Positions 1-53,894 of a stretch of 53,894 nucleotides of DNA are shown here, piece after piece; position 1 is the first letter of the stretch; each line of letters opens with the position of its first letter. The DNA is from Candidatus Aenigmatarchaeota archaeon (GTDB lineage Archaea > EX4484-52). A program made the position numbers and the translations under genes. Below the pieces are notes generated by a model. It was not told the DNA's origin and did not search any database. It worked only from the letters and a program-made list of their open reading frames with translations. Where the stretch lies: NCBI GenBank assembly GCA_023137195.1, contig JAGLPV010000027.1:1-53894 (forward strand), in the 5' to 3' direction.

Positions 1-387
1 GGGTTGACTGCATTGCAGTTTCACGGGAATGAATCACCGCAATACTGTTCAAAGTTCAAAAATGTCATAAAGGCAATCAGGGCAAAGGATGAAATTAATT
101 TTGGATTATTGGCAGATTATGAACATTATGTCTGTGCCTTTCTTTTTGATACATATTCAGAGAAGCAAAATGGCGGTACAGGAAAGGCATTTGACTGGAA
201 TGTATTAAGGAGAATAGAAACAAAAAAACCAATAATCCTTGCGGGAGGCATAACAATAGAAACTATTGCTGATGCTATACAAAAGGTAAAACCATATGCA
301 ATTGATTGTGTAAGCGGGACTGAAACAAGCCCCGGCAAAAAAGACTATGAAAAAACTAAAAAAATAATAGAGGTGTGTAAATTATGA
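1..387 (+). CDS. trpF: Phosphoribosylanthranilate isomerase, C-terminal part (5' end outside window)
   Basis: TrpF converts N-(5-phosphoribosyl)anthranilate to the 1-deoxyribulose form, the third step of the tryptophan branch. The frame is open from base 1, so the N-terminus lies upstream of the window and the TTG at 4 is not a real start. The visible part carries the LQFHGNE strand, the FLFDTYS phosphate-loop strand, the GGTGKAFDW segment and the late ILAGGI strand expected of the second half of the beta/alpha barrel. Its stop overlaps the trpB start in an ATGA, indicating translational coupling in a trpFBA operon. The call is firm because of both sequence and neighbours. Confidence 0.93.
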
Positions 388-1562
388 AATCAAAAGGAAA
401 ATTCGGAAAATACGGAGGCATGTTTGTCCCTGAGACATTGATGCCTGCTCTTGAAGAGCTGGAAGAAGAATACCTGAAATTAAAGGATGATGAAAAATTC
501 AAAGAGGAATTAAATGAATTGCTAAGGCAATATGCGGGTCGTCCGACGCCGCTTTACTTTGCAAAAAACATGTCCCGAAAATACGGATGCAAAATATATA
601 TTAAGCGAGAAGATTTGCTTCATACAGGGGCGCATAAGATTAATAATACTTTAGGGCAGGGGCTGCTTGCAAAACACATGGGGAAGCCCAGACTGATAGC
701 TGAGACCGGAGCAGGACAGCACGGCGTTGCGACTGCTGTTGTAGGAGCACTGCTTGGAATCAAGACTGAAGTCTTCATGGGTGTTGAAGATATTGAACGC
801 CAGAAACTCAATGTATTTAGGATGAAATTATGCGGGGCAGAAGTAATTCCTGTAAGCTCAGGAGCAGGGACACTCAAAGATGCTGTGAATGAGGCTTTGC
901 GCGACTGGATTGCAAATGTCAAAGATACTTATTATGTACTCGGCTCTGTTGTAGGACCACATCCTTACCCGACACTTATCCGTGATTTCCAGAAGATAAT
1001 TGGGGAAGAGACAAAAAGACAGATTATGGAGATTGAAGGAAAATTGCCAAAAGCTATTGTTGCCTGTGTTGGTGGAGGTTCGAATGCAATAGGAATGTTC
1101 TTTGATTTCCTTGACGATAAAGAGGTAGAATTGCATGGTGTTGAGGCGGCAGGGCTGGGACTGGACACTCCAAAGCACGGGGCATCCCTGTGCAAAGGGA
1201 ATGCAGGGATATTGCACGGTTCTCTTTCTTATTTATTACAAAACAATGAAGGACAGATAACCGAAGCTTATTCAATTTCCGCGGGTCTTGACTATCCTGG
1301 TGTTGGTCCTGAACACAGTATGTTAAAGGAAAAGAACAGGGTGAAATATTCTGCTATCACAGACAAGGAAGCATTGGACGCATTCAAAGAGTTTTCTACG
1401 ACTGAAGGGATAATCCCTGCGCTTGAATCAGCGCATGCAGTGGCTTATGCCATCAAAATCGCCGGTGATTTGAAAAAAGACGATGTCCTTGTGATAAATC
1501 TCTCCGGGCGGGGAGATAAGGATATGCACCTTGTTGCAGAAGCATTGGAGGTGAAAATATGA
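384..1562 (+). CDS. trpB: Tryptophan synthase beta chain
   Basis: TrpB condenses indole with L-serine on pyridoxal phosphate to make tryptophan, working with TrpA in an alpha2-beta2 complex. At 392 residues it has the normal length of the TrpB1 type. The PLP-binding lysine is K85 in HTGAHKINN, and the phosphate-binding GGGSNAIG loop lies near residue 230. The N-terminal [19 protein letters not shown] is typical of bacterial/archaeal TrpB1 and not of the longer TrpB2. The start overlaps the trpF stop (ATGA) and its own stop overlaps trpA in the same way, so the three genes are translationally coupled. Confidence 0.97.
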
Positions 1563-2344
1563 GCCGGATTGCAGAAGTATTTGCAAAGAAAAAAGCATTT
1601 ATTCCATTTACTGTGGTCGGCGATCCAGATTACGAGACTTCAAAAAAAATAATCAAGACCATGATAGATTCAGGCGCGGATATGCTTGAACTCGGTTTTG
1701 CTTTTTCAGACCCGGTTGCCGACGGTCCCACAATACAGTTTGCAGACAACAGGGCGCTTGACAGCGGAATGAAAGTTGATTCTGCATTCAGGCTGATAAA
1801 AGAGATAAGAAGGGATTATTCTGATATTCCTATCGGGCTTTTGGTATATGCTAATCTGGTGTATAATAGAGGTATAGATAAATTCTATTCTGATGCGCAT
1901 GATGCAGGAATTGATGCTGTGCTTGTGGCAGATATTCCTTATGAAGAGGCAAAAGAATATGTTGAAGCGGCGGATAGAAATGATGTTGCGCCTGTGTTTA
2001 TTGTTGCGCAGACAACTACAGATGAGAGGTTTTCCCGGATACTTAAAATAGCGAAGGGGTATATCTATCTTGTGTCTGTTCTGGGGGTTACCGGGGCAAG
2101 AGGTAAAGTTGAAGAAGGGACATTGGAGTTGGTTAAAAAGGTGAAGTTGCAGACTGACCTTCCTGTTGCTGTTGGGTTTGGTATTTCTAGTAAAGAGCAG
2201 GCGAAGGAGATTATCTCTGCCGGGGCAGATGGAGTGATTGTCGGGAGTGCTATTGTTAAGATTATCGAGAGGAATTTGGATGATGTTGATGGGATGCTTA
2301 GAGAGATTGGAGGGTTTGTTGGAGAGATGAAGGAGAGTATTTAG
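1559..2344 (+). CDS. trpA: Tryptophan synthase alpha chain
   Basis: TrpA cleaves indole-3-glycerol phosphate to indole and glyceraldehyde 3-phosphate and channels indole to TrpB. The 261-residue length is normal. The catalytic pair corresponding to Salmonella Glu49 and Asp60 is visible as E44 and D55 in [18 protein letters not shown]. Other family landmarks are [10 protein letters not shown] near 122-130 and the glycine-rich GVTGARG loop. The ATG overlaps the trpB stop (ATGA). It is the last gene of the operon, followed after about 30 nt by a perfect hairpin. Codon use drifts toward GTT/GGG in its 3' third, but the protein is intact. Confidence 0.97.
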
Positions 2345-2373
2345 AAAAGTTGGTTTGATGTGCCCTATTAGTA

Positions 2374-2401
2374 GATTAAACGTAATAAAGTACGTTTAAT
2401 C
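2374..2401 (+). terminator. Perfect 11-bp inverted repeat after trpA
   Basis: GATTAAACGTA (2374-2384) and TACGTTTAATC (2391-2401) form a perfect 11-bp stem with a 6-nt loop, 30 nt after the trpA stop. It may end or stabilise the trp transcript. Because the downstream gene is foreign-looking, it could instead be an operator or a trace of insertion. There is no strong T-run directly after it, so termination is only a guess. Confidence 0.4.
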
Positions 2402-2488
2402 TCTTGTTAATTGCAATTTTTGAATTACTTAACAAAAGAAAAAGAGGGGATAGTCTTTCAGACATCTACACTCACTTCGTTCGAAACA

Positions 2489-2500
2489 TTTATATTAAAG
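2489..2500 (+). promoter_or_regulatory. TATA-like box of the HEPN gene
   Basis: TTTATATTAAAG ends 19 nt before the ATG at 2519, the spacing expected for an archaeal leaderless transcript. It argues for the ATG at 2519 over the upstream TTG at 2411, because the earlier start would place the promoter inside the gene. Confidence 0.5.
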
Positions 2501-2518
2501 TTTGTATTTAGATTAATT

Positions 2519-3823
2519 ATGAATCCTTTTGAAAATTATCTTGAATTTGAAACTCAGTTCATTGAATTTCTTAAAACCAATCTAAAGAGATATTTAACTA
2601 TCAAAAAACAAAAAACAAAAATTGTTTTAAAATTAATTAACAAAAAAAGTCGAAGTTCATATCTGACGATAAAATTTTTAGAAGATGTTTTTACCCAAAT
2701 CAAAACAAAACAAATTGCTGATGAAACAATTCTGTATGATAAGAATAATTATGAAATATTAGTGCAAAGAAATGTAGTCATGGGTCCTATGTTTATGTCT
2801 TTTGATGAAAAACAATTTGAAAAAGAAGATAAGATAAATAATTTAAGCTATGATTTATCAAAACCATCTATAGAATATCTGTTATTTTTATTTATTAATT
2901 CAGTAGAAAGTAAAGAAATTATTCTAAGAAGATTTAGATTAGAAGAAGATATAGAAAATATTATTTCCAAAAATAAAAAGGATGGTGAACTAATTACAGA
3001 GTTAGGATTAATAATTCCACGAACAATGACCTTGAGAATTTCTTCTAAAGAAGAACGAACTTTAAGTTTTTTTGAAGATATTTCTGATTCTTTTTTGTTT
3101 TCTATTGCATATAATTCTAAAAGGTCATTTCTAAAGGTAAAGAATATTATGAATGACTCAGAAAATAGGGAATTGAGAAGAATGCAAATGCGTAGGAGAA
3201 GAACTATAGACGAAATTGAAGCACCCAAAAGAACATATATTCGTGACCTATTAAGTCATTATCAAATGGCTATTGCTGTTAGAATTCCATGTCAACAATA
3301 TTTATCCTTTTTTCATATTCTTGAACATTTTTTTGAAGAAATATACAATGATGAACTTATATCAGAAGTGAAAAAGACAATCACTATGCCGGATTTCTCA
3401 TACAAAAATAAAAAAGAAATTGAAAAATTAATTAAATTAATAACAAAAAAAGTAAAAATAAAATATGATAATTATGAAATAAATGAAATTGAAGCTTTAA
3501 ATTTAGTTTTAATAAAACACATAAATCTCAATAAGTTAAAAAATTCTTTAGATAAAGAAAGAGTAAGTTTATTAGATCATTATAAAACTAATAAAGTCTC
3601 ATTTTCTGATGGAAAATGTATTGATTTTTCAATGAATCAAGAAACAGTTTTTAAACAAATAGCAGATAGGTTATACAAAACTAGAAATTCAATAGTACAT
3701 AGTAAAAGTGGTAATAAAAATAGATTTAGACCTTTTAAACATGATTCAATCCTAATTAGGGAACTACCTTTAATTCAACATATTTCTGAACAAATTATTC
3801 TAGCAACATCTGAAGAATTTTAA
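2519..3823 (+). CDS. HEPN-domain (ApeA-like) protein, possible defence RNase
   Basis: The protein has about 434 residues from the ATG at 2519; a longer TTG start at 2411 is unlikely given the TATA box at 2489. The C-terminal part carries RNSIVH (R389 to H394), an RX4H signature of HEPN ribonucleases, preceded by helices of the kind seen in ApeA-like HEPN proteins (QQYLSFFHILEHFFEE). The N-terminal 250 residues contain no motif I recognise. HEPN proteins with this motif commonly act as RNases in abortive infection or toxin systems; that role here is inferred. The gene is more AT- and Lys/Asn/Ile-rich than the trp genes beside it, has no operon partner on its strand, and meets a gene remnant tail to tail (stops overlap at 3820-3823). 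These points fit recent acquisition. Confidence 0.6.
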   Translation: MNPFENYLEFETQFIEFLKTNLKRYLTIKKQKTKIVLKLINKKSRSSYLTIKFLEDVFTQIKTKQIADETILYDKNNYEILVQRNVVMGPMFMSFDEKQFEKEDKINNLSYDLSKPSIEYLLFLFINSVESKEIILRRFRLEEDIENIISKNKKDGELITELGLIIPRTMTLRISSKEERTLSFFEDISDSFLFSIAYNSKRSFLKVKNIMNDSENRELRRMQMRRRRTIDEIEAPKRTYIRDLLSHYQMAIAVRIPCQQYLSFFHILEHFFEEIYNDELISEVKKTITMPDFSYKNKKEIEKLIKLITKKVKIKYDNYEINEIEALNLVLIKHINLNKLKNSLDKERVSLLDHYKTNKVSFSDGKCIDFSMNQETVFKQIADRLYKTRNSIVHSKSGNKNRFRPFKHDSILIRELPLIQHISEQIILATSEEF

Positions 3824-4089
3824 CACCCCTCTTTTGCAGAATTTCCTTTTAACAGAGATTTAACCAATAAATTTGAAGGTTCCGGAAACAATTTTGCTCT
3901 TTCATCCCTATAGACCGTAGCTTGACTATTGGTGTCCATCCCTAACGCGAAATCATCAACATAACCAATAAATGTAGTGCTATTATCTCCAACTGCTTTT
4001 CCCGGTTCTGATGCAGAACTACAGGACAAAGAGTAAACAATTCTATCTTTAATAAATGAATCAAAATTTATAATTGCTTTTAGATTTAA
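3820..4089 (-). pseudogene. C-terminal remnant of a caspase/CHAT-like peptidase gene
   Basis: On the minus strand a frame is open for 89 codons after a TGA at 4090-4092, with no ATG and no promoter (the first possible start is TTG at 4029). The translation contains IVYSLSCSSA, then TTFIGYVDDFALGMD, and ends with LFPEPSNLLVKSLLKGNS. This order (a strand ending in Ser-Cys, then an FIGY strand, then a PSN...SLLKG helix) resembles the end of caspase-like/CHAT peptidases, where the Cys is the nucleophile; this is from memory of the family. Both ends are cut: the front runs into the stop of the secreted-protein gene, the back into the HEPN gene. I read it as a fragment, not a working gene. Confidence 0.4.
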
Positions 4090-5708
4090 TCAGATACACT
4101 TCCTGCGCATGCACCATAAAGCCATTGCTTTGTTTGATCATATTCTGTATAACCCCTCCTTATACTGGTGCAATTTTTGAACCCTATATAAATCATGGAT
4201 GGAGTGCCCTGTAGATTATATTTTTTAAAATCATCACTTTCTGCTACATTTATCCTTTCAACAGTCATATCTTTAAAATTTTCTTCAATTTCTGCAATGA
4301 TTGGTTCCTGCTTATCGCAGTACGGACAATTATCATTATAGAAATATAATAATCTGCCATTAACATTACGCTCAGTGACCGGTTTTGTTTTTTCATTAAT
4401 AATCATATTGCCTTCTGCATATCTATAACAGTGCTCTTTTCTTTCACTGTTTGTTATTTTTTCACATAACGTACTATCCTGAAGATTTCTTGCAAGATTA
4501 ACATAACAATTCTCTTGCCTGTCCGAATCAACTATATTTCCACATAAAAGTCCATCTTTATTTGCTGATGCGGCAACACGATAACACTCATCTTTTCCAT
4601 CACTGTCGGTTGCTTTTTCACAGATACTTATGTCGCCGATAACAGCAAAATAACATCCGGGTATTTCTTCCTCATTTTTTATATTATCACAATAACTGGT
4701 GTCTTTGGTTATTTTTGCAGCCTGAAAGTAGCACCCCGTATGCCAATGATCAGTGGCTTCTATCCTGTCGCATATGCTAAAATCATTTGAGCCCAGAGCC
4801 ATATTAAAGTAGCATCTCCCCGGGGTGTCTCCTTCTTCGTAATCTATTCTTTCACAATAATCAACATCTTTATTTGCTACTGCAATCCCTCTAAAACAGC
4901 CTTCTCTTTTACGCGTGTCTGTTTGTTTCTCACACTCTTCAGGAGACGGAATATACCTTCCCACTTTTATTTCTGAAAACTGTTTAAGCAACGTAAGCCC
5001 CTTGCCTTTACAGCTTTTGTAAAGGTCGTCACTGTTTTCGGGATTAAATGTCGCATAATTATCTAATTCACATGTCAAATGAAGATCATCATTATGATAA
5101 AATTTAATAATGCACTTTTCATTTTGTAGCCCTTCAATTGTTGCAGTGGTCTCTTCATTAGGGTTACCTATTGCTGGTTCGCAAGTCTTTAACGCTTCTT
5201 CCCAGCACTTGCTATCAGCACCGCAATTAATATACTTCTTTTCAATTTCATCCATGCTGCCTTCAAGAGCACCTATCATACTGGATATCCCTCTATCATA
5301 GTCTTGGTTTTCGTTGTTCTGCAGTTTCTGCTTCCATGTTTTTAATTTGGCATTATGGCTTTGAATAGATTTGTTCAATTCATGAATATCTTTTATTTCC
5401 ATGTTTTTAATTGAACTCTCAAACTTTTCAATCTGTTTTTGTCCTTCCAGTTCTGCTTTTTTTACTTCTGCAGTTTTGTTCTTTTGGACCATCATGTTCA
5501 TCTCAGCCGCCCTTTCCTGCATTATATTTAATCTAATTTTGGCTTTACCTAAAGAACTTGGAGTAAAAAATACCTTTGCATTATCAAAAAAAACATCTAA
5601 TTTATAGAAAATACTATCTGGTGTTATGCCTGCTTTTTGTTCTTCATCCTGCGCAAAAACGCAGGGGATAAGCAATGTTAAAATCAATAATGTTATTATT
5701 TTTTTCAT
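4086..5708 (-). CDS. Secreted DUF5667 / Cys-repeat / thioredoxin-like protein
   Basis: The 540-residue protein starts with a signal peptide (MKKIITLLILTLLIPCVFAQ). Residues 25-160 look like a DUF5667 helical region (AGITPDSIFYKLDVFFD, then long charged helices). Residues 259-430 hold about six or seven units of some 30 residues with the pattern C-x(8-14)-C-[YF], often as D..(L/Y)CE.I....R..CY. Residues 450-540 form a thioredoxin-like domain with CPYC at 461-464 and a cis-Pro loop GTPS (P503). The likely role is thiol-disulfide chemistry outside the membrane, perhaps on its own Cys repeats or those of the nearby Cys-rich lipoproteins; that is inference. It is transcribed divergently from the lipoprotein gene at 5882. 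Confidence 0.7.
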   Translation of the reverse strand: MKKIITLLILTLLIPCVFAQDEEQKAGITPDSIFYKLDVFFDNAKVFFTPSSLGKAKIRLNIMQERAAEMNMMVQKNKTAEVKKAELEGQKQIEKFESSIKNMEIKDIHELNKSIQSHNAKLKTWKQKLQNNENQDYDRGISSMIGALEGSMDEIEKKYINCGADSKCWEEALKTCEPAIGNPNEETTATIEGLQNEKCIIKFYHNDDLHLTCELDNYATFNPENSDDLYKSCKGKGLTLLKQFSEIKVGRYIPSPEECEKQTDTRKREGCFRGIAVANKDVDYCERIDYEEGDTPGRCYFNMALGSNDFSICDRIEATDHWHTGCYFQAAKITKDTSYCDNIKNEEEIPGCYFAVIGDISICEKATDSDGKDECYRVAASANKDGLLCGNIVDSDRQENCYVNLARNLQDSTLCEKITNSERKEHCYRYAEGNMIINEKTKPVTERNVNGRLLYFYNDNCPYCDKQEPIIAEIEENFKDMTVERINVAESDDFKKYNLQGTPSMIYIGFKNCTSIRRGYTEYDQTKQWLYGACAGSVSD

Positions 5709-5881
5709 TTTCTGCCTCTTACTTCTAATTAAATCTTAGAGTATTTAAATGTTTCTCAAGTGTGTCGTCTGTGTTACATGATTTAATTTCCTCATGTATT
5801 TGATTTGGGGGAATTAAATCGGGATACTACAAACACAAAGACCATACATAAAATATATAAATCACAAATTTATAGAATATC
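5709..5881. promoter_or_regulatory. Divergent promoter region
   Basis: This 173-bp gap separates two divergent genes for exported proteins. On the plus strand AAATATATAAAT (5851-5862) lies 20 nt before the ATG at 5882, a good TATA box for a leaderless transcript. On the minus strand a TTTAAATA box lies near 5735-5745, before the DUF5667 gene. Shared control is possible but not shown. Confidence 0.45.
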
Positions 5882-7474
5882 ATGAAAAAAATTATCATTT
5901 TCTTATTTTTACTAAATTTTATTTTTATCTCCGGTTGTGTCGAGAATATCGAATGCAATAAACCATACATCCATCACGGAACCGAATGTTGTCTTGACCA
6001 AAACAGCAATAATATTTGTGATGTTGATGAAGGCAGGCAAGGAACCACAAATAATGCGCCAACAGCAAACGACATGACCGTTGCCAAGCAAGCATACACA
6101 GATGCGTATGACAACTACAACAAACTACTCTGGGAAAAAGGCAGCACTTCACCGGAAACAAAAGAAGCACTAAAAGACTACGGAAAGAAATATGACTATT
6201 ATATGTCCTTGAAGGACAAGCAGGATAAATATTCATATGAAGCAGAATTTAATCATAATCAATTAAACCAGGATGAGAAGGACGTATTCGACCTACCAAA
6301 AGCAGGAGGAACACTCTTTGAGCTGGAAGATGCTTACGGTTTAGAACTTATTGATTTTGACGGGGAATATTCTTTGTTTATGCGCGAGGAAGCAAGAGGA
6401 CCTCAATTGGATTATGGAACTCCTAAACCGGAACTTTCCTGGAGGAAACTTGAGACATTGTATCGCCATAATTACTCCGGTCATGGTTTGAAGAATCTTC
6501 CCATGACCACTATTGATGATACAGGAAGGGAACAGGCAATTCGTCATCTGTTCGGGGAGATTTCGCAGGGAAAGATTTACTGGGAACGACCGGGCGGGCA
6601 AATTTATGAAGATGATGCTTCAAGCCCGATTGTTTTCCAGCTAGAAAAACCATTAGAATCAATAGGATTTGTATTTGATGTGAATCCTAAGTATTTTGTC
6701 ATTACGACAAGACCGCCGGCACAGACACGTGACGGTTATATGACCGGATGCGACAATATTTATCTCTATAATCGTACAACACAGAATTACAGGATATTAA
6801 CAGATAATCCGACATTTGAATTTGCAACCCCGGCGAAATGTTCAGTCAGGAAGGAAACTATTGAACTTCACGGGAATATTACTACATGGGATGAATATCT
6901 CTTTGAAAAGCCGCTTTCCGATGTCAACCAGGATATCAAAGGCATACGGGTATTTGCTTATGTGGCAGGTACGGGACAACCTTTACTTATGTTCGAGAAT
7001 AATGTTTCCCGGTTCAAGCATTATGATGTAACCGGGGATTACTTTGTTTATCTCAACCAGGGAGAGACCGGTGTAGATATGGGAGATCTGCGGATGAAGT
7101 ATATTGACCCAAATCGACTGGAAGAGTCTGAACTTCTTGTCAGGTACGCTGATTTCAAGTCGAAAGATCCTTTGGATGCATCCAAGAGCAAAGGGGCGTA
7201 CAAGAAATTCATAATTGCAGCAACAGGTAATAAAGTTGCATTTGCTGTTGAATACAATTCAAACATCGGAAGAGATACTAAGAATAAAGCAGGTCTGTTC
7301 TTACATGACATTGAAACAGGCAAGACAGAACTCATCTATGAAAAAGAGATGGCAAGAATCTCAACAGTCCTTGCAGAGAACGGAAGAGTTGTCTTTAGCA
7401 TCGCAGATATAGACGAGTATGGCACTACCACAAAATGGACAAGACATCATTATGTTTTTGAGATTGACATATAA
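5882..7474 (+). CDS. Lipoprotein with Cys/Asp-rich motif and beta-propeller-like region
   Basis: The protein has 530 residues. A signal peptide ends in a lipobox (FISGC, Cys19), so it is probably lipid-anchored on the outer face of the membrane. Right after it comes a compact motif CNKPYI...TECCLDQNSNNICDVDE (residues 25-51) with paired Cys and an acidic DxNxNxxxDxDE stretch resembling a calcium-binding loop. Residues 60-110 are a short helical spacer. The remainder is beta-rich with repeated aromatic strands (for example VFDVNPKYFVITTRP, VAFAVEYN, VVFSIADIDEYG), suggestive of a TolB-like propeller. The same Cys/Asp motif occurs twice in the lipoprotein at 7912-9429. The ligand is unknown. 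Confidence 0.7.
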   Translation: MKKIIIFLFLLNFIFISGCVENIECNKPYIHHGTECCLDQNSNNICDVDEGRQGTTNNAPTANDMTVAKQAYTDAYDNYNKLLWEKGSTSPETKEALKDYGKKYDYYMSLKDKQDKYSYEAEFNHNQLNQDEKDVFDLPKAGGTLFELEDAYGLELIDFDGEYSLFMREEARGPQLDYGTPKPELSWRKLETLYRHNYSGHGLKNLPMTTIDDTGREQAIRHLFGEISQGKIYWERPGGQIYEDDASSPIVFQLEKPLESIGFVFDVNPKYFVITTRPPAQTRDGYMTGCDNIYLYNRTTQNYRILTDNPTFEFATPAKCSVRKETIELHGNITTWDEYLFEKPLSDVNQDIKGIRVFAYVAGTGQPLLMFENNVSRFKHYDVTGDYFVYLNQGETGVDMGDLRMKYIDPNRLEESELLVRYADFKSKDPLDASKSKGAYKKFIIAATGNKVAFAVEYNSNIGRDTKNKAGLFLHDIETGKTELIYEKEMARISTVLAENGRVVFSIADIDEYGTTTKWTRHHYVFEIDI

Positions 7475-7503
7475 CTAAAAAGAGAGTTTAATACAACAGA
7501 TAC

Positions 7504-7887
7504 CTATTCAATATGAGGGTTCACTTCTTTAACTTTTTCAACAAAGGATTTACCCTCCTTCATGTATATCTGCGCATTCTTTGATTTGAACATTTTCTTA
7601 AGGAAGCCGGCTCCTTCTTTTGCCGTATTTGCATAAATTATAAATTGTTTCATTAAAGGCAATTTAGATATTTTCTTTATCTGTGAAACCTCAACATCGT
7701 ATCTCTTTTTCGCTGACCTGAGGAATCCTTTTTTTGAGACGAAAATTAATTTATCCTTTGTTAAAATAACATAACCGGGATAATTAATGGCATCCTCTCC
7801 ATTGCACCCGTAATATTTTGCATCTCTCCAGTCAATGACATCTGATTCATCAATCCCGACTTTCTGTATTGCTTCTTTGTAAGCCAT
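7504..7887 (-). CDS. PH-domain-like small protein
   Basis: A 127-residue soluble protein without signal peptide. Segments YVILTKDKLIFVSKKGF, YDVEVSQIKKISKLP and FIIYANT give the succession of strands typical of bacterial/archaeal PH or GRAM-like domains, followed by a C-terminal helix. The family often binds membranes or proteins; nothing here shows the ligand. It lies between two related lipoprotein genes, 24 nt downstream of the one at 7912-9429 in transcription order, and may be cotranscribed with it. Fold assignment is by pattern only. Confidence 0.5.
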   Translation of the reverse strand: MAYKEAIQKVGIDESDVIDWRDAKYYGCNGEDAINYPGYVILTKDKLIFVSKKGFLRSAKKRYDVEVSQIKKISKLPLMKQFIIYANTAKEGAGFLKKMFKSKNAQIYMKEGKSFVEKVKEVNPHIE

Positions 7888-7911
7888 ATTAAAATAAAAA
7901 AAATAAAAAAA

Positions 7912-9429
7912 TTATTTTAATTTAAGCACATAAAAGTTTCCAAATCCTGTTTTTTCTTCCTGCACCAAAATAGTTTTTCCGTCGCCACTTGATGCTTCTC
8001 CACAATATGGACTAATGGTATTTACCAATCTAAAGCTAAGGTCCCGGTACTCTTGATGTTCATCTTCATGTCCGATTATCAAACTTTTAGATTTCCCCAC
8101 AGTATCATAACTACTAAAGCCAACTCTTCCGAAAATAACGTCGCCGTTATCAGACATGAAAGATCTCGGATACATATCAAAATCAAAGTCTACAACTTGT
8201 CCCGAGTTTACATTATAAGAAAAGTCAGGTCCGCTTCCCAATAGAATTATCTCTCCGTTATGAGCACCCACCAGACCGGCGGTATCTCCAAGTTCTTCGG
8301 ATAATCCAACTTTTTTGAACTCACCATTTTCAATAGAGTAAATTCCATCTATATTTTTATTGACTTGTCCTTCGAAATAAAGCTTTCCTGTTGCAGTATC
8401 CAGGCGCATATGGGTCATATAGATATGCGGATACTCTCCGGCTATGGTTTTTGCTAACATCACATGGTTGGATCCATCTAAGTTCATACTAAAAACAGCA
8501 GTATCTATCCAGTCTCTTGTATCTTCACCGTCTTTAACTAACTGTGCAGTATAATAAATTTTATTACCCTCAATATGGAAGTTAGAAATCATTGTTTCCT
8601 CGTACCCAGATGGTGCCGATAGCTTAATTAATTCAAAAGCTTTTGTCGCTGTATTTACTCTACTGAAATATATAGTATTAATAGAATCAGATACTATGAA
8701 GTAAACATACTTGCCATCATCAGATAAAGCAGTCGACCCCCTAATGTTAGACATATAATGATACTGCTTGTCTCCGTATACGACTGAAGGCACAGTTCCG
8801 CTTTCAAAAACTAATGTAGGATCATTCAAACCATTTGTGTTCGCAACATAAACCGCATTACGTACAGGATATGCTACATCGGCATCAACATATTTTGTAA
8901 ATCTGAAAAATGCAATTTTACTTCCATCGCCCGATATTGATGCATATGCCGGTATCCCGTGTATATTTTGATCATAGTTGGTTAATTGAGTGACCGACTC
9001 AAGCTGCGAACTTACAGGAGTCTCATCTGCAACATCTCCATCATCGGCTCCAACCTCCGCATCATCACATATATTATTCTGGTCATGATCCATGCAGCAT
9101 ACACCGTTTACTTTAGAATACGGGTAATCGCAAGAGTCTTCAGCAGGAGGTTCGGTGACAGGCGGTTCTGTAACCGGAGGGTCATTTGTGACAGGAGGTT
9201 CATTTGTACCCGGCGGTGTATCTAATTGTTCATCTTCATCGCAGATTTTATTTTGGTTTTGATCTAAGCAACAACCACTGCCTAATCTCATATATGGTTC
9301 ATTGCAAACCACTGTATTTTCTGAAATCGATTTACCCATCTTTTCAAGAGTACCATCATCCACACATCCGCTTAAGGAAACAACCAGAGCCAACAAAAGG
9401 GCTAAAATTATATTTTTCATATTTACCAC
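7912..9429 (-). CDS. Lipoprotein with two Cys/Asp motifs and TolB-like propeller
   Basis: The protein has 505 residues. It starts MVNMKNIILALLLALVVS with lipobox LSGC (Cys22), so it is probably lipid-anchored. Two copies of the motif C(N/D).PY...G..CC(L/M)D.(D/N)QN.ICD..E follow, near residues 42-68 and 99-125, separated by a Pro/Thr/Glu-rich linker with PPVT/PPVTE repeats. The rest (about 140-505) is beta-rich with propeller-type strands such as ASISGDGSKIAFFRF, ALSDDGKYVYFIVSD and ASSGDGKTILVQE, which are TolB/WD40-like blades. M4 could be the real start. It shares the Cys/Asp motif with the lipoprotein at 5882. A role in extracellular sensing or binding is only a guess. Confidence 0.72.
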   Translation of the reverse strand: MVNMKNIILALLLALVVSLSGCVDDGTLEKMGKSISENTVVCNEPYMRLGSGCCLDQNQNKICDEDEQLDTPPGTNEPPVTNDPPVTEPPVTEPPAEDSCDYPYSKVNGVCCMDHDQNNICDDAEVGADDGDVADETPVSSQLESVTQLTNYDQNIHGIPAYASISGDGSKIAFFRFTKYVDADVAYPVRNAVYVANTNGLNDPTLVFESGTVPSVVYGDKQYHYMSNIRGSTALSDDGKYVYFIVSDSINTIYFSRVNTATKAFELIKLSAPSGYEETMISNFHIEGNKIYYTAQLVKDGEDTRDWIDTAVFSMNLDGSNHVMLAKTIAGEYPHIYMTHMRLDTATGKLYFEGQVNKNIDGIYSIENGEFKKVGLSEELGDTAGLVGAHNGEIILLGSGPDFSYNVNSGQVVDFDFDMYPRSFMSDNGDVIFGRVGFSSYDTVGKSKSLIIGHEDEHQEYRDLSFRLVNTISPYCGEASSGDGKTILVQEEKTGFGNFYVLKLK

Positions 9430-9638
9430 TTATTTATTATAATATATAGTATTATTTATTTATACAATATTTAAACCTTTCGGTGCATGGATACGACAAC
9501 TTTGAATTTTTCTTCACTTCTCACTAAAAATTAATCTCCATTAGGAGACAACTTAGATTAACAGTCCTGAAACCTTGTGGGTTTCTCCAATCTCCTATTC
9601 AAAACAAATATATAAATACCTCAACTTCTAATTATCCT
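9430..9638 (+). promoter_or_regulatory. Promoter region of MBL-fold gene and divergent lipoprotein
   Basis: AATATATAAATA (9607-9618) is a TATA box 20 nt before the ATG at 9639. The AT-rich 9435-9475 stretch should contain the minus-strand promoter of the lipoprotein gene. In between are two small hairpins, TCTCC-ATTA-GGAGA (9535-9548) and AAACC...GGGTTT near 9570-9587. They are too short to name as an RNA gene. Confidence 0.4.
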
Positions 9639-10421
9639 ATGATAAAACTTACAGTACTCCACAACGAGTTAGAAACATTTGCAGAAGAAACATCCGGATT
9701 CAGCGTCTTAGTAGAAACACAAAACCTAAAAATTTTATTTGACGTATCTTATTCCAATGACATCATCAAAAATGCAGGAAGAGGAGGAATTGATTTAACC
9801 AATATTGATTACGTTGTTTTGAGCCATGGACACATAGACCACACCGAAGGATTGAGATTTATCGATTTTTCAAATATCAAAAATATATTAGCGCACCCGG
9901 ATTGCTTTGAAAAAAAATATTTCAGCGGGGGCGAGTACATAGGCATTCCATTGTTTTTGGATTATTTAAAGAGAAAAACAAATGTAATTTTGACAAAAGA
10001 ACCATACTGGATAGAAAAAGACGAACTCGTATTCCTGGGGGGGATTCCAAGAAAAACAGATTTTGAAGCAAAGGAACCTATAGGGTATTTAGAGAATGAA
10101 GACGATGATTTTGTTTTGGATGATTCGGCAATTGTTGCAAAGACAAGCAAAGGATTGATCATTATTTCCGGTTGTTCTCATTCGGGAATCTGCAACATAA
10201 TAAATTATGCAAGAGAAGTATGCAATGAAAATAAAGTTTATGTCGTTTTAGGCGGGTTTCATATGTTCAATGATGAAGTTACAGACAGGACAATAGAATT
10301 TATCAAAAATCATGATATAGAGAAAATTTACCCTGCTCATTGCCTGAACCAGTATGCTTTTGATGAGTTTAAAAAAATAGGGGGAGAAAGAATAAAAACG
10401 CATCAGGAATTGATTTTTTGA
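9639..10421 (+). CDS. MBL-fold metallohydrolase, DHPS-like group
   Basis: The 260-residue protein has the metallo-beta-lactamase metal motif HGHIDH (H63, H65, D67, H68), a second metal His in SGCSHSGICN (about residue 180), GGFHM, and a terminal YPAHC. SGCSH and GGFH are typical of the MBL group annotated as 7,8-dihydropterin-6-yl-methyl-4-(ribofuranosyl)aminobenzene 5'-phosphate synthase-like. Whether it has that activity is unknown; the group contains several uncharacterised hydrolases. It is monocistronic between a divergent lipoprotein and the DP2 gene, with its own TATA box. Confidence 0.8.
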   Translation: MIKLTVLHNELETFAEETSGFSVLVETQNLKILFDVSYSNDIIKNAGRGGIDLTNIDYVVLSHGHIDHTEGLRFIDFSNIKNILAHPDCFEKKYFSGGEYIGIPLFLDYLKRKTNVILTKEPYWIEKDELVFLGGIPRKTDFEAKEPIGYLENEDDDFVLDDSAIVAKTSKGLIIISGCSHSGICNIINYAREVCNENKVYVVLGGFHMFNDEVTDRTIEFIKNHDIEKIYPAHCLNQYAFDEFKKIGGERIKTHQELIF

Positions 10422-10532
10422 GTTCTACGCTAACACTAATTTATCCAAAAAGTAGTAATTTCTTTTTCACCTGATAAAACATAAAGGACAGTTAAAACTT
10501 CGTAAAAAAGATGTTATTTTCCCTCCATTTAT

Positions 10533-10544
10533 CTTATAAAATTT
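10533..10544 (+). promoter_or_regulatory. TATA-like box of the DP2 gene
   Basis: CTTATAAAATTT ends 19 nt before the ATG at 10564, which fits a leaderless DP2 transcript and supports that start. Confidence 0.45.
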
Positions 10545-10563
10545 TTTCCCAAGTATATAGACT

Positions 10564-13500
10564 ATGAATCCCGATGAGCCAATCAAGAAATATTTTTCCA
10601 TCATTGAGAAAGAAACAACACGATGTTATGACATCGCAAAAAAAGTAAAGGCAAAAGGCATTGACATTGACGATGAAATCAACATCCCTATTGCAAAGGA
10701 TTTGGCAGCAAGGGTTGAGGGACTTATCTCTTCTTTTTATCCAATAATAAAAAACTGCGGGGTTCAGGACGGAATAAGGGCACTTGAAAAAAAATACGGA
10801 AAGAACTCCGAGAGAGTTGCCCTGGAAGCAGGAAGGGATATTGCCATCGGAAAATATGTGAAATTTGAATCAAAAAAGGATGCCCTTGAAATGGGACTGA
10901 GAATTGCTGTCGGCTATCTGACACAGGGAGTTGTGACTGCCCCATTAGAGGGTATTTCAGAAGTCCAACTAAAAAAAAATTCTGACGGAAGCGAGTACGC
11001 TGCCGTCTATTACGCAGGACCTATAAGGTCAGCAGGAGGAACTGCATCAGCCATAAGTGTTGTTGCATTTGACTTCATCAGGAAAGCACTAGACATTGCA
11101 GATTACAAGCCTGAAGAAAAAGAAATAAAACGGTATGTAACAGAGATTGAAGACTATTCAACAAGAATAGTGGAAAAGCAATATCACCCGGCAGAAGAGG
11201 AAGTAAAGATGATGATAGAAAACATCCCTGTTGAAGTTACTGGCGACCCCACAGAACGCCTCGACGTTTCAAATTACAAGGATCTGCCGAGAGTAGAAAC
11301 AAACAAGATCCGTGGAGGGATGTGCCTTGTTTTTCTTGACGGGGTTCCGCTGAAGGCGGAAAAAGTATTCAAGAGGATAAAAAAATATCCAAAAGACTAT
11401 GGTCTGAGCCATTGGCTGTGGCTTGAAAAGTTCATTAAACTCAAACACAAGCTCCATTCTGTTTCAAAAAAAGACACAGGAGAAGATGAAAAATACACGC
11501 CAAACACAAAGTATTTATCTAAAATCATTGCAGGAAGACCTGTTTTTTCATTTCCAAATACAAAAGGCGGCTTTAATCTAAGATATGGCAGGTCAAGGAC
11601 AGGAGGCATTGCCTCAACTTCAGTCCACCCCGGCGCAATGCACCTGGTGGGATTTATCGCAATAGGCACACAGCTGGCAGAAGAGCTTCCCGGGAAGGCA
11701 ACTGTCGGGACTGTGTGTGATTCAATCAACCCCCCTATTGTGAGATTGGAAGACAAAAGCATTATTGAGATAAAAACAAAAGAAGAAGCAAAGAAACACA
11801 GGGATGATGTTGATATAATTATATCTATGGGAGACATACTGGTTCCATACGGGGAGTTTGCCAACAACGGTCATATCCTTATCCCCTCTTCTTATGTGGA
11901 GGAATGGTGGGCGCAGGAAGTGCAGGAAGCGCTGGACAAGACAAAATCAAAAAATGAAGAAAAGCAGGAATTTCTGCAATACACACAAGCTCCGTTCAAA
12001 AGACCGGATTTTTTAACAGCCCTAAAAATAAGCAAAAAACTCAATGTCCCACTGCACCCCGCCTATAATTATTTCTGGCATGACATAAATAAAGAGAATC
12101 TAATCAAATTAATAACAGGACTGCAAAAAGCAATAGAAAACCAGAATTCTTCAGGCGATGTCGTATTCGATTTGGCAATAGCAGAGCAGACAGGAGCAAA
12201 GCAGGTTCTGGAAGATCTATGTGTCCTGCACAGGGTACTGAATGAAAAAATAATCATAAAGAAAAACACAGCATATTCTCTTTTGTATTGTCTTGGATTA
12301 ATAACAAATGAAGACGACTTCAAAAATAATTTTGTTGAAAAGATAGAATCAACAGATGCAAAAAAAATAATCGAAAGAATAGAAAAATCAACAGAAATAA
12401 TGGATGCTGTCAACAATTTATCCGGCATTAAAATCATGAAAAAATCCCCGCACAGGATTGGATTAAAGATGGGAAGACCGGAAAAAGCAGAAAGGAGAAT
12501 ACTAAAGGGAAGTCCCCAGGTGTTGTTTCCCTGCGGTGATGCCGGTGGAAAAACAAGGAACCTTATGGAAACCGCAGAGAAAAAGACAATCACAGCGACT
12601 GTTTCAAATTATATCTGCCCCGCATGCGGCAAGCAGACTCCGTTTTCCTACTGCTTTGACTGCAAGATACGGACAACCCTAACAGAAGCCCGCCGGGAGG
12701 GTTACACTAAAGGCACAGTCATAAAGACAACCTACACCCGTATGAATCTTGCTGTTGACAAGCTACTGAAAAGCGCAATGAAAAACGTAGGCGAAGAAGC
12801 TAAACCAAAATTATTCAAGGCAGTCCGCGGAGTGATGGGAGTTGACAGGAATGTTGAATTCATAGAAAAAGGCATTTTAAGAGTAAAACATAGCCTTTTC
12901 GTGAACAAGGACGGTACAGTACGTTATGATTCAATGAATGTTCCCCTGACACATTTCCGTCCAAGAGAAATAGATGTAAGCGTTGAAAAATTAAAAGAAC
13001 TGGGCTATGTTGTAGATATGCACAACAAACCACTGAAGGACAAAGATCAGGTATTGGAGTTAAGACCGCAGGACATACTTGTATCAGACAACAGCATTTT
13101 TTCAGGAGCGCAATACCTAATCGGGATTTGTAAATTTGTTGATGATTTACTTGTCCAATTCTACCACGAAAAGCCATTTTACAATGCAAAGACAAAAGAG
13201 GATTTGCTCGGGCACCTGGTGGTCGGTCTTGCCCCCCACACTTCTGCAGGAGTAATGGGGAGAATAATAGGTTTTACTCCTGCAAAAATAGGTTATGCCC
13301 ATCCATTCTGGCATGCAGCAAAAAGGAGGAATTGCCTTGTTCCGGAAACAAATATCCCGATAATATCAAATAAAGGAAAAAGCAACATTATCTCAATATC
13401 TGATTTGTATAAAAAAACAAAAACCCCTGAGAAAATAGTTGATGATTTTGGAACAAAACAAAAAACAACCGATGAAATAAAAACAATTAGTTTAAATAAA

Positions 13501-15558
13501 AAAACAGGAATGCTGGAGGAAAAAAATATAGTTTCTGTTATTAAAAGTCCTTCTCCAAAACATTTGATAAAGATACAATTGGAATCAGGGAGGACTTTTT
13601 GCGCTTCGCCGGACCATGTAGTTTTAGTAAGTGAAAATGACGGAAAATTGAAGAAAAAAAAGCTTGTTGAAGTGGATGATAAAGATTGTTTTTTGACTGC
13701 TAAAGATGCGAGAGTGAAAGAAATAGATATTGAGGAAATTGATCTTTTGTACGAATTTTCCAAAATAAAGAAGTTGTATGATTGTTTAATGATTAAAGGG
13801 ATTAATAAAGAACTATCTTTGTTGGTGAAAAAATCAGGCGGTTTAAAACAAACTGCAAATAAATTGAATTTAAACAAAAAAACATTTTCAAATTACATTT
13901 ACAGGGACAGTATCCCATTTTCTGTTTTATCAGCCCTATTAAAATTACATAAAAAAGATTTGGATTTTATTCCAAAAAAATGTAAACTGGGTATTAAGTA
14001 TGATACAGTCGTTCTTCAAAGAATAATAAAAACAGATAAATCATTCATGAAGTTGGTTGGATATTACATTGCAGAAGGATATTCAAGAGCTAAAGAAAAA
14101 AATTGTTATCAGGTAAGCATTGCCTGCAAAGAAAAAGAAATGCATAAAGATATTCAAAATTGCATTAGTTGTGTTTTCAAAATCAAAGCAAATGACAATA
14201 CAAATGCCGTTTCTATTTGCTCAAAATTAATATATTATTTATTTGTCGAGATTATGAAAGTGGGTGCGCGCGCAAAGGATAAAAGAATGCCGAACTTCTT
14301 AATCAACATTCCCAAAGAAAAAATGAGTTATCTTCTATCTGCGTATTTTTCCGGAGATGGCTCTGTTGAAAAAAATAGGCTTCATGTTAGTTGTTGTTCT
14401 ATTAGCAAAAAATTATTAATAGACATTGGATTTCAGTTAATGCGATTCAATATATTTTACAGGGTAAAGAAAGAACAAAGACCCAGTGGAGGACTTGCAA
14501 AAAGGTTTTATGAGAAAAAAGGAGAAAACCCAATTTTTACGCTTTATTATATTTCTGTAAGGTCTTCTTATGCGCGTATTTTTTATGAAAATATTGGCTT
14601 TTCATTAAAGAGAAAACAACAAAATCTAAAAAGTGTTCTTGATAAGGAGAGAACCCCTAGAATTAAAGAATCCAAATATGCAGTAAATTTCATTATTGAA
14701 AAAATAAAAAAAACAGATGTTGTAGAGGCAAAATCAAAATATCTCTACGATATTGAAGTAGAAGACAATCATAATTTTTTAATAAACGATTTCATCTTAA
14801 CAAATAATTGCGACGGTGACGAAGACTCAATCATGATGCTCTTGGACGCACTGCTTAATTTCTCAAAGAGCTACCTGCCGGACACAAGAGGTGGTCGTTC
14901 AATGGATGCCCCTCTTGTTTTGACCAGCATAATGAATCCCGAGGAGGTAGATGATGAATCATGGAATGTGGATATTGACAGTTCTTACTCTCTTTCTTTT
15001 TATAAAGCGACATTAGAATACAAATTCCCTAGTGAAGCAGAACAGGTGCCAAGAGTTGTAGAAAATGTCATAGATACTCCCGAGGCATTCCACATAAAAT
15101 ACACGCACGAGACAACAGACATCAATGACGGCATGATAACCACAAAATATGTCAGTCTCCAGTCAATGGAAGACAAGGTACGTACGCAATTGCAATTGGG
15201 CAAAAAACTCATAGCAGTGGATGAAAATATTGTTGCAGAAAAACTGCTGTCAAAACATTTCTTAAAGGACATAAAGGGAAATTTAAGGACATTTTCAAAG
15301 CAGTCTGTAAGATGCGTCAGTTGTAATGAGAAATACAGGAGAATTCCTCTGCTTGGAATATGCATAAGGTGCAAAGGAAAGCTCATTCTTTCTGTCTCAG
15401 AAGGATTTGTAAGGAAATACATTGAACCGTCAAAGCAGATCATTGAAGATTATAAAATATCGCCTTATCTGTGCCAGCAGTTTAAGATTCTGGAAAAACA
15501 GGTAGATGACCTGTTCGGCAAAAAGGACAGGCAGATGAAATTGTTTAAGTTCGGGTGA
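10564..15558 (+). CDS. polC: DNA polymerase D large subunit DP2, intein-containing precursor
   Basis: DP2 is the catalytic subunit of PolD, the archaeal replicative polymerase that works with DP1 (not in this window). The precursor has 1664 residues; removal of a 492-residue intein leaves about 1172, normal for DP2. The N-terminal part shows GPIRSAGGTASA and GGFNLRYGRSRTGG; a zinc site lies near 678-696 (CPACGKQTPFSYCFDC); the C-terminal zinc site is CVSCNEK...CIRCKG. The catalytic Asp motif is CDGDED, immediately after the intein (C1416, D1417, D1419 in the precursor), so the enzyme should be inactive until splicing. The C-terminus ends QMKLFKFG; I see no clear PCNA-interacting peptide beyond that. 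Confidence 0.95.
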   Translation: MNPDEPIKKYFSIIEKETTRCYDIAKKVKAKGIDIDDEINIPIAKDLAARVEGLISSFYPIIKNCGVQDGIRALEKKYGKNSERVALEAGRDIAIGKYVKFESKKDALEMGLRIAVGYLTQGVVTAPLEGISEVQLKKNSDGSEYAAVYYAGPIRSAGGTASAISVVAFDFIRKALDIADYKPEEKEIKRYVTEIEDYSTRIVEKQYHPAEEEVKMMIENIPVEVTGDPTERLDVSNYKDLPRVETNKIRGGMCLVFLDGVPLKAEKVFKRIKKYPKDYGLSHWLWLEKFIKLKHKLHSVSKKDTGEDEKYTPNTKYLSKIIAGRPVFSFPNTKGGFNLRYGRSRTGGIASTSVHPGAMHLVGFIAIGTQLAEELPGKATVGTVCDSINPPIVRLEDKSIIEIKTKEEAKKHRDDVDIIISMGDILVPYGEFANNGHILIPSSYVEEWWAQEVQEALDKTKSKNEEKQEFLQYTQAPFKRPDFLTALKISKKLNVPLHPAYNYFWHDINKENLIKLITGLQKAIENQNSSGDVVFDLAIAEQTGAKQVLEDLCVLHRVLNEKIIIKKNTAYSLLYCLGLITNEDDFKNNFVEKIESTDAKKIIERIEKSTEIMDAVNNLSGIKIMKKSPHRIGLKMGRPEKAERRILKGSPQVLFPCGDAGGKTRNLMETAEKKTITATVSNYICPACGKQTPFSYCFDCKIRTTLTEARREGYTKGTVIKTTYTRMNLAVDKLLKSAMKNVGEEAKPKLFKAVRGVMGVDRNVEFIEKGILRVKHSLFVNKDGTVRYDSMNVPLTHFRPREIDVSVEKLKELGYVVDMHNKPLKDKDQVLELRPQDILVSDNSIFSGAQYLIGICKFVDDLLVQFYHEKPFYNAKTKEDLLGHLVVGLAPHTSAGVMGRIIGFTPAKIGYAHPFWHAAKRRNCLVPETNIPIISNKGKSNIISISDLYKKTKTPEKIVDDFGTKQKTTDEIKTISLNKKTGMLEEKNIVSVIKSPSPKHLIKIQLESGRTFCASPDHVVLVSENDGKLKKKKLVEVDDKDCFLTAKDARVKEIDIEEIDLLYEFSKIKKLYDCLMIKGINKELSLLVKKSGGLKQTANKLNLNKKTFSNYIYRDSIPFSVLSALLKLHKKDLDFIPKKCKLGIKYDTVVLQRIIKTDKSFMKLVGYYIAEGYSRAKEKNCYQVSIACKEKEMHKDIQNCISCVFKIKANDNTNAVSICSKLIYYLFVEIMKVGARAKDKRMPNFLINIPKEKMSYLLSAYFSGDGSVEKNRLHVSCCSISKKLLIDIGFQLMRFNIFYRVKKEQRPSGGLAKRFYEKKGENPIFTLYYISVRSSYARIFYENIGFSLKRKQQNLKSVLDKERTPRIKESKYAVNFIIEKIKKTDVVEAKSKYLYDIEVEDNHNFLINDFILTNNCDGDEDSIMMLLDALLNFSKSYLPDTRGGRSMDAPLVLTSIMNPEEVDDESWNVDIDSSYSLSFYKATLEYKFPSEAEQVPRVVENVIDTPEAFHIKYTHETTDINDGMITTKYVSLQSMEDKVRTQLQLGKKLIAVDENIVAEKLLSKHFLKDIKGNLRTFSKQSVRCVSCNEKYRRIPLLGICIRCKGKLILSVSEGFVRKYIEPSKQIIEDYKISPYLCQQFKILEKQVDDLFGKKDRQMKLFKFG
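13333..14808 (+). mobile_element. Intein with LAGLIDADG homing endonuclease in DP2
   Basis: The intein starts at C924 of the precursor (after HAAKRRN) and ends at N1415, followed by extein C1416 of CDGDED. This is the known archaeal PolII/DP2 insertion site. Block A is CLVPETNIPIIS; block B is SGRTFCASPDHVVLV; the late blocks are YLYDIEVEDNHNFLINDF and ILTNN. Two dodecapeptide motifs, LVGYYIAEG (1164-1172) and LLSAYFSGDGS, keep their acidic residues (E1171 and an Asp in the second), so the endonuclease may be active. The penultimate residue is Asn where most inteins have His (NN/C instead of HN/C). The insert is more Lys-rich than the surrounding polymerase. Confidence 0.93.
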
Positions 15559-15566
15559 TTATTTAC

Positions 15567-16104
15567 TATATCACGACACAAAAGTAATCATGGAAGTTTC
15601 CTTACAATCCATACTACTTCTAAGATTTTGTTCTTATCTCATCACATTTGTGCAACAAGAACAAAATGCAAGTATGTGGCGTGATATACTAGCAAAATAC
15701 ATAAATGCTATCTAAATACAAATTATGTCTTTGTATTATTTTCTGCTGTGAATAAATTATTAAGCAGAAAATAAGCTTAAAAGTAGTATTTTGCGTAGGG
15801 ATTTTGTTATTGTTGCACAAATTTCAAGAATACAATAACAAAACATTGGAAGTATTTTGTCCATAGGACAAAACATTAGACGTATTTTGCTCAAAGAGCA
15901 AAACATTGGAAGTGGTGTTGCTTGTAATGAAACTTCCATTGGTATTGCCAGTAAGGAAACTTCCATTGGTAAGTGTCGCAGGGAAACATCCATTGAACTT
16001 TTATGATTATTTTCTGCCGTGTATAAATGGTAAGCAGAAAATAAGCTTAAAAGTAGTATTTTGCGTAGGGGAAACTTTTATGATTATTTATGTGTTTTGC
16101 TATA
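15567..16104. repeat. Modular palindromic repeat, copy A (long form)
   Basis: This copy occupies most of the 623-bp gap after DP2. Outer pair 1: TATATCACGACAC (15567-15579) with GTGGCGTGATATA (15676-15688). Outer pair 2: TAGCAAAATACATAAAT (15690-15706) with ATTTATGTGTTTTGCTA (16086-16102), one mismatch. Inside pair 1 is the hairpin 15625-15635/15657-15667. Inside pair 2 are hairpins 15737-15747/15763-15773, 15802-15813/15832-15843, 15855-15862/15866-15873 and 15885-15892/15896-15903, then three 27-bp tandem units (15914-15994), then a second copy of the 15735-15800 module at 16006-16070. No convincing coding frame. Related copies lie at 17092-17368 and 25300-25411. No transposase is seen; a non-autonomous element or structured RNA are both open. 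Confidence 0.8.
15914..15994 (+). repeat. Three 27-bp tandem units inside repeat copy A
   Basis: The units are 15914-15940, 15941-15967 and 15968-15994. Each is exactly 27 bp, begins GGT and ends GGAAAC(T/A)TCCATT or GAAACTTCCATT, with a more variable middle. The reverse complement of the unit 2 end, ATGGAAGTTTCCTTAC, occurs at 15590-15605 and again in copy B at 17115-17130, so the same module is present in both orientations. Confidence 0.8.
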
Positions 16105-16181
16105 AAATTTTGAAAAATTGCGTAGAAACCACCAATATTCAAATCTAAACACACAGTAAAATATAATTCAAAAAATAAAAA

Positions 16182-16652
16182 TTAAAAACTCAACTTAAAC
16201 ACTTTCTTAAATACAATACTCGCTATTATTGAGAAAAGTATATAGACTCCAAGCCATCCGAGGGTTGACTTCCATATAAATCCAAGAGAAAAAGAAAACC
16301 AAGGCAAAGCAAAACCCAATGGAAATGTATATGTAACCGTAGCAAAATATTTTGCAATAAGCGGAAACGCAATGATGAACAAAGGCATTGTATACAAAGC
16401 AGGTTTCATTGTCATCATCATCTGCTTTTTGCTCAAATGCATTGTCCTTGCCATCATCTTGTTCGTCTTGGAAACATCGTTTTTCTTCTGAGCTTCTTTC
16501 ATGTCTTTCTGGAGAGATTTTATTTCTGATCTTATTCTCTTCATTTCCTTGTGGTCAATCGTCTTTTTCTGGACAAGAGTTATAATCAAAGACAAACCTG
16601 ATGAAATCAGGCCTAACTGCACAACAGGATCCAACAACATATCAAAGCTCAT
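16182..16652 (-). CDS. DUF106 / EMC3-like (YidC-family) membrane insertase
   Basis: The 156-residue protein has an N-terminal transmembrane segment (VQLGLISSGLSLIITLVQ), a basic Met/Lys/Gln-rich coiled segment (about residues 30-80) with KKQMMMTMKP, and two to three further membrane segments. This is the layout of the archaeal DUF106 proteins, which belong to the Oxa1/YidC/EMC3/TMCO1 superfamily and help insert membrane proteins cotranslationally. Length is close to the short archaeal members. It starts 8 nt after the stop of the OB-fold gene, so the two probably form an operon. Confidence 0.85.
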   Translation of the reverse strand: MSFDMLLDPVVQLGLISSGLSLIITLVQKKTIDHKEMKRIRSEIKSLQKDMKEAQKKNDVSKTNKMMARTMHLSKKQMMMTMKPALYTMPLFIIAFPLIAKYFATVTYTFPLGFALPWFSFSLGFIWKSTLGWLGVYILFSIIASIVFKKVFKLSF

Positions 16653-16660
16653 TTGTTATT

Positions 16661-16951
16661 TTATTCCTCCAGACATTTAAGTGTAGAATCTTTAGAAAGA
16701 TTTAAACTTAAATTATTGTTCCATTCCCTGACGTAAGCATTTTCTATTTCAACTTTTTTTGCGCTCTTCACTTCTTCAATTTTTTCCTGCCACAAAGTAA
16801 GATTTATTCTTCCTGTCTTGTCTTCAATTACTGCATCCGCAACTTCTCTTGGTCCGAATTTCGTATTCACTGTTCTTGGATCGCCAACTTCTACAACATG
16901 CCCACTAATACTGACATCCTGCGAATCTTTTGTTATTTCTGATATCTCCAT
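16661..16951 (-). CDS. OB-fold (RPA-like) nucleic-acid-binding protein
   Basis: A 96-residue single OB fold. VSISGHVVEVGDPRTVNTKFGPREVADAVIEDKTGRINLTLW matches the L12/L45 region of archaeal RPA/SSB-type domains, where the conserved DKTG(R/E)I.LTLW strand is diagnostic. It probably binds single-stranded DNA or RNA; a single OB unit is shorter than a full RPA. AGAGGT about 8 nt upstream of the ATG at 16951 is a clear ribosome-binding site. It is the first gene of a pair with DUF106. Confidence 0.8.
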   Translation of the reverse strand: MEISEITKDSQDVSISGHVVEVGDPRTVNTKFGPREVADAVIEDKTGRINLTLWQEKIEEVKSAKKVEIENAYVREWNNNLSLNLSKDSTLKCLEE

Positions 16952-17017
16952 AATACTACCTCTATATAAGATTTATTGAATAAATATGATGAAATTTTAT
17001 AAAGGTTTTATAAACAA

Positions 17018-17092
17018 TAGCGAGGGTAAGACTCGAACTTACGACCTTCGGGTTATGAGCCCGACGAGCACTCCAAACTGCTCCACCTCGCT
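17018..17092 (-). tRNA. Initiator tRNA-Met (CAT)
   Basis: All four arms fold on the minus strand: acceptor AGCGAGG/CCTCGCT (7 bp), D stem GAGC/GCTC, anticodon stem TCGGG/CCCGA with loop CTCATAA (anticodon CAT), T stem GTAAG/CTTAC with loop TTCGAGT, discriminator A; 75 nt in all. A1-U72 and three consecutive G-C pairs (GGG/CCC) at the base of the anticodon loop are the archaeal initiator signature, which separates it from elongator Met and Ile2. The 3' CCA is not encoded and there is no intron. The gene's 5' end touches the edge of repeat copy B. Confidence 0.93.
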
Positions 17093-17368
17093 ATATTGCG
17101 GCACAAAAGTAATCATGGAAGTTTCCTTACAATCCATACTACTTCTAAGATTTTGTTCTTATCTCATCACTTTGTGCAATAAGAACAAAATGCGATTAAT
17201 GTGGCGCGATATATTCTCAAACGCAATTGTATTGCTTGTTATGCTAATTGCGTCTTCGTATATATTTTCCTGCTTAACTTTCGAATTTTATTCGCAGTCA
17301 AATATACTAGTAAACACACAAATACTATCAAATAGGTATCTTTTGCATTATTTATGTGTTTTGCTATA
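17092..17368. repeat. Modular palindromic repeat, copy B (beside initiator tRNA)
   Basis: Outer pair 1 is TATATTGCGGCAC (17092-17104) with GTGGCGCGATATA (17201-17213); a T opposite G keeps pairing where copy A has C-G. About 70 bp from 17102 are nearly identical to copy A from 15577, including ATGGAAGTTTCCTTAC and the hairpin ATTTTGTTCTTAT (17150-17162)/ATAAGAACAAAAT (17179-17191), 13 bp perfect. Then comes a different hairpin ACGCAATT (17221-17228)/AATTGCGT (17246-17253) and a degenerate outer pair 2, ending ATTTATGTGTTTTGCTATA at 17350-17368. A frame across it (16986-17369) runs through the tRNA and is not a gene. Confidence 0.8.
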
Positions 17369-17397
17369 ACAATAATACTCTCATTGGATTTATCTTT

Positions 17398-17982
17398 TTA
17401 AATATATCGAGAAACAAACCTTAAAATATTAGCAACAGTCCTGTCTTCCTTTATAGTGCCGTCCATACACATTTTTTTAACTTCTTCGAAATTCATCCAT
17501 CTGCACGTTATATTCTCCCCATGCTCAAGCATTTGCCCGTTTTTACTTTCGCAAAACTCATCTACAACAAAATAAAACATATCCCATTCAACTGTCGGTC
17601 CGCCTGTGCCGGATGTCCGGAAATAATTTATATTTTCAACAACAAGCCCTGTTTCCTCCAGAACTTCTTTTTTTGCAGCTTCAACAGCCATTTTTAGCAT
17701 ATTTTCCCCGGATTCAAGAGCAGATTTATAGTCTTCAAGAGTGTCAAAGACCTTTCCCCCGGGAATGCGAAAATCCCAGTCTTCAAGCTCTGTGCGGTAC
17801 TCTTTTATTATGAGCATCCTGTTGTTCTCAACAATCATAATACGAACACCGGGAGAACGTCTCGCTTTCTCAAATATTCTTACTTCATTTCCAATTTTCA
17901 TCTTCTGGTGCAGGACTTCAATAATACTGCCGGAATATTTTACTTCTGGTTGTCCATGGGGTTTTGGAATGTAATTTTCCAT
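17398..17982 (-). CDS. NUDIX hydrolase, ADP-ribose pyrophosphatase-like
   Basis: NUDIX enzymes hydrolyse nucleoside diphosphates linked to another group. In this 194-residue protein GG at 75-76 and AAKKEVLEETGLV (102-114) make the NUDIX helix, with metal-binding Glu at 106, 109 and 110. Two points depart from the consensus GX5EX7REUXEEXGU: about 17 extra residues (DTLEDYKSALESGENML) between the Gly pair and the helix, and Lys instead of Arg at the RE position. IIKEYRTELEDWDFRIPGG is typical of ADP-sugar pyrophosphatases. Substrate not assigned. Divergent from ppaC. Confidence 0.85.
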   Translation of the reverse strand: MENYIPKPHGQPEVKYSGSIIEVLHQKMKIGNEVRIFEKARRSPGVRIMIVENNRMLIIKEYRTELEDWDFRIPGGKVFDTLEDYKSALESGENMLKMAVEAAKKEVLEETGLVVENINYFRTSGTGGPTVEWDMFYFVVDEFCESKNGQMLEHGENITCRWMNFEEVKKMCMDGTIKEDRTVANILRFVSRYI

Positions 17983-18031
17983 AAGAATTTAGACAAGGAT
18001 ATATTTTTAAAATCTTCAAGCAAAAGAGATT

Positions 18032-18964
18032 ATGGAAGAAGAAAAAATCTACATTATAGGTCATAAAAACCCTGACACTGACTCAATATGCAGTGCAATA
18101 AGCTATGCTTACTTAAAAAACAAGGAAGAAAATACTAAAAAGTACATTCCTGCAAGGTCGGGAAAAATAAATCCTGAGACTCATTTTATATTTAAATATT
18201 TTGACTTCACAGTTCTGCCTCACCTGATAGAGGATGCAACCGGCAAAAAAGTAATACTTGTAGACCATACTGAACCAAAACAAAGACCGGAAAATATGGA
18301 CAAGGGAGAGATTGTTGAAGTGATAGACCACCATAATATAAACTTTCAACAGGCAAAACCGATATTTTTCCATGTAGAACCAATAGGAAGCACTTCAACA
18401 ATAATTACAAAAATGTATTTTGATAAAAATATAGAAATTCCTAAAAAAATTGCAGGACTTCTTATCAGCGCAATAGTGTCAGATACAGTAATATTCAAAT
18501 CACCAATAACAACTGAAGAAGACAGAAAAATCGCAGAAAAGCTAATGCCTCTTGCGGGAATAGACAACATGGACTCTTTCGGAATAGAGATGTTCAAAGC
18601 AAAATCAAACTGGGGCAAAAAGACAGCAGATGAAATCATAAATACAGATTACAAGGAATACGAGCTTGCCGGAAAAAATATAGGCATAGCGCAGATAGAA
18701 ACTGTTGATGCAAGCGAACTTGAAAAGAGAAAACAGGAATTTCTTGAAGTCATGAAAAAAATGAAAACCAGTCGAAATCTGGATTTGATAATAGTTCTTC
18801 TGACAGATATAATAAAAGAAGGATGTCTTGCATTTTTAGTTGGAGATGAAATAGAAACTGTAGAAAAAGCATTTAACAATGAAATAAAAGACAATCAAAT
18901 GTATCTTCCCGGCGTGTTATCCAGGAAAAAGCAGGTTGTACCCGTTCTGGAAGATTTGTTTTAA
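18032..18964 (+). CDS. ppaC: Manganese-dependent inorganic pyrophosphatase (family II)
   Basis: The enzyme splits pyrophosphate to two phosphates and pulls biosynthetic reactions forward. The 310-residue length and DHH-family motifs fit: GHKNPDTDSICSA (H11, D15, D17), VDHTE, and VIDHHN for the Mn site, plus the DHHA2-type C-terminal domain ending PGVLSRKKQVVPVLEDLF, where the SRKKQ substrate motif is clear. No CBS insert is present, so it is the unregulated short form. A TATA-like GATATATTTTTAAAA precedes the ATG. Its stop overlaps that of the convergent gene at 18961. Confidence 0.95.
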   Translation: MEEEKIYIIGHKNPDTDSICSAISYAYLKNKEENTKKYIPARSGKINPETHFIFKYFDFTVLPHLIEDATGKKVILVDHTEPKQRPENMDKGEIVEVIDHHNINFQQAKPIFFHVEPIGSTSTIITKMYFDKNIEIPKKIAGLLISAIVSDTVIFKSPITTEEDRKIAEKLMPLAGIDNMDSFGIEMFKAKSNWGKKTADEIINTDYKEYELAGKNIGIAQIETVDASELEKRKQEFLEVMKKMKTSRNLDLIIVLLTDIIKEGCLAFLVGDEIETVEKAFNNEIKDNQMYLPGVLSRKKQVVPVLEDLF

Positions 18965-19617
18965 ATTTTCTTTTTGACTTTCTTTTTGCTTGTTTTAGTC
19001 TTTTTTGGGTTTGCCTGTTTTTTTCCACTGTCCAAAAAATCTTCAATCATCTTCTTTGATTTTTCAATTTGCGCCAGATTATCTGAGTCATCATCATTCA
19101 TTTTTTTTGCAATCCCCAGTTCGGTTATAATTTTCATTACATCGTTTTTCATCTTTTTATTGAATAAGCCATCTTTTTTCAACTTGTTTACGGCATCCAT
19201 AAATTCATATATCATCTCGTTTAATTCATTTTTTTGATCTTTATATATTCCCGTGTCATCATCCATAATCAATTCTCCTATTGTTTCTTTTAGAGTTTTA
19301 CTAAAATTTTGAGATTGTTCATTTAACAGAACAGATTCTCTCAACAATTTATCAATCTCCTCTGATTGCACAGATGCCTCTTTTTCGTCTTTTTTCAGAA
19401 ACAAGAATAGCAGCAATGCGATAAGTACAGCAAAAGGTAATATTATCAAGTAAACCGGAATGGTTGACGGGTTTTCGACAAAACTATTTACTTTTGTTAC
19501 GAGCGTATTGTTGGAAAAAGCCGACGAAACACAAGGCACGTCTGCTCCGGTCCATATAAAATATGCCGCCACCATGCATAGAACAAAGAAAGACAGGAGG
19601 TATATTTTCAACTTCAT
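18961..19617 (-). CDS. Membrane-anchored coiled protein of unknown function
   Basis: I do not recognise a family. The 218-residue protein has a first hydrophobic segment at residues 4-22 (signal anchor or signal peptide), a short exposed part with one Cys, a second membrane segment at about 54-75 (VYLIILPFAVLIALLLFLFL), then a charged, mostly helical part and a Lys-rich tail (KKTKTSKKKVKKKI) that could bind nucleic acid or acidic lipid head groups. It overlaps ppaC by its stop codon and lies just upstream (in genome order) of polB. Confidence 0.65.
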   Translation of the reverse strand: MKLKIYLLSFFVLCMVAAYFIWTGADVPCVSSAFSNNTLVTKVNSFVENPSTIPVYLIILPFAVLIALLLFLFLKKDEKEASVQSEEIDKLLRESVLLNEQSQNFSKTLKETIGELIMDDDTGIYKDQKNELNEMIYEFMDAVNKLKKDGLFNKKMKNDVMKIITELGIAKKMNDDDSDNLAQIEKSKKMIEDFLDSGKKQANPKKTKTSKKKVKKKI

Positions 19618-19663
19618 AATAGTTTATATTGGAAAGAATTAAATAAGTTGATATATCAACAAC

Positions 19664-22120
19664 TCAATAATCAAAAATATTCTTCTGTTTTGTATTGTCT
19701 GTCAGACTGGTTTCCTGTATGCCTGCCGCTTCAAATATTCTTATGACCGCAGGGAGTATCTGGTTATTTACATAATATTGAGAATCATAGTCTTTTGCGA
19801 ATTCTGTAAGTTGCGCCTTGTCTGATATTGATTTTCCATGGGCAGTTATGACATACGCAACATTTTGCCCACCCTTGAATTTCATTCCATGAGCAATTGC
19901 TTTTTTGACAGCCATAACATGAGGCGCCATTTGCTCATAAGAGGCAATGTTTTTTCTTATGCTGGTGTTAATGACAAGTTCATCAATGCTTATCTTTTTG
20001 TTTTTCAACAGCTCTATCACCCCCCGGACATATTTTTTTGCCTCGTCTTTTTTGTCATTCAAAATTAGCCCGAGTATTTTTTCCTGAGTTTCTTTTGCCA
20101 GCAGAGACCAGTCTTTTCTGACTTTTTCAAATCCTTTAATAATCATAGTGCCTTGCTCGTCAACAAGGGCGTATCTTTTTTTTGCCGCAGTATCACCGTG
20201 TTTTTTCCGTGCAAATAATCCTCTGGTAAAAAACCCTTCGTACTCAAGGTTCATGATTCCGGGAAGATTATTATTTATGGACTCCAAAAAGAGTTTTGTT
20301 TTTTTCATATTTTTAGAAGGCAGGGACAAAAATACCGAATCCGTATCCCCGTAAACCACCTTAAACCCTTCTTTTTTTGCCTCACCAATAACCCGGTGTA
20401 TGTAATATCTTCCAAAGCTGGTGGTCGAGGCACTACACCTCCGGTCATAATACCTTGAACCGGCAAAACCCATGTATCCGTAAAATGCATTTGCAACAAT
20501 CTTTAATGCATATTGCTGGGCATTGAGTTGCCCGTGCAGTACATCATCATGCGTCTTTTTCATCATAGATTTGATTTTGATGCGGTTGTTTAATATTTCT
20601 TCAAGTATTGAAGGAATGAAACCTTTGTTTTCTTCACAAAAATAAAAATCATAGTCCGGTGCCTTGTTTTTCTTTTCTTTTATTTCCTCACAACACGCGC
20701 AGTTAATTGTGCTTGGGTCTATATTATGGGTAATGATAATGCTCGGGTACAGTGAACGAAAATCAAACAAAAAGATGTTTTTTTTCAATCCGGTCTTTGG
20801 CTCATACACAAAAGCCCCCTTGAACAACCCCATTTGCTTTCTTTTGACAATCTCCTCGTTTGACGGTTTGTTTGGAACAAGTATGTTTTTAGAATATGTT
20901 TTTTTGAGGGCAAATGCCTCTACAAGAGAGCCATAACGTGAACGGCATGTGTCAAACGGAAGAGTGGAAGTCAGGTTAGAGAGGGATGACAAATTGTCGT
21001 ATATATATTCCCCTAGTTTTATCGTCAAAAGAGAGTCCTGGAGGCAATAGTCTGCAATCTTATCCAGCCCGGTTTTGCTTGCCCATGCCTTTTTTATATC
21101 CGAATAAGAAACATCTTTTTTCTTCATGTCCAGCAGTTCTTCTGCGACATTGTTTAGTTTTAATGTCTGTGTTTTAATGGTGCCTCTCATAATATACGAG
21201 ATAAATTTATAGATATCCAGGTGAACCTGACCAAAACACCGTGCCTTTTTAGTTGCCCCGTTTGCATGATAATTGTAACTCTCACCCATTTTTGTCCATT
21301 TAAGTTTTATTCCATATGTTTTTGCCCTGTCAAACAAGACATTAAAATCAAAGCCATCCCCGTTATATGTTAAAACAAAATCCGGGTTTTGTTCAGCGAT
21401 GACCTCGTTCATCTTCTCAATAAGTTTCTTTTCATCTTCCACAATTATTGAATGCTCAAAATCGTTTTTATGACGACTGAGGACAGCTTTATATCCGTCG
21501 TTGGTCAAAATGCTTGCAAAAATAATCTTTGTTTTATTGTTCTCCTCTATTGTCTCCAAATCAAACGCAAGCCATTTGAATGTAGCAAAATCAACCACAG
21601 AAGAGGCTCTATAATCTTCAATGGAATCAACAATCATCTTCTTATTTTTCTTGTCAATATGCGTCTTAAAAAGCATCTCCTTAAATAAGTCTATCTTTTT
21701 GTTAATCAAATATCTTTTGTAAAATAAAATATCGTATTCTCTAAACCCTTCAATTTCTTCTTCTTTTTCAAGGTATGATTTTATTCTGGGGACATCTTTG
21801 GGGATAAAGCATTCTACTTTTAAAACGCTCCTTTCTTGCGTCCCTATAAATTTTTCTTCTTCTATTACGGATTTTACTTTAATCACTTCATCACTATCTT
21901 TATGTTCAAATAATTCTATCTTTTTTTTGAGCAAAAACATCTGCTCGCTCGTCAGGTGAGAATAGGGAACAACATAAAAATAAGGAACAAAACTATTGTC
22001 ATACATTATATAACTTTCTTGTGTTTTCGTATCCTTCACAAATAGCCGTATGCATGGTTGTTGTTGTTCAACAACATAGTCGCAGTCAATTACAGTACCT
22101 GTGATTTCATGAGTTTCCAT
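19664..22120 (-). CDS. polB: Family B DNA polymerase
   Basis: An 818-residue archaeal family B polymerase with proofreading exonuclease. Exo I is FDLETIEE (D187, E189), Exo II is LTYNGDGFDFNVLFDRA, and Exo III is YCLQDSLLTIKL. Polymerase motif A is DFRSLYPSIII, motif B is KIVANAFYGYMGFAGSRYY, and motif C is YGDTDSVFL near residue 590; all catalytic residues are present. There is no intein, even though these motifs are common intein sites. The C-terminus ends KQKNIFDY, a plausible PCNA-interacting peptide. Together with DP2 the window holds catalytic subunits of both archaeal replicative polymerase types. Confidence 0.96.
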   Translation of the reverse strand: METHEITGTVIDCDYVVEQQQPCIRLFVKDTKTQESYIMYDNSFVPYFYVVPYSHLTSEQMFLLKKKIELFEHKDSDEVIKVKSVIEEEKFIGTQERSVLKVECFIPKDVPRIKSYLEKEEEIEGFREYDILFYKRYLINKKIDLFKEMLFKTHIDKKNKKMIVDSIEDYRASSVVDFATFKWLAFDLETIEENNKTKIIFASILTNDGYKAVLSRHKNDFEHSIIVEDEKKLIEKMNEVIAEQNPDFVLTYNGDGFDFNVLFDRAKTYGIKLKWTKMGESYNYHANGATKKARCFGQVHLDIYKFISYIMRGTIKTQTLKLNNVAEELLDMKKKDVSYSDIKKAWASKTGLDKIADYCLQDSLLTIKLGEYIYDNLSSLSNLTSTLPFDTCRSRYGSLVEAFALKKTYSKNILVPNKPSNEEIVKRKQMGLFKGAFVYEPKTGLKKNIFLFDFRSLYPSIIITHNIDPSTINCACCEEIKEKKNKAPDYDFYFCEENKGFIPSILEEILNNRIKIKSMMKKTHDDVLHGQLNAQQYALKIVANAFYGYMGFAGSRYYDRRCSASTTSFGRYYIHRVIGEAKKEGFKVVYGDTDSVFLSLPSKNMKKTKLFLESINNNLPGIMNLEYEGFFTRGLFARKKHGDTAAKKRYALVDEQGTMIIKGFEKVRKDWSLLAKETQEKILGLILNDKKDEAKKYVRGVIELLKNKKISIDELVINTSIRKNIASYEQMAPHVMAVKKAIAHGMKFKGGQNVAYVITAHGKSISDKAQLTEFAKDYDSQYYVNNQILPAVIRIFEAAGIQETSLTDNTKQKNIFDY

Positions 22121-22232
22121 ATATTTATTGAACTCTTTAAGCTTAAAAAACTAAATCAATCCACAGAAGACACAAGAAAGTATAGGAAAATAGATACAAA
22201 ATACATTCCTATGAATCCTTCTTTTCCCTGGA

Positions 22233-22871
22233 TTATAGTAGAATAATCTCTTTTCTCGACAGGCTTTCATCTTCCAGTTCATCAATATTTATCTTTGCCT
22301 CTTCAGCTTCAATCAGTTTCAAATTAGAATGGGTTGTGGGGTGTTTTGGAGACACACTACAACAAACACTCGGCAAAATCGCAATATCATGAGTTCCTAT
22401 TATTTTAGATAATTTGATGATATCTGTTTTATTCATTCCCACAAGCGGTCTTATTATAGGAATAGGCACACTTTTATTTATAGTATACATATTATCAAGA
22501 GTCTGGCTTGCAACCTGCCCTAAACTATCTCCTGTCATTATTGCATCCATCCTGCCTTTTGCTATTTTTCCGGCGCAGCGCATCATTGCCCTTCTCCACA
22601 ATATATAGATGTCTTTGAGGTTGCACTTTTTCATAAATTCAGCGATTATTTTATCATGCGGAACCACAAGCAAAGTAATTTTTTTTGGTTTTCTGGACAG
22701 GACATACTTTTTAAGAGCAAGAATAGACTTTTTTGTCTTGACGACCGGCATTTCATTATTGAACGGCTGGGAGTCAAAATGGACAAATTCCACTTCATGC
22801 CCCTGCTTAATCATCAGATAACTTGCAACAGGAGAGTCAAATTCACCGGAAATCAGGGAAAGTATTTTCAT
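22233..22871 (-). CDS. ThiI-like adenine nucleotide alpha hydrolase domain protein
   Basis: ThiI activates uridine 8 of tRNA with ATP for 4-thiouridine formation. This 212-residue protein corresponds to the catalytic PP-loop domain only: the P-loop is SGEFDSPVASYL (residues 8-19, SGxxDS type), followed by RRAMMRCAGKIA, AIMTGDSLGQVASQT, RPLVGMNKTDII and a Cys pair in PSVCCSVSPKHP, all ThiI landmarks. The NFLD and THUMP domains that recognise tRNA are absent, as is a rhodanese domain, so a partner may supply tRNA binding. Divergent from the PAS gene. Confidence 0.8.
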   Translation of the reverse strand: MKILSLISGEFDSPVASYLMIKQGHEVEFVHFDSQPFNNEMPVVKTKKSILALKKYVLSRKPKKITLLVVPHDKIIAEFMKKCNLKDIYILWRRAMMRCAGKIAKGRMDAIMTGDSLGQVASQTLDNMYTINKSVPIPIIRPLVGMNKTDIIKLSKIIGTHDIAILPSVCCSVSPKHPTTHSNLKLIEAEEAKINIDELEDESLSRKEIILL

Positions 22872-22921
22872 ACCATCAATATATAATAAACTATATTAAT
22901 GTAATGCACACATTATGTAGT
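22872..22921. promoter_or_regulatory. Shared divergent promoter of ThiI-like and PAS genes
   Basis: The 50-bp gap contains ATATATAATAAAC near 22880-22892, TATA-like on both strands (TTTATTATATAT on the minus strand, about 15-20 nt before the ATG at 22871). It is too short for two well-separated promoters, so the two genes may compete for or share factors. Confidence 0.4.
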
Positions 22922-23437
22922 ATGGAATCAATTAAACAAGAATTAAGTAAAAATTCCTACAGTCTGCTCTTCGATATATTTGAAAAATCCCCGGTTGCCA
23001 TAACTGCCGTCAATAGAGATGGGTGCGTTATTGCATTGAACAAATTTGCAGAAAAAATATACGGCAGGACAAAGAAAGAAATGTATGGGCGTTCTGTAGC
23101 ATCCCTGTATCCAAAAGAAGAATGGAAAAAAATAAGAGAGGAAAAAATAATCAAAAAATTAATTTCACCGCATTTTGAAACAAAAATCATCAGGAAAGAT
23201 GGCACCATTGTAGAAATAGATATTTCAATAATTGTTGTTAAAGACAAAGATGGGAATGTTGTATATTCTATTGGTGTTGCAAGGGACATTACCGGTAGAA
23301 AAAAAATGCAGAGACAACTAAAAGAAAAAATAGAGGACCTGGAGAAATTCAAGGATGCAGTAGTTGACAGGGAATTAAAGATGATAGAGTTGGAAGACGA
23401 ACTGGATGAATTGAAGAAGAAAATCAGGAAAAAATAA
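22922..23437 (+). CDS. PAS-domain protein
   Basis: The protein has 171 residues from the ATG at 22922; an in-frame ATG at 22904 is the alternative. One PAS domain: FDIFEKSPVAITAVNRDGCVIALNKFAEKIYGRTKKEMYGRS through IRKDGTIVEIDISIIVVKDKDGNVVYSIGVARDITGRKKM, followed by a C-terminal coiled coil (RQLKEKIEDLEKF... to KKIRKK). It lacks any output domain and ends 11 nt before the histidine kinase gene, so it is probably a separate sensor subunit or signal partner of that kinase, perhaps through the two proteins' coiled coils. The ligand is unknown. Confidence 0.82.
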   Translation: MESIKQELSKNSYSLLFDIFEKSPVAITAVNRDGCVIALNKFAEKIYGRTKKEMYGRSVASLYPKEEWKKIREEKIIKKLISPHFETKIIRKDGTIVEIDISIIVVKDKDGNVVYSIGVARDITGRKKMQRQLKEKIEDLEKFKDAVVDRELKMIELEDELDELKKKIRKK

Positions 23438-23448
23438 AATTACAAATT

Positions 23449-25284
23449 ATGAATATAAAATCCATTTTTTTTGGTTTAGAGAACAAGATAGTGACTTCAT
23501 TTCTAATTCTAAGCTTTGTCATGTTTATCGTTATTTTTTCATCAATGAATACTTACAACAAAATATACGAGGATTTTTCCGGGCTCAAGGAGAATAGCAT
23601 TCCGGGTTATATTGCCCTGGGAAATATAGAATCAAATACCCTGAAGTTGACGATTATAACACACAATTTCATGATTTACGGCGAGCCGGGAGATATGGAT
23701 AATTTTGAAGAAATATCTTCAGAGATATCAAAAGATATATACTGGTTAAAAGAGAATGAATTATTTTCTTATGGGGATTCTGAGGTTATTGAAGAGAAAA
23801 CAAAGGAAGTAATGAATTCTTGTGCAAGCGCAATCGATGTCAAAGAAAACAATGCATCAGATGGTGTTTTGTCTTTAAAGAGAAAAGAAATTCTGGAGAA
23901 ACAGGAGAATCTTAACAGTATTTTAAATAAATACATTGATTCGCTCGAAAAAGAAATTCACCTAAAGGAAGAAAAAGTCTACGACAGGTATTACAATGGG
24001 ATAAATAACATGTTGTTTGCAAACCTTGCAGTTTTGCTATTTGCATTGATGGTAGGATTGTATGTTTCAAGGAGCATAGTAGTTCCAATAATAATGTTGA
24101 GAAAATCAACAACAAGAATTGCAGAAGGAGATTTAGGAAGTAAACTTGCCTGTATTAAGAGCAACGATGAGATAGAGGATTTGGCAAGAGCATTTGATCA
24201 GATGACAAGACAGTTGATTTTATCAAAACAAAAAGTGCAGCATTATGCCGATAATCTGGAAGTAGAGGTTGAAAAAAAAACAGCCGAACTAAAGAAAAAA
24301 ATAGGGAATGAAAAAAGAACAACAAATGCAATGATGCATATTATGCTGGATTTCAAGAAGACAAACCGGATATTAAAAGAAAAAGAAAGAGAACTTGAAT
24401 TGCAGGCAGAAGAGCTTGCAGACAGGACTGCAGAAGCAGAGGAAAAAAGAGGCATGTACGAGATTGCAAATAAGCAGCTGTTTGAAGCACATGAAGAATT
24501 GAAAAAATTCAATCAAACCCTGAAGGAAAAAATAGAAGAAAGAACGCGAAGCCTGAGGAAGGAAAAGGAAAGAATTGAACAATTCCTGAAAGAAAAAAAT
24601 GATTTTATTATCCGGTTAAGCCATGATTTAAGAACCCCATTGACGCCACTAACAACACTACTTCCTATTTTAGAAAGAGAACTCACAGATGAGAAGCAAA
24701 AAAAATATGTCTGCGTATGTAATGAGAATATAAAATATATGAAAAATCTTGTTTTGGGAACTTTGAATATGGCCAGGTTAGACACAGGCGTGGTTTCTAT
24801 GTCCTATAAAGAAACAGATGTAAGGCAAATAATATATGAGTTTATTGAGGCAAATTCCATTGAATACAACAAGAAGAATATAAAACTGCTAAACAAGACA
24901 GGGAAACTTCCACCGGTATTCTGTGATGAGACAAGGATTATGGAAGTTATACAAAACATATGTTCCAATGCAGTCAAGTACTCTCCGGAGGGAGGACCAA
25001 TAACATTCCGTTCAGATATAGATAAAAAATATATTATTATTAAAATAAAGGATAGCGGGATGGGAATGAAGGGAGATCTTGTTAAAAAAATGTTTGAAGA
25101 ATTCTATCGCGGCGATCCAAGCAGGCATGATTTATCGTGTGGTCTCGGGATGGCAATAAGCAGAAGGATTATACAATCTCATGGCGGAAAAATATGGGCA
25201 GAGAGTAAAGGTCCCGGAAAAGGGAGTACGATTTCATTCAGTCTGCCTTTAAAACGAAAAAGGAAAATAATAAACATTAAATAA
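23449..25284 (+). CDS. Membrane sensor histidine kinase (HAMP, HisKA, HATPase)
   Basis: The 611-residue protein has a first membrane helix at about 12-30, an extracytoplasmic sensor of about 160 helical residues, a second membrane helix at about 188-207, a HAMP domain (RSIVVPIIMLRKSTTRIAEGDLG), a long coiled coil (about 265-380), then HisKA with phospho-acceptor H392 in RLSHDLRTPLTPL. The ATPase domain shows the N box (N507 in CSNAVKYS), G1 DSGMG (D535), an F box (MFEEFYRG) and G2 GLGMAISR. All catalytic residues are present. No receiver-domain gene is in the window, so the response regulator is encoded elsewhere or replaced by another output. Probably cotranscribed with the PAS gene. Confidence 0.93.
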   Translation: MNIKSIFFGLENKIVTSFLILSFVMFIVIFSSMNTYNKIYEDFSGLKENSIPGYIALGNIESNTLKLTIITHNFMIYGEPGDMDNFEEISSEISKDIYWLKENELFSYGDSEVIEEKTKEVMNSCASAIDVKENNASDGVLSLKRKEILEKQENLNSILNKYIDSLEKEIHLKEEKVYDRYYNGINNMLFANLAVLLFALMVGLYVSRSIVVPIIMLRKSTTRIAEGDLGSKLACIKSNDEIEDLARAFDQMTRQLILSKQKVQHYADNLEVEVEKKTAELKKKIGNEKRTTNAMMHIMLDFKKTNRILKEKERELELQAEELADRTAEAEEKRGMYEIANKQLFEAHEELKKFNQTLKEKIEERTRSLRKEKERIEQFLKEKNDFIIRLSHDLRTPLTPLTTLLPILERELTDEKQKKYVCVCNENIKYMKNLVLGTLNMARLDTGVVSMSYKETDVRQIIYEFIEANSIEYNKKNIKLLNKTGKLPPVFCDETRIMEVIQNICSNAVKYSPEGGPITFRSDIDKKYIIIKIKDSGMGMKGDLVKKMFEEFYRGDPSRHDLSCGLGMAISRRIIQSHGGKIWAESKGPGKGSTISFSLPLKRKRKIINIK

Positions 25285-25299
25285 TTTTATGTTTTATAA

Positions 25300-25411
25300 T
25301 ATATCACGGCACAAAAATAATGTAAGTAATGTGGCGTGATATACCAGTAAAATACATAAATACTATATAAATGTCAATTATATCTTTGTATTATTTATGT
25401 GTTTTGCTATA
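25300..25411. repeat. Modular palindromic repeat, copy C (short form)
   Basis: The minimal form of the family: TATATCACGGCAC (25300-25312) with GTGGCGTGATATA (25331-25343) around an 18-nt loop, then AGTAAAATACATAAATAC (25346-25363) with GTATTATTTATGTGTTTTGCT (25388-25408). It lacks the inserted modules present in copies A and B, which lets one see where those inserted. It lies between the histidine kinase and the ferredoxin genes. A short AAAGT microsatellite follows (25411-25427). Confidence 0.8.
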
Positions 25412-25439
25412 AAGTAAAGTAAAGTAAAAACGTGATTAA

Positions 25440-25640
25440 ATGAGCAAATATAAAATAGAGCATGATATTGATGCATGTATAGGTTGCGGTGCTTGTATTT
25501 CCATGTGTCCTGATAACTGGGAAATGAGCAATGAAGGGAAAGCCATACCAAAAAAGGCAGAATTGGATGAGATTGGCTGTAATGAAGAGGCAAAGGATTC
25601 GTGTCCTGTAGACTGCATAAAAATAGAGGAAACAAGTTAA
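25440..25640 (+). CDS. Single-cluster [4Fe-4S] ferredoxin
   Basis: A 66-residue electron carrier. C13, C16, C19 (CIGCGAC) and C55 (SCPVDC) are placed to bind one [4Fe-4S] cluster, as in Pyrococcus ferredoxin. C23 and C47 correspond to the disulfide pair of that protein, and C59 is extra. Pyrococcus has Asp at the second position of the motif; here it is Cys, so the cluster should have full Cys ligation. One nucleotide separates its stop from the adenylate kinase start, so they form an operon. The redox partner is not visible. Confidence 0.92.
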   Translation: MSKYKIEHDIDACIGCGACISMCPDNWEMSNEGKAIPKKAELDEIGCNEEAKDSCPVDCIKIEETS

Positions 25641-25641
25641 A

Positions 25642-26208
25642 ATGAAAACAACAATTATAATGGGGATTCCCGGCTGCGGGAAAACTAGCATAATAGAACT
25701 TGCACTAAAAAAATTAAAAGGAGAGTATAAAGTAGTAAATTTTGGAACGCTGATGTTTTTGATGCTTAAGGAAAAAAAGCTCGTAAAAACAAGAGATGAG
25801 ATGCGAAAATTAAATGAGCAAATCCAGATTGATGCGCAGGAAAAAGCAGCAGAAAAGATCGCCGATTTAGCAAAGAAGCAAAACATAATAGTTGACACAC
25901 ATTGTTCTATCCAGACCACCAAAGGATATGTGGTTGGCTTGCCTGAGCCCGTATTAAAGAAAATATCACCGGATCAGATAATACTGATTGAAGCCAGTTC
26001 AGAAGAAATTTTTAAGAGGAGGGTCAAGGACAATACAAGAGCAAGAGATGCAGATTCTGTTGAAGGAATAGAATTTCATCAGCAGATAAACAGAAACCTG
26101 GCGTTAACATTTTGTGTGCTTACCAGAGCTGTTTTTTCCATTGTCCATAACAAAACAGGACGTTTGTTGATTGGCAGCAAAGAACTTGCTGAAATTATCC
26201 ATGCCTAA
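25642..26208 (+). CDS. adkA: Adenylate kinase, archaeal type
   Basis: AdkA interconverts ATP + AMP and 2 ADP. The 188-residue length and sequence match the archaeal trimeric family, not the bacterial one: P-loop GIPGCGKTS (8-16), VVNFGTLM, RDEMRKL, VDTHCSIQTTKGYVVGLP, and the lid-equivalent RRVKDNTRARDADS. The start at 25642 follows the ferredoxin stop by one nucleotide. In other archaea this gene is often near secY and DUF106; here DUF106 is about 9 kb away. Confidence 0.93.
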   Translation: MKTTIIMGIPGCGKTSIIELALKKLKGEYKVVNFGTLMFLMLKEKKLVKTRDEMRKLNEQIQIDAQEKAAEKIADLAKKQNIIVDTHCSIQTTKGYVVGLPEPVLKKISPDQIILIEASSEEIFKRRVKDNTRARDADSVEGIEFHQQINRNLALTFCVLTRAVFSIVHNKTGRLLIGSKELAEIIHA

Positions 26209-26245
26209 CAGGCAAATTATTTAAATATCCCATCTAATTAATTGC

Positions 26246-26695
26246 ATGGAATTGGATTTTTACGCCTTCAGGGAACTGTTTGAAAATTATGAATTCTTTC
26301 ATTTTGTACTCCCTTTGTTGTTTTTTTCAACAATGGTATTTGCCGTATTGCAGTTTGTCACGAGCAAAGCACAGGGAAACCTTCCTCTGACTCAAAAAAC
26401 AAACATAATAATCTCTATCATTTTCGGCTTCCTGACAACATACAACAGGGATGCAGTAGAATTCCTTCTAAATAATTTCTTCTGGGTTATTCTCTTGTTT
26501 GTATTTGCCTATATTTTTTTGATTATTCAAAAAATATCCCCGAGAATAGATTACATTCCTATCATCATAATGCTGGGAATCGTCGTTCTTATGTTAAATA
26601 ACAGCATTCTGAAGAACTATGAATCTTATGAATGGATAATAGCTATTGTTTTATTCTTCGGGATATTCTGGGCAGTATATAAAAGCAAAGATTAA
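26246..26695 (+). CDS. Four-helix membrane protein of unknown function
   Basis: I do not recognise a characterised family. The 149-residue protein has about four hydrophobic helices (residues 20-38, 51-68, 74-93, 102-145 as one or two) and short loops rich in Lys and Arg, with no signal cleavage site. ATTTAAATATC at 26219-26229 is a suitable TATA box for a leaderless start. It ends 8 nt before the convergent gene at 26703. Confidence 0.7.
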   Translation: MELDFYAFRELFENYEFFHFVLPLLFFSTMVFAVLQFVTSKAQGNLPLTQKTNIIISIIFGFLTTYNRDAVEFLLNNFFWVILLFVFAYIFLIIQKISPRIDYIPIIIMLGIVVLMLNNSILKNYESYEWIIAIVLFFGIFWAVYKSKD

Positions 26696-26702
26696 TTCAA
26701 TG

Positions 26703-26978
26703 TCACCAGGCCCCTCTGCTTTTATTCTCCTGTTCTTTTTTGAATTCTGCCAGCCATTCTATATCACCTATTCCTTTCAGTTTTCTTGTGGTGTTGTACA
26801 TGACATCTAATAATCCCTCTATTTCATCATGTATTTTTTTAATTTCATCTTCCGGTCCGCGTGAAAATTTTTTTACAATAATAATCTGTGTCAACTCAGA
26901 CCATTTTTTAGTCGAATTAATTAGTTTATCTCTCAGGAGTTCTTTTTCTGTCTTTTTCTTCTTAAAAAACCATCCCAT
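26703..26978 (-). CDS. Small helical charged protein, unknown
   Basis: A 91-residue protein starting MGWFFKKKKTEKE, with no Cys and no membrane segment beyond an amphipathic aromatic N-terminus (GWFF followed by four Lys) that could touch the membrane surface. Predicted largely helical. It starts 5 nt after the stop of the CBS gene upstream, which supports it as a real gene in the same transcript. Function unknown. Confidence 0.6.
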   Translation of the reverse strand: MGWFFKKKKTEKELLRDKLINSTKKWSELTQIIIVKKFSRGPEDEIKKIHDEIEGLLDVMYNTTRKLKGIGDIEWLAEFKKEQENKSRGAW

Positions 26979-26982
26979 AATA

Positions 26983-27411
26983 TTATAATTTTGAAATCAT
27001 TTTTTTTAAGTCCTTGACATAAGAGTCTGCCAGTTCCTTGAATAAATCCAGTTCAGCAAGAACGCCGACAAGTTTGCCTTTTTTTGTAATGCATACCCGT
27101 TTTATCTTATGTTTATCCATCATGACAATAACATCCATTATATTGGGGTTTGCGTCAATCGATAAGGATATTAGTGGCTTGCTCATGATATCTCTTACCA
27201 GAAGATCCGCCCCGCATATCTCTCTTTTTGGTCTTGCAACATACCGGTAGGTAATATCTCTTTCAGTCACAATGCCTATCGTCTCTTTTCCTTCTGTAAC
27301 CACAAGACTTCCTATTTTGTGCTTTTCAAGCATTTCTGCTGCATCATGGACTTTTGCATCTACATCTATCATCAGTATAGATTTAGTCATAATATCTTCA
27401 ATAGTTTTCAT
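26983..27411 (-). CDS. CBS-pair protein 1
   Basis: A 142-residue protein with two CBS motifs and little else. Repeat 1 covers IMTKSILMIDVDAKVHDAAEMLEKHKIGSL with GIVTERDITYR; repeat 2 covers IMSKPLISLSIDANPNIMDVIVMMDKHKIKRV with GVLAELDLF. CBS pairs bind adenosyl ligands such as AMP, ATP or SAM and transmit energy state; no effector domain is attached, so it should act on a partner. It is paralogous to the gene at 27502. Confidence 0.88.
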   Translation of the reverse strand: MKTIEDIMTKSILMIDVDAKVHDAAEMLEKHKIGSLVVTEGKETIGIVTERDITYRYVARPKREICGADLLVRDIMSKPLISLSIDANPNIMDVIVMMDKHKIKRVCITKKGKLVGVLAELDLFKELADSYVKDLKKMISKL

Positions 27412-27501
27412 AATAAACCTCTAAATATGATTATTTTTTTATTGTTGTAAATAAGATACATATAAATTATATAATACTTTAGTTGCCTCCATAAATCAAA
27501 T

Positions 27502-27900
27502 TTAATTATATTGTGATGGTTTTTTTACGGTATCAATGCAGAATTTCGGCAGAAATCCTTCACAAAGAATTCCAACAATTTTACCATTTTTTTTTATTGC
27601 CAGTTTTTTGATTTTATTTTTATGCATAATCAAAATAGCATCCATTATATTTTTGTTTTTTTCAAGAGACAAGTCTATTATAGGACGACTCATGATATCT
27701 TTCACTTGTAAATTATTTTTTTTAGCCAGGTATTTGTAAACAATATCTCTTTCAGTTACAATTCCCACTGTCTCTTTTCCTTCTTTAACTATCAGACAAA
27801 CCTCCTTGTTTTTTTCAAGTTTTTTTGCTGCATCGACAACATTTGCCTTTGAATCTATTGTAATGATATTTTTTGTCATTATGTCTTCTATACTTTTCAT
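27502..27900 (-). CDS. CBS-pair protein 2 (paralogue)
   Basis: A 132-residue protein with the same two-CBS layout as its neighbour (MKSIEDIMTKNIITIDSKANVVDAAKKLEKNKE... and IMSRPIIDLSLEKNKNIMDAILIMHKNKIKKL). The second repeat is altered near its end: where CBS 1 has GVLAELDLFKEL this has GILCEGFLPKF, so the usual Asp of the ligand-binding motif is missing and site 2 may not bind nucleotide. The tandem arrangement points to a local duplication followed by divergence. Confidence 0.86.
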   Translation of the reverse strand: MKSIEDIMTKNIITIDSKANVVDAAKKLEKNKEVCLIVKEGKETVGIVTERDIVYKYLAKKNNLQVKDIMSRPIIDLSLEKNKNIMDAILIMHKNKIKKLAIKKNGKIVGILCEGFLPKFCIDTVKKPSQYN

Positions 27901-28009
27901 AATATTACCATTTATTTAATAAAATATATATTTATAGTTATATACTTTTCGTTTAATCAACTTGTGATTAAAAAATCATCTCCTCCATATAATATTGATT
28001 TTCTTCTTC

Positions 28010-28441
28010 TTAGTCTAACTCTTCATGGCATACTATGACCGCTATCATAATCCACATAAATCCGCCAAGTAGGATAAACAGGAATGAAATAATTACAATA
28101 GTTGCATAGCTAAAAGTACTCAACCCAATATTTTCTCTTAAATGACCTGCAAACCAACTGCCTACAAATATAAAGATAGAGCCTATTATCCACAAAATTG
28201 TAAGTTTTATCTCGGGAAATTCTTTTTTATAGTCTATTTCTTCGTCGTGATTTATCTCTTTTTTATCTTCTAATTTTAATGTTCTTTTCTCAGGTACAAA
28301 ATCGCTTTTAATATCAGGTGTACACAAATCATGGTGGTTCGGTTTGTTTTTTTCAATTACAGGTTTCTCTTTGTCTTCATGCAATTCCATCTTCGCCACA
28401 CTTTTTTTTACTTCTTCAAACTCTTTTTTAATGTCGTCCAT
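28010..28441 (-). CDS. Small two-helix membrane protein, unknown
   Basis: A 143-residue protein: a charged N-terminal half (about 80 residues, Lys/Glu/Asp-rich) and two C-terminal membrane helices (LTILWIIGSIFIFVGSWFAG and FSYATIVIISFLFILLGGFM). The ATG at 28441 makes it overlap the upstream gene by 34 nt; M18 (28390) would leave an 18-nt spacer and is a reasonable alternative. Not a family I recognise. Probably an operon with the SHOCT-type gene. Confidence 0.6.
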   Translation of the reverse strand: MDDIKKEFEEVKKSVAKMELHEDKEKPVIEKNKPNHHDLCTPDIKSDFVPEKRTLKLEDKKEINHDEEIDYKKEFPEIKLTILWIIGSIFIFVGSWFAGHLRENIGLSTFSYATIVIISFLFILLGGFMWIMIAVIVCHEELD

Positions 28442-29496
28442 AATGAATTTTTTCTTTTATTGATTTTTTCTTCAACTTCATCAAAGTTGGTTTCAACACG
28501 TTCTTTTGTTTGTTCCCTCCTTTCATTGACATAACCGTCTAAAATTTCTTCAATTCTTTTTATCAACTGTTTGACTTTTTGTTCGCGTATCATAATCTGG
28601 TTTTTGCCGTCAACATATGTTTTCTGGTTTATGATGCCGTCATTATACAGCCGTTCGAGAGTTTCCATTGCCTTCTGTGTTTTCCCCTTTAATTCTCCTT
28701 TCAACAATGCCTGCGTAATATCATCTTCTATGTTTTTTTTGCATTCCTTTATTTTTTTCATCTCTATTTCATAGTCGATTTTTTTGTCCAGTTCCTTTAT
28801 CTTAGCGACAACGCTTTGCACAAGGAAATCATATTCTTCTCTTTCAATAATACCCGTTATGTATAATTTTTTCAATGAGGGAAGCTGTTTTTCCAAATCA
28901 TCTTCTTTTTCAACCAGACCAAGGATTATATCATTCATGCTAATGATTTGTTTTCTGTTAAATTCATTCTGGTCTTTATTTTTTACTATATTTTCTTCAA
29001 CAACAGGAGTTTGTGTTTGTTCTTTTTTCGGAATAGGTTTTGGAGTTTCAGTCTTGGTTTCCTTAATTTTTTCCGGCGTCTCAATAGGAGTGGTCTTTGC
29101 ATCTGATTCAGCTTCTTTTGGTGCAGGCTTTTTTACGATATCCTCAGACAAATCTACAGTAGGCGTTGCAGGCGGTTCATCTGCTTTTATTTCAGAATTT
29201 GTATTTTTGTCTTCCTGACTTTCTTTCTTCTCTTCAGGAACATTCTGAGGCGGCGTAGTATCTTCGTTATTTTCTTTAACTTCTTCTTTAGAATCAGTAT
29301 TTTGGGCAGGCTTGCTTTCAACAGGAGCAGGTGCAGGAATTTCCGTTTTTTCAACATTACTTACTTTTTCCTGTTTTTTCTCCCCGCCATCAACAGAAGG
29401 ATTTTTGCTTTGATATTCCTTTATTTTTTCATCTCCAAATTCCACAGAAAAAGGATTACAATCTATTGAAGAAACATCAAAATCGACTTCGTGCAT
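28408..29496 (-). CDS. Acidic low-complexity protein with two SHOCT-like motifs
   Basis: A 362-residue protein. Residues about 20-175 are low complexity, rich in Lys, Glu, Pro and Thr (PAPAPVESKP, TETPKPIPKKEQT). Residues 190-340 are helical and contain two motifs resembling SHOCT: LKKLYITGIIEREEYDFLV and LERLYNDGIINQKTYVD. SHOCT is a short C-terminal helix pair with a G-I-I/T turn, found in oligomerising or membrane-linked proteins. No catalytic residues are seen. It is divergent from aIF2-gamma with only 50 bp between the two. Confidence 0.6.
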   Translation of the reverse strand: MHEVDFDVSSIDCNPFSVEFGDEKIKEYQSKNPSVDGGEKKQEKVSNVEKTEIPAPAPVESKPAQNTDSKEEVKENNEDTTPPQNVPEEKKESQEDKNTNSEIKADEPPATPTVDLSEDIVKKPAPKEAESDAKTTPIETPEKIKETKTETPKPIPKKEQTQTPVVEENIVKNKDQNEFNRKQIISMNDIILGLVEKEDDLEKQLPSLKKLYITGIIEREEYDFLVQSVVAKIKELDKKIDYEIEMKKIKECKKNIEDDITQALLKGELKGKTQKAMETLERLYNDGIINQKTYVDGKNQIMIREQKVKQLIKRIEEILDGYVNERREQTKERVETNFDEVEEKINKRKNSLWTTLKKSLKK

Positions 29497-29546
29497 ATAT
29501 GTATATTAAACAAATAACTATTTAATGTTTATTCAAATTACCAGAT

Positions 29547-30788
29547 ATGACCAAAGATTTTGATTTAAACGAACTCCCGTGCTGTAATATCGGTGTAGTG
29601 GGGCATGTTGACCACGGGAAAACAACCCTTACCAGTGTGCTTACAGGAAAATTTACAGACGAGCACAGCGAGGAATTAAAAAGAGGAATATCCATACGCC
29701 TCGGATACGCAGACATGCAGATAAGAAAATGCGAAAAATGTAAAGCACCTGCATGCTGGGGAACAACTCCGGTCTGTATCAACTGCTTTGGAAAGACAGA
29801 ACTTCTAAAAACAATTTCTTTTATCGATGCTCCCGGTCACGAAACATTAATGGCAACAGTTCTATGCGGTGCATCCCTGATGGACTCCGCAATGCTGGTA
29901 ATTGCCGCAAATGAAAAATGCCCCCAGCCGCAGACAAAAGAGCACATAAATGCCCTGGAATTATCAGGAATAAAAAACATCATTGTCGTCCAGAACAAGA
30001 TTGACTTAGTAGATCAGAAGGAAGCGCTAAAAAATTACAGGGAGATAAAGGAATTTTTATCCGGGACTATTTACAAGGACGCCCCAGTCATCCCAATATC
30101 AGCACAGCATAAAATAAATATAGACGTGCTTGTTGAAAAAATCTATGAAATCTTTGTAAAAGACAAGCAGGCAAAGGACAAAAACAGCAAAGAAGACCCT
30201 GTTTTTCTTGTAGCCCGTTCATTTGATGTAAATAAACCGGGCACGAAAATAGGCAATCTTAAAGGCGCAGTAATCGGCGGAAGCATGATTAAAGGAGAAC
30301 TTAAAACAGGAGATGTTGTTCATATATGTCCCGGCGTAGATATTAGAGGAAAATACACCGCTCTGGAGGCAAAAGTCAATAAAATCATCCAGGGCAATCA
30401 TCCATTAAAGAAAGCCCATTGCGGCGGTCTGATTGCGCTTGAAACAACACTGGATCCTTCATTATCCAGGTCTGATTCTCTTGTAGGCAATGTCGTAGGA
30501 TGTGTTGGCAAGATTCCAACAGCGAAAAATACAATAGCAATGGCAGTCACTTACCTGAAAAGAGAAGCTAAAGAAGACACCAACATAAGAAAAGGAGACG
30601 TTGTTATGATGAATGTAGGAACAGCAAGAACAGTAGGGATATGCAATAATGCAGATAACAAAAAAAATATTTATAATTTCTCTTTAAAATTACCTGTCTG
30701 TGTTTTGGACAACCAGAACATCGCACTTTCAAAACAAATAGACCGGAGATGGAAACTGGTTGCCAAAGGAGTTTCCCTGAATCAATAA
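29547..30788 (+). CDS. Translation initiation factor aIF2 gamma subunit
   Basis: The GTPase subunit of aIF2 that carries initiator Met-tRNA to the ribosome. It has 413 residues, as usual for archaea. G1 is GHVDHGKT (19-26), G3 is DAPGHE, G4 is QNKIDL, G5 is SAQH. The zinc knuckle C62, C65, C77, C80 (CEKC...CINC) is specific to e/aIF2-gamma and separates it from EF-Tu and SelB. Domains II and III follow (NKPGTKIGNLKGAVIGGS). The initiator tRNA it should bind is at 17018. It is followed one nucleotide later by RNase HI. Confidence 0.97.
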   Translation: MTKDFDLNELPCCNIGVVGHVDHGKTTLTSVLTGKFTDEHSEELKRGISIRLGYADMQIRKCEKCKAPACWGTTPVCINCFGKTELLKTISFIDAPGHETLMATVLCGASLMDSAMLVIAANEKCPQPQTKEHINALELSGIKNIIVVQNKIDLVDQKEALKNYREIKEFLSGTIYKDAPVIPISAQHKINIDVLVEKIYEIFVKDKQAKDKNSKEDPVFLVARSFDVNKPGTKIGNLKGAVIGGSMIKGELKTGDVVHICPGVDIRGKYTALEAKVNKIIQGNHPLKKAHCGGLIALETTLDPSLSRSDSLVGNVVGCVGKIPTAKNTIAMAVTYLKREAKEDTNIRKGDVVMMNVGTARTVGICNNADNKKNIYNFSLKLPVCVLDNQNIALSKQIDRRWKLVAKGVSLNQ

Positions 30789-30789
30789 T

Positions 30790-31206
30790 ATGATTTTAAA
30801 TATTTATACCGACGGCGGATCAAGAAACAACAGCGCCGAAGGAGAATCTGCAATTGGGTTTATCATCTGCAATTCAGAGAATAAAATTCTATATGAAAAA
30901 GGGCAGTATATCGGCAAAGGAACAAACAACAGGGCAGAATATACCGCTTTGATAACTGCGCTTGGTGTTGCAAAGCAGTATAAAGGAGAAACAATCAACT
31001 GCTATTCCGACAGCCAGTTGATGATAAAACAACTTTTAGGAGAATATCGCGTGAAGAATCCAGGCTTGTCTAAATTGTTCGATAAAGTAAAAGAACTTGA
31101 AAGTGATTTTAAATCAGTGAATTATACGCATGTCAGAAGAGAACATAAAATGATTGGTCTGGCTGACGGACTGGTAAATCAGGTACTGGATGAGAAGGGA
31201 AAATAG
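30790..31206 (+). CDS. rnhA: Ribonuclease HI family protein
   Basis: Cleaves RNA in RNA-DNA hybrids. The 138-residue length suits a compact archaeal/bacterial type I enzyme. The four metal-binding acids are all visible: D8 (IYTDGGSR), E50 (NNRAEYTAL), D74 (CYSDSQL) and D126 (GLADGLVN). The basic handle of E. coli RNase HI is absent, as in many archaeal members. It begins one nucleotide after the aIF2-gamma stop. A degenerate copy of its 3' end lies at 33031-33105. Confidence 0.92.
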   Translation: MILNIYTDGGSRNNSAEGESAIGFIICNSENKILYEKGQYIGKGTNNRAEYTALITALGVAKQYKGETINCYSDSQLMIKQLLGEYRVKNPGLSKLFDKVKELESDFKSVNYTHVRREHKMIGLADGLVNQVLDEKGK

Positions 31207-31277
31207 AATCAATAGCAACATTATCACTTATTGTTTTTTAAGAGCAGATACGTCCTTTAGAACCAGCACCTATTCAT

Positions 31278-32990
31278 TTAACGTCCCTCATCTTCAACAT
31301 GTTCATGCCCTCTCTTTTTTCTTTTCTTTAAATCCTCAATATGAGCAATCTTTTCTTCCAAAAACATATCAAAGTCCAGCCCATTTTTTTCAATCAGTGT
31401 GGACGTGTGCTGTCCTCTCAAAAAATGAGGCATGATTACATAAGTAGCCCCCTTATCATATAATTCTATCGCTTCATCAAGATCATTGGAAACGACAATC
31501 ATAATCGCTTTTTTATTAGACTCCCTGATTTTGCTGATTAAAAGGAGATTGGTATCAAAATCAGGTATCGTTGATATAATCATCCTGCATTTTGAAAAAT
31601 TTAATTCATTCAATAATTCAGAGTCGCTGGCATCACCATATCTACAATCAACTCCTTCTTTTGCCAAATCAACAATAGTTTCCGGGTCATAGTCCACAAT
31701 CAAAAACCTTTTTCCCATTTTTTTAATAAATTTTAGCAGGTCATAACCAACACGATTATATCCAAAAACAATAATATCATAACTTTCATAATCATGATAT
31801 TTGTGTTCATCTACTTTTCTCCCCTTTCTTTCAAATATAGACAGGTACTTAGATAATGGAGGATATATCTTATTCGCATAAAGCATCATATAAGTAGAAC
31901 CCGCAATAGTTATCAGACCAATACAGGTTACAAAAGACAAAATCTCATTTGTCAGATGTCCTAATTTTACCCCCAGAGCAATAAGAATCAGGGAAAATTC
32001 ACTAATCTGCGCAACAGTCAATCCAGCTAAAAAACTATTCCTCTTCGTATATCCCATTAGACCCATCAGGGTCATTACTATCATTGGATTTCCAATCAAT
32101 ATAAATGCTGAAAGTATTATTATCGGCGCAACATAAGGAATTATGTCTGTAAAGACCATCTGAGAGCCAAGCAATATGAAAAACAAAACAATAAAGAAAT
32201 CCCGGAGCGGTCTCATCTTAGAGCTGATTTCATAACGATACGGTGACATCGACAGGGTAAATCCTGCCAGCAGTGCGCCTATTTCCATTGAAAAATTCAT
32301 ATAATGAAAAATAGACGCCAAGGACAAACACCACCCAATTGAAAACAACAATAAAAATTCCTGTGTCTTTGCAATGCTTTTAGTTATGCCGGGCAAAATA
32401 TAAACACCAAACAGGAACAATACTACCATCAGACCAAATCCTTTTAGTGCCGTCCCAAAAACAAATTTAGTTAAATTCGCCCCTGTCGGGGTTGATGAAA
32501 TAACCATCAGGATAATTATTGCAATCAAATCCTGGACAATTAAAAATCCAATAGATATTCTTCCATACAATGATTTCATATCGCCTTTATCGGACAGGAT
32601 TTTCATAATAATTATAGTACTGCTGAATGTCAAAGCAACAGCAACATACAATGATTCTATCGTAGAAAAACCCAGCAGCCGGCAGATGAAAAACCCAATC
32701 ACTGTAGTAAATATGACCTGACCCACTCCGGTAACTGAAGAGACTTTACCTACTTCTTTTATGACCTTGGGACTCATACCCAACCCGACAATAAAAAGAA
32801 GCAACGCTACGCCTATGTGTGAAAGTATAGACATAGTCTCTGTTGAACTGATAATATCCAAAAGGCGGGGTCCTGCCAGTATGCCTGCAAAGATATATCC
32901 GATTATTAAAGGCTGTTTCAATGCCCTCATCAGTCCTGCAATCAGGACAGTTATGGCGATAAGTATGCTTAGTTCTATAAATAATTCCAT
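31278..32990 (-). CDS. Kef-type cation:proton antiporter with RCK domain
   Basis: A 570-residue CPA2 antiporter. About 12 membrane helices (residues 3-380) begin MELFIELSILIAITVLIAGLMR and include the TFSSTIIIMKILSDKGD and GIALL-type segments of the family. A Rossmann RCK/TrkA-N domain follows: YDIIVFGYNRVGYDLLKF, IVDYDPE, CRYGDASDSELL. The RCK domain binds nucleotide and gates transport; K+ or Na+ export in exchange for H+ is likely. The TrkA-C domain is not present; the C-terminus is a short basic tail (KKRKKRGHEHVEDEGR). Single transcription unit, convergent with rnhA. Confidence 0.92.
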   Translation of the reverse strand: MELFIELSILIAITVLIAGLMRALKQPLIIGYIFAGILAGPRLLDIISSTETMSILSHIGVALLLFIVGLGMSPKVIKEVGKVSSVTGVGQVIFTTVIGFFICRLLGFSTIESLYVAVALTFSSTIIIMKILSDKGDMKSLYGRISIGFLIVQDLIAIIILMVISSTPTGANLTKFVFGTALKGFGLMVVLFLFGVYILPGITKSIAKTQEFLLLFSIGWCLSLASIFHYMNFSMEIGALLAGFTLSMSPYRYEISSKMRPLRDFFIVLFFILLGSQMVFTDIIPYVAPIIILSAFILIGNPMIVMTLMGLMGYTKRNSFLAGLTVAQISEFSLILIALGVKLGHLTNEILSFVTCIGLITIAGSTYMMLYANKIYPPLSKYLSIFERKGRKVDEHKYHDYESYDIIVFGYNRVGYDLLKFIKKMGKRFLIVDYDPETIVDLAKEGVDCRYGDASDSELLNELNFSKCRMIISTIPDFDTNLLLISKIRESNKKAIMIVVSNDLDEAIELYDKGATYVIMPHFLRGQHTSTLIEKNGLDFDMFLEEKIAHIEDLKKRKKRGHEHVEDEGR

Positions 32991-33030
32991 TCTTTCCCAG
33001 TATATTTTGTTAGTGTTATTACTAATAAAT

Positions 33031-33105
33031 ATATTAGTGAATTATATGAATGTTTGGTTGGATTGGTAAAAGATGTACTGGAAGATAAGGGCGAAGTAAA
33101 GCTTC
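33031..33105 (+). pseudogene. Remnant of an RNase HI 3' end
   Basis: The stretch resembles the end of rnhA: AGTGAATTATATGAATGT (33035-33052) against AGTGAATTATACGCATGT in rnhA (31115-31132), then after deletions and a frame change GLVKDVLEDKGE against GLVNQVLDEKGK. The stretch has no start and is shifted internally, so it is not expressed as such. It lies on the far side of the antiporter gene from the intact rnhA, as if a duplicated segment was split and decayed when the neighbours arrived. Confidence 0.5.
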
Positions 33106-33120
33106 AAAACACAACACAAG

Positions 33121-33747
33121 TTAATTAACTTTATTTTTTTCAATAAGTTGTTGAATAAATTCTACTAATTTAAAAACCTGAGTTGAGGGATTGCTCTCCC
33201 TACCGATTAAAGGAGTTTTTTCTTTTTCATGCTTCTCGTTTAATTTTCTTGCATTTTTGATTGCAGTAGATAACTTTTTTTCTAAAAGAGGATTAATATT
33301 TTTATTTTTTTCATAGTCTTTTATGAACTTCTTTAATTCAACCATGGTATCTTTCCGTGATATTGGAGACAAAATTTGCTTATAATGCAAAAGAAACCAG
33401 AGTTCAAAACAAGGATTGGATAAGGCAATTTGGATATTCTTTGTTTTTGCGTGTTCGTATTCATCTTTTAGAACATTATTCTTATTTTCATCAACATCAA
33501 AAGCGCACCATACTCCATCTCCTTCATCTAAATCAATACTCCAATTATGCATTTCTTCTTTTGCAAAATCAACAATATTTTTTGGATCTGTACATTTACC
33601 ATGAAGAGGAATAATTTCTACTCCGCTCCATCTCGTTTTAAATCCATTGAAGTATATTATTTCTGTTTTTTTGCCCTCGCAAACTATTATTACTTTTCGT
33701 TTAGGTTTGCGAATTTCCTCTTTTCTAGAACGATATCCCTTACCCAT
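33121..33747 (-). CDS. RloB-like (AbiLii-type) defence protein
   Basis: A 208-residue protein matching the RloB family: IIVCEGKKTEIIYFNGF (E24, T28, E29) and a later AFDVDEN acidic pair, which resemble the Glu and DxD of TOPRIM-type nuclease sites, then NPCFELWFLLHY. RloB occurs next to the ATPase RloA in restriction loci and as AbiL, where the pair causes abortive infection. Its ATG is one nucleotide after the RloA stop (TAATATG), so the two are translationally coupled. Anti-phage function here is inferred from family and pairing. Confidence 0.85.
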   Translation of the reverse strand: MGKGYRSRKEEIRKPKRKVIIVCEGKKTEIIYFNGFKTRWSGVEIIPLHGKCTDPKNIVDFAKEEMHNWSIDLDEGDGVWCAFDVDENKNNVLKDEYEHAKTKNIQIALSNPCFELWFLLHYKQILSPISRKDTMVELKKFIKDYEKNKNINPLLEKKLSTAIKNARKLNEKHEKEKTPLIGRESNPSTQVFKLVEFIQQLIEKNKVN

Positions 33748-33748
33748 A

Positions 33749-34984
33749 TTAAAATATTTTATTTTCTTTTATGAAAGGCAATGCACCATACTTGCCAGCA
33801 AGATACCCTCTTTCAACATCTTTATCTTTTCGGGGACTATACTCCACCAGAGAATAAAGGTCAGTAACTCCGATTTTATCGTCTTTTTCAGTAAACCAAA
33901 TTTGATCTCTTCTAAAAATATCTCGATCTAGTAGATTGGTATTATGCGTAGTAAATATTAACTGAGCATTGTTTTTGTTTTGTGTCGGGTCATGAAATAG
34001 CTTAATTAAAAACACATTTAGCAGATGATGCAGTTTAACATCCAACTCATCAACAATCAAAATACGCCCGTTTTTCAAAGCGTCAATCCATGGTCCTATC
34101 AAAGAGAAAATCTTTTTAGTACCTTCTGATTCTTCCTCGTCAAAATCAAAGCTAACGCCCTTATGGATGGTATTTATTTTAGATTGTTTTATTTCTTTCT
34201 CATTATTCATTACTAATTTCTTGAGTTCCTGAGGCATATCTTTTGGCAAATCCGCCATAGTTAGTTTCTCAATAGTTCTGGAAATATCATCAATTCCTAC
34301 ATCTGCCACTGCCAATGCGTTTAAGATTAATTTTTTTGTAGAATCATCCTTCAACATACCCGCAGTATAATTTTTTAGAGTATGATAATCGGTAGATATG
34401 ATGACACGCAAATCCTCTTTAAACCAATCAAAAATTTTTGAGAGGGGTTCATAATTATCTAGTGTTGCTTTTGAAAGATATAATTGGTTTGGTCGAGTTC
34501 TCAATGAAAGGACATCTTGTTCTTTTTTATTTTTCATAAATTTGTAATCATTAGTATTTTTTCTTTCAAAGATAGTCTTCTTATATGGATAAGAGTACAA
34601 ATATTCACTTATGATTTTCTCCTTGTTAAAAGAGAGACCATAAACATATTTAACGCCTTTTTTGATAAAAGTAATGCTCATTTTGATGGGTTTTGTGAGA
34701 CATTTTTTGTCTAATTTAAAAGGAGTAAATTCTAGTGAATCGCCTTTTTGGAAATTATGAGATGTTGTAACAAGTCCTTTTAACAATGTAAGTGCTAAAA
34801 GAACATTGGTTTTTCCAGATGCATTCGCTCCATAAATTGCCGCACTTTTCAATAAAGAATCTTCTTTCAACACATCTATTTTAATTAAATTATCCTCTAA
34901 AGATGCATCCTTTGTGGATACCATACTTAGAGTTACTTCTTCCTTGATTGAACGGAAGTTTTCAACATTGAATTCAATTAACAT
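33749..34984 (-). CDS. RloA-like (AbiLi-type) AAA ATPase of a defence pair
   Basis: The protein has 411 residues from the ATG at 34984, which has a ribosome-binding site GAGGTG 9 nt upstream; the frame extends to 35038 but MLIEFNVENFRS is the family's usual beginning. Walker A is GANASGKTN (52-60), Walker B is RILIVDELD followed by KLH, and a switch-type TTHNTNLLD. This is the SMC/ABC-like AAA_15 ATPase that accompanies RloB. ATP-driven sensing of phage with RloB as the nuclease is the usual model. AT-rich, like the HEPN locus. Confidence 0.88.
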   Translation of the reverse strand: MLIEFNVENFRSIKEEVTLSMVSTKDASLEDNLIKIDVLKEDSLLKSAAIYGANASGKTNVLLALTLLKGLVTTSHNFQKGDSLEFTPFKLDKKCLTKPIKMSITFIKKGVKYVYGLSFNKEKIISEYLYSYPYKKTIFERKNTNDYKFMKNKKEQDVLSLRTRPNQLYLSKATLDNYEPLSKIFDWFKEDLRVIISTDYHTLKNYTAGMLKDDSTKKLILNALAVADVGIDDISRTIEKLTMADLPKDMPQELKKLVMNNEKEIKQSKINTIHKGVSFDFDEEESEGTKKIFSLIGPWIDALKNGRILIVDELDVKLHHLLNVFLIKLFHDPTQNKNNAQLIFTTHNTNLLDRDIFRRDQIWFTEKDDKIGVTDLYSLVEYSPRKDKDVERGYLAGKYGALPFIKENKIF

Positions 34985-35020
34985 TTTATACACCTCTTTA
35001 TTCGATACGAAACACTGATT

Positions 35021-35138
35021 TTTGTGATTTTCTCGCAAATATATACTATAATTGTATGTAATTTATATAAATCTTTTGAATTTTATCTTATTGATATTAT
35101 TATATGTTTTATATTGTTTTCTGTGATAAAATCACAAA
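35021..35138. promoter_or_regulatory. Inverted and direct repeats upstream of the RloA/RloB pair
   Basis: TTTGTGATTTT (35021-35031) and its perfect reverse complement AAAATCACAAA (35128-35138) flank a 96-bp AT-rich stretch holding TATA-like sequences (ATTTATATAAAT near 35065-35075). The right copy also contains a local palindrome GTGAT-AAA-ATCAC (35123-35135), and GTGATTTT occurs a third time at 35154. The pattern suits an operator for a repressor controlling the defence genes. No regulator gene is visible next to it. Confidence 0.4.
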
Positions 35139-35270
35139 TATATGTAAAAAGGAGTGATTTTATTCATAATTATTTTTTCTAAAAAAAGACCTGATTTATT
35201 GTCATTCTTGATGTAATGATTCGATATTTAGGCAGAGAACAGCATATTAGAAATATTACAAATCCAGAGA

Positions 35271-36254
35271 TTACACTTCAATAATCTTCCCATACCGTCC
35301 ATCTTTATTCTTCAGCAAACAAATCCGTGAATTAGCCGCATCATCACAATAATCAAAATCAACACACTCACACAACCTCTTACTAATCTCCTGAACCTGC
35401 CCAAAATCACATTGATTCTCTTTCCCTAGTTGCTTTTGAGACTCCCCGATATGCATATATGATTTAACTTCAATAAAATCAGGATTCGCCCTTTTTACTA
35501 ATTTGGCATAATCCTCAAAATATTCTTCCCCAGTATTCAATCCATTAATCATAGTCATCCTCAAGACAGTCCTGCATTTCACTCCATTCATAACATCCAG
35601 ACTCTTGCAGAACAGCGACCACGCACCCTTTTGCTTAGGTCTTGAAATCTCAATATATTTCTCCTCATTCGGAGCAGAAACAGAAATATACAACTGAGTA
35701 GGAAGACACTTTTTTACAGCCAATTTCTCCAGGGTCTCAGGCACCTGTCCGTTAGTAACCAAAAACACAGTCCGTGCCTTTTTCTCTTTTTTTAGATAGT
35801 CAATAAGCCCGCACAATTTAGGATAAAGCGTAGGCTCACCGGAAAGAGATATCGCAAAATGATTAGGAACATAAGCATCCTTTAACTTTTCCTTATCAAC
35901 TTTATCATTCCCGCCAAATCCCATCATAAGTTTCTTTCGCTCAACAATCAGATTCTCAACTATATTTTCAGGACAATCTATTTCCTCCTTTTCATCAAAA
36001 TTATTCAGGTAAGAAGCAGGTCTCCAACAAAACACGCAATTGTTTGTGCACCACAAAGACAGCGGAGTAAACTGCATGCATTTATGACTGTCCACCCCAT
36101 AAAACTTTTCCTTGTAGCAGACGCCTTTTTTTACCAGCGACTTTTTTGTCCACGAGCAAATCTGAACAGCAGAATGCCCAAACAAACCATACTGAGCATG
36201 AATAAGTTTTTTCTTTGCAGTTTCACTAAGTTCCAGAACCATCTTAACAAACAT
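35271..36254 (-). CDS. taw1: tRNA 4-demethylwyosine synthase Taw1 (radical SAM)
   Basis: Taw1 joins a two-carbon unit from pyruvate to N1-methylguanosine 37 of tRNA-Phe to form 4-demethylwyosine. The 327-residue protein has the radical-SAM cluster C69, C73, C76 (CTNNCVFC) and three more Cys at 33, 46 and 59, each 13 apart, which is exactly the spacing of the second cluster in Methanocaldococcus Taw1. SGEPTLYP and SVSAPNEEKY are also family landmarks. The start at 36254 overlaps the upstream gene by 11 nt; M5 (36242) is an alternative that avoids overlap. Confidence 0.95.
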   Translation of the reverse strand: MFVKMVLELSETAKKKLIHAQYGLFGHSAVQICSWTKKSLVKKGVCYKEKFYGVDSHKCMQFTPLSLWCTNNCVFCWRPASYLNNFDEKEEIDCPENIVENLIVERKKLMMGFGGNDKVDKEKLKDAYVPNHFAISLSGEPTLYPKLCGLIDYLKKEKKARTVFLVTNGQVPETLEKLAVKKCLPTQLYISVSAPNEEKYIEISRPKQKGAWSLFCKSLDVMNGVKCRTVLRMTMINGLNTGEEYFEDYAKLVKRANPDFIEVKSYMHIGESQKQLGKENQCDFGQVQEISKRLCECVDFDYCDDAANSRICLLKNKDGRYGKIIEV

Positions 36255-37671
36255 TTAAACTTTTACTTTTTTCAACGTATTTTTTATTTTTTATATGAGC
36301 TATAACTTCTGTCGGAGGTATTGTTATTCCTTCAAATGTTTTCAGCATCGGCTTGACGCTGTAGACCATAACTCTTTCTTCTCCTCTTACAAATGGCTTA
36401 AATACCCATTTTAATTTTGTGCCTTTTTTTGTTCTCTTTATTTCATCAGGGGAAAGCGCATCAAAATTTCCCTCAACTTTAAGAGATGCAGGAACAAATT
36501 CATTAATTTCGCACCAGTCCAGTGCTTTACCAACATTATTTTTCAGTTCAATAGTTATGCTGGTTTTTTCTTTCGAGACTTTCAGCACCTTTTTCTTCAA
36601 AGAAAGCTGGTGTGAAAAAATATAGAATACATAGATTATGAAAAAGAACACGCTAAATATTTTTATGTAATACATAGACTTCAAGTCAATATCATAGGAT
36701 ATATTGCATGCTTGATTTGGCTCAATATCATTGCAGTTCCATGTTGCTGTTTTCTTGTTTGCACTTCTGTTTGTTGTTATCTCATCAGGAACTCTCGAAA
36801 AGGCATAAAAGGAAACAGGATATAAAATATCAAGGGAAAATGAAGTGCTCCCGTCTTCATTCCCGTTATTTTCTGCCAGGAATTCTCCATGAATCAGGTA
36901 ATCATCTTTTTTTTCAAAATAACTTGTATTGATTTTGCTTTTCTTCACAATCACCCCCTCTACTTGCTTGCTGTCTACAAGACTGTTTTTAGCTCCGCTC
37001 ATGTATGTTTTATATACGTCGGCAGTGATTGTAAATTTATTAATTTCCTCAACTTCATCAAATTCAAATGTTTTTTCAAAGACTTTTGTTTCTCCTTTTT
37101 TTATCAAAGGTATTTCTTCTTCCAATATTATATTTTTTTCTTTTAATTTAATCACGAGAAGGGCATTTTTGAAATCAACAGTTCCTTTGCTTTCCACGCT
37201 CACAACAATCTTTGTATCTTCCCCCTGCGTCAGTCGCGTTTTATTCATATCAAGTTTCAGTTTAAGCAGACCTTCCTGTATTACAAAAAAATTGACTTCC
37301 TCGTTGATGTTGTATCTATTGTCCTCTTTTGTATAAGAGAGGTCAAAATCAAAAGTATAAGTTCCTTTTTGCGCATCCTTGTCCGGTGAAATATAGAACA
37401 CAAATGTTTTTGTTTCATTTGGCTCAACAGTGAAATGATAATCCTTGATTGTAGCCCAGTTGGGGTAATTTGTATTGGTTATTGAGATGCTGAATTCCTG
37501 TGTTAGATTAAGGATATTTTTTACAGTAGTGTTAAAATTAATGATATCTCCCGGGTAAACGCTGTATTGACTGGGGGTTATATCAACAGAAAAATCATCT
37601 GCAAAACAAATCAATGGTGATAAAAATACCACTGTCATCATTGCAAAAAGCAGTTTATTTATAGACCACAT
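36244..37671 (-). CDS. Exported NEW3/Ig-like membrane protein
   Basis: A 475-residue protein with a signal peptide (residues 1-24, ending ICFA). At least two Ig-like beta domains follow (about 28-130 and 134-250), with the NEW3/CARDB-style phrase VYPGDIINFNTTVKN and TKTFVFYISPD. A membrane helix (IKIFSVFFFIIYVFYIFSH, near residue 338) separates them from a cytoplasmic beta domain that again looks CARDB-like (KTSITIELKNNVGKALDWCEI). Such proteins are common archaeal cell-surface components. Not otherwise named. Likely cotranscribed with taw1. Confidence 0.65.
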   Translation of the reverse strand: MWSINKLLFAMMTVVFLSPLICFADDFSVDITPSQYSVYPGDIINFNTTVKNILNLTQEFSISITNTNYPNWATIKDYHFTVEPNETKTFVFYISPDKDAQKGTYTFDFDLSYTKEDNRYNINEEVNFFVIQEGLLKLKLDMNKTRLTQGEDTKIVVSVESKGTVDFKNALLVIKLKEKNIILEEEIPLIKKGETKVFEKTFEFDEVEEINKFTITADVYKTYMSGAKNSLVDSKQVEGVIVKKSKINTSYFEKKDDYLIHGEFLAENNGNEDGSTSFSLDILYPVSFYAFSRVPDEITTNRSANKKTATWNCNDIEPNQACNISYDIDLKSMYYIKIFSVFFFIIYVFYIFSHQLSLKKKVLKVSKEKTSITIELKNNVGKALDWCEINEFVPASLKVEGNFDALSPDEIKRTKKGTKLKWVFKPFVRGEERVMVYSVKPMLKTFEGITIPPTEVIAHIKNKKYVEKSKSLNVC

Positions 37672-37760
37672 AATTCCCCCTTATAAAATTATATGATTTA
37701 ATGTTTATAAAAGTTTCTATGGATGGCACCAACAGCTTTCTACCAATCATCCACCAGCAA

Positions 37761-39188
37761 CTACATTTTAGCAAGTTTCTCCTTTATCTCCTGCGGCTTT
37801 GCAGCCCCTTTGGTCTCTTTCATTACCATCCCGACCAAGTAATTCAATGCTTTTTCTTTCCCGCTTTTATACTCCTCAAATATCTCTTTGTTTTCATCAA
37901 GTATCTTTTTTATAATCTTCTCAATATCTATTTTCGTTGAAGAAAATCCATATTTTTTAATTATTGCATCATAAGAAGAATCTCGTTTATTCAGTGCTTC
38001 TTCAACCATTTTCTGTATTATCTTTTCACAGACAAAATCAGAATGTTTCTTGTTCGTATAATTATAAAGACACTTATACACATCCTCCTTCTTTATATCT
38101 AATGCAGACAGCCGCGTATTATTCCAGTTCAGCGTCTTCAAAAGAGGCCCCACAGTCCATGAAGAAGCTGTTTTGGAATCTATTTTTTTCCCGCAAAGAA
38201 ATTCAAACAAATCCGCCAAATCTTTGTACCTAACAAGTCGCTCAATTGTTTTTTCATTTAATTTAAATTGCTTTTCAAATCTCTTTGCTTTTTCCTCAGG
38301 CAGTTCCGGAATCTCTTTTTTTTGTTCTGATATCTGCTTATCATCTATGCAGATGTACGGCAAATCCGGCTCGAAAATATACCCGTAATCCTCTTCAAGT
38401 TCTTTTGACCTCATTGATTTAGAAATACCAAGCTTGTCCATCCATCCTCGGGTCTCTCTTTTAGGGATTATGTTTTTTGCCATCATATTTTTTTGCCTTA
38501 AAAATTCATATTTGAGTGCTTTCTCAACTTCCCTGACACCCCCGATATTTTTTACTTCAACCCTGTTTCCTCCTTTTAGAGAGATATTGGCATCGCTCTT
38601 CATTATGTTCGTATCCTCTCCACTCATCAATCCCAGGTATTCCAGCAGACCTGTCAAGTTCTGCAGATATATCCGTGCCTCTTTGGATGTTGCAAAATCC
38701 GGCTCAGTAACTATTTCTATCAACGGCGAACCGCTCCGGTTGTAGTCAACAAAAGTACTCTCTTTCTGGTATGTTATTTTTGCAGGATCTTCTTCAATAT
38801 GAATCCTTCGTATCCTGATTTTTTTTGCAATATCATCCATCTTGATTGTCGCTATTCCTTTCTGGCACAATGGTATCTCATACTGCGTAATCTGAAAATT
38901 CTTTGACAAATCCGGGTAAAAATAAGTTTTCCTTGAAAAAAATGAGTTTTTTGATATTTCACAATTAAAGACAAGTGCCATTTTTATCGCAATTTCAACT
39001 GCGCGTTTATTCAACTGCGGTTTTGTTCCGGGGTGTCCGAGGCACACAGGACAGGTCCGCGAATTAGGCTCTTCATCGTCTTTTGAAACATTCGAACAGG
39101 AGCAGAACAGTTTTGAGTTTGTAGGGAGAGTCACATGGGTTTCCAGCCCGATTCTCACTCCTGCCTTAATCATTTTTTCTTCTATCAT
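37761..39188 (-). CDS. gatB: Asp/Glu-tRNA amidotransferase subunit B
   Basis: GatB is the kinase/amidase partner in GatCAB, which turns Glu-tRNA-Gln or Asp-tRNA-Asn into the amide form. The 475-residue protein shows GVRIGLETHVTLPTNSKLFC, the zinc-binding CSCS...CPVC, CLGHPGTKPQLNK, YFYPDLSKNFQITQYEIPLC, HIEEDPAK and DYNRSGSPLIEIVTEPD, then the GatB/YqeY tail ending KAKIK-type GAAKPQEIKEKLAKM. This is bacterial-type GatB, not the archaeal GatE. GatA and GatC are not in this window. Confidence 0.95.
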   Translation of the reverse strand: MIEEKMIKAGVRIGLETHVTLPTNSKLFCSCSNVSKDDEEPNSRTCPVCLGHPGTKPQLNKRAVEIAIKMALVFNCEISKNSFFSRKTYFYPDLSKNFQITQYEIPLCQKGIATIKMDDIAKKIRIRRIHIEEDPAKITYQKESTFVDYNRSGSPLIEIVTEPDFATSKEARIYLQNLTGLLEYLGLMSGEDTNIMKSDANISLKGGNRVEVKNIGGVREVEKALKYEFLRQKNMMAKNIIPKRETRGWMDKLGISKSMRSKELEEDYGYIFEPDLPYICIDDKQISEQKKEIPELPEEKAKRFEKQFKLNEKTIERLVRYKDLADLFEFLCGKKIDSKTASSWTVGPLLKTLNWNNTRLSALDIKKEDVYKCLYNYTNKKHSDFVCEKIIQKMVEEALNKRDSSYDAIIKKYGFSSTKIDIEKIIKKILDENKEIFEEYKSGKEKALNYLVGMVMKETKGAAKPQEIKEKLAKM

Positions 39189-39392
39189 AATAATAGTACT
39201 TTAACGTATAATAAAAAGAAATTATTAAAAACATAAAATCACATAAAATACATCTCAATCTCAATTATAAAAGATATTGCTCTAAAAAGCAAGGAAAGGC
39301 ACATTTCAGGAAATATCAATAAAAAGAATACCGAAATGAATATATAATTATCTTGTTCTATTATTGTAATAGACATCATTCATGTAAAAAAT

Positions 39393-41312
39393 ATGGACTC
39401 CGGTAAAAAAAAAGAAAAAGACAACAATGAGAAAAAAGACGAGGAAAAAAAAGAGGAAAAAGACGAAAACGTGATTACGCATGAGGATTTTGAGAAGCTG
39501 GAGTCGGAAGAGACAAAGATAAAGACAGGTCTTCTGGATAAATTAAAGAGCTATGTCAAGCCAAAGAAAGAAGAGTTTGACGAAGAGGATAAAGAAGAGT
39601 CTGATGAAGATTTAGGAGGAAGTAGCAATTCAGCAGACATAAAAAGACTGCAATCCCAAATCGACAAATTAACAAAAGAGCTGGAAAGCAGGAAAATAGA
39701 CACAGAAAAAATAGATGCCAAGCTCGACAGCGAGAAGGAAATACGTTCCGCAGTGACCGAGCAGGTCAATGAATTGTCAGAGAAAATGGGAGAATTAAGG
39801 TCAATGATTCTGGACAGGGAAAAATCATTCAACGAGATAGAGACCAGGTACACCCAGATGAAATTGGCAGTGGAAGCGATTGACCCGAAAAGAATAAAAA
39901 ACAAGTTCGAAAAAATTGAACTGGTAATGACAGAAGTAGGAAGCAGTGTAGAAAAAAACAACGAGATTATAAAAAAACAGGGAAAGGACATAAATATTTT
40001 TGAAGAGCAGATGAGTAAGATAAAAAGTTTTGACAATATAGTCAATGTATTTAAAGAGATTTCAAAAAAGGCAGAGCGGGTAAGAGAAACAGAGCTCTAT
40101 ATAAATCAAACCAGCTCCAAACTGGAATCCATGTTTTTCGAGTTTGAAAAAAATCTTGTCAAGATAGATGATCTGGAAAGCCGGCTCAATTCATTTGATG
40201 AAGTAGGAAAGGAACTGATGCTGACGACCAGCAGCATTGAAGAAGGACAGAGAAATTATTTGAAAAAAAAAGATCAGGAAAACATACAAAAAGAAATATT
40301 AAAGGAAGTCCAGACAAGACTGTCAAAGGAAAAGGAAGGATACGATAAGACAAACAATGCTTTAAATAACAGGTTGGACGACTTCGACAAGATAAAAGAC
40401 AAACTGGCAGACCAGATGAATAAAAAAGCAAAAGAGAAGCACGACGAGATGGAAAAATACATCCAAAGCAAAACAAGCCAGCTGGATACAGAGATAAGAA
40501 AAATAAACTCCATGCTCGAGATACCTTCATTCCAGATATTTTTGAAGAATATCGAAGACAACAAGACATTGGATGAAGTGATGCTGGACAACAAGAAAGA
40601 GGCAAAAAAATACATCAACAAAAGAATGGATGAATTAAAGGAGCACGAAACCAGGATGATGAATGAAATAGGCACAATTAAAAAAGAAGTTTCAGCAGAA
40701 CATCAGGCAAAATCAAATATAGATATAAAAAACAAGCTGGAAGAATTTGACAAGATGATAGGCATAATAGACAAGACATTCAAGGAAAAGCAGAAGGAGT
40801 TAAACAAGCACAACGAGAGCATAATCCAGCAGATAAATGAAGAAATAAAAGGAACCCTTCTGGAAAACAGGGACACAATAGAAAAATACATCGATGGACG
40901 GATTGATGATGTTGAAGAACAGGAAAACATGCTTGTAAATAATTTAAACGAAATTCGTGATGAGATTGCGAAAGAAAAGGAGAGCATCCAGAACGACATA
41001 TTACATGAATTAAGCTCTATATTGCTAAAAGGAAACAAAAATGACGCAGAGCTGAAAAACAAATTAAAAGAGATTAAAGAGACGCGAAAAAAGAAGGAAA
41101 ATGTAAATAAGTCCAAAATAATGCCTCAAAAAAAGTTGTCTAAGATTGACCTCGATAAGAAAAATAAAGGAATGCATCTGAATGAGAAAATAATTCCTCC
41201 GGATGCCGCAGAGCATGAAACGCCGGAAAGATTACTGGATGATAATGAGAAGAGAATAAACAAATATCTCGAGTCCCATGGGTACGACATTGAAAAATAC
41301 GGTATCAATTAA
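39393..41312 (+). CDS. Long coiled-coil protein, unknown function
   Basis: A 639-residue protein made almost wholly of charged helices (Lys, Glu, Asp, Asn) with no Cys, no signal peptide and no membrane segment. Residues 1-85 are low-complexity and acidic; about 85-560 is coiled coil with SMC/Rad50-like heptads (IDKLTKELESRK, EKMGELRSMI, KLEEFDKMIGIIDKTFKEKQ); the last 60 residues contain HETPERLLDDNEKRINKYLESHGYDIEKYG, which may be a small folded tail. There is no ATPase motif. A structural or scaffolding role is a guess. Confidence 0.7.
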   Translation: MDSGKKKEKDNNEKKDEEKKEEKDENVITHEDFEKLESEETKIKTGLLDKLKSYVKPKKEEFDEEDKEESDEDLGGSSNSADIKRLQSQIDKLTKELESRKIDTEKIDAKLDSEKEIRSAVTEQVNELSEKMGELRSMILDREKSFNEIETRYTQMKLAVEAIDPKRIKNKFEKIELVMTEVGSSVEKNNEIIKKQGKDINIFEEQMSKIKSFDNIVNVFKEISKKAERVRETELYINQTSSKLESMFFEFEKNLVKIDDLESRLNSFDEVGKELMLTTSSIEEGQRNYLKKKDQENIQKEILKEVQTRLSKEKEGYDKTNNALNNRLDDFDKIKDKLADQMNKKAKEKHDEMEKYIQSKTSQLDTEIRKINSMLEIPSFQIFLKNIEDNKTLDEVMLDNKKEAKKYINKRMDELKEHETRMMNEIGTIKKEVSAEHQAKSNIDIKNKLEEFDKMIGIIDKTFKEKQKELNKHNESIIQQINEEIKGTLLENRDTIEKYIDGRIDDVEEQENMLVNNLNEIRDEIAKEKESIQNDILHELSSILLKGNKNDAELKNKLKEIKETRKKKENVNKSKIMPQKKLSKIDLDKKNKGMHLNEKIIPPDAAEHETPERLLDDNEKRINKYLESHGYDIEKYGIN

Positions 41313-41348
41313 AAGAAGAGTGCAAAAATCATCCGATACAAAAATAAT

Positions 41349-41594
41349 ATGGGAAAAAAAATATACCAGTGTAAGCGTTGTGGATATATATGGAGGAGTT
41401 TTCCTGATGAAAAACCAATATATTGTCCTAAATGTTACAGGGCAAGTATCACAGAAGTAAAAAAGACCAATGCGCTGTTCAAACTATTTCAAAAATTGAA
41501 AAAAAAAGCAGAAGAATTCAAAAAGAAAATTGTCAGGAAAAGACAAGCCAAGGAATACAATAAAGCAATGTTAAATAATAATTACTATGAATAA
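41349..41594 (+). CDS. Small zinc-ribbon protein
   Basis: An 81-residue protein. CKRC (8-11) and CPKC (26-29) form a rubredoxin-like zinc ribbon of the type seen in small archaeal regulators and RNA-binding proteins. The rest is a basic helix (KLKKKAEEFKKKIVRKRQAK) that may bind nucleic acid. Its stop overlaps the next gene by 8 nt (ATGAATAA), so the two are translationally coupled although one is a cytoplasmic protein and the other a surface protein. Confidence 0.72.
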   Translation: MGKKIYQCKRCGYIWRSFPDEKPIYCPKCYRASITEVKKTNALFKLFQKLKKKAEEFKKKIVRKRQAKEYNKAMLNNNYYE

Positions 41595-44500
41595 AATATG
41601 CATAATTATTTTTTTTTATTTTTTCTTCACAGCAAACGTTTTCGGTTTTATGAGCAATCCTTATGATGATTTTAACCGCACACAGAACAGTCTTCATATA
41701 GAAATCAATAAAAACACTACAGAAAATATAACCCTGCATTTCAAACACACATCTGATGATTTTTCAGTATTTAAGATGGAAGACCATGCAACTATTTCCA
41801 ATTACACGATAAATAATTCTTATCTGGAAAAGCAGGGAGTATATGAATATTATTTTACCGACAATGACAGCAACAGGTTCCCTCTCAACAACGCCACATT
41901 CAAGACCACATTGGTTTTAGGCAATAATACATACCGGGAAATTGCATTAAATTACACAAATGCCGACCCGCAAAGATATTGCAATAAAACAAACAATGAT
42001 TTTTCCTGCGAAATTGAAGACCAACAGGGCATAACCATAAATGCTTTTTATTATGCCTATTTTTTAAACAGAACATCTCTTCACAAGGAATGGGCATGGA
42101 ATTTTTCAATAACCGGAATAAGTGGAACTTCTGCATACCAGAGATGCGATCATTTCTGGAATGATTTTGATTGCAGTTTTTGGGCAACACCTTCCAATAT
42201 CACCGGAGCAAAACGACAAGCAGCACTTATAAACGCATATTGGTATGCCAACAATATATATCCAAACACCACACTTCATGAACTTGCGCAAAATTATACA
42301 AACGGACACGCAGAGGAATGTGATGTATGGAACACAACCCCTGATTTTGACTGTGGCAACAGCGACGACCAGGGCCATATAACTTTAGCATACTGGAATG
42401 CATATAAGTATTCAGGAAATGAAACATACAAAAACATCTCTCAAAACCTGACCAACATACTGATAGCAAATTACACAAACCAAAGCAATTATTCCTACTA
42501 TGCTGCATTCGGTTTATTCAAAGCATACGAGTTGACAGGAAACAGCATATATCTTGATTACGCAACTAACCAGACCTTGTATTTTGCGGCGAACAACTGC
42601 ACCCAAAACAACGTTTGCGACCCAACTGATTTGTCATCGAACAACCTACTGATGATTGAAGCATACCGGCAGACAGGAAACAGATATTATGAATCCGTGG
42701 CATTAAATCGCTCTCTCATCAATTCAACTGATTCATCATGCAACAATTTCAACTGCACTGAACCTAAAGAACAGAGTTGGATGATGAGGAGGGCATGGAG
42801 TAATTACAATGCATTAAGAAGCGAAGAAAAATATTTTTTCAATCCAAAACTCGAAAAAGACAAAAAACTAAAAAACATAACAATTAGCATATATTATAAC
42901 GGCATATTAGACAATCCAAAATTATATTTACGGCATTTTAACACATCTAATTTTTCAGTATTTGATTTAGAGTTTGGCAAACAAAATTTTGTATTTAAAA
43001 CGCTTTTTCAAAAAGATATTGCAAAGCAGGGAATATATGAATATTATTTTACTGATAGAAATGGAAATAATGAAATGAGATTTCCGCGTGAAAACGGGAC
43101 ATTTAAAGCAATGTTAACAATAGTCAATGATACACGCCAGAATAATGCAATACAATTTACAAACAATCATCCCAGATTGCCTCCATATATACCTTTCTTT
43201 GGATGCACATCTGAAGACATACAGGGCATAACCATAAATGCTTTTTATTATGCCTATTTTTTAAACAGAACCTCTCCTCATAAGGAATGGGCATGGAATT
43301 TTTCAATAACAAACGCATCTGAAATGGGCGCCACATGCAAACCTTATTATGACTATGACTGCGATAATGATGCTTCTGGAGGTACTGGAGCAAAACGACA
43401 AGCAGCACTTATAAACGCATATTGGTATGCCAACAATATATATCCAAACACCACACTTCATGAACTTGCGCAAAATTATACAAACGGACACGCAGAGGAA
43501 TGCGATGTATGGAACACAACCCCTGATTTTGACTGCGAAAACATCGACGACCAGGGCCATATGACTTTAGCATACTGGAATGCATATAAGTATTCAGGAA
43601 ATGAAACATACAAAAACATCTCTCAAAACCTGACCAACATACTGATAGCAAATTACACAAACCAAAGCAATTATTCCTACTATGCTGCATTCGGTTTATT
43701 CAAAGCATACGAGTTGACAGGAAACAGCACATATCTCAATTACGCAATCAACCAAACATCCTATTTCCAAAACAACTGCACCCAAAACAATGTTTGCGAC
43801 CCAATAAATTTATCCTTAAACAACCTCCTGATGATTGAAGCATACTCTCAGACAGGAAACCACCATTATGAATCATTAGCGCTCAATATTTCCGGCATCA
43901 ACTCAACCAATATTATATGCAACAATTTCAATTGTATCGACCCGGGAGAACAGAGTTGGATGATGAGAAGAGCATGGAGCAATTATGAACTGTCCGAAAC
44001 AAACAGGGATTTACTTTCAATTGAAATGTCAACAAGCAAAACAACAGCATATGTGAATGAAGAATTTCAGGTAACCTGTATTGTGACCAATACAGATAAT
44101 TATGAAAACACGACAATTTACAACCTTGTTCTGGAAGTTGTTTTACCCGAGGGCGTTTCAGGAAATAATTTGACAAGAACAGTAGATAATTTATCTGCCT
44201 ACAATACGACAAACATAACAGTGACTGTAAGTTCAGCAACCGCAGGAAATAAAGATATTTCATGCACTGTGCAATCAGATAACGGGGGTCAGAACCAGAC
44301 AAGCAGAACCGTAACAATAAGTACAATGACAGAAATCCCTGGTGGTTCTTCAAGTAGTTCAAGCAGCAGTAGCAGCGGAGGAGGAGGTTCCATAATTCCA
44401 GTCAAAGAGGTATGCAAAAACTATACAAAAAAATATTATTATAGATACAATGATATCCTTTGCATATCTATCGAAAAATACCTGAATTTGTGCAACAAGA

Positions 44501-45360
44501 CAACTTTCTATTATCGCGGGAAATTAAGCGGCAAGATATTCAAAAAATGCAATGAATCCATTGATGTATTTATAAATGACAGTCATCTGGATTATTTTTT
44601 AAACATATCTACTCTTGAAAATTCAAAAGACACGCATGTTTTTGAAAAAGACAAGAATATTACCAATACAATAGATTATGCATTTAAATATTTCCTTTCC
44701 AGACCCATAGTTGAGTTTTACAACATAGAATATGAAAATATATCAGTTGACAAATTTTATCTTGAAGTACTTTTGCAAAATGCAAGTGCATCAAACAATT
44801 ATAATCTCTATTTCAACATAAGCCACCATACAGAAGATATAAGTTGCTTTCTCAACACTCCCGGCGGAACAGAACTCATTGATTTTACAGAAACAAAAAG
44901 CACAGCATATGTCAATACATTGAATCAGACACACAATATCTCAGTTGTATGCATCAACAAAACATCAGACAGGCAAATCCGGAACATTACAATAACAATT
45001 CCATATTATGAAGAAGAAACAAAAGAGCAAAAGAATTATTGGCTTCTAATATTAATCATTTTGATTGCAGGTACAGGCATATCCTATAAAACAAAAAAAG
45101 GCGGAATATTGATTGAAAAAGCATCAGTTGGCATCAGGGAAATATCAATAAAAAGCACTCTTGATTCAATAAAAAAAACAGTCAATGACAAGCAGTTGAA
45201 ATCCAGTTGGAATAAATACAAGGTATTACAGGAACAATATGTGAAAATCAGGAAAACGCAGGATTATGCCAAAACAAAGAAAATAAGGCAGGATATAAAA
45301 ACAATAGGGCTGGAAATACAGGAATTGCTGAAAGAAAAAAAGAGATTGGAGAAGAAATGA
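41587..45360 (+). CDS. Large surface protein with internal duplication and membrane anchor
   Basis: A 1257-residue protein. The signal peptide is MNKICIIIFFYFFFTANVFG. Two copies of a unit of about 390 residues follow, each with a beta-rich part (FSVFK...GVYEYYFTD) and a helical part with Asn-Ala-Tyr-Trp helices (INAFYYAYFLNRT, ALINAYWYANN) that resembles an alpha-hairpin toroid. Next come an Ig/CARDB-like domain (about 813-915), a Ser/Gly linker (920-932), another beta part, a membrane helix (about 1149-1168) and a cytoplasmic coiled tail. N-X-S/T sites are very frequent, so heavy N-glycosylation is likely. The helical part may bind sugar or protein; no catalytic residues identified. Confidence 0.75.
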   Translation: MNKICIIIFFYFFFTANVFGFMSNPYDDFNRTQNSLHIEINKNTTENITLHFKHTSDDFSVFKMEDHATISNYTINNSYLEKQGVYEYYFTDNDSNRFPLNNATFKTTLVLGNNTYREIALNYTNADPQRYCNKTNNDFSCEIEDQQGITINAFYYAYFLNRTSLHKEWAWNFSITGISGTSAYQRCDHFWNDFDCSFWATPSNITGAKRQAALINAYWYANNIYPNTTLHELAQNYTNGHAEECDVWNTTPDFDCGNSDDQGHITLAYWNAYKYSGNETYKNISQNLTNILIANYTNQSNYSYYAAFGLFKAYELTGNSIYLDYATNQTLYFAANNCTQNNVCDPTDLSSNNLLMIEAYRQTGNRYYESVALNRSLINSTDSSCNNFNCTEPKEQSWMMRRAWSNYNALRSEEKYFFNPKLEKDKKLKNITISIYYNGILDNPKLYLRHFNTSNFSVFDLEFGKQNFVFKTLFQKDIAKQGIYEYYFTDRNGNNEMRFPRENGTFKAMLTIVNDTRQNNAIQFTNNHPRLPPYIPFFGCTSEDIQGITINAFYYAYFLNRTSPHKEWAWNFSITNASEMGATCKPYYDYDCDNDASGGTGAKRQAALINAYWYANNIYPNTTLHELAQNYTNGHAEECDVWNTTPDFDCENIDDQGHMTLAYWNAYKYSGNETYKNISQNLTNILIANYTNQSNYSYYAAFGLFKAYELTGNSTYLNYAINQTSYFQNNCTQNNVCDPINLSLNNLLMIEAYSQTGNHHYESLALNISGINSTNIICNNFNCIDPGEQSWMMRRAWSNYELSETNRDLLSIEMSTSKTTAYVNEEFQVTCIVTNTDNYENTTIYNLVLEVVLPEGVSGNNLTRTVDNLSAYNTTNITVTVSSATAGNKDISCTVQSDNGGQNQTSRTVTISTMTEIPGGSSSSSSSSSSGGGGSIIPVKEVCKNYTKKYYYRYNDILCISIEKYLNLCNKTTFYYRGKLSGKIFKKCNESIDVFINDSHLDYFLNISTLENSKDTHVFEKDKNITNTIDYAFKYFLSRPIVEFYNIEYENISVDKFYLEVLLQNASASNNYNLYFNISHHTEDISCFLNTPGGTELIDFTETKSTAYVNTLNQTHNISVVCINKTSDRQIRNITITIPYYEEETKEQKNYWLLILIILIAGTGISYKTKKGGILIEKASVGIREISIKSTLDSIKKTVNDKQLKSSWNKYKVLQEQYVKIRKTQDYAKTKKIRQDIKTIGLEIQELLKEKKRLEKK
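42205..43728 (+). repeat. Nearly identical repeat blocks inside the surface-protein gene
   Basis: Bases 42205-42546 and 43387-43728 are nearly identical, offset by exactly 1182 bp (394 codons), with only scattered, largely silent changes. The flanking parts of the same two units are much more diverged. This pattern is expected from recent gene conversion within the gene. Confidence 0.85.
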
Positions 45361-45388
45361 TAAAGACCTTTAAGCGGTGATTTTTTTG

Positions 45389-45529
45389 ATGAAATTATCC
45401 AAATATCTCACCCGGATTATATACGCAAAAATAATATTATATAAGAATTTTTGCAGTTTTTTTTGTATTATTTTATGCTTTGTTTTTTGCAGTAAAAAAG
45501 CCAGAAAAACACAAGCACAGGGCATTTAA
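45389..45529 (+). CDS. Possible 46-residue hydrophobic peptide
   Basis: The frame MKLSKYLTRIIYAKI... ends KTQAQGI, with a central hydrophobic, Cys- and Phe-rich stretch that could span a membrane. GGTGA lies about 8 nt before the ATG, a usable ribosome-binding site, and it starts 29 nt after the surface-protein stop. AT-rich sequence produces such frames by chance, and a T8 tract inside it (45457-45464) could instead be the terminator of the upstream gene. Confidence 0.3.
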   Translation: MKLSKYLTRIIYAKIILYKNFCSFFCIILCFVFCSKKARKTQAQGI

Positions 45530-45621
45530 ATTTGCATTTACATACATTTATATACTTTATATCTATAAATTTAATACTAGATAATGTTTGACTTAAATCA
45601 ACAAATTATCCACTAAATAAT
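45530..45621 (+). promoter_or_regulatory. Promoter region of the giant surface-protein gene
   Basis: TTTATATACTTT (45547-45558) is the best TATA box before the ATG at 45622 and would give a leader of about 35-40 nt, unlike the leaderless genes elsewhere in the window. A second candidate, CTATAAATTTA, lies near 45563-45573. Confidence 0.4.
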
Positions 45622-48600
45622 ATGAAAAAAGAAACAATTCTATCTCAAAATAAAATGAAAAAGTCTCTCTTTTCCATGTTTTTTGCAACACTTGTTTTCG
45701 TCCTTTTCCTCTCCTCGTATGCCGGGTTTTCTGCCCTTGATGAAAATGAATCAAACAATATATTTTTATCATACAATTTAACCCATGAGAATGTATCTCA
45801 ATACGAGGATGTATCTTTAATATTGACAGTTTTGCTCAACGACAATTACAATACCTATCTTAATTATTATTTCCCACTTGAAGAAGAGTTGACAGAAGAC
45901 CAGATGACTTTGTCAAATCAAACTCAGAATTATTCCGTATTCGCCCATAATTTCAACACATCAAAAACAGGCGAATATATTATCGACTCAGTCATAATTG
46001 AAAACGAAAATGAAACACATTCTTACGATTTCCCAAACTTAAGTTTTTTTGTATATTCCAACAATTCATCACAGGACAATCAGACAGGCAACTCATCAGC
46101 AGAAGACCGGTCAAGCGAATTCAATATTTCCAAAAACATACTATGGTTTAATTTAACCTCTTCAAATATCAGCCAATACAAACAACTTTCCTTTTCAATA
46201 ATATTTTTGCTGAACGAATCCCCTCAAAGCAATTATTTGTTTTACTACTTGCCTGAGCAGGCAACAGTAAACAAAGAGCAGATGTCTCTAATCAATCAAA
46301 CTCAAAATCATTTTCAATACAGCTACAATTTCAACACCTCAAAAACAGGTCAATATGTCATTGATTCTATTGGTCTCCGGACACAGGACAACAACACATA
46401 TTATTATAATTTTTCAAACCTGAATTTTTTTGTCAGATGCAATTCATCAGATGTCCCGGAAGGAGAAGAAGAGAATGAAAACCAGACCGACGAAAATGGA
46501 GAAGAAAATACAACTTCAGATACCAGACCTCCTTCAACAACAATAAGCGGAAAACTCAACGATGATTCAGACTACATTTTCAACACATGGACCAATTCAA
46601 ATTTCGTTAATATCTTTTTGGGATGCAAAGACCAGGCAAATGGTTCGGGATGCAGGACAACGCAATATTGCATAGGCGCAGAGGACACATGCATTTTCAG
46701 TCCATACTTTGACTACATACAGATTTCAGAAGAAGGGCTTTTTTACATAAATTACCTGTCAACAGATTTAGCCAACAATACAGAAGAGACAAAGACAAGA
46801 ACAGTAAAAATAGATACAACTCCGCCAGGCATAATAATTTATTCCCCTCAAAATACAACCTATACCGGCAAAGAAATATCTCTGAATGTATCCTCCAATG
46901 AACCGATAAGCAACTGGTCATATTTTCTTAACTCTCCAAACAGCATAAGTTTTTACAACCCAACAATAGTTGTATCTCATAATAACAGTAATAAGTTGGT
47001 CGTTATGGCAACAGACAGGGCGGGAAATTACAACTATTCTGTAGTTTATTATTCTGTCAACATATCCAATACAACAATGCAGAAAAATATCATTCTCGAC
47101 AATCTGACCATTGATGAATTGCTGACCAATAATCCTATAATTGTTGGAATGCCTGTTGTATGGAAAAAACAAATAAAAATCACAGGAGATATTTCAAACA
47201 GGACAATTGAAATTTCTGTTCCGGCAGAGGCAACAAATATTTCTTTTTCTCAAAACAAAAAAGTCAACAAGACCAAGGTAAGTAAAAACCCGATTAAAGA
47301 TTCAGAAAAAAAAATATCAATAAAGTTCGCACAGGGAGAAAAGGAGAAAACACCAGTCTCCATTTCTGCAAAACCAACGCAGGAAGAAGTAACAATCACC
47401 TACAAAACTACAGCCCCTTACAGGATAGACAAAGGCACTTCCTATTCCAACGGCAAAATAACAAAATCAATTACAATCGGAAGCAGTGCCGGCATGCATT
47501 ATGAAAAGGTCCTTGCCTGTGAGGATATAACGGAAATGGAAGATTCAATAAACAAAAGACTTTTTTATGTAGATGTAAACAACCAAAAAGTTGATGTAAC
47601 CAACAACCCAATTTACAATGCCAGATTTTTCGACACAGACAATAATGGCAGGACAGATAAACTATGCTTCATAGTTCCCCAACTCTCAGACAGGAGCTTT
47701 GAAATAAGGGGCGATTTTGTTTATTTTTACACAGGTTCAACTCTAAACAACTGGACAGTTTATTTCAACCTTGCAGGAAATGAAACATTGTATATCTACA
47801 ATCTTACAGACAACATTGCATACAACTCACTTTATTTTTTCAGGGAAAGCACTTCTTCATACGAAATATACACTCCTGAAGAAAATCCAGACTACATATG
47901 GTTCAACTGGTATGCATCCGGCTATACAAAAGGAAAAATAGTCTACGACATCAACCAATACACAACCTCCAAATTAAAATTCGTTTTCGGCGACATTACA
48001 GATTATATTCACGGGTTCAATTACTATGAACAGGCAGAGCCGAAAAAACTGGATTTGAACAACCCAATATTTACATTTGACCTGTGTTCATTCAATGACA
48101 CATACTGGAAATGCAGCCCCCAGTATTACAATGCAAATGAATACGAGCCAGGATATTACGGGCTGTCTGCTTCATTGACTTCCGGTGGCATTTTAAAATA
48201 CCTGCGGCTTCCAAAAAATTCCACAGTAACAGCCGCATCATTGCAGTTCACCACAAATATAAATGAAAGCATCGCAAACTACAATGGAATCTTTTCTTCA
48301 TTTTCACAAGGGAGTTTTTCTCCAAATACAGAAAATGAAATAGCATTCTCCAACAACACCCATGTCAATGTTCAGGACAATTCAGCTGTTTTGTGGTCTT
48401 ATCCATTGACCAACATAAACGAGATTGCTGTCGGCAATATTTTGCTTGCAAAGACAAGAGATGAGATAGCAATTGCAACAACAAGCGGCATCAAAGTTTT
48501 AAACAATACCGGTGGACTCGAATCCGGCAATTGGCCAACAACAGGCACATACACCCACATTCATTCATCAGATCTCATTACCGCCCAAACTAATTACTGG

Positions 48601-51600
48601 CGGGGCGATTTAGTCGCAGAAAACCTAATCCCTGTCGGGAAAAACACCAGCAATACAAAATCAAGATTTACCATAAATTACACCTTTGACGATTTCACAG
48701 ACAAAACATGTTTCATAAAAAGCGCAATAAATTATAAAGGCGCAAAATCAGGAGACCTGAAATTTACATTAAACAACACAGACTACGACATAGATGAGGC
48801 AAAAATAACAAAGAATGCAAGAAAGTACCACTATGACGACGACAGCTATGCAGAATATATAGGTGATATAAAAAACGACACAGAACAAATCTTCAACCTA
48901 TATTATTCTTTCGAAAGCCCCCCGCATGCAAAGACATGCTACATAAAAACAGCATTGAACTACTTCAATTCAAGCGCAGGCAATCTTATCCTGGAAATAA
49001 ATAATAACGAATACGATGTAAACGGCAGTAAAATAGGTTCTGCATTGAATAAGACACACCACATACGAGGTGATTTAGTCGCAGAAAACCTAATCCCTGT
49101 CGGGAAAAACACCAGCAATACAAAATCAAGATTTACCATAAATTACACCTTTGACGATTTCACAGACAAAACATGTTTCATAAAAAGCGCAATAAATTAT
49201 AAAGGCGCAAAATCAGGAGACCTGAAATTTACATTAAACAACACAGAATACGACATTGACGAAGCAAAAATAACAAAGAACGCAAGAAAGTACTACTATG
49301 TTGATGATGCTTATGCCGAATATCTTGGGAAAATCAAAAACGACACAGAACAAATCTTCAACCTATATTATTCTTTCGAAAGCCCCATGTTCGCAAAAAC
49401 ATGTTATATCCAAACTGCGCTGAATTACATTAACTCAACTACCGGGAATCTTACATTTAAATTAAACAGCAAAGAATATGACCTTAATGAGAGCAAAATC
49501 AATAAATCCAATGTAATTGAATATAGAATTGATGACAATTCCACGGAGGAAGAGCAGGAGATTATTACTGGTTCCACTTATGAATTCAGGATGAGTTCAT
49601 TAAACTATCCTTCTACCTATAATTTTTCCACTTCCTGTTTTGTAAAGACAGCACTTTGCTACAACAACAGCATTTCCGGCAATATTTCTCTTTCTTTTGA
49701 GAATACAGAGTATAATGACAGGATTTATATCAACAAATCAGAAATTATTAATTGTTCAATCGGGTGGTCTTTTATTGATACACATGTCAATTGTTCTGAT
49801 ATAGTGGATGTGCTGGATGAAAATAATAAATTTATTCAATACAAATGCGATGGATGCAATAATACAGATCATTATGTGATTAAAGGAGATAATTCTTCCA
49901 GTGGCTATTCTTACAAGGATTTTAATGGACAGAGTTATAATTATATGATAAGAGCATATGGAAACGAGTCTCTTTTTTATTCTCTCATAGATACACAAGT
50001 CAACTGCTCAGACATCCTCCAAAACACAAATATAACATACCAATGCCTGGATTGCAATGACACAGATTATTACAACATTTTGCTCGATTTAAATTCTTCA
50101 GGTCACACATATTCAAATGAAAGCGGGACTGTTTCTACAAACCAGGCAGATGCCATAGTTAGGATATATACAAACAATTCCCTAAACTATTCTTCTATCC
50201 GGGTTGACGTTTTATGTAGCGACATGAACAATACAAACATAACATATTCCTGCGCTGGTTGTGATGACAACAATTATTACAACATTCTTGTGGACCAGAA
50301 CAATACAGTAAATAATAAATCTTATGAATCAACAAACGGCATCAGCTACACAAAAATAAACGGAGATCTGATAGCGGATTTGATAACCGCTTCAGCCACA
50401 TATACTTTTGTAGATACTACGGTGGCCTGCTCCGACATCCTCCAAAACACAAATATCACATACAGATGCAGCGATTGTAATGATAATTATTATTACACTC
50501 TTTTATTTGATTCTTATTCATCAGGACATTCCTATTCTAACCAGAGTGGGATTATTGACATGAATGATAATGCAGATGCAATAATAAGATGGTATACAGA
50601 TACCTCCCTGAACTATTCTTCTGTCCGAACCACTGTTTCATGCAGCGATATGGACAATACAAATATAACATACCACTGCTCAGGGTGCAATGACACCAAT
50701 TATTACAACATTCTTGTAGACCAGAACAGTGGCGTAAATGACAAATCTTATGAATCCACAAACGGTATCAACTACACCCAGATAAACGGCGATTTAATAG
50801 TATATATTGACATTTACGGCTCAAATTCAGGCGGAGAGACAATCGCATCCCTACAATATGACCGCCTGATAGCATACAACTCAACAGGGGATGAATTATG
50901 GACTTATTCTTTTCCACAGGGAACCACAGTTCAGGAAATAGATTCAGGAGACATAGATGAACTTTTAGTAGGACAGGAAGTTGCAGCCGCAACAACAAAA
51001 GGAGCATATTTATTTGATTCCAATGGAGGTTATCTGTGGAAATATCCTTCAGGAGACATGGACGTCAAAGCGATATCTGTTGGCGAATTGAACAGTTCTT
51101 ACGATGAAGAAGAAGTCCTCATCGTCAACAATAATGAAATCATCATGCTGAACAGTAGTGGTCAGGCAATAATAACAAGGACATTTTCATCTGCAATAAA
51201 TACAATAAGCATCGGCAACATATTGAAAGACACAGGAAACGAAATTTTAATTGGATTTTCAAACGGGACAGTCAGCATAGTCAATTCCAATCTAAACATA
51301 TTATATTCTTTTAATTCCCAATGCTCCGAACTAAAAAACAGTCTAATTGGAAATTTATATTCTAATAACGGGCAGGACATTGCTCTTTTGTGCATAACAA
51401 ATGCATACGGATATAACATTTACAATACGCCGACAGACATATACATGGATATTGGAAATGACCAGAGTAATGAATGGAATTATAATGGAATATTCAGGAC
51501 AACCACAACAATCAACAGCGGACTGACAGATGCCATAAATTCTTACATCACCAACAACTGCGCAGGTCCGATGTGCTACATCCCGGTTAATTTTTCATCC

Positions 51601-53894
51601 TCTACAAGCGGCGGAAATGCAAGCATCCGTTATCCTGAAATTACATTCAACTATAATGCTTCAGACCTTTTTTCCCACGAGGATGATGTAAATTCATGGC
51701 TCAATATATCTGATTTTTACGCAGGTCAGGAAGTTTTCTACAAAGCAATGAATATCACATATTCAGATTATCCTGTAATTCCTCTACACATAAGATACAT
51801 ACAAAACATTAATCCAACTCTTCCAAATACAATTTATTTCAACAGGAACAATTGTTCCAAGACCGGAAGCTGGCTGGACTTAGGATATACTTACCCAAAT
51901 GGTAGTTCCTGTGGTTGCGACAAAGGATATTTCATTCTAAGCGAGGATTACTTAAGGACAAATGACCTAATATGGTATAATTTTTCAAACCAAAACAAAG
52001 AGATTCCGGTAAATAAAACAAATCTTTTTTACCCCCAGGAGGAGGTAGGAAAAATATATGTATATAGGAATACACAATATGTTAACATCAATTTCACAGA
52101 CATACTCGTCGAGATACAATTCAATGACTCGAAAATAACAGGCAGCCCAACTCTAAAAGTAGACTGGTACAGCAACACTACCATGTACAATATGTCTCCT
52201 GTCTCAAACAACTCAGACTGCAACAACTCAAACGCTGTATTTGAACAGTTCAGCATTTCCGATTACACATTTTACGTATGCAAAAAAGATGTTGATGCAG
52301 ATGGCACAATAGATTATTTCAAGGTAATTCAGCCAATTGTAGGCATAAAAAACAATGCTTTTTCAAATATTACTTACCATGTAGCGGGTTCTGTAAACCA
52401 GCCGCCTGTATTGTCAAATGAAAATATAACATCCCCGGTTTACTGGAACCAGTCTGCCAATTACTCTGTATTCGGGCAGGATCCCGAAGGAGACAAAATA
52501 AACATCACTTTATGGATATCAAATGACGGCGGTTCAACATGGCAGAATAAAGGAACACTAAACATAAATTCAAGTCAGTATGCGAATTTCTCAGTATTTC
52601 TCAATAAAGACTATGTGGGTTCAGCAAACAGGTACAAATTTGAATATGCAGATGTGGACGACTCTCTTATCAACATAAACCAGTATTTAAACACAAGTTC
52701 TTTCAACGGTCCGGATGTAGAGAAGCACCCGACCAATGTGACTCATGTCAATGGAAACAATTCAATATTGAACCAGACAAATCATTTGATTGTAAGCATC
52801 TATGACATACACACAGGCAATCGGCTTGCCAATGAAGAGGTTGTATGCCGGCTGTATGTTGACGGTGCATATTCTAGATCAGAGATAATCAACAGTTCCG
52901 GTTATTGCAATTTCAACAATATTGCCTCTTCCATAGGACCGCACAACATGAGCGTTGCCACAGTAGAGGAAGGATATTATACTTCTAACTCAAGCCAAAA
53001 CTATACTGTCTATATTTCAGGAAATATTTCAGCGACCATAACTCTTGTCCCTCAAAACCCCGGACCAGTTTATAGGTACAACAATTCAGCCCAAAACAAC
53101 ACAATTCACTGGAATATAACAGGAATCGCAGAATCTATGAACAATGTAAATTATTACATCATGTGGGGCGGTCCGGTAATGCAAAGCGGCACAGTAAATT
53201 CAACAGGAAAAAACAGCACTTTTGACATCCCGGACAACACATCTGTAGGAAATCATGAGTTCAGCATTCTTTTTGCTCACACAGAAGACTATATATATGA
53301 CACATATTACAATTACACATATCTTGCAAGAGGTCTGCCTAATTTAACAATATTGACTCAAAACGAATCAGTTGTTTATCTTTCAAATTCATCTTCCATA
53401 CCAAATGCAACTGTTGATTTACAGATAAATATAACCGACGAATACGATGATTCACTCGACAGCATCCCGTTGCCTGACATAACATTCAATATCCCGGCAG
53501 GAGAATGCCTGACCAAGACAAACGGCGGCGGAGGTATATACACATGCCAATATTATCCCGCAGATATAAATACAGGACTCTACGCATGGAATACAACAAT
53601 AAACAGCAACAATTACACATCAATCACATCCAACAATTCATACATATTTGTCGGGGCAAATATCACAGCAGATATTTCCCTCTATCCTTTACCTACAGGA
53701 CCGGTCTACAAAAACAACAGCGGTTCATCCCAGAACAAGACAATTTATTTCAACATAACAAACATACAATATCTCGATAAAAACGAAAATCCAAAATCAT
53801 TTGTAAATACAGTCAATTACACAATTTACTTCAACAATACTATTGTAAATCAGGGTCAGTGCAATTCAGCCGGCATCAACTCTTCATTTAACAT
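45622..53894 (+). CDS. Giant Asn/Ser/Thr-rich multidomain surface protein (3' end outside window)
   Basis: The frame is open from the ATG at 45622 to the right edge, at least 2757 codons. A signal peptide lies within residues 1-40; M12 (45655) is an alternative start. In order: two related domains (about 47-147 and 173-273, each with FNTSKTG(E/Q)Y.IDS); an Ig-like domain (304-405); a long beta region; an FG-GAP-like blade (915-970); two 155-residue repeats (from 996); five Cys-triplet repeats (C...C..C, about 1378-1730); more FG-GAP-like blades (1734-1933); a cadherin/PKD-like domain (NQPPVLSNENITSP, near 2258); and repeated Ig-like units with GPVY (near 2484 and 2694). N-X-S/T sites occur throughout. 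Probably a heavily glycosylated adhesin or S-layer-type protein. Confidence 0.85.
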   Translation, partial: MKKETILSQNKMKKSLFSMFFATLVFVLFLSSYAGFSALDENESNNIFLSYNLTHENVSQYEDVSLILTVLLNDNYNTYLNYYFPLEEELTEDQMTLSNQTQNYSVFAHNFNTSKTGEYIIDSVIIENENETHSYDFPNLSFFVYSNNSSQDNQTGNSSAEDRSSEFNISKNILWFNLTSSNISQYKQLSFSIIFLLNESPQSNYLFYYLPEQATVNKEQMSLINQTQNHFQYSYNFNTSKTGQYVIDSIGLRTQDNNTYYYNFSNLNFFVRCNSSDVPEGEEENENQTDENGEENTTSDTRPPSTTISGKLNDDSDYIFNTWTNSNFVNIFLGCKDQANGSGCRTTQYCIGAEDTCIFSPYFDYIQISEEGLFYINYLSTDLANNTEETKTRTVKIDTTPPGIIIYSPQNTTYTGKEISLNVSSNEPISNWSYFLNSPNSISFYNPTIVVSHNNSNKLVVMATDRAGNYNYSVVYYSVNISNTTMQKNIILDNLTIDELLTNNPIIVGMPVVWKKQIKITGDISNRTIEISVPAEATNISFSQNKKVNKTKVSKNPIKDSEKKISIKFAQGEKEKTPVSISAKPTQEEVTITYKTTAPYRIDKGTSYSNGKITKSITIGSSAGMHYEKVLACEDITEMEDSINKRLFYVDVNNQKVDVTNNPIYNARFFDTDNNGRTDKLCFIVPQLSDRSFEIRGDFVYFYTGSTLNNWTVYFNLAGNETLYIYNLTDNIAYNSLYFFRESTSSYEIYTPEENPDYIWFNWYASGYTKGKIVYDINQYTTSKLKFVFGDITDYIHGFNYYEQAEPKKLDLNNPIFTFDLCSFNDTYWKCSPQYYNANEYEPGYYGLSASLTSGGILKYLRLPKNSTVTAASLQFTTNINESIANYNGIFSSFSQGSFSPNTENEIAFSNNTHVNVQDNSAVLWSYPLTNINEIAVGNILLAKTRDEIAIATTSGIKVLNNTGGLESGNWPTTGTYTHIHSSDLITAQTNYWRGDLVAENLIPVGKNTSNTKSRFTINYTFDDFTDKTCFIKSAINYKGAKSGDLKFTLNNTDYDIDEAKITKNARKYHYDDDSYAEYIGDIKNDTEQIFNLYYSFESPPHAKTCYIKTALNYFNSSAGNLILEINNNEYDVNGSKIGSALNKTHHIRGDLVAENLIPVGKNTSNTKSRFTINYTFDDFTDKTCFIKSAINYKGAKSGDLKFTLNNTEYDIDEAKITKNARKYYYVDDAYAEYLGKIKNDTEQIFNLYYSFESPMFAKTCYIQTALNYINSTTGNLTFKLNSKEYDLNESKINKSNVIEYRIDDNSTEEEQEIITGSTYEFRMSSLNYPSTYNFSTSCFVKTALCYNNSISGNISLSFENTEYNDRIYINKSEIINCSIGWSFIDTHVNCSDIVDVLDENNKFIQYKCDGCNNTDHYVIKGDNSSSGYSYKDFNGQSYNYMIRAYGNESLFYSLIDTQVNCSDILQNTNITYQCLDCNDTDYYNILLDLNSSGHTYSNESGTVSTNQADAIVRIYTNNSLNYSSIRVDVLCSDMNNTNITYSCAGCDDNNYYNILVDQNNTVNNKSYESTNGISYTKINGDLIADLITASATYTFVDTTVACSDILQNTNITYRCSDCNDNYYYTLLFDSYSSGHSYSNQSGIIDMNDNADAIIRWYTDTSLNYSSVRTTVSCSDMDNTNITYHCSGCNDTNYYNILVDQNSGVNDKSYESTNGINYTQINGDLIVYIDIYGSNSGGETIASLQYDRLIAYNSTGDELWTYSFPQGTTVQEIDSGDIDELLVGQEVAAATTKGAYLFDSNGGYLWKYPSGDMDVKAISVGELNSSYDEEEVLIVNNNEIIMLNSSGQAIITRTFSSAINTISIGNILKDTGNEILIGFSNGTVSIVNSNLNILYSFNSQCSELKNSLIGNLYSNNGQDIALLCITNAYGYNIYNTPTDIYMDIGNDQSNEWNYNGIFRTTTTINSGLTDAINSYITNNCAGPMCYIPVNFSSSTSGGNASIRYPEITFNYNASDLFSHEDDVNSWLNISDFYAGQEVFYKAMNITYSDYPVIPLHIRYIQNINPTLPNTIYFNRNNCSKTGSWLDLGYTYPNGSSCGCDKGYFILSEDYLRTNDLIWYNFSNQNKEIPVNKTNLFYPQEEVGKIYVYRNTQYVNINFTDILVEIQFNDSKITGSPTLKVDWYSNTTMYNMSPVSNNSDCNNSNAVFEQFSISDYTFYVCKKDVDADGTIDYFKVIQPIVGIKNNAFSNITYHVAGSVNQPPVLSNENITSPVYWNQSANYSVFGQDPEGDKINITLWISNDGGSTWQNKGTLNINSSQYANFSVFLNKDYVGSANRYKFEYADVDDSLININQYLNTSSFNGPDVEKHPTNVTHVNGNNSILNQTNHLIVSIYDIHTGNRLANEEVVCRLYVDGAYSRSEIINSSGYCNFNNIASSIGPHNMSVATVEEGYYTSNSSQNYTVYISGNISATITLVPQNPGPVYRYNNSAQNNTIHWNITGIAESMNNVNYYIMWGGPVMQSGTVNSTGKNSTFDIPDNTSVGNHEFSILFAHTEDYIYDTYYNYTYLARGLPNLTILTQNESVVYLSNSSSIPNATVDLQINITDEYDDSLDSIPLPDITFNIPAGECLTKTNGGGGIYTCQYYPADINTGLYAWNTTINSNNYTSITSNNSYIFVGANITADISLYPLPTGPVYKNNSGSSQNKTIYFNITNIQYLDKNENPKSFVNTVNYTIYFNNTIVNQGQCNSAGINSSFN
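48607..49370 (+). repeat. 465-bp tandem repeat inside the giant gene
   Basis: Bases 48607-48782 recur without change at 49072-49247, offset 465 bp (155 codons); similarity continues with differences for roughly 120 more bases. The encoded unit contains TCFIKSAINYKGAKSGDL and a related half-unit TCYIKTALNYFNSSAGNL, so each unit is itself an old duplication. Confidence 0.85.
49747..50820 (+). repeat. Cys-triplet repeats inside the giant gene
   Basis: Five units carry the pattern CSD(I/M)...NTNITY.C..CND..YYNIL. Units pair up as a 423-426-bp tandem duplication: GACATCCTCC at 50011 and 50434, and GA(C/T)ATG(A/G)AC at 50221 and 50647. Each unit keeps three Cys, so disulfide-stabilised small domains are likely. 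Confidence 0.75.

Follow-up and report, generated by a model that had tools for sequence, protein, structure and literature searches.

The closest archaeal precedent for the repeat family described here is SMR-A of Haloquadratum walsbyi (HqIRS42/43/55). It is ~110 bp long with inverted ends, too short to code, and present in up to ~50 copies; its insertions lie within palindromes close to the ends of PATEs and IS605-type elements, and what mobilizes it is not known (PMC3119063). PATEs, which derive from IS200/IS605 elements, are non-coding, carry palindromes near both ends without target duplication or terminal inverted repeats, and host inserted SMR-type elements (PMC3119063). In the pneumococcus, RUP is a 107 bp, A+T-rich repeat with inverted ends for which mobilization in trans by IS630 has been proposed, and BOX is modular, with optional internal modules, mutual insertions, and enrichment between convergent genes (PMC3049150). 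Yeast mitochondrial GC clusters (GC42) and fungal mitochondrial double-hairpin elements are short palindromic units with 2–3 bp flanking repeats, and their hairpin units merge and shuffle (PMC4478555).

Our analysis of a repeat family in a genome of Ca. Nanohalarchaeota suggests, as its best reading, an unusually modular small mobile repeat without a transposase, similar to the Haloquadratum SMR/PATE nests, RUP/BOX, and the GC clusters. If so, this group would be added to those known to carry short palindromic mobile repeats. A limited literature search found no paper on this family, nor any on such repeats in Ca. Nanohalarchaeota. The statement in an earlier note on this DNA that no named family has this build is correct only in part, as SMR-A is likewise ~110 bp long and likewise enters the near-terminal palindromes of other elements.

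The element shares its size, inverted ends, non-coding nature, high copy number, and link to palindromes with SMR-A. However, SMR-A has no target duplication and its ends are unrelated to any transposon, whereas the base unit here has TA at both ends; SMR-A targets PATEs and IS605 elements, whereas here the host element and its tenants are all small hairpin elements. Like PATEs, the element is non-coding, has near-terminal palindromes, and hosts insertions, but PATEs lack terminal inverted repeats. PATE palindromes are related to an IS605-type transposon; in the genomes analyzed here, the only such traces were truncated Y1 remnants. Compared by description, BOX has tandem internal boxB repeats, whereas here each module is a hairpin element of another kind at a fixed site. 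GC clusters differ in being organellar and G+C-rich, and in their proposed mechanism, which is possibly RNA-mediated (PMC4478555). We consider it probable that the element is a non-autonomous, ~110-bp mobile element that targets TA and is mobilized in trans, and that other hairpin elements have entered time and again at fixed points.

Structure and distribution of the base element

The window (the whole stretch of DNA that was analyzed, 53,894 nucleotides) belongs to a Ca. Nanohalarchaeota MAG, a small marine archaeon, with 1.42 Mb in 57 contigs. The earlier note placed three copies in it, and their coordinates were borne out, all on the plus strand: copy A (15567–16104), copy B (17092–17368), and copy C (25300–25411). 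Copy C, described there as about 110 bp with nothing inside, is the module-free base unit, in which two hairpins lie side by side. H1 spans 25300–25343 (left arm 25300–25312, right arm 25331–25343) and H2 spans 25345–25409 (left arm 25345–25361, right arm 25393–25409). The H1 consensus is TATATCRCGGCAC - AAAAGTAATGCAAGTAT - GTGGCGYGATATA, a single C separates H1 from H2, and H2 reads TAGCAAAATACATAAAT ... ATTTATGTGTTTTGCTA, followed by the terminal TA. Thus, the two shared inverted repeats of the earlier note are present, but they are adjacent hairpins in copy C and not the outer layers of one nest. The nesting in other copies is due to modules inserted in the H1 loop, the H1/H2 junction, and the H2 loop.

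Folded as single-stranded DNA with DNA parameters, two copies from the own species gave z of about −6, and copies from the sister species G001 and G002 gave −5.3 and −3.0. The ends of the element form imperfect terminal inverted repeats of ~22 bp, as in a MITE. They match at 16/22 positions in the own species (shuffle P about 4e-5 to 5e-5), and at 12/18 if the terminal TATA is left out (P = 0.002); the match is 17/22 in G001, similar in G003, and only 12/22 in G002. Each end folds as its own hairpin, H1 or H2.

Pattern searches and the stretches around copies yielded at least 33 base-element copies with flanks in the window's own genome. The 13-mer GTGGCGTGATATA with up to one mismatch has 36 sites genome-wide vs 1 for its reversed control, and ATTTATGTGTTTTGCT with up to two mismatches has 65 vs 3. 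By BLAST and covariance model, every one of the four species sampled from the genus has the base element, and no match came from 30 genomes of other genera in the same order; the three sister genomes (G001, G002, and G003) are incomplete MAGs (57–75%). A scan of named genomes matched only Candidatus Nanohalarchaeota archaeon B49_G9, at positions that fit G003. The exact pattern was absent from viral contigs, and there was no BLAST match in phages and plasmids. The searches of genome and relatives that the earlier note proposed thus produced neither of the outcomes that it named against itself, namely a lack of further copies or a match to a known MITE or RNA family. A loose script scan for H1-like hairpins, which returned mostly chance matches, was dropped.

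The same note also raised a structured RNA locus, i.e. a regulatory RNA or sRNA kept for its function. In 36 H1 sequences from four species, 86.8% of stem cells are paired, six pairs show two-sided change, and 35 cells are double-changed vs 12.1 ± 2.3 in shuffles; the loop sequence is conserved. This strong covariation and the stable fold of the two own-species copies would suit an RNA. However, G.T cells (14) are not in excess of A.C cells (19), so that nothing points to selection on a single RNA strand; a search with Rfam covariance models matched only tRNAs and no family for the element; and the copies occur in either orientation, in gene contexts of more than one kind, with empty sites in sister species. 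We therefore rejected the RNA reading as very unlikely, and the palindrome appears to be maintained at the level of DNA. We infer no host function for the element.

Insertion sites and candidate enzymes

Orthologous places were found through flanking proteins, and several of them were empty. At copy C, with the same two genes on either side, G003 has TATAA-TA-ATTAAACT (the sequence across the site being ...TCTATAATAATTAAACT...) vs TATAA-TA[element]TA-AAGTAAAG in the window. For the copy beside tRNA-Arg (L083), G003 is empty at L205, with exactly 2 bp between the conserved flanks, and the site of the own copy L062 is empty in G003 (L142). The comparison of L080 with L135 is empty both ways: the L080 site is empty in G003, and the nested G003 pair at L135 is empty in the own genome. 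A G002 copy (L152) also has an empty site in the own genome (L076). Elements are nested in other elements at L071 and L135. At the copies with clear empty sites, TA is found at both junctions, though a pre-existing TA would look alike.

Empty orthologous sites with TA junctions indicate insertions at TA. The base unit would insert there and leave TA at both ends, most simply by a 2-bp target duplication. Together, the dispersed copies, empty sites, nested insertions, and imperfect terminal inverted repeats support the non-autonomous mobile element that the earlier note put forward beside the RNA locus. At the end of the DP2 gene in three sister species, the base element is absent nearby, and the neighboring gene differs there. 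Separately, at L067/L131, elements adjoin the same gene in both species, by either shared descent or a repeat hit.

The flanks are asymmetric. On the left, A stands at −2 in 27/41 sites and C or T at −1 in 36/41, whereas the right flank, with A or T at +1, is merely A+T-rich. A symmetric TA-target enzyme would not predict this, and the asymmetry therefore keeps a Y1/IS200-IS605-type mechanism open. The element could then be a PATE-like derivative: a Y1 transposase would recognize the hairpins at the two ends, move the element in single-stranded form, and place it behind a short left target such as A-Y-T-A, without target duplication. The hairpin at each end, the left-biased flank consensus, and truncated Y1_Tnp remnants in G003 and G001 would fit this; archaeal PATEs likewise have two palindromes and lack target duplication (PMC3119063), and Y1-type excision would suit precise module loss. 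Nevertheless, we regard this origin as unlikely, because PATEs have no terminal inverted repeats, whereas the ends here match at 16/22 positions, the own genome has no Y1 gene, and the Y1 remnants lack the element's ends.

The preferred reading of a TA-target element spread by a trans-acting transposase, itself predicted, through one genus of Ca. Nanohalarchaeota would take a specific form if the element, like pneumococcal RUP, were the MITE of a transposase of the IS630/Tc1 type that strictly duplicates TA. This form is quite possible, though we place it somewhat below even. It agrees with the inverted ends, with TA on both sides where empty sites are clear, and with decayed DDE_3 (IS630-type) genes in G002 and G003; yet the own genome has no IS630-type gene, the DDE_3 remnants are too decayed for their ends to be compared, and the flank preferences are asymmetric.

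As the earlier note remarked, there is no transposase in the window, which held for every ORF scanned. Searches of the four incomplete MAGs with the transposase profiles PF01797, PF07282, PF13358, and PF01609 returned only decayed or unrelated loci. Neither Y1_Tnp nor DDE_3 had a match in the own genome, and the DDE_Tnp_1 loci there do not carry the element's ends (TATATCRCGGCAC / TTTTGCTATA). Among the families searched in these MAGs, none of the transposase loci found bears those ends. The mobilizing enzyme may be absent or decayed in the four genomes, or hidden by the incompleteness of the MAGs. At several G003 contig ends (L145:2526-2673, L146:2539-2740, L157:2274-2541, and L147), sequence of the H1-end type continues into a longer repeat (ATATTCATCCAAGTGATGAATACCTAAGTCATGGGGAAACATTAGACC...), which ends with the contig in three of them and could be a larger, possibly coding element, and thus a candidate for a longer autonomous copy.

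Modules at fixed points of the hairpins

Copies A and B carry extra modules at defined points, as the earlier note claimed, and the insertion points are identical across the own copies. In copy A, which has TA at both ends, module M1 (15589–15667, 79 bp, two hairpins) lies in the H1 loop between the H1 arms (15567–15579 and 15676–15688). Its H2 arms (15690–15706 and 16086–16102, followed by the terminal TA at 16103–16104) enclose a large M3 array with M4 nested in it (15738–16085), made of two alternating hairpin types and extra hairpins. Copy B, which adjoins the 5' end of a tRNA-Met gene, holds M1 (17114–17191) and, at the H1/H2 junction, M2 (17214–17306, two hairpins). Its H1 arms are TATATTGCGGCAC / GTGGCGCGATATA, a correction to the earlier reading, and its H2 (17308–17366) has a decayed left arm and a right arm at 17350–17366.

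Across 27 copies from the window's genome, three insertion points were used: the H1 loop by M1 (79 bp), the H1/H2 junction by M2 (72–93 bp), and H2 by M3 (~77 bp). M4 lies inside M3 in copy A and L064, L080 has an insert within M1, and in G003 a different module, M5, fills the H2 loop. M1, M3, and M5 are thus inserted inside near-terminal palindromes, as SMR-A is, while the base unit itself lies mostly in ordinary spacers. On inspection of the sequences, M1, M2, M3, and M5 each appear to consist of one hairpin followed by another. Module junctions read from the sequences have 1–7 bp of ambiguous overlap, which bears on the comparison with SMR-A and its lack of target duplication.

Seven of the eight possible combinations of M1, M2, and M3 were seen (presence states in that order: 000 in 10 copies, 100 in 5, 010 in 1, 001 in 3, 110 in 3, 011 in 4, and 101 in 1), and all three pairwise four-gamete tests fail. 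Backbones that are 97.8–99.1% identical carry different modules, though module identity and backbone identity are partly correlated. Near-identical backbones with different modules, together with the failed tests, indicate that the exchange or turnover of modules does not follow the backbone. To judge from these sequences, modules come and go, or recombine, with precision, either because they repeatedly insert and are precisely lost again or through gene conversion. In the preferred reading, M1, M2, M3/M4, and M5 would have entered fixed points of the H1/H2 palindromes and their junction, and their gain, loss, or exchange would have produced combinatorial copies such as A, B, and C.

A stronger version, which we find doubtful, is that the fixed points are recurrent target sites which hairpin cassettes enter and leave precisely by a hairpin-directed reaction. 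The ~110-bp element would then act as a docking platform: its modules would be replaced without regard to the state of the backbone, and the host genome would have no transposase gene dedicated to this. Alternatively, the modules may never have moved by themselves within the family: each would have been inserted once, and the combinations would stem from gene conversion between dispersed copies or from hairpin-promoted deletion. M1 and M2 were seen only within the base element, and this fact, the identical insertion points, and the partial correlation of module and backbone identities are in line with single insertions. Against them, solo elements of the M3 and M5 types are found at other places in G003, G001, and the own genome, and the three four-gamete failures would require frequent short-tract conversion or loss. 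We hold single insertion to be possible, if somewhat more doubtful than not.

With the invaded TA-target element as the working interpretation, the copies offer a natural series that runs from the empty site through the bare element to elements with one, two, or more modules, and host, tenants, and combinations can all be counted in it. This makes a tractable comparative system for the question posed by Haloquadratum, namely how repeats without a transposase locate palindromes in other elements and get into them.

Solo M5-type elements in G003 lie at L198:1851-1936, L199:1905-1997, and L200-L206, and several adjoin GTAAATAAAGTATGTCTTGCGTCAGGAA-type repeats. A separate dispersed hairpin type has the conserved loop AGTAGTATTgctYGTAAGGAAACT and compensating stem changes at two pairs; it is found singly or in tandem with another type of hairpin (L216:1841-1919, L217:1700-1811, L210:825-858, L211:104-193, and L209:1697-1772).

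Genomic placement and neighboring genes

Copies lie in both orientations, in mixed gene contexts, and at non-conserved sites. Half of them (16/32 sites) are between convergent genes, a placement shared with the pneumococcal repeats. Three copies stand 0–20 bp upstream of tRNA genes, each with its H1 end towards the tRNA: copy B at tRNA-Met (window 17017–17093, minus strand), L080a at tRNA-Leu(TAA) (L080:3553-3635), and L083 at tRNA-Arg(GCG) (L083:4344-4415). The G003 orthologs of tRNA-Arg and tRNA-Leu have no element, which indicates that insertion in the own genome has moved away what lay upstream of these two genes. With elements this close, the question arises of how the promoters of the three tRNA genes still work.

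Other genes in the window were also of note. Two very long proteins, of 1257 aa (41587–45360) and 2757 aa (45622–53892, open at the window end), have internal repeats and no Pfam match. On the minus strand, an RloB-like gene adjoins an AAA_21 ATPase gene (33121–35038), resembling a defense gene pair. The gene for the DP2 DNA polymerase large subunit (10564–15558) contains an intein with a LAGLIDADG endonuclease domain at residues ~943–1414.
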